Assembly (NCBI GenBank): GCA_002205965.3 | Contig: NADL03000763.1 | Coordinates: 1,116,001 to 1,180,000 of the forward strand | Reading direction: 5' to 3' | DNA: 64,000 nucleotides | Origin: Kappaphycus alvarezii | Lineage: Eukaryota; Rhodophyta; Florideophyceae; Gigartinales; Solieriaceae | Shown: positions 1 to 64,000 of the stretch, one piece after another | How positions within the stretch are numbered: the stretch's first letter is position 1 | Layout: every line of letters starts with the position of its first letter | Translations under genes and position numbers: made by a program | The notes under the pieces: generated by a model | Database searches by the model: none | What the model was told of the DNA's origin: nothing | Seen by the model: the letters and a program-made list of their open reading frames with translations, nothing else

Positions 1-1477
1 GGTTAGGATAAGTGGGTGTGGACGGATGGGAGGAGGAGGGTGGGAAGTAGAGTGATATAGGGGGTGAGGGAAAAGGAGACGGAGGGATGGTGGGGATACT
101 ATGACAGGCAGAGATAGGCAGGAAACATTCTCCGTGCAAAAGACGGAGAGAAGGGGAAAAGGGGGAGAGGGAGGACGACGGGTGGAGCGGGTATTGAGAA
201 GAGGGGAGAGGAAGCAAGAGGTTTTGAATGCCCCAGGGCACCAAAAGCAAAAAATGGACGGGGATGAGAAAAAGCGGAGCGAACCGAAACAAGGACGGGT
301 TGGTAGGTAGGTAGATGAGTGCTATGAAGGGAAAAACAGTAAAGTAGAAAAAAAGGGATAAGTGGAGATACTGTGGTCTGGTGTGGAAGTACACCCTTCG
401 CGTTAGCAGGGCAAAGGAGGGGGTGACGCAGATAGGAGCAGAGGGGAGGGAGGTGATTCGAAGCCAACGCGTTAACCAGCCAATGTTACCTGCCGAATGG
501 TGTGCCAAGGCACGTAGCGCCTTGCTATGGGCAAACGGCAGAGAAAAGGCGCGTGTGTGGGAGGCGGAGGCGGAGGGGTGTGGTGTACCCTGGTGTACAG
601 TGCTGTACTGTACAGTAAAGTACAACTACTGTACAAAACTGTACTGTACAAGGGCGCTTCATTTCAAAATGAACAATACTGTACTCTACTGTGCGGTACA
701 AAAGTGCATCCAAGGCGGGCTACCTGGGACGCTGTCCGTTTAAACGAAAAAAGGGGTGGGGAAAAGGGCATTTGTTCATGCACCCAGTGCTGTAGCTCCG
801 TTGGCCCACTGGTCCAATCTTGAGGCTTTTACCCGCACCATACCGAACGATAGCACGGCCCCCTATAGAATTTGCAACCACAGTTTATCCAAAAACCTAC
901 CGTACACAGTGCATTTCCCCGCCGTACAATGGACCCCTTTCTCTCTTCCGTTGGTGCCACCTTGCGAGCGAATTATTCTGTTGGTTAACATCATTTCAAC
1001 GCCTGCGCGCGCGCAAATTTGACCGTCTCACCGATTCACACGCCTTCATATTGGCACTGTGGTCCGTCAAACACAACATTCGGGTCATCCAAGACTAGTC
1101 GTAACCTTGAAGCATTGCCGTCGTGGTAGCCCTTATCATGTCAACATCGAAATTCCTGTAACCTCGCCCCTGTACCGCACGTACAGTACAGTAGTGTAGA
1201 TACCCCAGCCGATGGCGACTGAATCTCGCTCAACCGGCACCATCCCGTCAAATCCACTAATACACACACCACTTGTCCAAATCCAACATGTGGCTCAAAT
1301 CACCTCCCCTCAAACAATTTCTACCCCCAACCTCATCCTCACCCAACCATTCCCCTCTCCCACCTCCCCCAGATACCACACCACCACCATCCCCCACAAT
1401 CACGACCAATCTCAAACCCCCACCCCCCATTTCCACCCCCCGCCCACAACCGCTCCACACCGTTCCACAACCTCCTC
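1..1477. other. intergenic, no supported gene
   Basis: I see no gene that can be supported here. The first 450 bases are purine-rich on the plus strand. Open frames on either strand lack recognisable domains and mostly begin with non-ATG codons. Around 590-712 and 1180-1200 there are clusters of TACTGTA/TACAGTA and TGTAC words. Bases 1210-1480 are extremely C/A-rich on the plus strand and lie just downstream of the MED9-like gene, which reads leftward. Confidence 0.6.
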
Positions 1478-1867
1478 TCAAATATCCAATCCCGTCAACA
1501 CGTCCTCACTCTCCTCCGCCTTGTCAAAATCCCGTTCCGGAATAGCACGCTGTGCCAAAACCCGACTCACAATATCCTGTTCCGCATACCTCCCCACCAA
1601 CTCTCTCTTCCGTCTCAGCTCCGCACCCAATCGTTCAATCTCCTTGACCTGATCCGCCCGCGTCATACCCCCCCCAGCAAGCCCGTCCAACACCGCCTCG
1701 CACTTGTTCAACCTCTCCTGAATCACCCCCATGCTCCGTCGAACACTACTCTCATCCGCGCCCTCCTGCATCTGTTGTAACGTCTCACTCACCACGTCTA
1801 GGATTTGAAATGTCGATACTAGCTCCCCGCATTGCGTCCCTGCGCTGCTTGAATCTTTTCCGCTCAT
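1478..1867 (-). CDS. MED9: Mediator complex subunit 9-like protein
   Basis: This is a small protein of about 129 residues that is mostly helical and coiled-coil. The central part runs from a helix ending QERLNKCEAVLDGL, through a short Gly-rich turn, to a second helix with KEIERLGAELRRKRELVGRY. This helix-turn-helix pattern, with two heptad-type helices and a Lys/Glu-rich second helix ending near a Tyr, is what I know from MED9/Cse2 of the Mediator middle module, and the length fits that family. The frame is open farther upstream to about 1981 and beyond but has no ATG there, so I chose the ATG at 1865-1867. The neighbour CWC25 is divergent. The identification is by pattern only; another short coiled-coil nuclear protein is possible. 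Confidence 0.5.
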   Translation of the reverse strand: MSGKDSSSAGTQCGELVSTFQILDVVSETLQQMQEGADESSVRRSMGVIQERLNKCEAVLDGLAGGGMTRADQVKEIERLGAELRRKRELVGRYAEQDIVSRVLAQRAIPERDFDKAEESEDVLTGLDI

Positions 1868-1981
1868 GCTTTCGTTTGCGTTGGTGCTTTCGGTGTGCCG
1901 GTGGCCCAGTCGTGGGAGATTTGTGCCAAAGGAAAGTGTCGGTTGAATGGAAATGGTGCCTGGTTTTTGGACTGTATCCAA

Positions 1982-2645
1982 AAGATCTACAGTAGACCAT
2001 CTCGAGTATACAATCGTGACTGCGTCTGTTTTTTTTTTGCATCGGAAAGGTGGTGGGTGTTTTGACGACAGTTTGTCCCCGTTATAATGTCATCCAATCA
2101 ACGCTTTGTGTGGTTACTCATATGTTACTGCTTTGGTACAAACTGTACGAATCGATGCTCACTGGTTGGATGACACTGTCAACCCTGACGCACAGTTTGC
2201 TACTACACTGTATGCTGTACCGTAGCCACCGTGTCATCCATTCCACACCGACGCTCGCTACTGATTTATTTTAAGAATCGGAGGACCTGTTTACAGTTTA
2301 GCACCGCCATTACAGTACATTACTGTAATAACTACCCTTACAGTGTACTACCTGTAATGGCGGTTGTTTTCATGTCGTCATCACTGTCGGCGAGTATACA
2401 GTATACTCAAGCGGTGAAAACACAAACACACAATTCCAAATTTTTCATTTTTTACCGACAGCACACCTCTCCAACTCTCAACTGGAATTTTGCAATACAC
2501 AGGGTTTTGCACTATTTCAAATTCATCTGTTGCCTCTTCGCCTTTCCGCCTACATCGGCACCGCCTCTTATCTAACGCAAACGCAAACGCACAACCTCAA
2601 GGCCACTCCACTTCTCAAAACCCTCTCCCCTCACCCACCATCATC
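1982..2645. promoter_or_regulatory. divergent promoter region MED9-like/CWC25
   Basis: This spacer separates two divergently transcribed genes. It contains a T-tract at 2029-2038 and, at about 2310-2405, several copies of TACAGTA/TACTGTA including a near-palindromic TATACAGTATA. Similar words recur in other upstream regions of this window and in the LTRs. No gene is evident. A promoter role is inferred from position. Confidence 0.4.
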
Positions 2646-3836
2646 ATGAGCGCCCTACAGTTTTTGAACAAAAAGAGCTGGCACACCGCCACTATCCGCA
2701 ACAACGAAAAAGTATGGCTCAAAGAACAGGCCGCCGCCAAAGAGCAACAACGCATCGACGAACTCCAAAAGCAGCTAGCCGAGGAGCGCAAAATCGCAGA
2801 AATTCAACGCCTCGAGCTAGAATCCGGTCGCCTCCAACCCGACCAACTACTCAAACGACGCCGTCTCAACTGGATGTACGAGCATGGACCCGCCAATACA
2901 CCCGACCAGAAGAAGAAAGAGGACGAAAAACAACGGGAAGATGTCCTCCTGGGGAAGAAGAAACTCGAAGCAGACCCCAAATCATCCGCCCCTCACGACA
3001 AGGTCGTCATGGTCGATATGGAGGCCAAGTTGAGGGAGGACCCCATGTTCCAAGTTGAGCTCCATCGCGTGCGAATGGAACGCACTCACTCCAACCCAGA
3101 CTCTTGCCCCACAGAGGCTCCGCATAACGACGACGAAACGGATGCAAAAAGGGCCCGGAAGGAAGATCGACGGAGGCTTCGCCAAGAGAGGCGTTTAAGA
3201 AGGGAGGAGCGCAAGATGCGAAAGCGACAACGCTCTCTCGTACAGCAGGATACATCCCATGTGACACCTAGGTCACATCACCGTGAAGCTCAAGCTCAAT
3301 GTGGGTTGCCGCAGGGGGACGGAACGGCTGACCACCGGGAGGATGCCAAGTATGGCTTGCATATTCCGCACGGTGGGTCCGGTGTTGAGGTGTCTACAGA
3401 GTTTGTGCCGCGGACTGTGGGAAAGGAGAGGAGGAAAAGTCGCTGGGATGTAGGGCCGTCGTCACAGTCCCCGAGAAAAGCGTCTAGTGATGATGTGAAC
3501 TGTGGGGAAAGGAGGGGGAGTGGTCGTCCGCCCTTGTCACCCACCCTGAAGGCAAAGGCGGAGGAGAAGCGAAGAGCGATTCAGGAAATGAAGGATGAGG
3601 CTTTGAGGTTGGATACAGAGAGGAGGAGAAGGGCTCAGAGGCATGTCAAAGAGGCAAATCGGGAACGTGAAGAGTTGGATGACAGAGCGAGGAGACGCAA
3701 GTCACAGTTATCTGTCGCGGACCAGGAACCTGCCGTTCGGTTTGCTAGACAGACTATTGCCAGGGGAGCTTCGGCCGCTGAGAGGATTAGAGAGCGTCGT
3801 GCTTGGTCGGCAGGGAGTGGCGATGCATGTTACTGA
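2646..3836 (+). CDS. CWC25: pre-mRNA splicing factor CWC25-like
   Basis: A 396-residue, highly charged nuclear protein. The N-terminus holds the CIR_N-type block LNKKSWHTATIRNNEKVW followed by an EQ-rich coiled coil (about residues 20-60), the RLNWMYEHGP motif at about 75-85 and a VLLGKKKLE motif at about 105. This order is typical of Cwc25 (CCDC49), a factor that joins the spliceosome at the first catalytic step. The rest is Arg/Lys/Glu-rich with RS-like and basic stretches (KRARKEDRRRLRQERR) and no further fold. I use the ATG at 2646 because the CIR_N block starts seven residues later; the open frame extends 52 codons upstream to another ATG at 2490. Coding-strand composition switches from C-rich at the start to G-rich after about 3290. 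No intron is needed. Confidence 0.85.
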   Translation: MSALQFLNKKSWHTATIRNNEKVWLKEQAAAKEQQRIDELQKQLAEERKIAEIQRLELESGRLQPDQLLKRRRLNWMYEHGPANTPDQKKKEDEKQREDVLLGKKKLEADPKSSAPHDKVVMVDMEAKLREDPMFQVELHRVRMERTHSNPDSCPTEAPHNDDETDAKRARKEDRRRLRQERRLRREERKMRKRQRSLVQQDTSHVTPRSHHREAQAQCGLPQGDGTADHREDAKYGLHIPHGGSGVEVSTEFVPRTVGKERRKSRWDVGPSSQSPRKASSDDVNCGERRGSGRPPLSPTLKAKAEEKRRAIQEMKDEALRLDTERRRRAQRHVKEANREREELDDRARRRKSQLSVADQEPAVRFARQTIARGASAAERIRERRAWSAGSGDACY

Positions 3837-4332
3837 ATCTTGTTTCTTGGCCGCTTTTCTATCATATTGTAAGCTGACTGCCGCCAGTTTCTGTAGTGCA
3901 GGCAAGAGTATTCTTTGTAAAGTCACGGTGTATTTTTGGGGAGTTACGTGCTGGCGTTGCGTCGTTGGAGCTGTTTCGAAAGGAGCTTCCATCACCCAGG
4001 ATGAGCAGTTGGGGCGAAGAAATGCTGCGTGAGCGAAGCCGTTGTTCACTGCGGCACTGGTTGCAATAATAGAAACCAACCGCCCAGGGGCAACTATCCT
4101 TTTTTGAGGTTTATGTGCCATCTGTTGAGGTACTTAACTACTATGAACCAGATTCCGTCCGGTTCAACATTGCACAAACAACCAATCGGATCTAGCGCTC
4201 TGAATGCCCACCCGATAAAGGGACAAAACTCTTCCCGAGGCATCACCGATAAGATACACAACGCAACAAACTACCTGCGCCATTTAATGCATTAGTCAAA
4301 AACGTGTGCTCTTGTTACAATCAATCGAAATA
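3837..4332. other. convergent spacer, no gene
   Basis: This lies between the 3' ends of CWC25 and V-ATPase B. Short open frames here have no recognisable content. I see no repeat or RNA gene. Confidence 0.6.
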
Positions 4333-5844
4333 TTAGGCAGTATCCGCCGCGGCCTCCTCGGTTTCAGCCCCACGGCGGTGGTAGTACTCCTTGAGAACCT
4401 TCTGAGGAATACGCTTGAGCAGGGTCTGCGGGAAAGTGCGAAGCAGGGACCACGCCAAGTCAAGGGAGTTGAAAATGTCCCTCGTTTCGTACAGGCCCTG
4501 GGCAACAAACTTCTTCTCAAACTTGTCATGGAATTCAAGGTAGAGCAAATCCTCTTCGGAGAGGGCCTCTTCTCCCACAACAGACTTCATGGCGATAACG
4601 TCCTTTCCGATGGCGTAACCAGCGTACAACTGATTCGAAACATCACCATGGTCCCGCCTCGTCATGCCCTCGCCAATAGCGGACTTCATCAGTCGTGACA
4701 GCGACGGCAACACGTTAATGGGGGGGTAGATCTGACGATTGTGCAACTGACGATCGAGGTAAATCTGCCCCTCAGTAATGTAGCCAGTAAGATCAGGAAT
4801 GGGATGCGTAATATCATCGTTGGGCATGGTCAGAATGGGAAGCTGGGTGATAGAGCCCGGTCGACCTTCGACACGACCAGCGCGCTCGTAGATGGTAGCC
4901 AAATCAGTATACATGTAACCCGGGTAACCACGACGACCTGGCACCTCCTCACGAGCAGCGGACACCTCACGAAGGGCATCAGCGTAAGAACTCATGTCAG
5001 TCAAGATAACAAGCACGTGCATACCACACTCGTAGGCGAGATATTCAGCGGTGGTCAAGGCAAGACGCGGAGTAACAATACGCTCAATGGTGGGATCGTT
5101 GGCAAGGTTGAGGAAGAGAGTAACCTTGGACATGGCACCATTCTCTTCGAAATCCTGACGGAAGAATCGGGCGGCTTCCATGTTCACACCCATGGCAGCA
5201 AAGACAATGGCGAAATCACTGCCCTCCTCACCATCATCCCCTTCCTTCTTGGCATTGACCAAACCGGCCTGACGGCAAATCTGGGCGGCGACTTCGTTGT
5301 GAGGAAGACCGGCAGCGCTGAAAAGCGGAATCTTCTGTCCACGGGCGATGGAGTTCATGACATCAATGGTGGAGATACCGGTCTGGATCATTTCCTCCGG
5401 GTAGGTACGACTCTGTGGGTTAATACTGGAACCAGCGATATCCAAATATGCCTCTGGAACGACCGGCGGTCCACCATCGATAGGCTTTCCAGAGCCGTTG
5501 AAAACACGACCGAGCATGTCCCTCGAGACCGGGGTCCTCATAATGTCTCCAGAGAATTCGACATGAGTGTTGCGATTGTCAATACCAGTGGTTCCCTCAA
5601 AGACCTGGACAACTGCCTTATCGCCATCGACCTCAAGAACTTGTCCACGACGCTTGGATCCATCGCCAAGAGTGAGATTTACGATCTCGGCATAACGCGG
5701 AAACTTGACATTGTCAAGAATGACAAGCGGGCCATTGACAGCTGCCACGGTGCGGTAGTCAAGGCGAGGCTTGAGGACATAGTCCTCGGTAGCGGCGGCC
5801 TTGTTGATGTCAAAGGCCTGCATTTTTGAAGTAACGGCGTCCAT
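4333..5844 (-). CDS. VMA2: V-type proton ATPase subunit B
   Basis: A 503-residue protein matching vacuolar ATPase subunit B along its whole length, which is the family's usual size. It is the non-catalytic nucleotide-binding subunit of the V1 head, which drives proton pumping into vacuoles and other acidic compartments. Visible landmarks are the N-terminal beta-barrel ([20 protein letters not shown]), [12 protein letters not shown] near residue 115, the degenerate nucleotide-binding segment [58 protein letters not shown] and the ATPase alpha/beta signature [10 protein letters not shown]. No intron. The ATG at 5844 gives a normal N-terminus. The gene is divergent from the F-box gene. Codon use is strongly biased, which leaves a long antisense open frame that I regard as a shadow. 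Confidence 0.98.
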
Positions 5845-6943
5845 CGTTGGTTGTTATCGAGTGTTGTCAAGTATCTGGAGGTGAGTTTTGTCGTTATTTG
5901 GTTGCAGATATGAGGGAAAAGCACGAGTTAAGGCAGGTAGTGAGCGATCGGCAATCGTGTTGTCTTCGGATGGATAAGAGAGGGATTGCAGACGAGGCGG
6001 AGTTATCAGATCGACAGAGGGAAAGAGTATTGCGAAGTTAACTGAGCGATGTTCGCAGGCCCGTTGGTTCTTTCTCTTGCCCCTCAGTGGCATCCGCGGA
6101 CAGCAAATCGGAACAATGTAAAGGGACAAGCTGCCTTATCCTCACGCAACGATAGAGCAAAAGGTCGGTGTGCTGTAAGCATTGTAATTCTGTACCCTTT
6201 ATGATGCAAGACCACCACATCATTGCCAGCCCTGGAACATCAATTGCCCGCTATTAGTGTAAGGAATAACTGATTCAGCCAGCACCATCACGTGTTATAC
6301 GTGTACAACCGTTACGGCTCAAAGTAAAAAACTGCATCATGTACACGTATACATAGGGGGGTAACTGGGACATTTATTTAAAGATTTTTAAATTTAATAG
6401 GGCCTGCTAAACAGACACGTATACAGCACTGCACTGTTTGCATTGTGTGCAATTGTCCACACGTGTGCTTTAATGTTATTACAGTGTCAGCATCCTGATT
6501 ACAGAAAAAGACAAGTAGAGTACAGTACGGCACAGTACAGTATGATACGGAGACGATACGGAAAGTACAACTCTGTCCTGCACAGTATACCGTGGCGTTC
6601 ACTGAAAAGTAGACAACCTACATACTGTACAGTACTGCAGTGTGCACTGTGTTTCAAGCTGGTGCGCAGAAACCGATGGACTTAGTTTGACCCGTTTGGA
6701 CCACTTGTTGGAGTTTAGATTTCACCACGTGTGCGCTTCAAGCTCCTAGCCCAAGCTTGAAGTTACCCCAACGCAGTATGCAGCCAGCATTCATTCACTC
6801 ATTCACAACAGGTATTTTTCGACCATCTCCCGCTCTAGTAGTGCCGGCACGTTTCAACATGATCCGAGTGGAAAGTTGACACGTTCCCGTGGTCGCATCC
6901 TGACGCCGCTATCCCCTGCTCAAGACAACTCTCCCCTCAGGCC
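5845..6943. promoter_or_regulatory. divergent spacer V-ATPase B/F-box, TACAGTA cluster
   Basis: About 1.1 kb between two divergent genes with no supported gene. A dense group of TACTGTA/TACAGTA and TGTACAGTA words lies at about 6515-6645, roughly 300-430 bases upstream of the F-box start. Hairpin-like TGTACACGTATACA words occur at 6295-6355. Regulatory function is inferred from position and recurrence. Confidence 0.4.
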
Positions 6944-8470
6944 ATGACAAAACCCGCAACCCTCTCCACCCTCCCCGAGGATATCCTGCGCCGAATCTTT
7001 CTTCAAACCCTTTCCACCCCGCGTCTGGCCCCAACTTTATCCACCCGGTCGCTCTCCCAATCGGACACCGCTTTCTTCCTATCCTCCACTTGCACCAACC
7101 TCCGTTCCATCTTTCGCAACCTCATTCACACCCTCCACATATCCTGGAACACCCCTGTCTACCTGCACACCCTTGCCTCTTTCTTCGGCCCCTCCCTTCG
7201 CACCGTATCCATCACCGCTCATCCATACGCCGATGTTTTCCTCAAAGAGCTTTCGCAGCAGAAATCCCTCGCACTAACATCGCTTTCCCTGGAGAATTGC
7301 CCTGTTTCCGAGGCAGCCCTCACCCAAATTCTCATCCTCTCTCCCCCGCTAAAACAACTACATCTCTCCTACATCGAGTGGCCCTCCATTGACACCGGCC
7401 TTTTCAACCTGGCCCACAACTTTTGCGAATTGAACGCTCTCACCCTTGCAGGTGCCTCACAAGTCTCCCATGCGACAATATTGGCTATTTGCAAGACGGC
7501 TGGAACGCATTTAGAGCATCTTGCATTGCGATACCTGCGCCATTCCTCCATCTGTGATGATACGTTGTTGACAATTGCGGATGCGTGTCCCAATGTCACG
7601 CATTTGATGCTGGATGATGTGCGCCATGCGCGTGCAAGCGGTATTGTACGAATGTGTAACAGGTATGCAACACAGTTGGTCTCCCTGAAACTGTATGGAT
7701 GCCGGGTTTCAGCAGAGGATATGAGCAGCATGTTGGCAAAGTTGAAGAGATTGGAGGTGCTGGGATTACAGGAAAAAGGGTGGACAAAGGTAGAAGGGAA
7801 TGTGGTGATGCGAGGCGTTGCAAAGTGTGAGAATGTACGAGAGTTGGAATTGAAGGGGCTCAAGTGGTTGGCTGACAGGCATGTACGGGATATTGTGCAG
7901 AGGATGCAGATGCTGGAGAAGGTTGCGATACGAGGTGCAGAGGAGTTGACAGATGTCGGGGTAGGTTACTTGTCGCGGTTTGGAGGGCAGTTACGACGGT
8001 TGGATTTCAGGGGATGCTTTGTGAGCGATGGAGGGTTGGAAAGTATTATGAAGGGGATTGTGAGATTAGAGAGCGTTTGTCTGGGGGGGGATGGAGTGGT
8101 AGTGACACGCGAGGGGGAGCTGAGATGGCTAGGGCTGGGGTATTCAGATGAGATGTTGGAGAGGTTGATTCGGGCGTGCGGGGGAAGTTTAAAAGAGTTT
8201 GTGTGGGAAACACCGCAGTGTCTAAAGAGGGGTTTGCACGGCAGGGATTACCATGTTCCTGTGGGAGCTGGAGTCTTGCAGTTGACTGGCGTAGGGATTT
8301 TGAAAGCGTTGGCAAGGTGGGGTGCAAAGTTGGAGCGTGTTGTGATTAATGGGTTGAGACCAATGGCAAGGGAGAGAGTCAAAAGGGCAAAGTTCGATCT
8401 CGCGGTGATGGAGTTGGAGGAGCAGTCGCAACATGTTGTCGTCTTGGTGGATGACACGTATATGTCTTGA
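6944..8470 (+). CDS. F-box and leucine-rich repeat protein
   Basis: A 508-residue protein. Residues 5-60 form an F-box-like helical segment (LSTLPEDILRRIFLQTLS, then an FFLSSTCTNLRSIFRNLI helix), followed by an array of irregular leucine-rich repeats of the AMN1/FBXL type (LTSLSLENCPVSEAALTQIL, LEHLALRYLRHSSICDDTLL, LVSLKLYGCRVSAEDM and others) to about residue 420. Such proteins are substrate receptors of SCF ubiquitin ligases: the F-box binds Skp1 and the repeats bind targets. The specific substrate cannot be told. The coding strand changes sharply from C-rich (first 500 bases) to G-rich (after about 7680). Single exon. No close named orthologue recognised. Confidence 0.8.
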   Translation: MTKPATLSTLPEDILRRIFLQTLSTPRLAPTLSTRSLSQSDTAFFLSSTCTNLRSIFRNLIHTLHISWNTPVYLHTLASFFGPSLRTVSITAHPYADVFLKELSQQKSLALTSLSLENCPVSEAALTQILILSPPLKQLHLSYIEWPSIDTGLFNLAHNFCELNALTLAGASQVSHATILAICKTAGTHLEHLALRYLRHSSICDDTLLTIADACPNVTHLMLDDVRHARASGIVRMCNRYATQLVSLKLYGCRVSAEDMSSMLAKLKRLEVLGLQEKGWTKVEGNVVMRGVAKCENVRELELKGLKWLADRHVRDIVQRMQMLEKVAIRGAEELTDVGVGYLSRFGGQLRRLDFRGCFVSDGGLESIMKGIVRLESVCLGGDGVVVTREGELRWLGLGYSDEMLERLIRACGGSLKEFVWETPQCLKRGLHGRDYHVPVGAGVLQLTGVGILKALARWGAKLERVVINGLRPMARERVKRAKFDLAVMELEEQSQHVVVLVDDTYMS

Positions 8471-9636
8471 CCTGGGTAGAGATTAGTAGAGAATCTTGGT
8501 GACGAAAGTATCATGTTTGAAAGCTCTCACAGGGGGACAAGAATTTTGAAGCGCTGGCAAAGCCAAAAAGCAAAACGGGTGTCGGTCATACCGAACACTT
8601 TTCTTCTGTTGTTTGTGATCCCTGAGAGACGAAGTTGTCCATTGGCTACGTCAGATTTGCAATGCATTGAGCGAACGGCAGTGAATGACGGGAAACATAG
8701 GAATAACTTTACTGTGGGATATCAAATGGCAGGGCCAAAGGGGAGCTGTAGAGGGCCAGTGTCCAAGAAGCAGAGCAAACGTATGTACAAGAACTGCGTC
8801 ATACAGGCGCGTGGACTTTTCTTAGCTTTAAGGAAAGTCAGGAATAGTGAACCCCGTTGTTGGTTACCTTCATCCTCAAAATGCAAAGATTAATATTTGG
8901 TTTGTGGAATCATTTCTGAAATGGCGCTACATGTTGGGGATACAAGCTAATGCGGGGTTCGGGCAGTGCCTTTGGTGCTGCTACGGTAAAACATTGCACT
9001 CTGAAATATTTGGCATGCAACAAACTTGTTACAAGGCTATGCGCAGTGCAGGTCAGGCACGTCAGAATCCTTGTTCTTTAATGTAGCTAGTTGTCACGGG
9101 GAAGAATGGCGCATGCGTATTTCGGCGGTGGAGGACGGACTGAGACGGCGACACAGCTTTGTGAGCGAGCGTAACTGCAAAGTTACCAATGCGGAACTTG
9201 CGACCCTCTGTCACCATGGGGATCTAAAAGAGTGCTCTTTGCACCAAGAAAATTAGTGAAAAATCGACATCCATCAAGTTTCAATTAATAATATTTACTC
9301 ATCTGTCATTTCGAGTGTACACAAGTAGAGCTGAGCGAGAAGAGAACAGTCAAGTATGTGAGCTGCACAGAAAAGACGTACTTATTCACTGATTTTCAAT
9401 CCCACCCCCGTCATCACAACTCCGCCTCGAGTCGTTTAAATATGATCCTCACCGACGTCGTACATGTAGTTGCTCTCAATTGACTGTCTCCGCACGCACC
9501 ATCACAGCGCATCCCTTTTCCCCGACCAAAAGATTCGAGTCCCACCGCCTCTACCAAACATACACCAATTGTACCAACAACAGTCCCCAGCAAACCACAC
9601 CACACCCTCCCGCCCACCGCGACCAACGTGCAACCA
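8471..9636. other. spacer, no supported gene
   Basis: Several short open frames lie here, up to 126 codons, none with recognisable features. From about 9460 the plus strand becomes strongly C-rich, as is usual before and at the start of genes in this block. The region probably contains the 5' untranslated part of the RNase III gene. Confidence 0.5.
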
Positions 9637-10930
9637 ATGCAAGCCCCAACCTTTGTGCACCATCCTTTCCTTCGCCGTCTTTTCAACCGTCATTCCCGCA
9701 TCCCAAACGCTCTGCCTTTCACCAACCTCCCGAATCACCACACATCCATCATCCGCGCATGCGCCGTTCCACCCGTCACACCCCAACAATCCTCCGTCCT
9801 TACCAACTCGTCTATTCTCAAACTAGAGACCGTCTTGCAACATAAGTTTCACGACCGCGCGCTTCTCGCTCAAGCTGTCACCCATCGCTCGCTTGTAAAT
9901 CAGAAATCGGGAAAGTTTCTGGCGTTTTATGAGGAGTCATCTGGCAAGTTGACTCAGGTTAACCTGCATAATGAGCGACTTGAATGTGTAGGTGATAGGG
10001 TCTTTGGGTTGCTGACGGTGCATTGTTTGTACCAGGCTGATGATTTTGCATCAGAGGGTACGATCAGTACCAAGTATCACTCCTTTGTTTCGGGGAAACA
10101 GGCAGATGCATTTTGCAGGTACGTCCCGCCCAAAACTGTCGTTTGCTAATCAAATCGCCCCCCGTGCTCTGGATCTGATTTCATTGCCGCATTCTTCTTG
10201 ATGGGTTACATACATGGGCATCTTCTCCGTATACAGGGCTCTTGGTTTGGACGCCTTCCTTCTTGAGATGAATGAATTGCGTGGAAGACCGGGCTCGCGG
10301 TATGGGGATATGTTTGAGGTAAGCCCCGTATTCTCATGAACTTGTGTCTCGCGCCTTCTCACATCAGGAAACACTAACAACAACACACGGATTGCCGACG
10401 TCTTGTTGAATCGCACTGCAACCGGCCAACGGTCCACGGTCCGTCTACGTTGCGTCTATCTGGCATAGGCAATACTGGGAGCTCTCTTTATTGACGGTGG
10501 CTTTAATGCTGCGCACAGATTTTTCCAATCAAGCGTGGTTCCGTTATGGGATCAACGGAAAGTCCAGGGGCCCGTGGTACCTCGTTGTTCAAAAATGGAG
10601 CTACAAGAATATCTCGTCCATAACGGGCTGCCCAATATGGTCCTAGGTTCACGACTTAAGTATGTACCGGATCACAGTGACTTCAAAAACCAGATGTTCA
10701 CACAGGCAATCGAACTCTTTGGTACAAAGCTCAGCACTGCCACTGCAGGATCTCGCTCTGCTGCAGATCAGGCTGCTGCTGCAAAGTTGCTCGCAATTTT
10801 GAAAAAGACAAAGACCACATGTCTGCTCATTCGCTTGGCTCGGCGCGCGAATGATAGCTATTCGCTGCAAACTTTGCAGGCAATGCGGGCGGAACAGGTG
10901 AAACTGGACCACAACGAGGGTGCCTGCTAG
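9637..10930 (+). CDS. RNase III-domain/dsRBD protein, organelle-targeted, 2 introns
   Basis: Three exons, 9637-10118, 10237-10318 and 10469-10930, give 341 residues. Both introns have GT-AG ends (gtacgt...acag and gtaagc...atag), and joining them restores the RNase III signature across exon 2/3: GDMFE + AILGALFIDGG. The first half of the signature is HNERLECVGDRV. The four metal-binding acidic residues are present (E116, D120, D185, E188), so the domain could be catalytically active. Residues about 230-310 form a double-stranded RNA-binding domain (KMELQEYLVHNGLP ... SAADQAAAAKLL). The N-terminus (MQAPTFVHHPFLRRLFNRHS) is rich in Arg, His and Ser and lacks acidic residues, which suggests a mitochondrial or plastid transit peptide. 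Alternatives are a mitoribosomal mL44-type protein or an organellar RNA-processing RNase III. Ends only 55 bases from the convergent GTPase gene. Confidence 0.85.
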
Positions 10931-10985
10931 AGTTTTGCGGATAGTCCTAGTTCACCTCCAATTTGGCGGCAAATGAAATCAATCC

Positions 10986-13067
10986 TCATCCATTTCTCAG
11001 CTCTTGGTTATCAGGAGATTGGAAGGCCTTCAATTTTGTCTCCAGTTGCTGAACTGCCTCAAGCGATTCTGCTATGTTTGAGATGCGATCTGCTATTTCT
11101 TTGGACTTTTGTTCTGAAAAGTCAGAAAATGGTTCAATGGCTTCTCGAATTCCAGATATGTGTGCATTTAGCTGCTCCTCTAGTCGGCTATTCAGCTCAC
11201 CTCGCAGTCGCATTCGTGTGGTAGCCACTTTAGTTCTCAGTTCCGCTCTGAGAGCCATACGTTGCCTTGGAACGGTTACCAATCCGAGAACACCGAGAAC
11301 TCCAGCTAACAGAGGGATGGTTGGGTCCGCCAAAAGAATAGCTAGATGGAAAGGAGATGAGTTAAGCAAAAATATGGACAATGATCCAACACCACCGAGC
11401 CCTAGACCAACTCCCAATCGCACGGATCCCGCAATCTTGTTCGCAATCCTTTTCCCTACTTTTCCAGAGACAAAGTCAGTAGGCAAATCGTCAGATACCT
11501 CCGACAGTCTTGAGACAAACCGTTCTCTCCCGCCCGTTACTTCAATCTCCTTCCCGGACGGAAACGCAGAAAATGATAGTGTTGAAGTTTCCGAAGAAAT
11601 ACCCTGGTCCTTGTGCATTGCACTGATCTCTCTAGCGCGTTCCCCCACTCGTCGAGAGAAAAGTGCCGTAGTTTCCGTAAGATTTCTCGAAGACGCATCT
11701 GCAAGCCACTCACCGAGGCTCTGAATCTGCCTCTGAATGGCCTTTGCGGTTCCCTTCATCACTTGATCTTCAAATGCTTGTTCTACAGCGGCTCGATTAG
11801 ACAGGTTCCATGAATTCGAAATTCGTAGGTGGGCATCGAAAAAGACATCAGCACGGTTAAGGGTTTCGAGTAGGACATTGTCTGCACGCGCAAAGTGGGC
11901 AGGATATCCCTTACGAACTGCGTCCTCATGTCGCCCGAGAAGCGCCTCCACTTTTCGAATGGTTTTCAAATCCGAATCAACGATTGCCTTATTGGACTCC
12001 ATGACGGCGGTATATTTGTTTGCAAGGGTTTTTCCGAGCGACGCCGAAGCCCTTAGCTTTAGCTGCAGTCGCTGCATGGAGTCTAGAGACTCGTTAATAT
12101 AATCTCTCAACGGCTCAAACCTTGACTCCTCCCACAAGGCCCCAGACTCATCAGCTCCACTTGCGCACATGGCCTCTTTTGCATATTTCGACGACAACAA
12201 AAAGACTTTAGGCTCATTACCCAAAAGCGAGCCCGCCGCTCCAGATACAAAATCCACAACCTCTTCCCTTGCATAATTTTCAAGCAAATCCATCTTGTTC
12301 ACAACCATCACAACTTTCTTTCCCCATTTCCGAATACTCTCCAAGAATGAGCGCTCGCTCTCACTAAATGGTCGGTCCGCACTGGTGACAAACAACACGA
12401 TATCACACAGCGGCAAAAAATCTCTGGTCAAGGCCTCATGCTCTCTCTTAATGGCATTTGTTCCGGGAGTGTCGACTATTTGCAAGCGGTTTGCCAACAC
12501 ATCTACCGGCTCTCCTACGACCATTACGCCGTCGTCATCCAGTACAGGTTGCGAGGACTGATCGGCATACTTCAACTTTGTGATGACGGAGGTGGTTGGG
12601 GTGGGCCCCTCCGCCAGCACATGCCTTCCCACCAACGCATTAATCAAACTGGATTTGCCCGCATTATATTCCCCTGCCACGACTAGCATGAAAAATCCGT
12701 CGCCTAACCTCCGAATCTCAGCCTCTACAAGCCGCACATCGGTGCCACAAGCTTCCGGTATAGAGCGAATGGCAGCGAGGACAGTACGTAAGGCTTCGCG
12801 ATGGGCATCGATCAAAGAGGAGGATTCGACATCCAAGCGAACATGAATCCCTTTTGCTGGTGACGATGATGAGGGGGTTCGTGACGCGGCTGAGAGAGAT
12901 GACGCGGAGGATGGAGTTTGTCGTGGTGGCAACGTGTGAGAATGCTCAGTGGGTGTGGCGACATATGCGCGATTGAAATCGTTACGGAGCTTGAGATGAC
13001 CGTGTGGTGTTGTCAATATTCTAGCCACGCTTGCAACAGCGGGACGGAGGAAGCGAACATTCGCCAT
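10986..13067 (-). CDS. FZL: FZL/bacterial-dynamin-like membrane GTPase
   Basis: A 693-residue protein. The dynamin-type GTPase domain is clear: P-loop GEYNAGKSS (132-140), switch residue T in GPTPTTS, DTPG (199-202) and NKMD (257-260). Coiled-coil helices follow, then a hydrophobic paddle-like segment around 545-600 (GVGLGLGGVGSLSIFLL; IPLLAGVLGVLGLVTV) and C-terminal helices. This layout is that of the FZO-like (FZL) and bacterial dynamin-like proteins, which remodel membranes; in plants FZL acts on thylakoids. The first 75 residues are Ser/Thr/Pro-rich with Arg and few acids, consistent with a transit peptide. Thylakoid or plastid location is inferred. Single exon. Start is the ATG at 13067. 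Confidence 0.88.
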   Translation of the reverse strand: MANVRFLRPAVASVARILTTPHGHLKLRNDFNRAYVATPTEHSHTLPPRQTPSSASSLSAASRTPSSSSPAKGIHVRLDVESSSLIDAHREALRTVLAAIRSIPEACGTDVRLVEAEIRRLGDGFFMLVVAGEYNAGKSSLINALVGRHVLAEGPTPTTSVITKLKYADQSSQPVLDDDGVMVVGEPVDVLANRLQIVDTPGTNAIKREHEALTRDFLPLCDIVLFVTSADRPFSESERSFLESIRKWGKKVVMVVNKMDLLENYAREEVVDFVSGAAGSLLGNEPKVFLLSSKYAKEAMCASGADESGALWEESRFEPLRDYINESLDSMQRLQLKLRASASLGKTLANKYTAVMESNKAIVDSDLKTIRKVEALLGRHEDAVRKGYPAHFARADNVLLETLNRADVFFDAHLRISNSWNLSNRAAVEQAFEDQVMKGTAKAIQRQIQSLGEWLADASSRNLTETTALFSRRVGERAREISAMHKDQGISSETSTLSFSAFPSGKEIEVTGGRERFVSRLSEVSDDLPTDFVSGKVGKRIANKIAGSVRLGVGLGLGGVGSLSIFLLNSSPFHLAILLADPTIPLLAGVLGVLGLVTVPRQRMALRAELRTKVATTRMRLRGELNSRLEEQLNAHISGIREAIEPFSDFSEQKSKEIADRISNIAESLEAVQQLETKLKAFQSPDNQELRNG

Positions 13068-13622
13068 GCGCGTTAGACTTTCGAGAGAAAGGTTGTGTGG
13101 AACGCCGGCACCATTCTAATCTGCCTCATTGCTGTGATCCTATGCATACAGCGCTTGTGTGGAGTGGAGGCGACAAATCTGTAAATCTTGATCACGAAAC
13201 AGAGAATAAAAAGGACTTAAATTAAAAGAAAAAAAGGTCTGCCAATTGATCCGTCCATCTTTCGAAACGAAAATAATCACCTTCGTCAACCGACCATATC
13301 TTTCAAATATTAAATCACCCCACATATTCCCCCTTCGTCATTGCATCCAACCAGAGCGGTGTTCAAAATACGCTCGCAAACTACAGACAAAACCCATTTG
13401 ACCAAATTTTTCTTGCACCGTGCTGCACTTTCAAAAGTGAAACTATAGCCACAACCACTCGACCAAAAACTCTCCTCCGTTGCAGCATGAAAGGTTGGAT
13501 GGGCGGCAAACGGTACGCTACCTTCCACATGTCCCACATTACCTCTATCTACACCAGTTCATTCTACTAATCTTCCCCCGCCTCATTTCAACATTCTCAA
13601 AACATAACCCATCAGTCGTCGA
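13068..13622. promoter_or_regulatory. divergent spacer, no gene
   Basis: Between the FZL-like gene and the 541-codon orphan, both reading away from it. It holds short uninformative frames and, unlike other divergent spacers here, no obvious TACAGTA cluster. Presumed promoters of both genes. Confidence 0.4.
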
Positions 13623-15248
13623 ATGGCAGTCGAAAAACGTGACCCCGTAGCCCGCCAACGCCAATTCTTTGCTCGCCGTCGGGAACAACGCAACCGACCA
13701 AATCCCTTACCCCCACGTGACCGTCTCAATGCTCGCAAATACCTCGACGCCTTCCGCCATGGCAATCGTCCCCCACCTGAATCATCCACACGAAATCAAG
13801 CTGCCAACCGCGTTGCAAACCAATTTAAAGGAGATTTGCTTTTTCTCGCTCCGCAAGCCCTCGAGACCGTCGCTTCAGACCTTGCCGCGCTCCAGAGGCA
13901 GCGTCACGATGAAAACATTGTTAACCAAGGACCAGATAAAAGAGATTTACAGGAGCAAGATGACCAGGCAGAACTGCAGCAATTGGATAAGTTGAACAAG
14001 AACAAACAATTGATGTCCAACGAAATCCGCATATTCAACGAACGTGAAGAGCGCACACCACGTTATCGAGCGCCAGTCTTGCCACAGCATTTTCTCAACA
14101 GTCAAAACAGTCACCCGATTCAGGACCCAATCCCATCAAAACGGAGGTGGACACTCACAGACCCCAATGCAACTTCATCTCAAGATGAACCCCGAAAAAG
14201 ACGCAAAGCAGACATTGACGGTCCTCCAATCCATGGCCTCACTACCCAGCCCCAAGTTTCTGACTGGATTCCTCCCCCCTCAATTCCCGAAAATCAGTCC
14301 CGATGTCTCCAATCGGTTCAAGAGGATGAGGCTCCCCGCAATCAAACTAGGGCCTACCGTCTACCAAGTCGATCCCCATCCCCTCGTCCCCTCAAGGCTC
14401 GCATGCTACAAATGGGCACATTGGTGCAATCGCTACAAGTGTCTACGTCGCAAAGTCAAGATCATTACCATCCACTCCAACAGGTGCACAGAAATGTGAC
14501 CAGGACCTACAAGTTCGATCGTCCCTCCAACTCGCGCGCTTCCAGAGAATCTCATCGCCTTGAGACTCCTGCCGTGTCAGCGGATCAGAATGAGTCCAAC
14601 TGCGAAAGTAAGATTCCCCGTGAAGAGTTTGCCACGACAAGAGAGGTGGTGGAAAATTTTGATAATTCTCGCCCTGCCTTGCTTCCTATGATGGGGCAGG
14701 ACAAGAAGGGTTCGCCCAGTTTCCACGATGCTAACCTTGCGGACATGGGGAGCATTCTTTGCAAGTTTCCACCTATTCACATAGACTCGGAATCCAATGA
14801 CAGTTCCAGTTCAGAGACCGTATCAGAACCAGTGCCATTCACTTGCCAGTCCATTTTGTCGAGAGGGCCATTTGAGCTGGATCAGATTAATGCTGAGGTT
14901 CTCCGAATCGAGCAAGAAATGCTCAACGATCCGGAATATACTGTTGGATTGTTTGCACATCCACCCCAGCGTCCAAAATCCAAGAGTCGCGTACTACGTG
15001 TTTCTCCCATTTCTAATCTTGAGTCTATCGGCACCACTCGCTCGACAGGCGAACAAACCAGCCCTGTACTTGGAAAGGAGAATGTTGTTCCTGAAGAAGT
15101 GGGGTCCCAGCTCGTACACAGAGACGCTGCCAACGCAGGCAATGCCCCAAGTACGCCCTCTGCAATGCTTGGAATGGAAATCGTAATTTCTCCCTCGGCT
15201 CAGAACCCATTGGAAAATACCTCTACACGAGAGAATACCAATTCTTGA
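13623..15248 (+). CDS. hypothetical disordered protein, 541 residues
   Basis: I do not recognise this protein. It is an uninterrupted 541-codon frame from a good ATG. The N-terminal 60 residues are basic (ARQRQFFARRREQRNRPNP), followed by a short helical region with Gln/Asp/Leu (about 85-130). The rest is Ser/Pro/Gln/Asn-rich and looks disordered, with a KRRW/RKRRK-type basic cluster near 185-205 that could be a nuclear signal. The C-rich start and its placement between two genuine genes argue that it is real. A nuclear regulatory or scaffold role would be a guess. Confidence 0.6.
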   Translation: MAVEKRDPVARQRQFFARRREQRNRPNPLPPRDRLNARKYLDAFRHGNRPPPESSTRNQAANRVANQFKGDLLFLAPQALETVASDLAALQRQRHDENIVNQGPDKRDLQEQDDQAELQQLDKLNKNKQLMSNEIRIFNEREERTPRYRAPVLPQHFLNSQNSHPIQDPIPSKRRWTLTDPNATSSQDEPRKRRKADIDGPPIHGLTTQPQVSDWIPPPSIPENQSRCLQSVQEDEAPRNQTRAYRLPSRSPSPRPLKARMLQMGTLVQSLQVSTSQSQDHYHPLQQVHRNVTRTYKFDRPSNSRASRESHRLETPAVSADQNESNCESKIPREEFATTREVVENFDNSRPALLPMMGQDKKGSPSFHDANLADMGSILCKFPPIHIDSESNDSSSSETVSEPVPFTCQSILSRGPFELDQINAEVLRIEQEMLNDPEYTVGLFAHPPQRPKSKSRVLRVSPISNLESIGTTRSTGEQTSPVLGKENVVPEEVGSQLVHRDAANAGNAPSTPSAMLGMEIVISPSAQNPLENTSTRENTNS

Positions 15249-15391
15249 GTCGTCCTTAGATTAAAATCCCAGAAGTCCTACACAAGGTTTCTATTGCGGA
15301 ATGTTGTGTCAAAGAGTAAGTAACAGCACGGAACAGATATTGAGCAGCGATACCTTTTTTGGATGGGAGGCACGTGCGCACTTATCTGAAA

Positions 15392-17338
15392 TCAGTTGTC
15401 CTCAAAGTGTGCTGAAAGCTTGCAGAGGACGCTCTCCCATACACATATTCCCCAAAACAGGGCATTTGAGTGTGAACCACCCAGCAAAATAACCTCGGAA
15501 TATGAATCGCTGAGAAGCATCTCTAGAAGACCAAAAGATGACTGATGTACCCGAATGGCATGTTTGTTGTGAATATACCGATCCCAAAAGGCCAGATGTA
15601 CTTCTGAGCACAGCATTGCGGCGTTTGAAAGACGTAAAACAGTTTGCAACACTGCACGATTAATTATGGAAAAGCACTCATCCCTGCCTCCCTCGGCCTG
15701 TCCGTGCTCTCCCATGTGTTGAAACACCGCATCCAAAGGATACCGCTCTGCCAGCAATCGTCGTAGGTCAGATATATTTTTGTCCGTATCTGCTAATACG
15801 GCCTGCAGCTCGAGCCCACGATTTCTCCCACATCCAAGAGTGTCCGCGATGCATTCTGTTACGTGCCACACATTCGCTTGATTAATGACAGCAGCAACTT
15901 CGTCTCTACCGACACCAAAAAGATCATTTACTGCCTCGATGCACACATTGGCAAGATTCCTCAGTGCACCAACTTCAAGTTCGTCAAAAACATGATGGAA
16001 TTCTTCGCAATGACCAGGGAGGTTGGGTACACCAAACTGGTCGAAGTATGGCTCGTATTCTCGACTCGCCGTCTCGCAAACCATTTCAAAGTATCTTTGC
16101 AAAGCTTGACGTGATACCCTCAGAGACTCGTACTGAGCTAGAGCTGCCTCACAAGTAAGGGCATGAGATCCACCAATGAACAAATTGATTGCATCGCATC
16201 TCTTTCGAAAGCCGTTTGCGCTCAAGGCACCTACTTTTCGTCGATTGAAATCATTGGCTAAGCGTCTTCCTCCCTCTCCATTCAAACGCATGGTCAATTT
16301 CCAAAACTGTTCGGAGGGCTTGAGGTCATCATCATGTACAGATGCAAACATTCCAAAATTGATAATTAGTCTTTCAGTCTTGTATCCAAGCTTTGTAAAA
16401 TCTCTCTTGGTACGTACAAGCCTGGGACTTTGCGTTGATTTGAATCGTTCCTTTAACCATACATTGGCCAGCTCCTTTTTCTCCGCAGGTGACAAAAAGT
16501 ACTGCGTCTCAGAAAGGAGATCTTTGCATTTGGTTACTGTTAAACAGGCAGTAGTGCCGACTGCTACGGATACGTTCATACTCTCGACAAAACCCATCAT
16601 TGGTACTGTGAAGAACCCATCAGCTTTAGCAATCATTCCTTGCGTAACACCATGTCTTTCATTGCCAAACACAAAGGCGCATTTACCGGACAAGTCAATG
16701 TCATGAAGGGATTGTGCGTCTGGGGAAAGGGACGACACGATAATTTTATATCCAGAGCGACGCAATTGTTCTAGACACGGCTCCGGTGAGGCGTACTCCC
16801 GAATAGTCAGCCATTTGTGAGAGTTCTTACTAACGTTCTTGACGCTAGTCTCGTGTCGAATTCGCTGCAGGATGCTCTTTGTTTTAACGTCAGAATGGAC
16901 GTCTTGATTATCGCGACTTTGCGGAATATATTCATGGGGTTGAGCGATGATGTGTAGATCCTGAACTCCCCACGCATCGCAAGAGCGGACAATCGCTGCG
17001 ATGTTGTGAACTCCATGGACGCCATCTAGAACGAAGGAAATATGTCGAGTACGATTGGTCAAGACTTTTGCAAAAAGGGCGGCACGGGAGTCGGAGAGCA
17101 TGGAGAAGAGACGCTCATCAGAGGGGTCCAGTGAAGAAGAAGCTACGAGATGCTGAGCGATTTGATTCGCGGAGCTTGGATTCGGTGATTGGTTGTTAAG
17201 GATGGACGGTATATTCGTCCTTTCCCCGGATGAGGTTGAGGGGGGTGGTGAGTTGGATACAGTGCAAGTGTTGGGTAGCGAGAACGGGGAGCTGCTGCGT
17301 CCTGAAATGATGGGGGAGAGCGCGAATGAGTACCGCAT
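15392..17338 (-). CDS. TrmH-like tRNA 2'-O-methyltransferase with novel C-terminal region
   Basis: A 648-residue protein. Residues about 75-300 are a SPOUT-class SpoU/TrmH methyltransferase: motif 1 NIAAIVRSCDAWGV (112-124), motif 2 FGNERHGV (224-231) and motif 3 MMGFVESMNVSVAVG (247-261), followed by the TrmH-type tail YFLSPAEKKELANVWLKERF. The family transfers a methyl group from S-adenosylmethionine to a ribose 2'-OH, typically G18 of tRNA. The Ser/Pro-rich first 60 residues may be an organelle transit peptide. Residues about 300-648 are unexpected: a mostly helical region with conserved-looking Cys, His and Trp residues that I cannot assign. It is in one uninterrupted frame with the enzyme. 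Bacterial TrmH is about 230 residues, so this is nearly three times that length. Confidence 0.85.
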   Translation of the reverse strand: MRYSFALSPIISGRSSSPFSLPNTCTVSNSPPPSTSSGERTNIPSILNNQSPNPSSANQIAQHLVASSSLDPSDERLFSMLSDSRAALFAKVLTNRTRHISFVLDGVHGVHNIAAIVRSCDAWGVQDLHIIAQPHEYIPQSRDNQDVHSDVKTKSILQRIRHETSVKNVSKNSHKWLTIREYASPEPCLEQLRRSGYKIIVSSLSPDAQSLHDIDLSGKCAFVFGNERHGVTQGMIAKADGFFTVPMMGFVESMNVSVAVGTTACLTVTKCKDLLSETQYFLSPAEKKELANVWLKERFKSTQSPRLVRTKRDFTKLGYKTERLIINFGMFASVHDDDLKPSEQFWKLTMRLNGEGGRRLANDFNRRKVGALSANGFRKRCDAINLFIGGSHALTCEAALAQYESLRVSRQALQRYFEMVCETASREYEPYFDQFGVPNLPGHCEEFHHVFDELEVGALRNLANVCIEAVNDLFGVGRDEVAAVINQANVWHVTECIADTLGCGRNRGLELQAVLADTDKNISDLRRLLAERYPLDAVFQHMGEHGQAEGGRDECFSIINRAVLQTVLRLSNAAMLCSEVHLAFWDRYIHNKHAIRVHQSSFGLLEMLLSDSYSEVILLGGSHSNALFWGICVWESVLCKLSAHFEDN

Positions 17339-17656
17339 GGTTTTGGAGCAGTATTGTTGAATAGGGACAACGGGATTTCATTAGGGTCGTCAGTCCTGCG
17401 TGAGTTGATGGTTCAAACTGGTGGGGTTTGAGAAGCGAGCACCGATGCCCAGCCGGAATACGTGATCTCATTGCCCAGAGTGCGTACTGTACAGTAGTGT
17501 ACTGTTGTACAGTTCTTGTTCAAACATTTTAACTGTTATTTTTTCAAAGCATAGACCGTAAACCAAAATATGTACAGTACATATGTACTGTACAGACTGT
17601 CGAGTGCCACTTGGACGCGATACGCGGGACAAACTGGTGGGGTATGCTTGCATTTT
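17339..17656. promoter_or_regulatory. upstream region of TrmH-like gene with TGTACAGTA cluster
   Basis: About 140-260 bases upstream of the TrmH start (17480-17600) lies a cluster of TACAGTA, TGTACAGT and ACATATGTACTGTACAGA words, many palindromic. It is the same word family seen in other spacers. Confidence 0.4.
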
Positions 17657-19690
17657 TCAGTGAATTGGCATCACCCCGGTGTATTGCATTACAAATGTCA
17701 AGACACGTGTCTTGAGATTCCGGATTTCAGAGGGGGGGTGCCTCCTTTGACGATCAGCCATAAAGTTGTTAAGATTATGAAGAGCCTCAAGTCCGCTTGC
17801 TCCGATTCGTCCGTAGACATCGATGGCGATAGGTGGAGGGTCAATATCTTCGGAAAGACACGGCATCTCGTAGTGTTCCTTTTTCCGCCTTCCGGCTCGG
17901 GTCAGTGCTGAGGGACCTCCAGCTGCCTGATTGAGTGAGGACTGCCAATGGTCACATATGGTCCTTGTGCGGTGGGCGCGAATAGAGCGTCGTTGACAAA
18001 GAGGTCCAGTGTCCGCCGCTTGGTTGGGCTTTTGTGGAGGTCAGCGACAAAGACCCGTTCTCCAAATATGGTGAGGGAGATGGCCGGGCTTGTAAGTTCG
18101 CGGTATAGCATATCCCTGAGACGGTTGTGGCGGCGCACTGCACTCATACCGCCATTGCAGGTCGTTGCGTGATTTCCCATGGTGTCGAGCAGAGGGCGGA
18201 CAGTACAGTTCCAGGCAGGTAGGGCAGCGCTGGAGGCCGCAGAATATTGGGTTGCCTAAGCGAAGATCGACTATCGTTCGCCATATCTCTCCAGAGGCGT
18301 ATAGGTCGGTGGCAGACAGCGGGATTGTTGAGAAGGGCGCGGAAGCCGTTGAGGAGGCCGTCGAGGCCAGCCGAGTAAAAAGGTGCGAAGAAGAGGCGGT
18401 AGGGATAGATGAGTGTAGCAGGGAGCGGCGGAAGCGGTGGAAGTGATGGGCGATCTCCTCCTGGAGGGAGCGAGCGGCGTTATGGTTGAGGTGGCGAGAG
18501 CGTGGTAAGAGTGCCTCTAGTTGCAGTTCTGCAGGGAGGTCCAGACTCATGGCCAGGGTGTCGTCTGACGGGTCCTGAAGCCTGGCGACATGCATACGCG
18601 TTGGGTTTGCGTGCAAAAGTCGTCGAATGACGAGCATATTTGTCACTTTTGAGACCGTGTACGCGATGACGTTGACGGGAGTGCAGGGCGTGAGGCCGAG
18701 GCCCCCATGGGGGAAAGGCAGCGTGGCTTGAAGCCATGCGGTATCGGAAATATTCCGGTGAACTTGGTCGAAAACCCTTCGCAACCTCGTGTCAAAAGCC
18801 TTGCCAAGTGGTGAGGTAATGTGCGGCGGGGTTGAGCGGAACTAGTACATAACAAGAAACGAGAAGGCATAGAACCGCAGAATACGGTAAAAGATCTGGG
18901 GCTCGTTCATGGAGGAGAGGGATGTCCAGAGTAGCCCCGCCTTCCGCAGGGCTTTGAAGGCCAATGAAGTGCATGCATCGGTGGTGCCGATCGGGCTACC
19001 AAGAACAGTGATGGCATCCGAAGAGAGGACGTCGCATGGCGGATCATTTAGGAGGGGGTGAGGTGAGAGAGAAGGCCACCAGACTGACATTTGGCGGGGG
19101 TTGAGGTTGATATGGAACCCGAGGTTCAGGCCGCTCAGGCGTATGTACTGGAGAGCGGCGCAGGCATGTGGGGTTGGAGCAATGAGAGCCCCATCATCCG
19201 CGTACAATTCGTAGAGAGGGGCGGGGAAATTGGATGCCAGACCTTGCAAATGGGAGTGGAGGGCAATAGCGAAGAGCAACATGCCGAGGGGGTCGCCTTG
19301 TTTCGTGCCAGTTCGACTTCATATGAGGTCACGGCCGAAGAAGAGGCGGGAAGGAGCCCCGTTGAGGAAGTGGACCCAACGCACGGCCGCGGGGATGCGG
19401 CGGATAGCCTGAGAAAGAATTTCGGAACGCTCAATTGAGTTAAAAGCGTTCCGGGTACCAACCTGAATGAGCACGTGGGCGGTGTCATTGTTCTGCATCA
19501 GCTGTGGCTGCAGATAGTTGGCCGACTCTTGGTCGCTCCGAATTCGTTTCATTATCAGGCACCCAACAAGTCGACGGATGGCACGGCCAATGGCGATCAG
19601 GCGGAGGGTGCGACAGGCTTCATCTTTCGGCAGGTCCAAGAGGGTAGCACTCGCGAGTTATTCGCTGGTCTCAGTGGGGTAGTTGCCATC
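17657..19690 (-). pseudogene. broken non-LTR reverse transcriptase with R2/CRE-like C-terminus
   Basis: Fragments in several minus-strand frames make one reverse transcriptase. In order: a segment with RLIAIGRAIRRLVG and GTRNAFNSIER (19319-19639), then GMLLFAIALHSHLQ and the catalytic YADDGAL (18842-19282), then thumb and C-terminal parts (18041-18784). The end, after a frameshift near 18180, has a Cys/His pattern (CPTC ... MGNHATTCNGG ... RRHNRLRD) and finally IAIDVYGRIGASGLEALHNL (17657-17866). This C-terminal order resembles the zinc-knuckle plus restriction-endonuclease-like region of site-specific non-LTR elements and related algal/oomycete RTs. At least three frameshifts or stops; no LTR and no poly(A) tail seen. 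It lies inside the gene-dense block. Confidence 0.75.
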
Positions 19691-19769
19691 GACCAGGCAC
19701 TGCTCTCAACACACACCGCGTCTCAGAGCCGGACACACAAAGAAGACTCCAAATTCTAATCCCTACCCC

Positions 19770-20372
19770 TCAATCCATGTACTCCATATAATAATCAATA
19801 GCCGCACTAAACGCCGCCATACCGGCACAACCCACGGCCATTTGACTAGCTCTCGCCCGATGCGGAATAGTAGTCCGCGGTTGAGACGACATCACAGCCC
19901 CCGTCACACATCCGCCAATGATCGAATTCCAAATATCATGTCTAGCACGAATCTTTTCCACTGTGCACTCGGATCCAGAAAACACCACACCAAACATGGC
20001 AAAACTTCTCGCATAGCTCCCCATCGCCTTTGCCGCCTCCCGAAATCCGACGCGCAGTTTCACACCCGCAGAGCCTTGCATTTCTACCGCCTTATCTACC
20101 GCATTCGAATAACCGCCAAAAAAAAGTCCAAACATTAAACCCATGGCTCCACCGGCCGTACCTGAAAGTGCCGCCTTGAATAAGCACGTTTCTGTCCCAC
20201 GGTTCACCATCGTCAGCCATGCTGGCGGCTTTTGAAAATCGGTGGGAGGAGGCGGCGGCCATAAGAATTTTGGAGCTGAATTGGGATCGTTGTCGTCAAA
20301 GATGTCGTTGGTGGAAAGACTCGCTTGATGTGGAGCGCTGTCGGTGGGCGTGGGTGAGTTGTCGGCATCCAT
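19770..20372 (-). CDS. TIM22: mitochondrial inner-membrane translocase subunit Tim22
   Basis: A 200-residue protein of the Tim17/22/23 family. The C-terminal 140 residues carry glycine-rich membrane segments (KAALSGTAGGAMGLMFGLFFGG; SYARSFAMFGVVFSGSECTVEKIRARHD; NSIIGGCVTGAVMSS; GCAGMAAFSAAIDYYM). ECxxEKxRAxHD followed by GGCxTG is the Tim22 hallmark. Tim22 forms the channel that inserts carrier proteins into the inner mitochondrial membrane. The N-terminal 60 residues are acidic and proline-rich (FLWPPPPPTDF) and extend the protein slightly beyond the usual length. Single exon, ATG at 20372. Its upstream region is where Copia element 1 has inserted. Confidence 0.93.
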   Translation of the reverse strand: MDADNSPTPTDSAPHQASLSTNDIFDDNDPNSAPKFLWPPPPPTDFQKPPAWLTMVNRGTETCLFKAALSGTAGGAMGLMFGLFFGGYSNAVDKAVEMQGSAGVKLRVGFREAAKAMGSYARSFAMFGVVFSGSECTVEKIRARHDIWNSIIGGCVTGAVMSSQPRTTIPHRARASQMAVGCAGMAAFSAAIDYYMEYMD

Positions 20373-20908
20373 GACAGTTTGCGTGCTTCTTTGTTGGCCA
20401 ACGATGGCTTTGGCGATTTGTGACGGGAGGGCCGCTCACGCTGGAAAAGGAGAGCGGTTTGCGGAGGCGGGGCGATTTCCCTCGTGCTTGGCGCTCGGAG
20501 GTTTGGGTAAGATACCACCAAATGGTATCTGGCGAAGTGGATATCAGTGTGTGGCCGACGGGCTTTGATAATCTTATGAGAATTGATCGCAACGATGCCT
20601 CTCTGCAAGCCTCCGTCGGCCCTCAACGGCCTGGTAATTATTGGCCCTAAGCGGTCATACTCCGTCCGACCAATGTACTGTACAGCACACGGCGACGGTA
20701 ACCCTCAAGGACAGCTGTCCCGTATCCCGCGAATACAACCGTAGGGTTATCAACAAGTACACAGTAGCCTACAGTTGTACAGTACAGTACAGTACATGTG
20801 CAGCCTACACTACACAGTAGCCACACCATTTGAGTCCCTTCAGCCGGTCCTGGCTTACCCTCCCTGGGCCATCACCGTACTGTACAGTACTGTACAGTAC
20901 AGTGCTAG
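20373..20908. promoter_or_regulatory. TIM22 upstream region, TACAGTA-rich
   Basis: No gene. From about 20676 to 20905 there is a very dense run of TGTACAGTA/GTACAGTACAGT words. Copia element 1 is inserted at 20908, directly in this run; a further stretch of the same words continues on the far side of the element (28037-28085). Confidence 0.45.
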
Positions 20909-21357
20909 TGTTGTTTCGCCCCGCTGTTGAGCGGGGGGGGGGGCGCGAATGTGCGTCCCTTTAAGCGCTACTCTGGCGCCTTAGTTGAGGGGGACACTAA
21001 CGGTGTTCCCGCGGGTATTTTCGGTCAGCTTACTGCTGAGGGTGAGGAGCGTGGTTCGGGTGTTTGATGTTGTTTGATAATGTTGTTGGTGATGGTGTGA
21101 GGGATGCAACACCATCACTCTCTTTATACTGTAGATTACCCTGCCTGAGGTGCCCAGGTCAGGAGTATACTGTAGACTAGCTGACAGTATACTGTAGACT
21201 AGCTGACAAAATACAGTACAGTTGCATAGCCTAACTGACAGTATAAAGCACAGTAAATTAATCTAAAATATATCAGTTCTATTCATTCTACGTAATGAAT
21301 TGGAACTACTGTCGGTTGGCATTGTCCGGCTGACAAAAACATCTTCTAATTCTAACA
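20909..21357 (-). repeat. 3' LTR of Copia element 1
   Basis: 449 bp, TGTT...AACA termini. It contains a doubled 22-bp unit with TATACTGTAGACTAGCTGAC (about 21161-21207), TACAGTACAGT words, a TATAAAG box reading leftward at about 21125, and near its end a hairpin CCCCGCT-GTTG-AGCGGGG next to a G-run. Confidence 0.95.
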
Positions 21358-21372
21358 TTCCCACCCTCTTTG
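21358..21372 (-). other. polypurine tract of Copia element 1
   Basis: On the minus strand AAAGAGGGTGGGAA lies immediately before the 3' LTR. This purine run is the expected primer for plus-strand DNA synthesis. Confidence 0.75.
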
Positions 21373-21392
21373 TTCGTTTGAACCAAACGAAT

Positions 21393-23133
21393 TTAGCTTT
21401 CTCTATCAATCCATTGCTCAATTGGATGACTAATGCGACCATCTCGGATGATGCGGTGCAGAATTGCGTCACTTTTGAATTTTGTTAGAGCGTCAGCAGG
21501 GTTGAACTCAGAGCGAATAAAGTTGATGTTCTGGAGTTCTTTCGACTTGTAAGAATTCTTAACAGTAGCAATATCTATCATGAGACGTTTCTCACTAGTC
21601 GTAGTTGCCCTAGTAATGACATCGAAAGGAGACAAGCTATCCGTAAACATGGTGATAGGAACAGGTCTTAATAACATTTTCTGTAAGTCATGTTTCAATG
21701 CGTAGGACATATCGAATGCATCAGCTAATGCCATAACTTCACTGTCAAGTACGGACCTCGTGACACGTTTCGATTTGTGAGATGACTAGTAAAGCGGTTG
21801 ACACTTGTCAGTTTCATCTACCAAGAAAATAATGTATCCAAGCTGTGATGATCCGTCGATATTTGTAGCAAATGATGCATCGGAGTAAACACGCAAGTAG
21901 AGTGATTTCAAATCAAGCTTCGGAAACTTCAGTCGCATAGAGGTGTCATTTCTGACGACCTTTAAGGCTAGATTGATCCTTTTGATATGGTTCTGCGGAT
22001 CTCTTTTGAATACGTCTTCCGTAAGTTGAGCGGCTTGGGCGACCCGAAATGAAATGTCAGGCCTCGTGTACGCTATCCAAGTCAGTTTAGCCTTCTGTGA
22101 ATTATACGAACTAAATGAGGCATCAGTGGGAAGTAATTTGAGCCTCTGTATATAGTTGGATTGATGCACTTCGAAGCCAAATTGTTTTCTTTCGATTTGC
22201 GCTCCAGAGAACTGGATGTTATCGTACTCCCTACGTTTACACTTGAAACGATTTTCGGTTTTCCTTGAGAACTTTTCAAAGTGCTCATTTACAGCTTGAA
22301 GTAAATCGGCGACATAGGTTACACAAAGGCCAGAAAGCTTCTTATCAATTACCTTAAAGAAGAATGATCTGTCATTAGTTGTAGATTCCATTCCAAGATC
22401 GGATCTTAAATGTTCGTAAATTATTCTTCCCCAGTAATCACCACTGTCAGGGAGTCCGTAGAGGGGCTTAAGAAGCTTAAGCATTGCATCAGGACCAAGC
22501 TCAAACTCCTTTGTCGGTTTTACATAGATGTCTCTAAGGAGTTTCTTGGCGCTTTGCACATATGCTTGTGTAACATCCGTTGAGAAGAGTTTGAAGCCGA
22601 AGATAGATGCAAGTCCAACTAGTATTCTGATCGAATGTTGACGAGCAGTGCTAGTGTCATGGACAAGAAATTCTTTCATTTTATCCCTATGACCTTGTAC
22701 GACGAATCTAGCTTTCCACACTTCACGATTTGTACCAGAATCTTTGATGGCGAGTACAAACCTTCCACCTAGAACATTTGCGTTAGATGGTACTTCATCC
22801 TTGCATACTACTTTCCATGTGCCACGTTCAATCAGTCCCATGATTTCCTTTCGTTTCGCTGGACCGAACTCAGCTGTGCGTGGATCTTTGGGATGAATAA
22901 TTTCTGTAAGATGAGTAGAGAAGAGGGGACTAGGGTTTTTTTTTGAGAACGGAATTGTTTCAACATAGTTTGATAGAATTCAGAGGGGGTGGAGAATTTC
23001 GAAGGGTCGACAACTTCTTCCCTAATTTCGCGAAAGTACGGTTTCGCTTGTTGTGTGTTGAAACGTTGAATCGGTGAATTTCCCCTTTGAACATGAACAA
23101 TTTTGTCATGGAAATCGATAACTGTATAAGGGC
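21393..23133 (-). pseudogene. Copia 1 reverse transcriptase-RNase H region
   Basis: Copia-type RT reads from KARFVVQGHRDK and STDVTQAYVQS through LKPLYGLPDSGDYW to RNase H (SDASFATNIDGSSQLGYI and the tail RSEFNPADALTK). The invariant YVDD box reads YVAD because its second codon is GCC (Ala) instead of an Asp codon, which should abolish polymerisation. An in-frame TAG at 21786-21788 interrupts RNase H (Trp codon expected). The link to integrase is broken at about 23130, where one copy of a tandem ATGG seems lost. Confidence 0.9.
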
Positions 23134-24620
23134 CTATCCATCCTTCTCTTTCTCTCTGAAGATGAGGACTTCGTCACCTGGATAGTAAACTCTGTCCGAA
23201 GCAGAAGGGACATTACTACTTAACGCAGTTTTAATGCGTCTTTTTGCAATGATAATGTTAATTTTCATCCTGGCATCGGCAATAATTTTCATGCGTTCAC
23301 TTTGCTGGGGTAGTTTTGAGTTTAAAACTGGGAACCTCGGTTGGATTCCAAATACCAGAAATGAAGGGACTAAACCATTTTCTCCAATGGTGTCATTCAT
23401 TGCTTTGTTAGCAATCTCGAGGAGAAGCTCCTTTCTGATGTGGGGGTACATTCGATGAACCTTTCGAAAGATACGGCGTAGCGGAGCATGAAGTCGTTCC
23501 CCTATACCGAGAGAGTTATGGGCTTCAACACCAGAAATTCTAAGTTTGATTCCACATCCATTCAAGATGTCTTTCCATCGGGGAGAGTTAAATACTGATC
23601 CTGCGTCGGTCCGAATCTGATTAGGGTATCCAGAGTACTTTAGACACCAGGCCTCAAGAAAAGCAAGCCAGATTCCTTCAACACTCTGATTGTATCCTGA
23701 GCTCGGGTCTAAGAAAACGGCGCTTGAAAAATGAGTGGCTGTATCGATAACATGGAGGACTGGTTGATTGTTGATAAACATTAAATCTAGAGATAGTTCG
23801 TCACCAAAAACCAGTTCATCTGTATCTTGCATGGATACCTTGAAGCGAATGGGAGTAGGACCCAGACGTTGACATGTATCGCAATGTCGCGAAATTTTTT
23901 CGAGGATTTGTTTCGTATTAGCATCACACTCTTCCGGTCGGGCCTTTTTGAGAAGATTCAATACTTTTTCAGTGGAAGGGTGATGGAAACCTCGATGGAG
24001 TTTAGTCAGCTCGCTATGGGTAAAGTTGATGACACCTTGGTTCCATAGAAGGTAAGCATGACCATTTTTGCGAACAACAGGCATCTTCCATTGCAGGACT
24101 GGATTACACATAGTGTTTTCCACGTTGTTGAAATAAACCCGTATCCTGTCAAGTGTGTCAAGTCCAAGCAAGAATGGTATATCTGAATTGACGACATCAA
24201 CCTGCAAAGATATAGGAGATGTGGGCAGAGGGATCAGAATACCAATCGAGCCGATAGCACGCTGAACGTGTTGTCCAAACCTGTATAGGTTTCTGCTTTT
24301 TTTCATCTTGAATTTATTACCCATGAATCTACAATACGCACGGGCTTGCTGAAGACCAATGACTGTTCTTTGAGCACCAGAGTCAATGCATGCCCCTTGC
24401 CATTCCGTTTGCCCTTTCAGGCTCAGTTTTCTGTGGAAGGCAACCGTTTCTGCATCAGTCAAGAAAACATCATGGGGAAGTATGTGTTTTTGATTGAATT
24501 GGATACGTCGACTGAAGTTAGAACTTATATCGACTCTAGATGGAGTCCTACTTTTCTGGAGAGCAGTACCGAATGAGAAATCTTTCATACGGGAGGGTGA
24601 TTTACTGTTCCTTAAAGAAA
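23134..24620 (-). CDS. Copia 1 protease-integrase
   Basis: A 484-codon frame from the first ATG (24588), open upstream into the end of gag in the -1 frame. It has the retropepsin motif DSGAQRTVIG and the flap-distal IPFLLGLDTLD, the integrase zinc-binding pair H..H and C..C (HRGFHHPSTEK ... HCDTCQ), and the DDE core: D in LSLDLMFI, D in RTDAGSVF, E in GIGERLHAPLRR. These cut the polyprotein and insert cDNA. The frame ends prematurely at 23134, before RT. Probably made as a Gag-Pol fusion by frameshifting at 24618-24624. Confidence 0.88.
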
Positions 24621-26192
24621 ATTTTCAGGACCAAAATCTACATCAAAGCTCTCTGTATAGGATCCCATGATGTCATTGTGAAAAATTTCAGCCGTAACTG
24701 GGATTTCTTGCTCTTTGGGGACATTATTTCCTTCATCTTCATTGTAGCAGTCAATTTTCTCCTCAGTGTCGTTGAACGGATCTTCTGCGTCCTCATTATC
24801 ACTAAACATGGCATCTTCGACTTGTTGACATAGTTCGAAGAGGATTTGCCGAGCACGACCTGGATTTCTGCATAACGCATTGCTGACATTATTCATGACA
24901 TTCCGAGGCATAGGGCATTCTCGAATGAAGTGATTTTTGTCTCCACAATTGTTACACCGGCGAAAATTTCCGAAGCGGTCAAGACCATTTTTGCCGGGTG
25001 TATCCTTACGATAGCCATTGGAACGATTGGATTTTTCTTGATGGCGTAGATATGACGCGGGAGCAGACGAACGTGATCCTGGTTTACGGGGCTTACCATA
25101 TGTTCCGTGCTTGAAGTAGAGGCCAGGAATATTCGGGATTGTCGGAGGTGCGTTCGGTCTCAATGGGGGTTCCGAACGACCAGGAGCTTTGGAATCTCTC
25201 TGGTTTCCTTCAATCTCTTCTTGATTTATCAACCAACTTGAATCAAGAGAAGTGTACAGCTGTTGAAAATTCCACTGGGTTTTTGCCGATAGAGCATTTG
25301 CGATTGATGTTTTAGCCCAGGGCGCACCAATGACAGCCTTATAGAGGTACTCGACTTTGTCTTCCTCAGACCTGTGCTGCGGGGGACCTTGCGGAGCAAA
25401 TTTGGTGATTGTCTCCCTTAGTTCTTCCAATGCTTCAGGCACAGTACAACGCTTGCTTTCGATTACAGCGGAAAGTCTTAAGCTTTGAAGGTGTTTACGA
25501 ATTCTATTCTGACGGGCAGAACTATTGTATTCTTCCCTCATTATAGCTACCGCTTCCGAAAATATTTCACAGCGCCCAGAGACATGCTCACGGTAGAACC
25601 GTTTCGCTTCACCTTCGAAGACGTTATGGAAGTATTGCAACGTCTTATCGTTAGGGAGTTCATAATCCGTGGTGGCATCGAGGTAGTTGGATATGTATTC
25701 GTTGATATCCTCACCAAGTTTACCTGTAAACTTTTCCGCGTATTTGAAACGAGTTGCAAGGTTGTGAGCAACCCTCGAATCGTCAGCATAGCGAGATTTC
25801 TCAATAACTTGAGATGATGAATGGACTTCATTATGTCTTTTCGCACTAGCGAGTACGGCATATGCTTCGTTCTTATCCTGTTCCGACCGATAAAGCATTG
25901 ATGGGATTCCCCAAGAAATACGCGAATTTTCTGAATGCTGAGTGTACTCCAGCCCTTTTAGTTGCAAGTAGTCGCGGAGAAGCCTGAACAGTACCGCAGG
26001 GCCAGAAAGAAATTCTGTGTTGTAAAGGATTTCCACGGGGAGATCTTCGCGAAGGCCATTTATCGCATCTTCATGCGAAGGTTGCGGGTAGGCATTTATG
26101 TAAAGAGAAAGAGCAGCTTTAACGTTGCAATTTGATGGGGAAATTGGTTTATATGCGTTAAGGCATTTCTGGATATACTCCAGAGTGACCAT
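24612..26192 (-). CDS. Copia 1 Gag
   Basis: 526 residues, intact. The N-terminal two thirds is a helical capsid-like region. A basic Pro/Arg/Asn-rich stretch (about 345-415) precedes a single CCHC zinc knuckle CNNCGDKNHFIREC, and an acidic tail (DNEDAEDPFNDTEEK) ends the protein. Forms the virus-like particle and binds element RNA. ATG at 26192, 81 bases after the ORF0 stop. A homologous but decayed Gag is found in Copia element 3. Confidence 0.88.
   Translation of the reverse strand: MVTLEYIQKCLNAYKPISPSNCNVKAALSLYINAYPQPSHEDAINGLREDLPVEILYNTEFLSGPAVLFRLLRDYLQLKGLEYTQHSENSRISWGIPSMLYRSEQDKNEAYAVLASAKRHNEVHSSSQVIEKSRYADDSRVAHNLATRFKYAEKFTGKLGEDINEYISNYLDATTDYELPNDKTLQYFHNVFEGEAKRFYREHVSGRCEIFSEAVAIMREEYNSSARQNRIRKHLQSLRLSAVIESKRCTVPEALEELRETITKFAPQGPPQHRSEEDKVEYLYKAVIGAPWAKTSIANALSAKTQWNFQQLYTSLDSSWLINQEEIEGNQRDSKAPGRSEPPLRPNAPPTIPNIPGLYFKHGTYGKPRKPGSRSSAPASYLRHQEKSNRSNGYRKDTPGKNGLDRFGNFRRCNNCGDKNHFIRECPMPRNVMNNVSNALCRNPGRARQILFELCQQVEDAMFSDNEDAEDPFNDTEEKIDCYNEDEGNNVPKEQEIPVTAEIFHNDIMGSYTESFDVDFGPENFL
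24618..24624 (-). promoter_or_regulatory. -1 ribosomal frameshift heptamer
   Basis: On the minus strand the end of gag reads GAA AAT TTT CTT TAA. The phase A_AAT_TTT is a canonical XXXYYYZ slippery site, and the -1 frame continues directly into protease (TCT TTA AGG AAC). The stop follows one codon after the site. A stimulatory downstream structure was not assessed. Confidence 0.6.
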
Positions 26193-26273
26193 CTTGAGGT
26201 GTCCCTTTTCAACGGTTCCTGATGATAGAGGAATTTAGTCTTTAGGGTGTATTAGGGGGGGGGTTGGAACTAT

Positions 26274-26970
26274 TTAAAGAAGTCCTAAGCGGAGTCGTTC
26301 GTTCTTGACGTGCTTCTTGGTGAGAATATGACGATCGGCGTCAGGCTTGTTGTGGATGGTGATATTGCACAACCCCGCAGTGGAAACCCCTCGGGTTTTC
26401 GAGTTTCCAGACCTTGTAAATGTGGTCCTTACCTTTCTTTTGGACGTTGAGCTGCAGGTGAGATGAAAAATTGCGGTCGCAAGTCTCGCAATGGGCTTGA
26501 CGTGTCTTGCCCTTCTTTTTCTTCCTGATGCGGTCGTTCGCTACGCGGTAGATGTGGTGCGAAAGCCCTTCTTCTATCGGCTTCAGCTGACGAGAGCACG
26601 GGCGCGCGGAGCTTCAGGCGTCGCGGTAGGGACTGGGAGCCTTGGAAATCGAGACGGTGGGTGTGGAGGAGGAGGAGGATAGGCAGCGGTAGAAGGCGGT
26701 GCGGGAGGAGGCGGAGTAAGAGAGGAGGAAGCCGCGGTGACAGGTCTTCCGGGAGGGAGGGGGGCGGAGTCTAAATTTACTACCGGCGTTGCCGGCGCGG
26801 AGAGGATATAGTCACCGGGCGTTGACGTAGGGGAGAAAGAACGTTCTCCCGGTACTTCCTCCGCGGCGCTCACTGCCTCGTGATCGATGAGGGCAGGGGC
26901 CACGTTCCGTTCCTCGTCAGAGTCAGCTCTGAACCGAAGACGTCCTCCAGGTGTTCACGTAGCGTAGACA
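26274..26970 (-). pseudogene. Copia 1 ORF0: Pro-rich double zinc-finger protein, damaged
   Basis: An extra gene between 5' LTR and gag. Exon 2 starts at 26970 with TG; the A of the ATG would come from 27043 after removal of the intron 26971-27042. The frame then has an acidic segment (LRFRADSDEERN), a long proline-rich region (PPPPAPPSTAAYPPPPPHPP), a KKKKGK stretch and two zinc fingers: CETC-x12-Q-x5-H (first His replaced by Gln) and CGVC-x12-H-x5-H. At least two single-base shifts plus a stop near 26581 break it. It matches ORF0 of Copia element 2 in order, finger spacing and start mechanism. Function unknown; RNA binding is inferred. Confidence 0.65.
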
Positions 26971-27042
26971 CTATGTAGAAACCCACTGGTCAGTATGTTA
27001 GATACCTTTTGTTTACCTGCAATAAAGCTAAGGTTAACTTAC
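26971..27042 (-). other. 72-nt intron preceding Copia 1 ORF0
   Basis: On the minus strand it begins GTAAGTTAACC, has branch-point-like CTAAC and ACTGAC sequences and ends TTTCTACATAG. The flanking bases are CTA before and TGTCT after, so splicing yields CTATGTCT and a start codon. Prediction from sequence only. Confidence 0.5.
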
Positions 27043-27536
27043 TAGTTATAAGATACCCTGCAGTGATACCTAGAACAGCTAGGTGATCAAAGCAAGCTAG
27101 AGCTTAAAACAAAAAGGCACAAACGGTTAAATAAATGTAGCAACAGCTTCCAAGAACAAATTAGCCAACCACAACCAGCGAGCCAAGTAGATTTCCAACC
27201 AGTACCAAGAGCGCGTAGAACCACAGCCAGACCACAACCAGGCACAGCGTAGGAGTAGACGGACCCAAGCGAATGCGACAGCACCAGACCAGAACAGAGA
27301 CCAAGCTGCAAATACCAAGACCAAAAGCGAAAGCAAAACCAGAACCGATACCAGCACCAAGACAAAAAAGGCTAGAATAGTTACCACTGACCAACCGTAC
27401 CACCAAACAACAGAGACAACACTGAACAACCGTACCACCAAACAACAGAGAAGAAGCAAGAGTTTCCAAAGCAGCAGTGGGAGGGCAATAGTATTCAAGT
27501 CAGCAGAGCGGGGAGGGCGAAAGTTAAATTCCGGAA
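27043..27536 (-). other. 5' leader of Copia element 1
   Basis: About 490 bases between the 5' LTR and the predicted donor. It includes a 23-bp direct duplication containing CCGTACCACCAAACAACAGA (about 27393 and 27427). Open frames here are low-complexity Trp/Leu/Val-rich shadows. The base after the LTR starts TTCCGGAATTTAAC on the minus strand; I could not assign it to a tRNA primer. Confidence 0.5.
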
Positions 27537-27983
27537 TGTTGTTTCGCCCCGCTGTTGAGCGGGGGGGGGCGCGAATGTGCGTCCCTTTAAGCGCTACTCT
27601 GGCGCCTTAGTTGAGGGGGACACTTACGGTGTTCCCGCGGGTATTTTCGGTCAGCTTACTGCTGAGGGTGAGGAGCGTAGTTCGGGTGTTTGATGTTGTT
27701 TGATAATGTTGTTGGTGATGGTGTGCGGGATGCAACACCATCACTCTCTTTATACTGTAGATTACCCTGCCTGAGGTGCCCAGGTCAGGAGTATACTGTA
27801 GACTAGCTGACAGTATACTGTAGACTAGCTGACAAAATACAGTACAGTTGCATAGCCTAACTGACAGTATAAAGCACAGTAAATTAATCTAAAATATATC
27901 AATTCTATTCATCATACGTAATGAATTGGAACTACTGTCAGTTGGCATTGTCCGGCTGACAAAAACATCTTCTAATTCTAACA
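27537..27983 (-). repeat. 5' LTR of Copia element 1
   Basis: 447 bp, nearly identical to 20909-21357. Contains the presumed promoter with the TATAAAG box and the doubled TACTGTAGACTAGCTGAC unit. Followed on the plus strand by the GCTAG target duplicate. Confidence 0.95.
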
Positions 27984-28293
27984 GCTAGCGTCACACACAA
28001 AAGCCGTCTCCAATGAAGCTTGGGCAAAATTGTGTATACAGTACAGTATACTGTACATTGTACTGTCCAGTACTGTTAAGGTTCAGTTAGTACGTGGCAT
28101 GTACACGTGTATTGTCAGCCTAGTACAATGGCGGTTGCATTACCAGAACATTGCAGTAGTGCATGCATTCGTGTGGCTGTGGTTATACGTTCAAGCGCAG
28201 GGCCGCACTGTGTACTGGAAGGTGGGTTTTTATTTGGAATAATTAGCATTTTAGGTACACGTCTATGATTCGAAATTATTTTGCACTAATATT
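27984..28293. other. spacer with TACAGTA words, no gene
   Basis: The sequence after the GCTAG duplicate resumes the TACAGTA-rich spacer that Copia element 1 split (TATACAGTACAGTATACTGTACA at 28037-28060). No gene. Confidence 0.5.
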
Positions 28294-28582
28294 AAACGCA
28301 TCTCGCTCACCCAGCCGCCGGGCGAGATGTAAGCCAACCATTCCAACAACGGCAACTCGTCACCCAACCCGACACTCTCGCTTTATTTCAGCTTCCCTTC
28401 TCCGCGCCGCTACTCGCATTGCGACTACAACATACCTCAGCCCTGCCGACGCAGCAACCTGCGGCGCCTTCCCTTCCCTACATTTGTCTCCATCGCGCGC
28501 ACGCAATACGCCAAAACCTCCTTTTTCATTCTGCCGGCCCCCTCCGGCGCCTAAACAGCGGATCCCTCTCAGCTGCCCAGCA
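28294..28582 (+). repeat. left LTR of Gypsy element
   Basis: Begins AACGCATCTCGCTCACCCAG and ends CCAGCA. Aligns by eye along its whole length with 33962-34250 with many substitutions. Confidence 0.75.
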
Positions 28583-29535
28583 TGGTGCTTCTGTCGAGGG
28601 TTGCCTCTTCTTCTAAGTCCCCGCATTCTATCGTTTTCGATGTTTCTGCTTCAGTTGATGCAAAGCAGTTCTTCTTTACCTTTGAAATTTCTATCGCGAG
28701 AGATGTTCTACACACAGACAAGGCCACGATACTAGTCGTCTATATCGATTGTGTTGCATTTCAAGTCTTTTATGAGTACATTGCCGCCCATGGAGCTCTC
28801 TCTGAAGCTTCAAAAGACTTTAGCAAAGTGAATTATGTATTTATTGAATATTTTGGCATCATTGAGCAACCCAAGGATTTAAACAGGCAAGTTGTTTCTG
28901 CAGAACGCAATCACGGCGACTTTCTTGGTTTCCTTACATCTATGGATTCGAAGTTTTCAAAAGCTGGATTCGATGATGAGGCCAAGCTCGGACTTTGGGG
29001 AACCGCTATCACGCGCTTCCGAGACGTAGCGCAGTCTGCTCTATTGCACTCTCCAAAGACGTATGCGTATCTCAAATCAGTATTCAAGGGCTTTTTCAAC
29101 TGTCATCCGGAGTCTACTGTCCCCGCCTCTTTCGTGCAGGTCCCGGGGGAAACTCGCCCTGTTTACCATTCTTCGAGATCTCCTTTATCGTTGCAGGATG
29201 AGCGACGTAATTAAAATGAAATGAGCGCCTTCTCTCAAAGTACGAAACAAACAATAGAGCAGAAAGCGTAGGATCTCTCGACGAAACTCGCGGACCTTTC
29301 GCTCTTTCAGCGCAAGACACAAGGAGTTCCATCCCATCCTCTTCGCCCAAACTTACCAGGAACTGGGTGTGTCTGAGCCTATTGCAAGAATCTGGGTCAT
29401 GGGGCACATATTTTTAGATAGAATCCTCATTGAGACACCCGTTGCAATAGTTGTGGTAAGCGAGGTCATTCGGAGGAAGCATGTTTGGCTAAAACACCAG
29501 CTGGAAACCGTCGAGTGACTTTTGACGAAAACCAC
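28582..29535 (+). pseudogene. Gypsy gag remnant with two CCHC knuckles
   Basis: A 210-codon frame (28582-29214), helical and without a firm domain, is followed in other frames by two zinc knuckles near 29376-29490: an imperfect YCKNLGHGA and a complete CNSCGKRGHSEEAC. Position and knuckles indicate Gag. The first ATG overlaps the presumed primer-binding site, so the true start may be later. Confidence 0.6.
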
Positions 29536-29849
29536 AGGAAGGGTGGCTTAGAACGCTATAATCCCAGTTCGTGCGGTCTTACGCCCGTCTACAGCATTTT
29601 AACCTATCCCTGACAAGAAAAATCGTCGTAGAAAGGGGAAAAAGAAGCAGAAATACAAGCAACTACTGGATCAAGTGCGTAATTATGATGTTATGTCTGA
29701 ACTTGCTAATTCCGCGAGTGGCCTTACGTTTTGGAAGCTTTTACGTGGCGATGCTATCGAAGCTTCCTCTTCTCTAAGGAGATTTCTCTCCCACAGAGGC
29801 CGCACTACCAATCGTGTTGCGCTTACCCACTTTAACTAACACAAGCTCA

Positions 29850-30718
29850 AGGTTGTCCCTGCCAGAGTCTAAGGGACGAATACTCAATTCTTTTGTGACT
29901 TTGGTGCTATTCCAAACATTATGTCGGAGGCATTTGCGAAGAACTTGTCGCTTACCTCAATTCCGACCGATAAGGGAGTATCTGTGCTGGACGGGAAGCG
30001 AAGCACTTCGCTCCGGTGGCTAGTGGGGAATATTCAGGTGGCTTTCGATGGCCCCAAGGTTTCGATTACTTTCATTGTGGTCGCCGGATCTCCCTAGGAC
30101 ATACTGATCGGACTACCGTAAATGGAAACATTGCTGGCCTACTTGGATCTTGGAAGGCAAGTAGTTTCCTTGACGCATTCTGGCAAGGCTGTCACCTTAA
30201 ACTACAATTATGACACTAGCCACGAACGGACGAAATTTTATGACAGAAACTCTGCCGACTTTACTTCTGGCTCGGTGTCGCCCGAGTCCTTCATGACCGA
30301 AGACAATGAAAACGAGTTGGTGGTTACGTTGGTGGAGGAATGCGATGGAATAGCCCAAAACAGATGCAGAGGGCCTGCCAAAAAGCAGGTCTGTGAGGAT
30401 GACAATAATCTGGACGAGGAACGCCATTGCCTTGGCGCATATTCAATCAGGGCCAATGCGGAGACTCTAACTTCATGGATCGACCCCGATGATGAGGAGC
30501 AAGAGGCTACTTCCACCATGAAAATAAGCCACCTACCAACTGCCTACCAGGAAGTGATAACTACCATGTTTCGAGACATGGATATAGTGGCATTGACCCC
30601 GGATGATGTGAATGCTAAAGTTCCCATTACTCATGATTTTGAGATGACCGATAACCAAACCATTTGTTCATCGTGTCATGGGCTGACCTTGCAGCACAAT
30701 GAGCTCTTCGGCAGGTAA
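29850..30718 (+). pseudogene. Gypsy protease remnant
   Basis: Reads FFCDFGAIPNIMSEAFAKNL at about 29892, then KVSITFIVVAGSP and DILIGLP followed by METLLAYLDLG, which is the course of a retropepsin. The catalytic triad position reads DFGA rather than the usual DSGA/DTGA. Stops lie before DILIGLP and after it. An acidic linker (30122-30718) leads to RT. Confidence 0.6.
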
Positions 30719-31810
30719 ATTAGAAAGATGCATGCTTCAGGAATCATTACGCCCTCTCATTCCGAGTGGTCGTTTCCCGCGGTAATCGCCCGGAAGAAAT
30801 ACAGAAGCATTCTGTGTTTATTGTAGACAGCTAAATCGCCGCATGAAAACAGAAAGCTGGCCTTTACCTAAGATCGAAGAAATATTCGATGACTTGTCTG
30901 AAAGCAGCGTCTTTACGACATTGGACCTTTTCACTGGATACTGGCAGGTGCGCACGTCCGAAGATTGTGAAAAGAAGACTACTTTCATCTGCAAGTATGG
31001 CCTGTACCAATTCGAAGTTATGCTCTTTGGGTTGATGAGCTCTCCATCTACATTCCAGAGGCTAACGGACCAGTTCCTACGAGAATTCGACTTTGTTCGC
31101 TGCTATCTGGATGATGTCTTTATATTCTCATGATCGATCGAAGAGCACGTTAAGCACTTAAAGGTCGTTTTGGAGCGATTGAGACGCATGGGTTCGTCTC
31201 AAGCTTTCAAAATGCTTCATAGCCTAACATTCCGTGGCACTACTCGGCCACATAGTAGAACAAGATGGTGTTACGGCAGACCCTGCGAAGACTCCGGTCA
31301 TAGTAATGGCCCCAGCCCCTATTAACAGAACGGAACTGCAGAATTCCCTAAGACTAGCAGGGTACTACCGTCGCTTCATACGGGACTTCGCGGGAATCTC
31401 ATCTGTCCTACACGCGGTGACCTCTGTTAATGTCCCCTTTAGTTGTAGTTCTGAAATGAAGGAGGCCCTCGAGCTTTTGAAGAAGAAGATGAAGACGCCT
31501 TCGGTTCTGGCGTTCCCTAATTCAGAGTCTTGATTTCGTGTCGAGACAGATGCTTCAAGCAAAGCCATTGGAGCCGTTCTGACGCAAGAGAAGTTGGATG
31601 GAAAGGTCCATCCCACACATTACGCCAGTAGAAACTTAAATGAGGCGGAAAAGAAGTATTCGACAAGTGAAAGGGAAGCTCTCGCTATAGTCTTCGCTTT
31701 GAAGAAGTTTCGAGCCTATTTACTCGCATCAGAACTTTTTGAGTTGGTAACTGATCACAAAGCTCTTCAGTATACTTTCAAGAAAAGGTTTTACACGGAC
31801 TTATTCCTCG
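30719..31810 (+). pseudogene. Gypsy reverse transcriptase-RNase H remnant
   Basis: Clear Ty3 RT: PSHSEWSFPAVIARKK, WPLPKIEEIFDDLS, FTTLDLFTGYWQV, FGLMSSPSTFQRL and the intact active site YLDDVFIFS, then RNase H FRVETDASSKAIGAVLTQ, HYASRNLNEAEKKYSTSEREALAIVFALKKF and TDHKALQ. In-frame stops at about 30825, 31132 and 31531 and a shift near 31225. Confidence 0.9.
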
Positions 31811-33120
31811 TTGGATGTAGTTATGTCCGAATACGACTTCAATGTTGCGTATCGCCCTGTTTCTAATAATGTGGCAGCTGATTTAATCTCACGCGTTGAG
31901 ATTACCGCACCAGATCAGTCTATTGTCTCCGTCGTTAAAGATGACTGGTACAAACAGAACAGCTTCGAGGTTGATTTGGAACAAGACACAATAAGAGTCT
32001 TGACTGGGAAGACTTTACGTGAGACGGGTGTTGAAAATGGTCCCAATATTCGTCGCGGAGCGAAGAAATTCCTTTATTGAGAAGATAGGCTTTTTCGTCG
32101 TGCTCAAGGTGGACTCTGCTTAATTCCTTAGATATGGAAAAGAAAGTCTATTCTGTATTCATATCGTGAGCAGATACGACACTGGAACGCAAAATCCATC
32201 CGACAATTCGCCTTTCTCGTTTTTGGTGGCCTGGTATGTTCCGTAAACTCCACGATTACGCCGTGAACTCCACGATTAAGTTGAGACCTGTCACGAGTGT
32301 AAGAAGTCTTCCTAGTTACCGAATTATTAGATGAGCCTTCTTACTCCGATATAGTCTTTGATTGATGTCTTCCCAATAGACTTTGCGGTTCCGCTCCTGA
32401 ATAATCGAGTGGGAACCGCTACATTCTCATTTGCGTCGAGCACCTGACTGGATGGCCGATAGGCAAGCCTATCAAAGAGGCTAACGTCGACGCCGTCATC
32501 GAATTTTTCATCACAGAACTCATACATTCTTTCGGTCCTACGAAGTACATTGTCTCCGATAATGCTACTTGTTTCACGGCAGAGGCGTTACAAGCATTCA
32601 TTTAGACGCATGGGATATAATGTAAAACTGTACTTGCTTACGCCCCAATGTCAAACGGAAGGGGGGCGAGAATGGTTGGAACAGTTAAGAGGCCTCTAAG
32701 GAAGATGTCTATCTCCAAGCCAGAGGAATAGGACAAAGTTCTACCTTGGACAGTTTATGGTTACCGTCCCCGTCGCATGAGTAGAATCACGACTACTCCT
32801 TTTGAAATTCTGTATGGAGTACCGTCGCGGATGGCATTTGAGCCCGGATTCTCTTTCAGCGGAGATAATTCCGACAAAATCGCGATATGGAATTGCTGAC
32901 CATTTTTAATATTCGCGCGGATCGCTACCTACTCTGCTAGCTCCGCCATGAAGTCTCCGATAGCAAATTTGAAGTCGGGGATTCAGTCCTAGTCGCCAAG
33001 AGTGCGTGGATGGGCCCAAATTTCAATTTACCGGCCCTGAATTCTCGTCACGGCGGTCCTTGTATGGTAGCAGAAGCAAAAAATCCTCGCTATAGTTTGT
33101 TTTCTCGTTCAGGACGCAGG
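31811..33120 (+). pseudogene. Gypsy integrase remnant
   Basis: Fragments read TGWPIGKPIKEANVDAVIEF, FGPTKYIVSDNATCFTAEA and YAPMSNGRGARMVGTVKRPL, followed by TPFEILYGVPSRM, which is the integrase core and downstream segment. The second catalytic Asp (SDNAT) is visible; the final Glu position reads altered (NGRGARM). Many stops. No chromodomain recognised. Confidence 0.75.
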
Positions 33121-33961
33121 ACTCGGTAAGAAATTTACTGTAGCTGTCTGGTAAGATACTCAGTGCGGAAGGAGAAGAACTAATTGGGACCCATTTCTGA
33201 ATCTAACTTCTTCTATGAGTTGATATCACTCAATTCTACCTAGATATTGGTTTTCTTCTGCATACCCTCATCTAAGTGTTGAACAATGGCGGAATAAATT
33301 ATCATGCTGCATAAGTTCGACCAAGAATCCTTCATTCATCCCTACTCGTGCCAAGTGGAATTATCCAGGGATTCAGTAAGAATCACTACTCGCCTTCGGA
33401 TGCTTATCACGTCCCCGACGCCGCCGCTTCTTCATCCGGAGATCCGCACTAGGACAAATCCCCGATTCCTGCCGCACAGGACAGACTTCACGCATATCGT
33501 CGAAGTATGCGTATTGTTTTTTGTTTGGAGATGGCAAACATATGGAAAGCACTTCAAGTGGGTGGAAAATTATCGCTTTCTTCTCTGCACAGTTGTATAT
33601 CCGAGCTGGAGATCTCCGAGCATCAAGACAGATCGCATGTCTCGCGCCGCTGGTATCCACAACTGAGAGCTCAAAAACTTTTTGTGTCTCTGGACTGGCG
33701 GGCAGTTCCATTAAGAAACGGATACCAACGTTTACCCAGTGGTTCAATTTAGGACGTGAAATCCGGCGAGGTGGAACTTCTTGTGTTGGTCGTAAGCGAG
33801 AAAAGCTGAAAGTTCAGGGATAGTCATGGTTCAAATTCTTCGCATAAGAGCGAAAATCAAGATAACGAGGATAATACCCAAGATGCACGAAACTCTTACG
33901 CTCTACCTGTCCTTCGTTCTCCTAAAACGGTTATGCGAACTCCGGACAATCCATAAGATAG
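33121..33961. other. 3' part of Gypsy element, unassigned
   Basis: Decayed sequence between integrase and the right LTR. Several overlapping short open frames on both strands; none is recognisable. No clear polypurine tract seen. Confidence 0.4.
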
Positions 33962-34250
33962 AACGCATCTCGCCCACCCAGCCGCCGGGCAAGATTCAAG
34001 CCAACCATCCCAACAACGGCAACTCGCCACCCAACCCGACCATATCGCTTTACTTCCGCTTTCCCTTCCCCGCGCTGCTACTCGCATTGCGACTACACCA
34101 TACCTCAGCCCTGTCGACTTCGCCACCTGCGGTGTATTCCTTTCCCTACGTTTGACTCCATCGCGCGCACGCAAGGCGCCAACACTTCCCTTTTCATTCT
34201 GCCGGCCCCCTCGGGCGACTCACCTGCGGATCCCTTTCAGCCGCCCAACA
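33962..34250 (+). repeat. right LTR of Gypsy element
   Basis: AACGCATCTCGCCCACCCAG ... CCGCCCAACA, the diverged partner of 28294-28582. Confidence 0.75.
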
Positions 34251-34754
34251 ATTCGTACCCAATGCAACTACCTCATTCGATTCAATTAATGCGTTTGATG
34301 CATTTTAGTGCACAGTAAAGTACTGCAGTAGTGACTTTATGGCACCTGGCGAGTTTATATAAAGTGGTCTCCACGTCCAGAGAAGCATCAGTGAATGTGT
34401 GACAAGCAACCTGATCCGTGCTTTACAACTTCGGAGTGAAGTTGTAGCAGTACAGTACTTACGTACCTTGCACGGTGCTGCTTTGTACAGTTTGCCCTAA
34501 ATCAAAGTACCGTACTGTTCTCTAGGTGGCCTACTGTAAATAGGTCTTGTGCATTGAAGAAAAGTTCTTCTACGTATTCCAGTACTCGTCACTTAATCTC
34601 TCAGGGGTTTGCGGGAAATAACGATTTTTGATACTTGTAACTCACACAGAGCATAGGTGCTACCTTACAACTTACAAGTTGTAAGATTACCCTATGCTCT
34701 GATTTGTAGACCGCCAATAAAAGGACCTTTCGGCTTCATAATGTGGGCATACAA
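34251..34754. other. spacer with TACAGTA words and a double hairpin
   Basis: No gene. TACAGTA/TACTGTA words at 34310-34520. A nested perfect inverted repeat lies at 34647-34701 (separate entry). Confidence 0.5.
34647..34701. repeat. nested perfect hairpin
   Basis: Outer arms CAGAGCATAGG (34647-34657) and CCTATGCTCTG (34691-34701) pair perfectly. Between them inner arms CTTACAACTT (34664-34673) and AAGTTGTAAG (34676-34685) also pair perfectly with a 2-base loop. It could be a foldback element, the abutting ends of small inverted-repeat elements, or a transcribed structure. It lies just beyond the presumed 3' end of the transposase-like gene. Confidence 0.7.
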
Positions 34755-37721
34755 CTAAATTAGTCTATGGAGATTTGGTTTGTCTAACATCTTTGCGGCG
34801 ATCGCCTCACGGGAAGATCCATGAAAACAATTCTCAGTCACCTTCCGTTTTAGTCGGTCAAGAAGTGCGACATATTCTTGAGCCTTTTTTCGCAGGTCTG
34901 CGTGATGAGACCTACCTCCATCTTCAGTAAGATATCTTAAAAATTCCTCCCCATCCACATGACTAGAAGGCCACCAACACGTTTTGGCAATGAGTTGCAA
35001 CAAGCGGTTCAGAAGTTCAAAAAGTTCCAAAAGAGCTCTGTTACACTAGGGTTCATGGCCCGTAGCCAGTAAGGGATAATATTCCTACAGACGAGTAGTA
35101 CGCAGTACGTGTCGGAAAATGTCATGCTGTTCAAGGAGTCCGTTCGATTACTCTACATATGTGATTGTGGAATCAACCCGTTGTCTTTCAGAGATGCACA
35201 AACCATCACATACATGCGGTTCCGCACTTCTTTGGATGGTAGAAGCTTGAAACATGACTCAATGATATCTTTCGACAAACCTGTTAGTAAATGGTCAGGA
35301 GCAACAACGTTAGATCTGTAAGGGTCATACGTACCGCCCACTACACGTTCGCCTTTGTCATTCATTGAGTGGTATTCAATGCTTTCTGGGATATAAAGCT
35401 TCTCTAAGCTTCAATAAGGGTTCGGAAGAGTCGGAGATCTCCGAAGTAGGGTTCATGCCAAGGAGAGTTGCGTCATCCTTACAAATATCGCTGTCTCTTA
35501 AAGCTTCATGTCTCTCCCAGCTTCGGAGATGGGCGGAGTCATCCGCGCATATTGCCGAAGAATATCTATAAGTGGCCGAATCATGATGTACCTTTCGCAC
35601 GAATGCGCAATGCGTGCATGGTGCATTGGCGTTGTGACCCATGCAATCCATGACTTTTGATGCTTGGCCATAGTCTGCCACAAACCCGACAATAACAAGA
35701 AAAAAAACCTTTTCGCCATTCGAATTCAATGTCGTGACCCCTTCCACGGTGGATTTAACGGTATCATCAATGATGGCCAGAAGTACTTCATTAGAACTGA
35801 TGCCCGCCGGGGCCAATGAAATAAACCGGACCGCTGCTCGAGAATTCCTCCAGGACTTTGGCAGACTGAGGGGAAACATGTACATACCACCTGTTGAACC
35901 TTGAGGCAAGAGAGACGAAAATGATTTGAAGTCGTATTCATACAACAAGATTCGATATACGTAATATTTTTGACCGTTCGGGAGAAGTACCGATGAAGTA
36001 CTGCTAATTCTCTCCGACAATACGTCGCGAGCACAGATTTCACCACCCCTCCTCAGCAAATGAACGTCGCCATACATAGCCTGCGAACCAAGCATGGTAA
36101 CCTGCGCTTGGTGGAGATCCGCCGTCTCTACGATTGTCTCTGAGTTCGAGCCAAAGTACGCAATATGAATCGATACCATCCTTTTCTTTCCAGAATCAAC
36201 AGAGGAGGACACCCAAAAATACACGTGCCCCCCAAAATTCTGAAGAAGAGGTCTCCTTGCGTGTGAGAAGAAGCAGTGCGCAATGTCTCCGGGTAAAACT
36301 CTGTGAGAAGCGGGCGCAGGGCTATATCCAGGGTCATTCTCGCGCGACTCTCTAGGTTTTCTATGCAATAATGACATGATTTCTACCCTGTGAAGATCGG
36401 AAGTAGATTTCATAGAAATCTCCCCGCTACTTGTTAACTTTTCCACAGATCCTGCACACCACATAGCGCAAATGGAGCACTCCATGGAATACATATATTG
36501 ATTGAGTGCCGACTTGTCACCATTACCAAACTAGTACTTGATATGGCTAATGTGAGGTTTCACGTTTTCTGAAAAGTCTCTTAACCGAAACTTAATGAAA
36601 TCGCCCGCCCGGGCTTTAACCATGCCTCGTCCCTCTCGAACGTACAGGTAAGTCGTAGCACCCAAAAAGAAGGTCGATCCCCTACCATAAACGTGTTTTC
36701 AATACTCTCTCCATCTAAACGATTCTCACCATTTTCACCCATCTTACCAGACATGACATCCTGAAACATTAGCATGGCCACGTCTAATTTTGCCCACTCA
36801 CTGGGTGCAATACTTCGAACTTCCGCACTCCTGCGACTCAACGCTCTGCTCTGTGCACCGTTACTATAGTTGATAAAATCTTAACTTTGACTTGAATGAC
36901 TTGATCGTCAACGGAACTGGGTATCATACTGTCTAAATCCAAATCAGAGCAACGCAAAAAGCTTCTTGGGTAACATCGTTCATGAGGTGAGGAAAGAATG
37001 TCCTCCGGACGGTTGAGTACGACGGAAGGCCTTCTCGCTTTCTTGAAGTTGATTGGTTGAATGAACGTTAAACTCTTCGCAGAAGCTCGTACTGAGAAAC
37101 TGTATACCGTACGCTACCACATACGATAGCAGTCCCTAGGACGTTTTTCCAACTCAACGTTGTCTTGGCTTTTTCCTGCAAGGCTTTCACAAGCTCCTTC
37201 TCGGATAACGGCAATTCTGCATCTTCACCAAGTAGAGGACAATGAGCCGGGGAGTCCCCTGGCTCACGGCTTCCCACATCATGGAATTCTCCGGACGTTG
37301 ATCTCCGTAGACGTTGGAAAATTTAGAGATCCGAATAAGATGCGTCATCATCCTGCGCAAAGTCAGATTTTGAAGGAACTGCATCGTGCCGTTGGCTGAT
37401 ATTCTTCACATATTCAGGTCCATTCAGATCGTCCATTGCACAGCGATCGTCTTTTGTCATCTGCCAGTGCTGGCCACAGACAACGTCATGTGACCCCGAA
37501 AAATCTTTCAAACATTGATTCATATCTTCCGGAGACCTTCGTTTATCATTATTGGATCCAGTTCCTTCTTTGCAGCCCTTATTATCATCGCTCTGGAATA
37601 AACTCGAGACATTACACGCCTCATTAACCATATCTGACCACGCCGAACTGTAGGTTCTCCTTCTCCGTTTTCGATCTCGAGAAAGGCCTAGGCCTGCGAA
37701 CATTGCTCTGAAATAAGTCAC
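34755..37721 (-). pseudogene. broken transposase-like gene, unfamiliar family
   Basis: The core is a 372-codon frame (36494-35376). It begins with a Cys-rich MECSICAMWCAG and has FGGHVYFWVSSSV and TGGMYMFPLSLPKSWRNSRAAVRF. Its end has VGFVADYGQASKVMDCMGHNANAPCTHC. A one-base shift near 35395 continues it into GGTYDPYRSNVVAPDHLLTGL (35365-35153), with a further piece at 35030-34755. A variable middle, then a short Gly/His and CxxC-type module, then a P/D-H-L block recalls CACTA/Tnp2-type and Plavaka-type transposases, but similarity is loose. Upstream frames at 36581-36841 and 37323-37721 may be its N-terminal parts or introns. No terminal inverted repeats found. Confidence 0.45.
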
Positions 37722-40700
37722 GAGGAGTTCATAGAAATTTTGAAGAATCCAGTGCCAAGCTCATAGAAAGATGATCCTTCTATCGCTGACCATAAAACCC
37801 TTGGCCAGGGTCTTGTTGGCGTGGTAAAAACCAACCTAGACAACAACGTTAGAAAAAACACCACCTTCAATTACGGAGCAGTACTGCTCTATTTCAACAT
37901 AAATTAATGTCATTTCAGTTGCTACACTTGATGCGACGGAAACAGCCCTTTCAGTTTGCTAGCTCCACTTTCATGGACAGCTGTCCCCAATTCTTAAAAT
38001 TACGGTATTTCACCATTCACACCATCTTGGGAAATTCCGACCTCCTACACGGACTACATGTAAGACGGCGCCTTGCTGGTCAGCACAAGCCATTTAATTT
38101 TTATTCGCTTTTGGGAATAGAGGCGTTTAGCAGAGCAGATGAGTGACTCCTCCACAGTATGGTATTATGGCAATTACTGCAGTGATTCCCTGTTAAAAAG
38201 ATACGTTTCTAACCTGGAATCACTGTAGATATGCGCACATACGGTAAATGCCCTTTGTGCGATTAGACTGCATTATTGGATTCGTTACGGGACCGTGGAA
38301 TGCAGAAGCTGCGAAATTGGGTCATATATGAAACACTGACGTTTTCCCACATTTCATATGCACACCTTAATAGCTGGTCTACCTTAAAAATTAAATTTAT
38401 AAAACAAAATAGCTATGATGATTCCTAGCTGAATTCGATGAAGGACATGCTGTCACGCAGACAAGAATTCATCCCATCTTCCCCATGCTTGTGAATGTAA
38501 TCTGGAGCAGATCTCAACAAGGGCGGCATTGACAATGCGAAATACAATAAATGCTGTTGATGGAAAGCGAGTACTCGCCGTAGACCTCTTGGGGGAGGCG
38601 AACTGCATTGTATACAATTGATACAATGTAGAGTATAAAGCATGAATTTTGCAATGCAAAGTCTGCATTCTTCATGAGTTCAGCCGGCAACCATGACCGT
38701 TAATGGGCTTATAAAGCAGAGGAGGAGGAAGACAGGGCAGTAGCTTTTGTCAATAAACTAGCTGCGAGATACTGCAAAAGGGAGAAAACCTTTGGGTGCT
38801 TTAGTTTGTCTAATACAGTAATCGGCTATTTCCCGTGCATTATTGAACTAAATTTCTACAATAGAATGTGTAATGCATCTATCGGAGAAGCGCTTTAGTG
38901 CTGTAAAATTAACCAAATCCAGCTTGTCATAGATCCCTTCGATGATTACAAGCTCGATCAGGTAACGGCTATGACTTGGCTCAAAAAGTCTAAGGTGAAG
39001 TTACCGTGGAAACAATTGCCAATTTCTGGAATTATACCAGACTACTGAAATCTAACGCTGCTTCCATAATATCGATAGTCAATGAAAGGGGGAAAATGGG
39101 GGCCTCGGTGTTGGTTGGTTGACCCGGGGTTGGTGAACTCTGGGAGAAACTTGGGCTCACCCGATTAAGTAAAATGTTTGTGGGTTATGGTGAAAGATCA
39201 GGACAACAACGCATGGCACAGGAGACCATTGCAACAGTAGTTCTACGAGCAGATAGCTGGGTCTGTTAACAAACTACCCAAGGCCTCAGTCACTGATCTA
39301 CAGGTAGGATTTCTGGAAAATTGGTCAGCGCTCTTCGATTTTTGATTACTAAACACGTATATTCATGGACAGCACCGCTAAACTTGGTCAACAGGATGCG
39401 TTTGATCGTCTATTCGGGAACTTCCCTTGAATTGGCCTCTTCTTTTCGCTCGCCTTTTGACGAAAGCCTGCAGCCCTCAAGCGCATGGGCTTGGGGTCTT
39501 AAAACTCCTGCAGCTATGGCGGCAAATGCGTAAAGGTGTACTGGAGGATGTGGGAGCTCCTAGGACAGAAAAGCCTGTAGGCTTTTCCGTCCATGGTAAT
39601 TCTCTACCTTGGGATGGTCTAGTTCTTCCAAGAGTGAGTTTGAATCTCAAGCTTATTTTCGAGGTGCTGCTGGGGGGTATCGGCCTGTGAGAGAGCTCTC
39701 TGATTTAAATTCCCAACACTGCAACATGTAATGCAGTGCAAGACAATTGTCATGCATGACCCATGGGGTAATCTACCTTTTTGTCCAGTAGTTGGACTCT
39801 AGTCGACATTCTGGTAGATGTTAGGTCTACATTCTACCAGATTGTAGATGGGAGTCCATTTACCAGACACGCAGGGTTGGCTAATGAAATTGACATGGAT
39901 ATTATCTCAGCTGCTACTTCAAAACTAGTTACGCCTAATGAACGAATCAGTTTACCTCAGTTTTTGAACTCCGATGACGAAGATGACGTTGTAAAGATCT
40001 CAACTGATGTTGAAACTGTCGAAGGTGTATTGACTGGACTGGTTTACTCAATACACCTCTAAAAATTCCATCAGAACACCGCTAAGCTTAGCGGGTGATA
40101 GACTGTCTAGAGACTGGGAAATCTGATATATCAGCATACTGAAAAGGTATTACCCACTCTCCCAAAGCAGAAGAAGTTTGTTGCAAATAATTGTCGAAAG
40201 CCATTCACCGGAACTTGGTGGATGTCCCATAGGCCTGTATAATACTCAGAACAATATTAGGATGGCAGAGAGTGAAAAGCACGTGAATAAGCCCCGTGAA
40301 GACTTTTTAAGTGTAGGAAATGACGGCAACGACCATGGCTCTCAAAGCCACGTTCCTGGCCCCGTCAATCCGACTGCGATAGTGAGTCGCAGCCGCAAGT
40401 GAGTCAGGGTGCCATCCTTCAAGTGTGGATAGTCGCCCTGGGACAATTCAAGAGCTGGCACTGCCACAGAAATTCGGAATGAAATTAATGCGGATGGCTT
40501 GGATGGGCCATAGTAGCTACTATAGAAAAAGCAAAGTAACTCAACAGAACCAAAAAGATCTAAAAGCCGCAATCCTAGAAACTGAGTCCACCAATTCCCT
40601 CCGTTCTCTCTACAGGTTTTTTCGCGGATGATTGGTTAAAACTTCGTAATGTTTTCGGGGGTATCCCCAAAAAGCTTACATACACTTTTTTTTTATCGAG

Positions 40701-40802
40701 AGGTTGTAATGCTGTTAAAATCCCCACCCCAACAACCTATTGAAGTGAATGCAAGTTTATAGGACTCCCAACTCATGCACCACTCGCAATAAACCAACCA
40801 AT
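37722..40802. other. 3-kb gene-free stretch with several hairpins
   Basis: I see no recognisable gene. Short frames, such as a 93-codon acidic one at 39781-40062, have no known content and may be relics. Inverted repeats: 38177-38189 with 38216-38228 (one mismatch), about 39564-39594 (GACAGAAAAGCC/GGCTTTTCCGTC, one mismatch), an imperfect ~33-bp inverted repeat at about 39789-39855, and the perfect palindrome CCGCTAAGCTTAGCGG at 40079-40094. Probably decayed mobile DNA. Confidence 0.5.
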
Positions 40803-41237
40803 TGTTGGTACAATTACAGCTTACTGACAATGTATGCGGGGACAGCTACTGTACTTTACAGTACTTTACTTTTCAACCTAGATCTTGACCGTTACGTTTA
40901 TGCACTGTACTGTGCTGTGGGCTTGAGCTGATCTTTTTCAGATCAGCTCAGATAGGTTTAGGGTTATTCCTTCACCGTCGTCTACATGGCTTCTGGAAAC
41001 TTCCACAGGTCGTGCCGAAGCATCAAGCGACTCGCCCTGAAGTCTATATAAGCCATGGTCTCAGCCCACTCTTGGTCGTAAAGTCTCTTACCACTTTCCC
41101 TTCTCTCAACTCTTCTCCTTGGTCGCTCACTTTCTCTCTCTCTCTCCTCTTGCTCTCTCTCTCTCCACTCGCTCTCTCTCCCTCTTCTCTCTCTCTCTCT
41201 CGTCCGCTCGCGCTCTCTCCCTTCTCCTTGTCCAACA
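40803..41237 (+). repeat. 5' LTR of Copia element 2
   Basis: 435 bp. U3 carries TACTGTA/TACAGTA words (40853-40870) and TGTACTGTGCTGT, a perfect 11-bp hairpin (TGAGCTGATCT / AGATCAGCTCA, 40924-40950), and a TATA box CTATATAAG at about 41043. The downstream half is a long CT-repeat tract. Confidence 0.97.
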
Positions 41238-41252
41238 GGTTATGGGCCCAGA
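41238..41252 (+). other. primer-binding site complementary to tRNA-iMet anticodon arm
   Basis: GGTTATGGGCCCAG directly follows the LTR. Its complement CTGGGCCCATAACC is the anticodon stem-loop (CAU) of eukaryotic initiator tRNA-Met, not the 3' end. This is the arrangement known for Drosophila copia, primed by the 5' half of tRNA-iMet. Confidence 0.75.
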
Positions 41253-41298
41253 ACACTAGCGCTGCTCACGAATCCATCTCGCTTGCTCGCTAGGGAAG

Positions 41299-41332
<34 letters not shown>
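41299..41332 (+). repeat. 34-base A-run in Copia 2 leader
   Basis: An uninterrupted run of 34 A residues inside the transcribed leader, 62 bases after the LTR. Purpose unknown; possibly bound by poly(A)-binding protein or a replication artefact. Confidence 0.9.
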
Positions 41333-41333
<1 letters not shown>

Positions 41334-41580
41334 CCCTTAAGGTTTGACCGCACTCTCTTGACGTCTCTGCACTATCTACTGACCTCCTGTCTTGTGGCCT
41401 GCTTAGCGTCCGTCGTCCCTGCTCTACCTACTCCTGTTGGTTTTGCAGCCCGTCGCCGCTCTTCATCCCCACACCACAGATTCCAGTACATCTTGCGGCC
41501 CGTCTTGCTCTCGTTGCTTCTTGTCTCGCCCCCGTGTTACATACCCCGGTTTGTCTCACGGCCCGTGCCTAGTCGCAACA

Positions 41581-41667
41581 GTAAGTCCAAACAATCCTGT
41601 GCTTTTGTCCTACCATCCCGAAGCATTGCCTTATCCTCCGCCTAACCTCACAAATTTCTGTTACCAG
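41581..41667 (+). other. 87-nt intron creating the ORF0 start codon
   Basis: Donor GTAAGT at 41581, branch-point-like CCTAACC at 41641, pyrimidine-rich tract and acceptor TTACCAG ending at 41667. Flanking bases are CGCAACA and TGGTCATC, so splicing gives CGCAACATGGTC, an ATG in a favourable context. The frame that follows has no other in-frame ATG before it, and a TAA lies upstream at 41643. Confidence 0.65.
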
Positions 41668-42533
41668 TGGTCATCTCACTCTCCGTATTTCGTCGCGGCA
41701 TCGACATCCCTCCGAACGATCCCGTGATTCGCCGCCTTACCTTCGACGAATCCTCCGCCAAGCCTCCTGCCCGTCCGAAGTGCCGTTTCATCGACGATTC
41801 CGCTATTGAGTCGGACGGCGAAGGTAACGACATTCCTTCCACCGCGACTACTCCAGAGGTTGTTCACGTCGAAGTCGTCTCCAAGCCTCCTCCTCTGGAG
41901 AAGAAGGACTCCTTCTTAAACCACATCCTTTCCCTTGCCAACCGTCCGAAACTGCCTGCTCGTCCGAAATCTCTAGCTCCGAAACCTCTACGAAAGAAGT
42001 CAGAGCCAACGAGCCTTCGCTCCAAGCCGCTTCCTGCCTCATCGAGCAGAGTATCGAAGCAAAGCAAGAAATCAAAGGGAGGAGAGCCGAAGAAGAAGAA
42101 GGATCCGAAACCTCCGACACCTCGACCCATTCAAGTGGTTTCTCTCATCTCCCCTTCTCCGGCTTCGACGTCTCCAGCTCCAGCTGCTCCCATCCAATCT
42201 CCACTCTCTCCTGCTGCCCCTTCTGTTGCATTTGTTCCTTCATCTCCAAGGGTTCCGACTCCTCTTTCAGTCGAACCTCTCTCTCCGGCTCCAATCGTTC
42301 CCCTACCTCCAACTCCTATTCCTCCTATCTCCAAGCCCAAGTCTTCCCTCCTGGTTTGTGACCTTTGCCAACTCAAAGTCTCGGGTCCAAAGCAGCTCGA
42401 GCAGCACAGAGGTGGAAAGAAGTGTCGAAACAGAGTCGAGAGGAGATCAGCCATCACTCCGTGTGTTTGCTGCAATCGCCTCTTCCAGACGAGACACGAT
42501 CGCAACAGGCACATTAATCATAGAAATAAGTAA
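41668..42533 (+). CDS. Copia 2 ORF0: Pro-rich double zinc-finger protein
   Basis: 289 residues if the ATG is formed by splicing (A at 41580 plus TG at 41668). The first 60 residues are acidic/mixed (RRLTFDESS, DDSAIESDGEG), then a basic Lys-rich segment (SKQSKKSKGGEPKKKKDPK), a Ser/Pro-rich segment (about 150-220) and two zinc fingers at the end: CDLC-x12-H-x5-C (CDLCQLKVSGPKQLEQHRGG followed by KKC) and CVCC-x12-H-x2-H. The first resembles U1/JAZ-type fingers, which in known proteins bind double-stranded RNA. The frame is intact, unlike pol. Ends 70 bases before gag. Such a gene is not part of standard Copia elements. Homologue: ORF0 of Copia element 1. RNA binding or interference with host silencing is inference only. 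Confidence 0.75.
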
Positions 42534-42603
42534 ATCTGTTCTCGACCTCCTGTGCTCGTTCTATCTATAAGCACAGTTTTCTCTCACTCCATTGCTTTTC
42601 TCC

Positions 42604-43521
42604 ATGGACTCTTCAGGACTTCGACTCGACAGTCTCGAGAAGCTCCGTGATGACAACTTCCACATCTGGAAGTCGAGAATTCAACTATTGCTCTCACTGA
42701 GGGAAGTTGACGACCACCTCACTGAAGACCCTCCGGAAACCTCGTCACCTACATACTCCGTATGGAAGAAGGCGGATTGCAAGGCTAGGGCTACCATCGG
42801 ACTGACTCTATCTGATACCCATCTCGAACAAGTCCAGCATGCCAATACCGCCAAGGTCATGTGGTCCCTGATTTGTGATATCTTTGAGAAGCATACTCTT
42901 CTCAATAAACTGGCTGCCAGGCGCCGATTCTATACCGCCAAGATGAACCCGAACGAGAAAGTGCTCTCGTTCGCCGCCCGTATCCGCCAGCTCGCTGCCA
43001 CTCTCAAGTCGATGTCCGTCCACATCGAAGACAGCGAAATGGCCATGGCGCTACTTAACGGCCTGCCAGATCGCTTTGATACTCTCATCTCGGCCCTTGA
43101 CGCTGCTCATCTCGATGACGACAAATTCTCCTTCGAGTTCGTTCAAAGCAGATGCCGCCAAGAGGAGCAGCGCCATGCCCAACGAGATCAGGACGCTTTG
43201 AGGGCTTCGGAATCCGCGGCTCTTCTTGGAAAGCAACGGCCCAAGTTCAAGCGAGACCCTACCGCTGAGATATGCATACACTGTGGAAAGCATCGTGACA
43301 GCAGTCGCTGCTTCAAAAAGTACCCACACCTTGCTCCTGTTGGTCACCCAGCTCGAGCCCACTTGAACAAGGGCCGAGATGGGGGAAAAGGTCTTGTAGC
43401 TTCCCAACTTCCCTTGAGAAAGAAGAAGACAGAGACCTCGTCTGCTTGGTATCCATGCCTAACCATCGCGTCGCTGATTGCGACGCTGCAACTCCGGAGT
43501 ATGAGAACGAGATCGTTGTAA
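42604..43521 (+). CDS. Copia 2 Gag
   Basis: About 305 residues from the ATG at 42604. It has typical Ty1/Copia Gag (UBN2-like) features: LRDDNFHIWKSRIQLLL near the start, TAKVMWSLICDIFE, LAARRRFYTAKMNPNEKVLSF and LLNGLPDRFDTLISALD. A CxxC-x4-H/C knuckle-like motif CIHCGKHRDSSRC follows near 225. The frame runs past the true junction; pol homology continues in the -1 frame from about 43396. Confidence 0.9.
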   Translation: MDSSGLRLDSLEKLRDDNFHIWKSRIQLLLSLREVDDHLTEDPPETSSPTYSVWKKADCKARATIGLTLSDTHLEQVQHANTAKVMWSLICDIFEKHTLLNKLAARRRFYTAKMNPNEKVLSFAARIRQLAATLKSMSVHIEDSEMAMALLNGLPDRFDTLISALDAAHLDDDKFSFEFVQSRCRQEEQRHAQRDQDALRASESAALLGKQRPKFKRDPTAEICIHCGKHRDSSRCFKKYPHLAPVGHPARAHLNKGRDGGKGLVASQLPLRKKKTETSSAWYPCLTIASLIATLQLRSMRTRSL

Positions 43522-46500
43522 GCAATAACACCACCGATCACTCGGCTGATGGAAATAATTGTCACATTGAAGCGAATCCCTTGAACCGAGCCAATGTGGC
43601 GCTACAAACTATTGGTAGCTCTGTATCCCTTGCTAATGAATGGGTTATCGATTCGGGCTGTACCTCCCATGTCACGCACGATCGCTCGGCCTTTGTTTCA
43701 TACCAAGAGTCCTCGGCTAACTCAACTCTGGATCTGGGAGCAGATTCTACAGCCTCTATCGAGGGAACAGGTGACGTAGTGCTGACACTCCGTTATAAAA
43801 AGGATACCGTTCAATGCCTACTAAAGAACGTACTTCACGTTCCTACCCTTCGATACCAGCTGCTCTCGGTATCCGAAATGGCAAATCGCGGCATTAACTC
43901 CCAATTCAATCGCAACGCTGTTCTGCTTACAGACAACACCGATGGATCTCTAGTGGCCACCGGCACTCTTGTCAAAGGCCTTTATATACTAGATACCTGT
44001 CAAAGTCCATCAAAGGCTAATGAATCGGAAGTTTCCTTGCTTACATCTCTGAAGACATGGCACGAGCGACTGGCTCACATCAATACCGCTGAGATCAAGT
44101 CGATGGTTAGTCATGGAGCTGTCACAGGTGTTAAGTACGTCAACTCTGGGACCCCTGACTCTTGTGTGGGATGCATTCTTGGAAAATCACACCGTGCACC
44201 AATCCCAAAGTCAAGAAAAGGGCGGTCTACGAAACCCCTCCAACTGGTTCACTCAGATGTTTTAGGGCCTGTGGAGATTCCATCTCTCGGTGGAGCGCGG
44301 TACTTAGTGTCTTTCATTGATGACTATTCCAAATGGACAGTCGCCTATCCTATCACTCACAAATCTAAGGTTTTAGAGTGCTTCAAGAAGTACAAGGCCT
44401 TCGCAGAAAAACACACGAGCCAGTCTCTAGAAGCTCTTCACGTCCTTGAGTTCCATGACTCCAGAATCCCGTTCGAGAATGATCAGCTTCTGGTAAAGGC
44501 TTTACGGTCGGACAACGGAGGCGAATATCTATCTACAGCATTCAAGAACTTCCTGGAGGCACAAGGTATTCAACATCAGCTTACAGTGGCTCATACTCCT
44601 CAGCAAAATGGAACAGCTGAAAGAATGAACCGAACCCTTCTCAATCTGGTCCGATCAATGCTGCATCACAAGTCCCTTCCAAAGCACTTCTGGGCTGAAG
44701 CGCTTTCTACCGCTGTGTATGTACTAAATCGGGTTACATCCAGTTCCCTGCCCGACAATACTACTCCTCATGAACTTTGGAATGGAACACCACCAGATAT
44801 CTCCCATCTGCGAGTGTTCGGTGCGCAATGTTGGTACGTTATCCCTAAGAAGGATCTCAAGAAGTTGGATCCCAGGTCTCGTGAGGCACTAATGATGGGG
44901 TACTCAACCCAAAGTAAGGGATACAAGCTGTGGACATTGCGGCTGAGAAAATGGTTGTTTCCAGGGACGTCATATTTGACGAATCTTCGAATTCTCCGCA
45001 AATCAACACTGTTCAAGCTTTCTCGACGACCAAATGGAAGGGAACACGAATCCCATCGGCAGCAATCGCACTTCCAAGGATCTGCTGATTGACTCTCCTT
45101 CTGGTAGCATCGCATCTCCTTCTGGTAGCGAACAAGATGAGGGATCACTTGCCGTTAATGAAGATGCGAACCCAGTCCAATCCAGCCCGGATACTCCTAG
45201 TATTGCTCCTCGTCGTTCATCCCGGATTGCGAAGAAGCTTGGCAGATGGTGGCCCTCCGGGTCGTCTGAAGATGTATCGCTCATTGCGGAAACCGCTCTT
45301 GTCTCTATTGGAATTCCAGCATCATACGAGGAGGCTACTTCTTCAGAGAACGTCGACTTTTGGATGCCTGGAATCAAAAAGGAAGAAGACTCCATACGAG
45401 AAAATGGCACGTTCGAGCTTGTCCCGCGAAAGCCAGGGATGCACGTCATCCCTTGCCGGTACGTCTTCCGTGTGAAACCAGACGTTGGTCCCAAAGTCCG
45501 CATAGTCGCCAAAGGATTTCGACAAGTTCCAGGTCTCGAGTATAATGAAACCTATGCTCCTGTAGTTTCTCTCTCTGCCCTACGATTGTTTCTCTGCATC
45601 ACAAACTTCTTTGACCTGGAATGCGACCAGATGGATGTTGTGACCGCGTTTCTTAATGGGGAGTTAGAAGAGGAAATATTCATGGAAGTTCCGTCCGGAT
45701 TTCACGACCCAGCCAGGCCAAATCTCGTATGCCGCCTTCAAAAGGCCCTGTATGGGCTTAAACAGGCTCCACGTCAGTGGTATGCCAAGATTCATGAGCT
45801 ATTAACCGCAGAGCTTCATTATATGAGTAATCCTCATGAGCCCTGTCTTTATGTCTCTCGACAGGGCTCTTCGATCTCCATAATTATTCTGTACGTGGAT
45901 GACCTTCTTATTGCTGGAAACGATCGAGTAACTCTGGAAAACATCAAGACTGAGTTGAAGAGTCGATTCAAGATGAAGGATCTGGGGCCTGTCAAAGAGT
46001 TTCTTGGAATCCAAGTTACTCGCAATCGATCAACAAGGACGTTACATCTCTCTCAGAAATCTTACACTGAGAAAATACTTGAAAGATTCAACATGGCCAC
46101 CGCGAAGCCTGTTGATACCCTATGGTTCTTTCAAACGGGTCTCGGACAACAGCTCAGAAGCTGATCTTTCCCCATCGATACCGTATCGCTCCGCAATCGG
46201 AAGTCTCATGTATTTAATGGTATGTACTCGCCCGGACATTGGTTTTGCTGTCGGTAAACTTTCACAACACTGCGAGAAGCCTCTGGAAAGCCATTGGAAA
46301 GCCGTAAAGCGAGTTTATCGTTATCTCAAGGGTACAAGCGACCTCGGAATCTGTTACAGTCCCTCTGCTGCTCCAACTATCATCGGGTACAGCGATTCTG
46401 ATTGGGCCGGCTGTCGAACAACTCGCAAGTCGACGGAAAGCTATGTTTTCATGATGTCCGGAGGTCCTATTTCGTGGCGTTCGAAGAAGCAAGGATGTGT

Positions 46501-46864
46501 TGCGCTGTCTTCGTGTGAAGCAGAGTACATTTCCATTTGCACTGCGTCCAAGGAGGCAATATGGTTGTCTAACGTCTTGTCTGAAATACTGGGCTCAAAT
46601 CATCCAACTCCGATTTCAATCTTGGTCGATAACTCAGGATCTATCAGCTCTGCCAAAAACCAGTCCATTAACGAGCGCAACAAACATATTGATATTCGAT
46701 ACCACTTTGTTCGTGAGGCCGTGGCAGCAAATCAGGTCCATTTGTCACATTGCCGAACCGAAGACCAAATCTCTGACATTCTGACAAAACCTTTGCTTCG
46801 AGTGAAATTTGAAAGATTTCGGAATGAGTTGGGCATTGTTTGTTCACATCAAAGTAATGTTTGA
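43396..46864 (+). pseudogene. Copia 2 Pol (protease, integrase, RT, RNase H) with frameshifts
   Basis: Domains in order: protease WVIDSGCTSHVTHD; GAG-pre-integrase TWHERLAHINTAEIKSM with CVGCILGKSH; integrase HSDVLGPVEI, RSDNGGEYLS and QQNGTAERMNRTLL (catalytic D, D, E); RT RIVAKGFRQVPGLEY, QMDVVTAFLNGELEEEI, ALYGLKQAPRQWY and intact YVDDLLIAG; RNase H SDSDWAGCRTTRKST, SSCEAEY and IDIRYHFVREAV. All catalytic residues are present. Frame breaks near 44934 (a G missing in TGTGG-ACATT), about 45030, and 46122 (a C missing in TACCC-TATGG), mostly at short homopolymers. Confidence 0.93.
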
Positions 46865-46903
46865 TTGTTTTAGGTCGAAGGGGCGTTATCATGGTCAATT
46901 CTA

Positions 46904-46916
46904 GTTTGAGGGGGCG
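46904..46916 (+). other. polypurine tract of Copia element 2
   Basis: TTTGAGGGGGCG directly precedes the 3' LTR. It closely resembles the TTTGAGGGGGAG tract of plant Copia elements. Confidence 0.8.
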
Positions 46917-47353
46917 TGTTGGTACAATTACAGCTTACTGACAATGTATGCGGGGACAGCTACTGTACTTTACAGTACTTTACTTTTCAACCTAGATCTT
47001 GACCGTTACGTTTATGCACTGTACTGTGCTGTGAGCTTGAGCTGATCTTTTTCAGATCAGCTCAGATAGGTTTAGGGTTATTCCTTCACCGTCGTCTACA
47101 TGGCTTCTGGAAACTTCCACAGGTCGTGCCGAAGCATCAAGCGACTCGCCCTGAAGTCTATATAAGCCATGGTCTCAGCCCACTCTTGGTCGTAAAGTCT
47201 CTTACCACTTTCCCTTCTCTCAACTCTTCTCCTTGGTCGCTCACTTTCTCTCTCTCTCTCCTCTTGCTCTCTCTCTCTCTCCACTCGCTCTCTCTCCCTC
47301 TTCTCTCTCTCTCTCTCGTCCGCTCGCGCTCTCTCCCTTCTCCTTGTCCAACA
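46917..47353 (+). repeat. 3' LTR of Copia element 2
   Basis: 437 bp, almost identical to 40803-41237, followed by the CCAAT duplicate. Confidence 0.97.
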
Positions 47354-47898
47354 CCAATTCCCCCCCCCTACCTATCGAAGTTACTTTATGTTCCACATTC
47401 CCCGCGCCCAACCGACGTTCAATTTCCGCACCACCACGTGGTAGTGTCTAACTGGGAGTACTCCCACTTAGACAGAGACGATGCAGGGGGTACTGTGATT
47501 TGAGCGAGGACGGTTTCTAGACCGTACCACAGATTGAATCGTGAGCGAGCAGAGCGTGCAGAGAGAGGGAGGGACTGTGGCCTTTGGAGACGGTGGAGGA
47601 TGAAACAGGATCGAGCTTCACTACAGGGGGAAACAATGGCGATATGATTAATCGGGCACTCGAGCCTTTTAATACGCCTCCCTTACAATTACTGCAGTAG
47701 TACTTTTTATGACACTGGGCGGACTGTATTCATAGAGATCATGATCTCCATTCCATCACACGATCATGCGATGAGACACGTTCTAACTTCCAAGTACTTT
47801 GAACTTGGGTATTCGCGAGTTTGTTGACTTCAATCCACCACCATTACCCTGACAACATAGCCCACTAGGCGGCTTTCATTAGTTAGGAGGTTGAATAA
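47354..47898. other. spacer, no gene
   Basis: Sequence to the right of the CCAAT duplicate of Copia 2. No recognisable coding content or repeat. Confidence 0.5.
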
Positions 47899-50508
47899 AT
47901 GTTCAGCACACCACTCACCCAGGTGATTACTTTAGCAATGCCATCGGGTAGTGCCCGTTGCACGTCCATCTCTACGACCGACGACCTCCTCCAACACCTC
48001 TATCGGCATTCATCGCCCACCTCTGCCCACCTCTGCCCACCTCCGACATCCTGGCGAAGCCGCCGACCTCACTCTTGTAATAACCATCCTACCTCCACAG
48101 CCGCCAGTGACCACTGGTCTCCATTATATGGCAAGTTCAGTGACAGTACTTCTCGTAGTGAGGAGAACCCAGCGGCAGCAGGGACCGAAGAAGTTCCAAA
48201 TGAGACCAATATTGCAGGATTTGCAGAGACCCCTGTAGTCAATATTGTTAGGAGCGATGTCCAGATGGGCAGCGATCAGGGACCAATGACCGTGATAGTA
48301 TTGGAGTTTCTGGAGGAAGTGAATGTGCTGCGAATGATGTAGGTGTTTTGATCATGAATTTAGAAGATGAGACAACCCCAGCTGTGAGTTCTAAAAAGAC
48401 GGCCGTCGCTACTGAACCAGAATCAGAACGGACTCTGAAGAGGAAGGTTGTCGAGGTGGATATGTCGGAGGCGCAGGCTGTCTGGAAAAGGGTGACCTCC
48501 GCGATATCCCCTGCCAAGCCGAGAAGAACTACTCTGGTGATGGATGATGGGGACATTCGGACCTCCCAAGCAGTGAATGTTCCGACTACGCAGCTTACTG
48601 CACCTGTACAGGCGCCTCTTACTTACGATTGGAAACTTGATTTTCCGTTTATAAGCTATGGAAGAGCTTGTGGTATTGTCATCAGCCGGCAGCAAGAAAA
48701 TAATTCTGTGCAAGGGGGACGTAGGGGTGATTTGTTGCCACCCTCTTTTAGTAGCTCCTGGGCTGGTGGTCGTAACGAAGACCATCGACAAAAAAGGGTC
48801 TCTACAGGGAGCTCACAGGTTATTGAAGAAGTCGTAAGAGATGATCAATGTGTAGCGCATAGGCACTAAACATGGCTGGAACACGTGCCCGATTTCGGAG
48901 ATTTCATTCCGTCAGTACGTTCTCAAAAGCACTGTTGATTTTCGTGCGGATGTGAAGATGTTTCAGCAATATAAATAAGAAAATTTTCACGCTGCAAGGG
49001 ACGCGTGGAGTCAATTCGCAGAACTTCGTCAGTACTTTCTCATTCCGTTTAAATTGCAGTGCGATCTATCCTTCTGCCGCATTGTAAAGGAGGCTTACTA
49101 CTTGTATGCTCTGGATGATCTCTTGGAATCTGACGAGCCCATCATACCGAATGAAATGCCGTTGCTGAGGGACTCTCTTTTGGGGAGGTGGTGCAATCAG
49201 TTTGGGGATAGGGCGCAGTTTTATTTCGAGCACATATGTCATGTGAAATTGGGAGTCCTGTACCCCTTTGACGCTTTCGGGGCCTCGCATTTGTCAATGG
49301 TTCAGGTGAGGGTGACGTTTCATGCAACAACGAAGTGGTTTCTAGATCTATAGCTGCCTATCCACTTTCCTTTACCCCTTGCCCCCGTCGACTTCTGCTT
49401 GCATAAGACAATGGCGTCTACGGATGACTATCCAAGAAAAACGCGCGCTCAAAAATTGGTGAAGTTAGAAACGTGTGACCTGATTCTAGGTGTTTGGTGG
49501 AATTAGTTTATGGAAAGGAAGCGGTTGTGGATCATGACTGAGCACAAGATTCACATTTTCCGTGATACCTGCTTAACTATGGTCATAGAAGCGAGTGTTA
49601 CGGTCGATACCGTACTGTATTTCATGGGATCGGCTATGGCAGTTGAACCCGAACATCGCAATGCATATAACAGTGAAATTGAAGGAATTGCTCCTTCGTA
49701 TTGGATTGCCGGTGGGTCCACCGGGAGATCTATTGATAATCCTGTGTGAGGCGTAATGACTTACATTGATCCCAAGTCCCGGCGTCTGCGTCTTGTAATC
49801 CGTCAAACCCGTCGTGACGAGATTTGGGGAACAACTCCGATGAAATTCAAGCTCACAAAAGAAGACTTAGAGAGTGTACCAGGCTTGGCTGACTTCGTGA
49901 TCCAAAGTAAATGGCTTGAAGGGGATGGCCAAAGCGTTGAGATCAAGACACTTTTAGATCGTCTGCTGTGGATGGTTGGGGATAAAACGTACAAGCTGAA
50001 CAGAGCAACAAGAGAACTCGCAGCGGTGACCTACGAAAGAAATGTGTACAAGTAGTGGTTGCTTGCTTCGCGTGATGAACTGGCTGTGCAGCCGCCATTC
50101 CGTCCTCCGCCTTGCTTACCCGGACAATATAATCGTCCTCGACCGTTTCCTCGCTATCAAGATTTAGGTCTTCCTCCTCCTTCTTGTAGTGAGCGGCATG
50201 GAAGTCCTCCCCGTCCTGCATTCGAACAACCCCGTACAAGGTTCAAGTTCGGAGTGAACAACTACGCTGCACGCGAATACCCCAGCGTATTCTGTGAGTC
50301 TCGGCATGACTGGAGGAAATTTAGTGGGCAGCAAAATAAGGAAGGTCGTTACTTTCACCATCATGGTCACCAAATGACTCACTTCGTCGATTCAAGATCG
50401 CGTCTTTCCCGTGGCAGGGGAGGCTATCGAGCTGGAGGCAGGCCGGGCGCTCCCCCTGCTAACACTATGCCGCCGCCAAAGTTCCCGTTCAATGGCTGTC
50501 GCCATTAA
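47899..50508 (+). pseudogene. decayed orphan gene, about 800 codons
   Basis: I do not recognise this protein. One long reading path can be followed on the plus strand: an N-terminal Ser/Thr/Glu-rich part (47899-48342), an acidic/basic part after a frame change (to 48869), then a single frame from about 48870 to 50508 interrupted only by isolated stops near 48975, 49351, 49507, 49747 and 50053. Features: helical segment ENFHAARDAWSQFAELRQYF, block MKFKLTKEDLESVPGLADF, and a C-terminus rich in Pro, Arg, Gly and Tyr with RGRGGYRAGGRPG. The RGG-type tail suggests nucleic-acid binding; a retroelement ORF1/Gag origin is possible but unproven. Confidence 0.45.
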
Positions 50509-51951
50509 TTCTTGGCTGAGCTCAGCTTAGCTCTTGTTCGTCTGTAGCCAGTTCTGTTACCATGAATGCATTAAAGTTGTGTTGTTGCTTAAGCAATTGG
50601 GTCCCGATTAACTGAGCCGGCTTCGGTCTAGATAGTAGCAATAGAGACCCTAGCAGGGTTGAAGTGACAGCGGGAGACGGTATTAACGGTGACCGGATGG
50701 CTGTAGTGGTAATGCCGGAGAGGGTTGCTGTGGTGTCGGAGAAACTGTGGTAGGGTCGAGGAGGGTAGAGTTTGGGAGGCTTATGGTCCATGGAGGCGAG
50801 GGTAATGTTAGAATCGGAGAGGATTGCGTAAGATGGGTAGTGATGAGGGAGGTTGATGGTGGCGATAAGATGGCAAACATTTGTGCGGTGGAGGTCTGCG
50901 GCCGGGAGAGGGAGGGCTTAGGATGTGCGGAAGGTTGTGTGATCTGTGAGGGCGACGGCTGAGGTGGTGGTGGGGAGCACCTAGGTCTTTGGCAGTGAGA
51001 GTGATAGTTGCTGAGGGGTGGTGTGATACTTAGCGCTAACAGGGGAAGCTGAAGAACCGGTTATGTGGCGGTGGCCACGCGCCGGGGCCTCTCGTCCGGG
51101 CGCTGTTGATTTGAGATTGAGGACTTTGAGGGTGTGGGGAACTGCCGCGTTGTGAACGGGGTATCTATTGTCATGAGACCGGCTCTGAGGGTTGCAATGG
51201 TATAGGGGATTGTTGTGTTAGTGAAAGGAATCACTGTATACTTGGATTAAGGGCTGTGGCGGAGAAGGGGAGCGCTGCAGAGGGGGAAGGGACCCTATTT
51301 TTTTAACACCTTAGGCAACGGGTTAGTTTTTTCGTTTGGTCTAGTGTAGCTTCCGCCATCTTTGCTCGCGTACCGCCAGTGCGGGGCGTCCAAACTGTAA
51401 TGCAATAATGCTTTGTAAGATTGTATGACAACCATTCCCCTTAACGAGCTAGTAAAAGCGTTTTCACACATTCTGCATACAGCAATGCAAGCATTCTTCT
51501 GTACATCTGGGGAGGGAAGCAAGTTTATTCACTCGGTAAGGGGGGGTGGTGTAACCCAAATTATTACAGCGCGTATATATAAACTATTTACGTGTTTCAA
51601 TACTCGCAATTTTAACTACAAAAGATGCCAACCGACAAGGCAGTACAGGCTGGGCAGCCGAGTTTGTTCATACCTTCGGTCAAGTTCAACCCACCTTGTC
51701 GGTCAAGTCTGGAGAAAATCTCATTCTCCTGTTCCCCAATTCCTAATCATCATACCATCGTTGCGAATCTTCAATTCTCCTGCACTTCTCACTCCCATGT
51801 ATGACTCATGACTCAGATTGAAACGACTGGCATTCTACATTTAATGCTGCTCGGATGAAATTTGCCGAACAACGCGCGCCTACAATTTCGGGATGGAAGA
51901 GGGCCTTCTTCCGCAACATGCTTTGCAACTCAAGTGTACTAGTTGCTCTTT
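50509..51951. other. gene-free region, G-rich in part
   Basis: From about 50640 to 51290 the plus strand is very G-rich with repeated GGTGGTG/GGAGAGG words. No supported gene. Beyond 51300 the composition is normal. Short frames are not recognisable. Confidence 0.5.
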
Positions 51952-52356
51952 TCACACTCGGTATACACCTCCCATGGCGCGCAAGTCATAATTTTCTGGG
52001 TTGCGACCGTTGCTTTTCTCTGAGGAAGCCTGTTCAGATGCATTTCTCGGTACTCTGACGTTTCGTTTCGCATATTCCACGTCTTTCATTCTGAGGCAAC
52101 GACTGGTTATGCTTCTCCTCCGATCACAAGCACCGGGCATCAGATTGTCAGATTTCACAAGACTGAACACTCTTGACGCTTCGTATTCTGAGATGTCTGA
52201 CCGATTAGGAACATCTTTCAATTCGTATCTTGCCTCGGAAGGTCCGAAATCTCGCGAATCCGGTCCGCCCTTATCTTTATCTCTCACATTTGATGTTTCC
52301 TCATGTAGACGCTGCGCAGCTTCGATGTCTTCAATCGTGATGAATCTCAGCCTCAA
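51952..52356 (-). other. 134-codon open frame, unknown
   Basis: Acidic/basic mixed sequence (LRFITIEDIEAAQRLHEETS) without recognised family. It begins after the orphan frame 52547-53638 on the same strand but in a different frame, so it may be its broken C-terminal continuation. Confidence 0.25.
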
Positions 52357-52546
52357 CCACTTTGGATGCTCTATCCTACTCGAAGATTCCGTTTCTTTTG
52401 GCTGTTCAGCTGTTCAGCCCTATTTTGTGGAGTGAGAAAATGTTCTGCCACTTGCTCTGCGGTCTTTTTCGATGGACGCCGTATATTCGTTTACTTCTAC
52501 TGCACCAGTCTCGAGATCACTGTGTTCCGAAAGTGGTATAAACTTA

Positions 52547-53638
52547 TCAAAAAAGTTCATTTTGTGCATTGATTATGGAGTTGACAACGACGTGCCGACA
52601 AAAAGAGCTGTTCCTCCTGGAAACTCTCTCTTTCCATGTTGACCGTGATTGAACAGGTAACAGAGAAAATATGACAGCTCTGAAGGAATTTGTCATACGT
52701 TGTTCTAGGGCACCCTCCTCTTCAATCAAAGTTTGGGTTAAAACATCGGGAGCTACACAACAAAGGACACAGGAGAGCGACTGTTTATCGAAAATCTGTT
52801 TGGCGTGTTTTCTCCCGTCTTTGAGTTTGGCAATGAAATCATTCAAAGGTGTCCCTTTGAAGAGAGGATGGCGGTCGCCAATAATAGAAGCCCGTAGTTC
52901 TCGTATGTCCTTCTTTACAATTGAAATGTCGGAGGAGACGTTTACCAACTTCTCGTCGATTACTTGGACAGCATAGACGATCTGATGCACGATTCCCTCT
53001 TCGAACTTAAGGAGATACTACCGCAAAGCTTCCTCCGATACTCCTGCACAAGCAGATGCTGGACCCTCCTCTTTTTCGACATGCGTGTCCACGCGTGGAA
53101 CCTCTCTGTCGTCCCGATCTTGCCAGTCTGCCTCTGAATGAAGCGTTGAAATGTTCGGATTTGAGGAGCCCGCTTCGTTTCCACTGTTCTCACCTGCAAA
53201 AATACTTAGAAGTTTCGAATCTCCAACCCTTTCCACCGATTTTGATGTTTCTTGTTCCCCAATCCGCATGATTGAGTTATGAAATGATTTTTCTGATTCA
53301 TGTGAGGGCTTGCGGTACCGTTCGTCGTCCGACGAGTCATCTGGAGATAGCATCGCCGAGTCTCTGACATCCAGCTTCCTTTGCAACTCTTTGCAATCCC
53401 CATTCTCCCCGAGATCCATGCTTTCGTCTTCAAAATCCAGATGGAATTCATTCTCCTTAATCCTTTTTGCACCGCGAACGTCCATTTCGTCCTTCTCGTG
53501 AGAATGTGCAACATCTCTTTTTGACATTGAGTTGTACTTGACACCTGTGACTACCCCAGATGCGATACCTCTTCTAAGATGGTCAATTGTTTGGTACTTC
53601 AAGGATCCTTTTAAAGTTCTCTTTCTGTGGATTCCCAT
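52547..53638 (-). pseudogene. orphan gene with one in-frame stop
   Basis: From a good ATG at 53638 the frame runs 206 codons to a TAG at 53018, and then continues in the same frame for about 156 more codons to 52547. The first part is highly charged with acidic patches (DFEDESMDLGENGDCKE, SPDDSSDDERYRK) and looks disordered. The second is helical (VHQIVYAVQVIDEKLVNVSSDI, KKDIRELRASI) with a CVLCC motif. No family recognised. Either a gene broken by one nonsense mutation, a readthrough product, or a spliced gene. Confidence 0.4.
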
Positions 53639-54159
53639 CGCTCAAAGCTAAAAAAGCCTAATTGACAGCAAGACGGCGGTCATGTTGCTCAGGACAAGTA
53701 CGTGGTTAGAAGACTGTGCGATACTTGAGGTTTCTTACATATTCTGGAACAGACGTCTGTCGGTACAGCAGCCCTTAGATGTGCAAGCAAGATGGAGAAC
53801 ACTTGCTTTTGTATTCTAATGAAAAGATAGGGATTGATTGAAGAGTCATCTTCTTGCAGCTGTAGCCTGCTGAATAGGCCTGTTCACCATTTCCATGTTC
53901 CTGCCATTTCTTTGCGACCAAAAACACTCAGTTAGACAATGTGTCACCGATGGCAAAATATTTTTTATCGGAATGAAGCTCTTTTTATATAGTCTCGACC
54001 CCTGCCCGCCAACGTTCATTATCGTTAAGCATCCCCTGCCGTCATCAATCTTTCATATGTATGATAAGGCCCCGCTCGTGCAGAAACGAGACGTTTCTTC
54101 CATGTGTCAATGATGTTGTGGAGGTATTTCGGGAGCTCGACGATGGGTCTACAAAGTGA
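53639..54159. other. divergent spacer between two orphan frames
   Basis: No recognisable gene. It separates orphan frames reading leftward (52547-53638) and rightward (54160-55164). A short 72-codon frame at 53895-54113 is not convincing. Confidence 0.4.
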
Positions 54160-55164
54160 TGGAAGGCGTATTTGAAAAGCATTCACAGATTTCAGGACCA
54201 CACTGACAACTCTGGACAGAGAGTGCTAGCATTTGCAGTCCTGCAGTATCGCTGCTTGAGGGATGGTGATCGAACGTACGAGGGCTCGGAAAATGAGGTT
54301 GAGTTTCTTCCAGTTGACATGCTCAGGGTTACAGAGGAGAAAAAATATGTCAACAACAACCCATTTTTGGAATATCGAACGATAGTTGAGCACGAGGCCG
54401 GCCGAGCAGAAGAACAGCTTTTGATTTCATCAGAAAGCGACTGGGAAGGTAGCTCATTTCATCGAAAAGGACGAGAGGTCAATATATGTAAGAAGCGTCT
54501 GCGGAAATCATACATAGAGATGGAGAGGACATTGATGAAGCTTTGTAACAGCCATGCGAAACGGGGTGCGAAAGTAGCAGTAATGCAAAGGCGAGTTGAA
54601 TTGAACTCCGAAATACTGAAAAGAGAGAGTCCTCCCTCTTCAAGTGAAGCGATTGAGTGCTTGAAAGCTGTGCTTCGTCACATGCTGTTTGTTCTTGCGC
54701 AGCGTACTTTGCGATCTATGGCTAAATACAAGATCTTTAACGGTACCAATGACTATTTGCCGGCTAAGGGAATACTTCAAAACGTTTTCAGCCTGTCTGT
54801 AGACTGCATACTGGAGCATTTCAGTCTCTTTGCTGAGGAAATTTTCGCTTGGGAAACCGCAAAGGGGGAAGGACAGGTGAAGTTTTTCCCGGAATTTCAC
54901 TACACGCAGGACCCTGTCTACAGCGTGAAAGAGGTCTGCATATATTTCTCTTCCATGGGTGTCTTGTGTGATGAAGTTGGACTAACTTCTGTTAACGATC
55001 AAATCCGAATAATTCAGCGAGCAGCAAAAGGGCCGGCTGGACGGCTTTCCAGAGTACTCGGGTCGTGCGACTATGATAGGATGAATGAAGGGAAACCTGC
55101 TACTCTTTTTGTTGGAAGAAGTTGCAGCCGTGTTGTTAGGGACGAAGATGAAGTGTACGAGTAG
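54160..55164 (+). CDS. orphan protein, about 330 residues
   Basis: An intact long frame with no recognised family. It has no ATG until 54319; a splice acceptor-like TTTCAG at about 54188-54193 could join an upstream exon. The protein is helical and mixed-charge, with a Cys/Leu-rich helix (AIECLKAVLRHMLFVLAQRTL) around 165-185, aromatic stretches (KFFPEFHYTQDPVYSV) and an acidic end. Its intactness amid decayed elements is notable. It could belong to a mobile element or be a lineage-specific gene. Confidence 0.4.
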   Translation, partial: WKAYLKSIHRFQDHTDNSGQRVLAFAVLQYRCLRDGDRTYEGSENEVEFLPVDMLRVTEEKKYVNNNPFLEYRTIVEHEAGRAEEQLLISSESDWEGSSFHRKGREVNICKKRLRKSYIEMERTLMKLCNSHAKRGAKVAVMQRRVELNSEILKRESPPSSSEAIECLKAVLRHMLFVLAQRTLRSMAKYKIFNGTNDYLPAKGILQNVFSLSVDCILEHFSLFAEEIFAWETAKGEGQVKFFPEFHYTQDPVYSVKEVCIYFSSMGVLCDEVGLTSVNDQIRIIQRAAKGPAGRLSRVLGSCDYDRMNEGKPATLFVGRSCSRVVRDEDEVYE

Positions 55165-55589
55165 GTTGCTAAAGCGCATAGCGGTAATGCCCTTTGGAGA
55201 TCGACTCGCGAGTGGGTGGCTGGTTCAGAGAAGTTCGCTGCAGCCCTGCAACGTTCGACTTTGATACCCGGAAGCCATCTCTTTCCTTTTGCTGAAGGAA
55301 ACGAAGATGTAGGCTACGTCAGTTCATTATAACATGGCGCAGAGGGGAGGAACAGAACCGCAAGAATGAACACTTGATGTACCGATATACATGGAACAGC
55401 CAACAAATTCTTACCGTCTGCTGGTTAGATCTGGACTATTATATCTATGAAACCAACAAACAGGTCATATCTACAGTACATTTCTCCACTAAAAACTCAT
55501 CAATTGGGGAATTAAACCTTCCAACTACGACAGGCGACTAAATTTTCTCCGTTTAAACTCATAATTCATTCTAGTATTTCATTCTAATA
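55165..55589. other. spacer, no gene
   Basis: Nothing recognisable in this stretch. Confidence 0.5.
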
Positions 55590-56490
55590 GCAGTCGAAGT
55601 GGATGACTTGGCCTTCGTTATGAATTCCAAAGCTCTCCTACAGAACATAAAAGACTTGCTGGCTTCAATTTTTGACATAACAATCTTTGGAGAACTTAAG
55701 TCATTCATCGGATGGACAATAACTCCCTATCCGACGGGAGTTCGGATCGACCAAAAACGCCATGCCAATAATCTCTTGAGGGGACACGGAATGCACCGAT
55801 CAAATTAAGTTTTGACGCCACTTCCTATTGAGGCTCAACACCTGGTACCTGCAGAACATGGAGAATCAGTACTATCAGTAAACGACCACCGTGTCTATCG
55901 TAGCATAATATGATTTCTACTCTACCTGGCCGTTTCTGCTGTACTCGACCAGACTTATCATTTCTCGTGTTAGCCTTGGCCCGTCAGGTGCATACCCATA
56001 CGGAACGCCACATGAAACTAGTGACGATACATCTTCGATATATCAACGGGACTAGCCATTTTGGACTACACTATAGTAGCGCATTTATAATGGTTATATT
56101 GGTGCTTCCTTTGATGACGTCTGGGGCGGATGCATAAATTCCAGGCCATCAACCATTATATTCATGGTTGAAATCCAAGGATCACCAATGTATTGGAAAT
56201 CGAAGCGACAGACTTTTATCGCTAACTCGTCTGGAGAATCCGAGTACGTCACACTCGCGGCTTGCAGAAAAGAAATTTACTGGGTAAGGAAGCTCTTTTG
56301 GTAAATTTGCCACTAAACCCCTTGGTATGAGGGCCGATCTCTCTGCCCAACAGTAATAAAAACGGACGGCAGAGTAGCCATATCGATGCCCATCTATGGC
56401 CATGTGACGACCAAGAACAAGTACATCGACCTTAGGGTACACATGGCGAAAGAACTTATTCGTGACAACATAAAAATCTCGAGCACATCC
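55590..56490 (+). pseudogene. Copia RT-RNase H fragment
   Basis: Begins EVDDLAFVMNSKALLQNIKD (altered YVDD), then FGELKSFIGWTITPYPTGVR, followed by RNase H WKSKRQTFIANSSGESEYVT and a degraded DKY/KNKYIDLRVH segment. Several stops. No LTR seen; a truncated copy of a fourth Copia lineage. Confidence 0.75.
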
Positions 56491-57430
56491 CTTTAAATCG
56501 GATTAAAGCTTGTCTGCTAACAAAATCAATAAAGACAGACGCTTTGAGCCAGATGATTCATTTATGATACTTCAACAGCTATTTAATCTCTTAATATGAG
56601 TAATTGGTTTAGTTAGATCTTTTACAAATTGAAAAAACTGACCTGCAGCTGCAAAATGATAAAAAATAATAGCTGCAGCAGAATAAAGAGAATATATACA
56701 AATGTATCAGAAAAAAATGAAAAACTGCAGCAGTAGAAGCAGAACAATAAAAAACAGGAGCAGTAAACACACTTTGAATTTTTTGATAATTGAAAAATTC
56801 CATGAATTAGAAGGCCGCAGAAGCGACTGACCACCGCAACCGGAATTGAATATTCGTCCTTCCGAGGTGGCGAATCATAATTTAATTGTTGCAGTGTAAA
56901 TCGCAAGAATTAATCCTCTCCTGAGTTGCATTATTATCTTGGACTCCATTTGATTATCAGGATACTTTCGTGTCACAGCCCAAAAGGTATAAAACGTGTA
57001 GCACGCAGCAAGGCTTCTGGTGGATGTCTATAGTAAGCCCTTCAAGCCTAGCTTACAATGTCTGACACAATTGCTGACCGTTGCGCTCGACGAGTTGGCT
57101 TTCCCTTATTGTGGCAAGAACAAGTACTTACTCTTTCTTCCTGATGACTGATTATTCTTGTCTTGGACTTGCTTCGCTACTCAGTACGCAACCCATTATG
57201 TAGACTTTTATGAGCCCCTCTGCACTGTGTGAAAAAGTACAGTGCAGTGCAGTGAAGAGTTAGGCCACCATAAAAATTAAATCGAGTGGTCACAGTAGCA
57301 CTTTGTACTCAATTAATACCAGAAACATATCTGGACACTCCTGCTGAGCTGCAGCAGACGCTGCGCTGGCACCATCATGAGCCCTTTTGCGTAACTTTTG
57401 CGCCCTTTCAAAAAGCGAGGCAGGCGTGCC
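56491..57430. other. AT-rich stretch and probable 3' LTR of Copia element 3
   Basis: 56600-56800 is A-rich with CTGCAGC words. The part around 56960-57035 (TGTCACAGCCCAAAAGG ... ACGTGTAGCACGCAGCAAGG) aligns with 62800-62855, which suggests diverged LTRs of element 3. No gene. Confidence 0.4.
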
Positions 57431-59840
57431 TTACTTCTCGCGGATAATCCATTGTTCGATGTAGTTTTTGTCAACAGCAGTCCGTAGAATTTTTAGCAGA
57501 AGTTTGCAAACATTCGGCTTCGTTAAGATATCAGCAGGATTTGCAATACCATCTATAAGCCCAACAATTGATATTTCGAACTTGTTGTATGCTTCGCGAA
57601 CAGCAGCGATGTCTATCATTGAACGTTTCTCAATTGTATGCGAAGCACGGGCAATGACATCGAAAAATTGCTTCGAGTCTGTGAACATTTTCAGATGTAT
57701 CTTACGGCGTAAGATGCGCTCTAGATGCGCTCTAAGTTGTTTTTCAATACGTAAGCGAAATCAAATGCGGCGTAGAATGCGTACAATTCTCCAGCTATGG
57801 TAGACCGTACGACTTGACGAGACTTGCGACTTCCATAGTTCAAAACATGACAGCGGTCTGAGTCCTCAGAAAACAAAATGATGAATCCTAGCTTCGAAGT
57901 TAGATCTTTGTTTGTCAAAAACGATGCATTTGCATAAGTAAATATATGCAGGGTGTTGAAATTGGGCGGTGGATACTTGAAAAGAATGCCTTCGGTATCT
58001 TTTAAATAGCTTATGAAAGTATTAAGCTCGTCAATGGCCTTCTTGGCGAAAGTCTCAGCGAAATTGACTGCACAGCATATGTCCGGAGGATTGTGAGATA
58101 GCCAAATGAATGCGGCTCGGATGGAGCGAAAGGGTTCAAAGGTAAAATCCTTTGCTATCGTTCTGAGGTTGTTAAGATAGTCTGGTTGATTGGCGTGGCA
58201 CGTTCGCTGACCACCAAACGATTTTCTAGTTTCAATGTGAATTCAAACGAACTCAAGATTGTCATACTCCAAAGGTTTTGACTCAGAGGAAGGAGCTGTG
58301 AGTTTAATGAGCTTATCAAAATTTTCATTTCCAGCAAACGAATTGTCATCTATATAGGCTCCGAGAAGTCCATCGGCACTCTCGGTACCTTTTTTCAAGT
58401 AATGATACGGATTTCCATCGATTGGTAACGTTCTTAGTTCTTTCTCGATAAAGAATTCGAGAGTAATGCTCCAGTAGTCACCAAAATCACAGATACCATA
58501 AAGAAGCTTTTTTAGCTTCAGTACTTGGCCTCCTACGATGCCGAAGAACTTTCGATAGGCTTCACATATCTTCTAATGTATATATTACGACTCGTCTTTA
58601 CTTTCTCGTGGAAGTAAGCTTGAACAAAATCAACCTTTGCGAGGCGGCAATTAATAATGGAATATATTGAAAGGATTCTTTTGGTAGAGCTCTGGCATAG
58701 CATTGGATAGATATGTACTATAAACTCTTACATTTCGTCTTAGTAGCCCTGTCCAGCGAAACGGGCTTTGGCCTTCTGACGGACGGTGCCTAGATTCTTT
58801 AGCATAAATTCAAATCTTCCACCGATAATGTTTGCCTTCGGGGGAAGAGACGAAATATTGACTACATCACAGGCCTTACGATCAGATAGACCCTGAATCT
58901 CATTGCTTTTGGTTGTTTCAAATGCTACGGAGTTTGATCTTTGGTCAGAAGCAGGAACTTTGTCCATGATATATGTTAGGCCTGGTGTCTCTAAGACATC
59001 AGATGTTCCATAAGTTTTGGCTCGAACTTCAGCCACTGTTTCTTGAATGGTTTCAAGAAATGTTTCGCCAGAGAATATTCGGTCAAAGGCGGTATTTATT
59101 TCGTCGCGCTCATTTTCAGAAAATTTTCTCTTTCTCTGCTGATGATCCGAGTCCGTCATATACTCACGGACTTTGTCAATCGAAACTATTTTAAGGTCGT
59201 TATTGATACTGCTTGGAATAACTTTCGAGTGAGAGGTGCACTCTGGGAAGGACCTTTTCATTAGATACGAATTTTCCACAGTGTCAACTAGAAGCTTGAA
59301 CTTAACAAGTAGGTCTATTCCTAAAAGAAGCGGTATTCAAATATCTACAACATCCAGAACGATCTTCATGTGACGGTTGTCGTCGTATGGGATCCGAGAC
59401 TTTGCTTTTCCAATGCTTGTCTTCCTATTTGCTCCAAATTTGTAGACCTTTGATGTTGACAGAATAAGAGCTACAGGGATTCCCATGAGGAGGTATTTTT
59501 CCTAAGCTTGACCCTTTCCTACTACAAATCTCTGAATTCCAGTATCCAAACAGAGCCCTCTGAACTCTTGAATGCCTTTTGGGTCCGAAGGAGAAGTGAG
59601 GTCGATTGTAGATTCAGCTCATTCGTGTCTCCTACATAATTAACAAGTGCATCGAAGAGGTCAAAGTCTGTGTTTTCTTCTTCAGTTTCATCGTTAAAAT
59701 GACCATCTGTTTCATCTGGTACTTCTTGACTCATTTCTTCTTGTGCTTCTTTTGCAGAGTGGAGCTGTTGGCATAATTCAAATAATGCAACCTGAGCATT
59801 TCGAATGTTTACAGTTTTCTTCTACATGTACTCCATTTTT
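57431..59840 (-). pseudogene. Copia 3 pol and gag C-terminus
   Basis: From right to left: Gag tail VALFELCQQLHSAKEA and acidic region (59840-59640), protease CLDTGIQRFVVGKGQA and IPLLLGIDLLVKFK (59560-59285), start of RT domain ANIIGGRFEFMLKNLG and KARFAGQGY (58740-58850), fragments, then RNase H with GFIILFSEDSDRCHVLNYGS, MFTDSKQFFDVIARASH and ANPADILTK. Integrase appears to be missing. Many stops and shifts. Confidence 0.7.
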
Positions 59841-59890
59841 CTACGAGCGGCTTTTGCAAAGTCAGGCCTGTTCCAACACAATTTTTTTTT

Positions 59891-61326
59891 GCATGGAGCA
59901 TAAAATATTATCAATGCTGTATAAAGTGGCCTCCGATGATTGGGCACACATAATTCTAGGCACAATCATCTTGTGGGACTCCCACGAAATTCTGTGACAG
60001 TCCCGTAGTAAGTAACTTTCGTATGAAAACGGCTGATCTTCTTCAGATGTACCCCTCAGTTACCGTCACCTCTTTCACACCAACTTCCTCACACACCTTC
60101 AACGACGTCAGATACCCACAAAAGCTTCTCTGAAGCTCTCCGAGAGGTTCAATTCGTTCCGCGCGATACCAGCGTAAAAGCTCTTCAAACATTCGCACAC
60201 CAATCACCACAACAACCGATCTATAGTGAAACACAGAACACTGATCATTCCACCACCACATCGTCTCCAGAAAATGGTACTCCGATCATTTCTCCATCAG
60301 CTTTACCAGGTCAAGGCGTCAAAAGCCTGTTTACGCACGTATATGCGTCATCTGCAGCGATCCAAAACCCTGCTAAAAGGCCACCCTCTCCTCTCTCAAC
60401 TAGTCAAGACAGTGTACTCAATGCGTATGCCGTGCTGTCATGAGTTGAACCCGGAGAGAGACAAGACAATAATGTGAACCTGTACTTAGAATCGCACACT
60501 GCTTGCACGTTTAGAGCGAACCAACCCTTTCTATTATAGTATATAGATGAATTTGGAACTTCCCATGCAGCTGGCTCAGTTATTGTGACGACCAGGCCGT
60601 CCAAAGCACCGCAACACATGTTCAGAGCGCTACGCCCACCCTCGCGAATCCATCAGAGACTTTCCTGGACCAAGACGCAGTTCGGTACGGAAACGTTATT
60701 TGTAAGGCCGTATAAATTGCAAAGAGGGTTTCATCAATGTAGTGGTATGTAGTTGAGGTAGATATATTATGCGCTAGGGCTATATATAAATACGAATCAC
60801 CGGCCAATCAACGCAACGTTACAGAAAGACGCTGGAGTGTTGAGCTCCGTCTCAACTTGCGATTGTCTACGAAGATAATATTCTCGGCGAGAAGCATTAA
60901 GGTTGCGTGAGACATACGGTACAGTCGCTTGAAAGATGTAGGAGGGGTGCCAGCGAGAATGGAAGAGAATGAGAAAATGCCGCGAGGTATAGTCCCCTCT
61001 CTACGTCCCTCGCCGCCGAGTATCATCACAAAGAAAGCCGAAAGTTCTGTCACAACGCGTTCGTGTAGATTGCGACGCTTGGCGATAACTTTAGCTACCG
61101 CATGCGTCTTGTGCTGCGATTTCATGCTCTTATTACAATGAAAATGAGGCTTGGTAACAAGAAGAAGTGTGATGTGATGATGGGAAGACTACAGGAACGT
61201 TCGAAAAGAGTTCGACGATAGAACACTGCAGGGACTCCGTGTGCTGATCTAATACAATAGGAAAAGTGTTGGAAAGGTCGATATGATACAGAGTCACATA
61301 AAATATATATATTTTATGCCCCATGC
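59891..61326 (-). mobile_element. PIF/Harbinger DNA transposon inside Copia 3 gag
   Basis: Terminal inverted repeats GCATGGAGCATAAAATAT (59891-59908) and, reading inward from 61326, GCATGGGGCATAAAATAT (one mismatch). The sequence between them encodes a DDE_Tnp_4 transposase, while both flanks belong to one Gag: zinc knuckle CFNCDSPDHMRSSC at about 61345-61390 and LFELCQQ at about 59790. The expected 3-base target duplication is obscured by A/T runs on both sides. Confidence 0.65.
60043..61125 (-). pseudogene. PIF/Harbinger transposase
   Basis: Three to four broken frames: N-terminal helices (61125-60808, with PPTSFKRLYRMSHATLMLLAE), a middle part with PYRTASWSRKVSDGFA (60807-60622) and the catalytic part GALDGLVVTITEP ... 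YYNRKGWFALNVQAVCDSKY ... SPGSTHDSTAY (60619-60404), the standard Harbinger core with its GxxDG and PGSxHDS motifs. 60261-60043 may be the C-terminus. Inactivated by shifts and stops. Confidence 0.8.
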
Positions 61327-61339
61327 TATAATTTTTTTT

Positions 61340-62620
61340 GCACGAGAACAGCCCTCAATCTTTTGCCTACATGAACTTCGCATATGGTCAGGGGAATCAC
61401 AATTGAAGCATCCCAGGACCGAAAGCGGTCCAGATGGACTCCTCCCCTTTCCGTAACTACGTGTATCACCGACACCACGATTTAGATTTGCGTAGCGACC
61501 AGGTCCTTGATAGAGTATCCCAGGGACCTTTTCGTCCCCATTTGAAGTAGAATGTGACCTAATTGCAATTTTTTTCTCATGTTTGCCAGTTTATCTTCCC
61601 TGAAGAGATGCAAGGCTGCTTCAAGGTGTCCATAGAGTTGCTGAAATGGGTGACCAGGAGTAGCGACAGGGTTTAACGGCTCCGTCGCCAATGCGTAACT
61701 GACGGTAGCACTGTGAAGAAATTCAATCTCGTGTGCCTCGTTTCTGTGCGAAACATTCATTTGCGGTGAAAGCTATTTTATCGTCTTTTACTGTTTTTCA
61801 AGTGCTGCGGGCTCATCAAGGCCTTCCGAAGTATATCTGTATAACCTAAATCAATCAAGGTAGTTCTTCACTCGATTTTGACGAACTACGGGGTTTTATT
61901 CACTCTCAATGATGTTTAACGCTTCAATAAACGATTTAACTTCTTTATCGGTCTGATACAGGTAAAATATCTTAGCATCACCACGTAGAAGGTTATGAAA
62001 ACATCTCTTATTCTGTGCAGTGATGATACCATAGTCACCACCAACTTGTTGGTAGTCGGCAACATATTCCATTTATGACTCTTGAGGTCTCGATAGGACT
62101 TTTGATCCTTGTCCTGGAATTCAAAGCCCATTTAGTACGCCAATTTTCCCTGCCGCAAAGGGACGAATGTAGCACTGGATTCTTCATCTTCGGGAGCTTG
62201 TTATTTCTGACCTCTTCGGGTTGTAAAACGATCCGATTTAAGTATATTCTTGTTATTTCTTCTGCAGCTAACTTGTCTTCGTCTTAGGAATGGAGATTAG
62301 CGGCTAGCTAGCGGATAACACGACCGGAACTATGCGGCCGCATATTTGCTCCACGGGCATTGAATCAGTCACAAAGTGCTTTATAAGCAATAGGCAAAGA
62401 TTGCATAGCAGGAGAGAATAATTCAGCCGGCTGAAAAAGTTCGCCAATCTCATCGACTACTTGAATTCCAGTCATATACTTAGCAGAGACACGATTGTCG
62501 AGTATTGTAATTGACTTGATGAATACCGAAACATCTTGAGAGACATTTTCCAGTGCTATCCCAGACAGAATGAGGTCCGATGCATTTGCAGTGCTTCCTG
62601 GATCTATGTTGATCACTGAC
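61340..62620 (-). pseudogene. Copia 3 gag remnant
   Basis: Frames at 62616-62365, about 62095-61910 (YFLYQ/CFHNLLRGDAKIFY, aligning with YFHNVFEGEAKRFY of Copia 1 Gag) and 61760-61482 (NEAHEIEFLHSATVS and PFQQLYGHLEAALH, aligning with EDKVEYLYKAVIG and NFQQLYTSLDSSW). Ends with the knuckle CFNCDSPDHMRSSC. Broken by frameshifts. Confidence 0.65.
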
Positions 62621-63055
62621 CCAAAATTTCGAATGGGTAGTGACTTGTACTCAACAGAAGATTCGTAGCTAAGTCACAATGTTCTAGTCCACGATTGGCG
62701 AAATGATATTCATGATTTTGATCAGTGGAGTAGTACTTGTAAAATAAAAGTGTGGAATAAATAAAACTGAGGACACGGTGAGGATAATTCGCGAATTTAG
62801 TATCACAACCAAAAGTAGTACCACGTGTAGCAAGCAGCAAGGTTGCTAGTTGCCGTGAGACCCGTCCGTTGGGCTCTTTATTCAAACCCGGCGGCGATCG
62901 ACGGGGATTTGTTTGAACAGAAGGGAGCTTGGTAAAAGAAGTCTTAGATAGAGAAGGGCCGAAACGGACTTCCTAGCTGAGCAACGGACTTTATTAGTTA
63001 ACGCTGCAATACTTCTCTGATGGTACGTTATTCGGAAGTACCGACGAAATATATA
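62621..63055. other. probable 5' LTR region of Copia 3
   Basis: Contains the segment TATCACAACCAAAAGTAGTA followed by ACGTGTAGCAAGCAGCAAGG (about 62797-62845) that aligns with 56975-57020. No gene. No ORF0-like reading frame was found between this and gag. Confidence 0.4.
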
Positions 63056-64000
63056 CAGTATACGAAAAGCAAATAGGGACAGTGACCCAGATGTCCATAA
63101 CTTGGCCACCACCCAACGTTTTTAAACGCAACCAACTGGTCCTGAAAGATGGTTAAAAACCATATGAAACGAATGAAACATGTATTCAGTAATATAGATA
63201 CTTTTAAGAAGGTTAACAAAATGTGGCGAAACCAGCTTAGGGACGCGAAATATTATAGGGAAAAGAACATTGAACTGCTCAACAAATGTTTAGTACTTCG
63301 TAATACGGACATCCTTTTCTATTACATCTAAAATAAGGTATTTAATACTGTTATTAAGGGACTCTAAGTACTTGTCGCTTAAGTTATCACACATCGCAGC
63401 CACAATTTTGACCAAAGAGTCTTGGGTGTCAATTAGCCTCCCGTTCTCATAAACATGGCGAGCCATGAGCCCCCATAAATTCTCAATAAAGTTCAAATCA
63501 GGGCTTTTGGCAGGAAAGGGCAGAACAGAGTCATTCCCTTATCCACTAACCACTTGGTGGTGTACTGAGACCGATGAATTGAGGCTACATCTTGCTGAAA
63601 AATCCACACTTCACCTAGCAGCTCAGCAGTATTTGACAGTAACCACTCCTCTAACACTTCGAAGAACCTTCCGGAATCCATTTTACCATCAATCAGGGAA
63701 ATCCCGTAAATTACATAATACGAAATCGCAGCCCAAATCATGACGGAAACATCCCCTCCTTGTCGCTTCGACAAAATCCGTTCTTTTTTGCGCAAATCGT
63801 GCCATTAAGAGGCAATTATATCCGGTCCATCTAAATCAAACTACTTCTCATCGGATAAAACAACTCTTTTCCAAAAATTTTTGTCTTTCCTCAAATACTC
63901 GCGAGCAAATTTGATCCTACTTTGACGGCGGTGGGGCTTAATTGACGGAGAGGTTTTCATTCTCCGAAATTTCAAATGCTTCGCTTCTTGAAGCAGTTGC
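63056..64000 (-). mobile_element. Tc1/mariner transposon, partial at window edge
   Basis: The left end is probably at 63056: TA followed by CAGTATACGAAAAGCAAATA, the usual TA target and CAGT terminus. The minus strand encodes a Tc1/mariner transposase in pieces: SVMIWAAISYYVI, KMDSGRFFEVLEEWLLS, VWIFQQDVASIHRS (second catalytic Asp), and after a frame change KSPDLNFIENLWGLM (final acidic residue), then the C-terminus ending at 63290. The spacing is that of the DD34E-like group. An in-frame stop also lies near 63807. The 5' half of the gene is beyond the window. Confidence 0.85.

What the first reader, a model, noticed from the sequence alone, without database searches (positions are those of the whole stretch)
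41238..42603. Extra zinc-finger gene (ORF0) upstream of gag in Copia element 2
Seen: a 289-codon intact frame between leader and gag, Lys- and Pro-rich, ending in two zinc fingers (CDLC-x12-H-x5-C and CVCC-x12-H-x2-H). Known: standard Ty1/Copia elements code only Gag and Pol; C-x2-C-x12-H-x5-H fingers of the U1/JAZ type bind double-stranded RNA. Inference: the element encodes an accessory RNA-binding protein, possibly for packaging or for evading RNA-based silencing. ORF0 is intact whereas pol is shifted.
Basis: partly seen in the sequence, partly recalled or inferred. Interest (0 to 1): 0.85.

Follow-up and report, generated by a model that had tools for sequence, protein, structure and literature searches.

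The report
Retrotransposon gene switched on by splicing
A jumping gene carries an extra zinc-finger gene that has no start codon until a small intron is cut out of its RNA, so splicing appears to decide whether that RNA makes the extra protein or the usual particle proteins.

Summary
The zinc-finger ORF in the leader of Copia element 2 is real, but its main feature was missed: the frame has no ATG. An 87-nt intron (41581-41667; GTAAGT, CTAAC, CAG) splits the start codon as A|TG, so splicing would create it in good context (CAACATGG). Between the primer-binding site and gag, 1,359 nt hold no ATG in any frame (8.4 expected). Unspliced RNA would start at gag, spliced RNA at ORF0. The genome holds at least 139 ORF0 matches; 40 of 51 loci examined keep donor, acceptor and A|TG; omega between subfamilies is about 0.2. 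The other Copia element in the window, very divergent (RT 24% identical), has the same plan: 1,546-nt ATG-free leader, 57-nt intron splitting A|TG, and (open in 13 of 30 copies, broken in this one) a Pro-rich ORF0 ending in two JAZ-type fingers. A pattern for such introns finds only these two places in the window. I propose a splice-toggled gene for a nucleic-acid-binding, probably dsRNA-binding, accessory protein. Splicing, protein and function are untested; no RNA data were available.

The parts
40803..41237 (+). 5' LTR of Copia element 2 (TG...CA); TATATAA at 41045
   Evidence: 434 of 435 aligned positions identical to the 3' LTR plus a 2-nt gap; for TATA
46917..47353 (+). 3' LTR of element 2; flanking target-site duplication CCAAT
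41238..41251 (+). Primer-binding site GGTTATGGGCCCAG, complementary to 14 nt of the anticodon arm of a tRNA-Met(CAT) gene (half-tRNA priming); its ATG (41242) is the complement of the CAU anticodon and opens a 5-codon uORF
   Evidence: motif 217 times in the genome against 1 for the reversed control
41245..42603 (+). ATG-free leader: 1,359 nt without ATG in any frame
   Evidence: 8.4 expected, 0 of 4,000 shuffles reach zero; (slightly shorter stretch, 0 of 5,000)
41299..41332 (+). 34-nt A run in the leader, of variable length between copies
41581..41667 (+). Inferred intron, 87 nt: donor CAACA|GTAAGT, branch-like CTAAC at 41642, acceptor CCAG|TGG; splits the start codon A|TG
41668..42533 (+). 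ORF0 exon 2 (after splicing M + 287 aa, stop at 42531-42533); basic (pI 10.4), 17% Pro, no internal Met
42357..42425 (+). Zinc finger 1 of ORF0, C-x2-C-x12-H-x5-C (zf-met)
42462..42521 (+). Zinc finger 2 of ORF0, C-x2-C-x12-H-x2-H
   Evidence: read by eye
42604..43521 (+). gag frame (Retrotran_gag_2), first ATG of the unspliced RNA after the PBS mini-uORF; frame changes before pol in this copy
43446..46864 (+). pol in three overlapping pieces (43446-45092, 45034-46164, 46004-46864): protease-type beta barrel, integrase, RVT_2; no Pfam match for the last piece
20909..27983 (-). Copia element 1 (minus strand), LTRs 27983-27537 and 21357-20909, target-site duplication GCTAG
   Evidence: LTRs 440 of 447 identical plus a 2-nt gap
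26193..27738 (-). ATG-free leader of element 1, 1,546 nt
   Evidence: 12.0 expected, 0 of 4,000 shuffles
26986..27042 (-). Inferred intron of element 1, 57 nt: donor AACTA|GTAAGT, acceptor CCAG|TGGG; also splits A|TG
26270..26985 (-). ORF0 region of element 1 (end approximate); broken by frameshifts in this copy (38 codons from the split ATG), open in 13 of 30 fetched copies

Best explanation
Copia element 2 carries an accessory gene, ORF0, controlled by a splicing switch. Unspliced full-length RNA has no ATG between the primer-binding-site mini-uORF and gag, so scanning ribosomes would reach gag and make Gag-Pol; the same RNA is the genome that is copied. Removing the 87-nt leader intron joins A to TG and creates an ATG in strong context in front of ORF0, so spliced RNA makes the ORF0 protein instead. 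That one RNA serves as both genome and Gag-Pol message requires the intron to be retained part of the time and the ORF0 coding region to stay free of ATG, and it is. ORF0 is a basic, Pro-rich, probably largely disordered protein ending in two zinc fingers of the zf-met/JAZ type; I infer that it binds structured or double-stranded RNA, first of all the element's own. The role I favour is that of an early RNA-binding protein that protects or exports the intron-retaining RNA (Rev/Rex-like logic) and shields it from the host's RNA silencing. Shown by sequence: absent ATG, split codon, conserved splice signals, ATG-free leader, purifying selection, same plan in a second divergent Copia lineage. Inferred: that splicing occurs, which start is used on each RNA, RNA binding, and the role.
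For: Split A|TG with GTAAGT/CTAAC/CAG at 41581-41667; in the scanning model the unspliced RNA has ATGs only at 41242 and 42604, and the spliced RNA gains CAACATGG with 288 codons. Of 51 loci, 40 keep GT, AG and A|TG; in 13 older E2b loci the 11-nt donor is 99% identical to the window copy although the intron interior is 38% identical. ATG-free 1,359 nt (8.4 expected) and, in element 1, 1,546 nt (12.0 expected), 0 of 4,000 shuffles each; ATG is the only absent trimer with expectation of 5 or more in both. These are the longest ATG-free runs of the window (next 534 nt); the longest in 100 shuffles of the window is 672 nt. In 50 aligned E2 loci 52 of 55 leader ATG columns are private to one copy, whereas the gag ATG is kept in 43 of 50. 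omega between subfamilies 0.195, fingers about 0.10. Element 1: 29 of 30 loci keep the intron and A|TG; JAZ 31.8 and zf-met 29.8 bits, both over cut-off; PDB match to RNA binding protein ZFa, E 8e-4. The intron pattern occurs twice in the window, once in each Copia leader; 0.04 per shuffled window (the pattern was written after both had been seen). The host has Argonaute (14 exon matches on 5 contigs) and two Dicer matches.
Against: No RNA or protein data: splicing is predicted, not seen. Among young copies omega is near neutral (median 0.71, pooled pN/pS 0.77; one pair 1.06), and dS between subfamilies is saturated (about 1.8), so 0.2 is rough; the finger value is finite in only 30 of 110 pairs. 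Within single ORF0s, avoidance of out-of-frame ATG is only modest (2-7% of synonymous shuffles have none), and CCC and TGA are as depleted as ATG in the element 2 leader. Element 2's fingers miss the JAZ cut-off. 11 of 51 loci lack a full signal set, and by eye only 6 of 16 further old copies keep it. AlphaFold models are of low confidence (mean pLDDT 60 and 50). Homology of the two ORF0s is not settled (hhalign probability 26).
Confidence: 0.75

Rival explanations
1. ORF0 is made from unspliced RNA by a non-AUG start, for example the in-frame CTG at 41658 or the GTG at 41667, and the intron-like signals are incidental.
For: The frame is open for 295 codons stop to stop and has near-cognate codons upstream of the acceptor.
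Against: The donor is 99% conserved in E2b while the intron interior is 38% identical; A|TG and signals are kept in 40 of 51 loci and in 29 of 30 loci of a second lineage with a different intron; nothing in this rival explains the split codon.
Confidence: 0.1
2. ORF0 is a DNA- or chromatin-binding factor (integration targeting or control of LTR transcription), not an RNA-binding one. The splicing switch would stand.
For: zf-met and C2H2 fingers can bind DNA or protein; element 2's best, non-significant PDB matches are ZFAT and INSM1; the protein is basic and could be nuclear.
Against: Element 1's fingers are C-x2-C-x12-H-x5-H twice, over the JAZ dsRNA-binding cut-off, and match RNA binding protein ZFa.
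Confidence: 0.25
3. The splicing event exists only to lower Gag-Pol output or to make a decoy RNA, and the ORF0 protein matters little.
For: Near-neutral omega among young copies; many copies have a broken ORF0 (17 of 30 in element 1 fall outside the open class).
Against: Strong amino-acid conservation between subfamilies at saturated dS, strongest in the fingers, and a finger-bearing ORF0 in two lineages. Near-neutral change among dead copies is expected for any element gene.
Confidence: 0.08
4. The leader is ATG-free because gag is reached by an internal ribosome entry or shunting, and ORF0 merely fits into it.
For: Pyrimidine-rich R/U5 and an A run in the leader.
Against: Shunted or internally entered leaders need not be free of ATG; zero ATG over 1.4-1.5 kb in two lineages is what plain scanning requires. 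No Rfam family matched at gathering scores.
Confidence: 0.1

Closest known systems
[quoted passage not shown]
   Same: A Ty1/Copia element whose RNA is partly spliced (104-nt facultative intron), so that one RNA pool makes one protein and the unspliced pool serves other roles.
   Different: BARE1 splices at the gag/protease border and creates a stop codon so that only Gag is made; there is no extra gene. Here the intron lies in the leader and creates a start codon for an extra gene.
Additional ORFs of plant LTR retrotransposons (review PMC7264820: part 1 of 3 of the text read) and of bdelloid rotifers (PMC5408684: passages)
   Same: LTR elements with a conserved gene beyond gag and pol, sometimes expressed from spliced RNA.
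   Different: Those described as commonest lie between pol and the 3' LTR; here the gene lies before gag inside an ATG-free leader and has no start codon of its own.
dsRNA-binding zinc fingers of the JAZ/ZFa type (Pfam PF12171; PDB 1zu1)
   Same: Element 1 ORF0 has two C-x2-C-x12-H-x5-H fingers over the Pfam cut-off and matches 1zu1.
   Different: Element 2's fingers are altered at the last ligands and reach only zf-met. No binding was tested.
Complex retroviruses with early regulators made from spliced RNA (Rev/Rex; recalled, not read)
   Same: Proposed logic: the spliced RNA makes a basic RNA-binding protein, the unspliced RNA makes Gag-Pol and is the genome.
   Different: No sequence relation was tested; no response element is known; here a single intron in the leader makes the start codon.

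Membership tests
Ty1/Copia LTR retrotransposon (element 2) | LTRs with TG...CA ends and a 5-bp target-site duplication | tested here: met
   40803-41237 / 46917-47353, CCAAT on both sides
Ty1/Copia LTR retrotransposon (element 2) | Copia-type Gag, and integrase encoded before reverse transcriptase | tested here: met
   Retrotran_gag_2 111.8 bits; rve in 43446-45089, RVT_2 219.2 bits in 45034-46161
Ty1/Copia LTR retrotransposon (element 2) | Primer-binding site next to the LTR | tested here: met
   14 nt complementary to the tRNA-Met(CAT) anticodon arm; half-tRNA priming as in Drosophila copia and Ty5 is recalled
Ty1/Copia LTR retrotransposon (element 1) | Copia-type reverse transcriptase, integrase before it | tested here: met
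   RVT_2 66.5 bits over cut-off; rve only 14.2 bits, below cut-off, but upstream of RT; gag matches weak and below cut-off
JAZ-type dsRNA-binding zinc finger (PF12171) | Score over the curated cut-off, element 1 ORF0 | tested here: met
   31.8 bits against 22.6, two stretches
JAZ-type dsRNA-binding zinc finger (PF12171) | Score over the curated cut-off, element 2 ORF0 | tested here: not met
   13.0 bits against 22.6; zf-met 22.7 against 21.2 is met
JAZ-type dsRNA-binding zinc finger (PF12171) | Binding of double-stranded RNA | not testable with these tools
   needs purified protein
BARE1-like spliced Copia | Facultative intron that ends the frame after Gag | tested here: not met
   the intron lies 937 nt upstream of gag and makes a start codon
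Rev/Rex-like early regulator | Protein made only from spliced RNA | tested here: inconclusive
   the sequence allows an ATG start only after splicing; no RNA data
Rev/Rex-like early regulator | Binds unspliced RNA and exports it | not testable with these tools
   needs experiment
RNA-silencing suppressor | Reduces silencing of a reporter | not testable with these tools
   only the presence of host Argonaute and Dicer was checked

The most novel reading that the evidence does not exclude
These are complex Copia retrotransposons, at least two deeply divergent lineages in one genome, that use creation of a start codon by splicing as an early/late switch: the spliced RNA makes a dsRNA-binding protein that protects and exports the intron-retaining genome RNA and blocks the silencing which such half-spliced RNA would provoke, and the unspliced RNA makes Gag-Pol. 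The whole 1.4-1.5 kb leader, coding region included, is kept free of ATG to make this work, the only exception in element 2 being the ATG imposed by pairing with the initiator-type tRNA primer.
Probability: 0.35. Interest if true: 0.88.

Novelty: new variant of a known kind. Interest (0 to 1): 0.72.

Why it matters
One RNA of a retrotransposon must serve as message and as genome; how the two are balanced is called a major question in the BARE paper (PMC3735527 abstract). Here the answer can be read in the DNA: a split start codon plus a leader cleared of ATG. It makes predictions that one RT-PCR or RNA-seq set can test, gives a signature for finding similar hidden genes (an ORF without ATG behind an intron that splits A|TG), and offers a candidate RNA-binding, possibly silencing-related, protein carried by fungus-type Copia elements. 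It also warns that ORF callers that demand an ATG miss such genes.

Tried and rejected
Chance ORF: rejected (0.4% of shuffles; many open copies). Capture in a single copy: rejected. Start at a non-AUG codon: kept as a rival. An ORF0 in the third LTR element of the window (about 28287-34250, gypsy-like reading frames): none was seen in the frame list, but it was not searched further.

Relatives outside this genome: one scan of viral contigs with the ORF0 alignment matched 75 stretches to a pattern and confirmed none. The prokaryote, phage, plasmid and E. coli collections were not searched for ORF0. So the spread beyond this genome is unknown.

Structure: two AlphaFold jobs gave models too poor to use (mean pLDDT 60 and 50; only residues 11-30 of the element 2 fragment near 80); no fold search was run. 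A guessed 19-nt tRNA stem pattern found nothing; a looser one found nine places, one of which was read as tRNA-Met. Homology of the two ORF0s: BLASTP E 2e-7 for a two-sequence search with composition correction off, part of it Pro-rich, and hhalign probability 26, P 7e-4 over the finger pair: left open. Rfam: nothing at gathering scores. First versions of scripts with an off-by-one exon start and a wrong donor motif (first part) were replaced.

Literature: nine answered searches. For one search (phrases for a split or spliced start codon) one unrelated paper was listed. In the listings I saw no Copia element with a zinc-finger ORF before gag or with a start codon made by splicing; most papers were seen as listings only, so this is weak evidence of absence.

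Full report
What is there. Element 2 is a young Copia element: LTRs 40803-41237 and 46917-47353 differ at one of 435 aligned positions plus a 2-nt gap, with CCAAT on both sides. Its Gag and Pol carry the Copia set of Pfam domains.

The missing start codon. The frame has no ATG. At 41581-41667 there is an 87-nt intron-like stretch, CAACA|GTAAGT ... CCTAACC ... TTACCAG|TGGTC. Joining the flanks puts A next to TG and yields CAACATGG, followed by 287 codons. In a scanning model from position 41071 the unspliced RNA has ATGs only at 41242 and 42604; the spliced RNA gains the ORF0 ATG between them. The ATG at 41242 lies in the primer-binding site, where 14 nt (GGTTATGGGCCCAG) are complementary to the anticodon arm of a tRNA-Met(CAT) gene of this genome, so it is imposed by the primer; it opens a five-codon uORF. 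A primer-binding motif with a stop codon five codons on was matched in 22 of 51 loci, 11 of the 51 being short fetches that may not reach it.

ATG-free leader. From 41245 to 42603, 1,359 nt, there is no ATG; dinucleotide shuffles give 8.4 on average and none of 4,000 gives zero. ATG is the only trimer absent with an expectation of five or more, although CCC and TGA are about as strongly depleted by z-score. Gag has 16.7 and pol 19.6 ATG per kb. In 50 of the 51 element 2 loci that could be aligned from the donor (L012, which is rearranged upstream, was left out), 27 have no ATG up to gag; of 55 alignment columns with a leader ATG, 52 are private to one copy, two are shared by two and one by three, while the gag ATG is kept in 43 of 50. 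The state before decay was therefore ATG-free.

Conservation. A six-frame search found 139 matches to ORF0 in the 336-Mb genome, a lower bound. Of 51 loci studied, 40 keep GT, AG and A|TG, 6 lose the A|TG, 2 the donor, 2 the acceptor, 1 donor and A|TG. In 13 loci of an older subfamily (E2b) the 11-nt donor is 99% identical to the window copy but the intron interior only 38%. By eye, 6 of 16 further old copies (12 of element 1, 4 of element 2) keep all signals. Of the 51 loci, 27 have an ORF0 open over 270-300 codons from the split codon and entered the rate analysis (24 dropped). Among 22 close copies the median omega is 0.71 (216 of 231 pairs finite; pooled pN/pS 0.77), as expected when most differences arose after insertion; between them and five copies of E2b it is 0.195 (110 pairs; dS about 1.8, near saturation; pooled pN/pS 0.41), and in the finger region 0.098 (30 of 110 pairs finite; pooled pN/pS 0.22).

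A second lineage with the same plan. The longest ATG-free run of the minus strand is the leader of Copia element 1: 1,546 nt, 12.0 ATG expected, 0 of 4,000 shuffles. It holds a 57-nt intron, AACTA|GTAAGT ... GACCAG|TGGG, that also splits A|TG. A DNA search gave 40 matches in the genome; of 30 fetched loci 29 keep the intron and A|TG (one has a changed donor), 24 of these 29 have no ATG from 450 nt upstream of the donor to gag, and 13 of 30 have an open ORF0 of 225-245 codons ending 79-89 nt before gag (the window's own copy is broken after 38 codons). That ORF0 is Pro-rich and ends in two C-x2-C-x12-H-x5-H fingers, over the Pfam cut-offs for JAZ (31.8 bits) and zf-met (29.8), with a PDB match to RNA binding protein ZFa (E 8e-4). 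A protein search gave at least 161 matches. The reverse transcriptases of the two elements are 24% identical, so the plan is old or was gained twice; whether the two ORF0s are homologous is not settled.

Control. A pattern for GTAAGT, a branch-like motif and YAG splitting A|TG finds two places on both strands of the window, one in each Copia leader; shuffled windows give 0.04 on average, at most one (100 shuffles). The pattern was written after both introns had been seen. The longest ATG-free run in those shuffles is 672 nt, against 1,362 and 1,549 in the two leaders and 534 for the next in the window.

How it most likely works. Retained intron: ribosomes scan past the mini-uORF and ORF0 region to gag; Gag-Pol and the genome are made. 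Removed intron: ribosomes meet the new ATG and make ORF0. The ratio of the two RNAs sets the ratio of proteins. Such an element needs inefficient splicing. Review passages (PMC7175516) state that in Cryptococcus neoformans transcripts with inefficiently spliced introns are turned into siRNA (SCANR), and that Tf2 siRNA in certain S. pombe mutants depends on splicing of a cryptic intron. This host has Argonaute and Dicer matches. A dsRNA-binding protein made from the spliced form would then protect or export the unspliced form. This last step is inference.

Compared with what is known. BARE1 is spliced to make Gag only (PMC3735527). A review of plant elements says that additional ORFs are most often found between pol and the 3' LTR (PMC7264820, part read). 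In nine literature searches I saw no case of a Copia ORF before gag whose start codon is made by splicing; this rests mostly on listings.

Limits. One genome, unnamed; by intron signals and gene content probably a fungus, but not determined. No transcripts. Structure models were poor.

Noticed in passing
40925-40949 (5' LTR of element 2; again in the 3' LTR): Perfect 10-bp inverted repeat with a 5-nt loop (GAGCTGATCT TTTTC AGATCAGCTC) in U3; possible regulator site. Read by eye.
   Followed up: no
41299-41332: 34-nt A run in the leader before the ORF0 intron; the longest A run upstream of the donor varies from 2 to 34 between copies. Could bind poly(A)-binding protein, or be slippage.
   Followed up: partly
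41242-41259: Five-codon uORF opened by the ATG of the primer-binding site, with a stop kept in the loci where the motif was matched (22 of 51).
   Followed up: partly
27627 (minus strand, 5' LTR of element 1): A second GTAAGT donor-like site lies in the 5' LTR but reads GTTAGT in the 3' LTR; a possible additional leader intron was not studied.
   Followed up: no
26192-24612 (minus strand): Gag of element 1 resembles zf-CCHC and Retrotrans_gag just below cut-off, not the Copia Retrotran_gag_2, although its reverse transcriptase is RVT_2.
   Followed up: no
L012 (G000:C96): ORF0 and gag of element 2 joined upstream to unrelated or rearranged sequence that stops exactly before the acceptor; a chimeric copy.
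   Followed up: no
2418-18841: Host genes beside the elements: Cir_N/CWC25-like splicing factor, V-type ATPase subunit, LRR protein, dynamin-type GTPase, SpoU methylase.
   Followed up: partly
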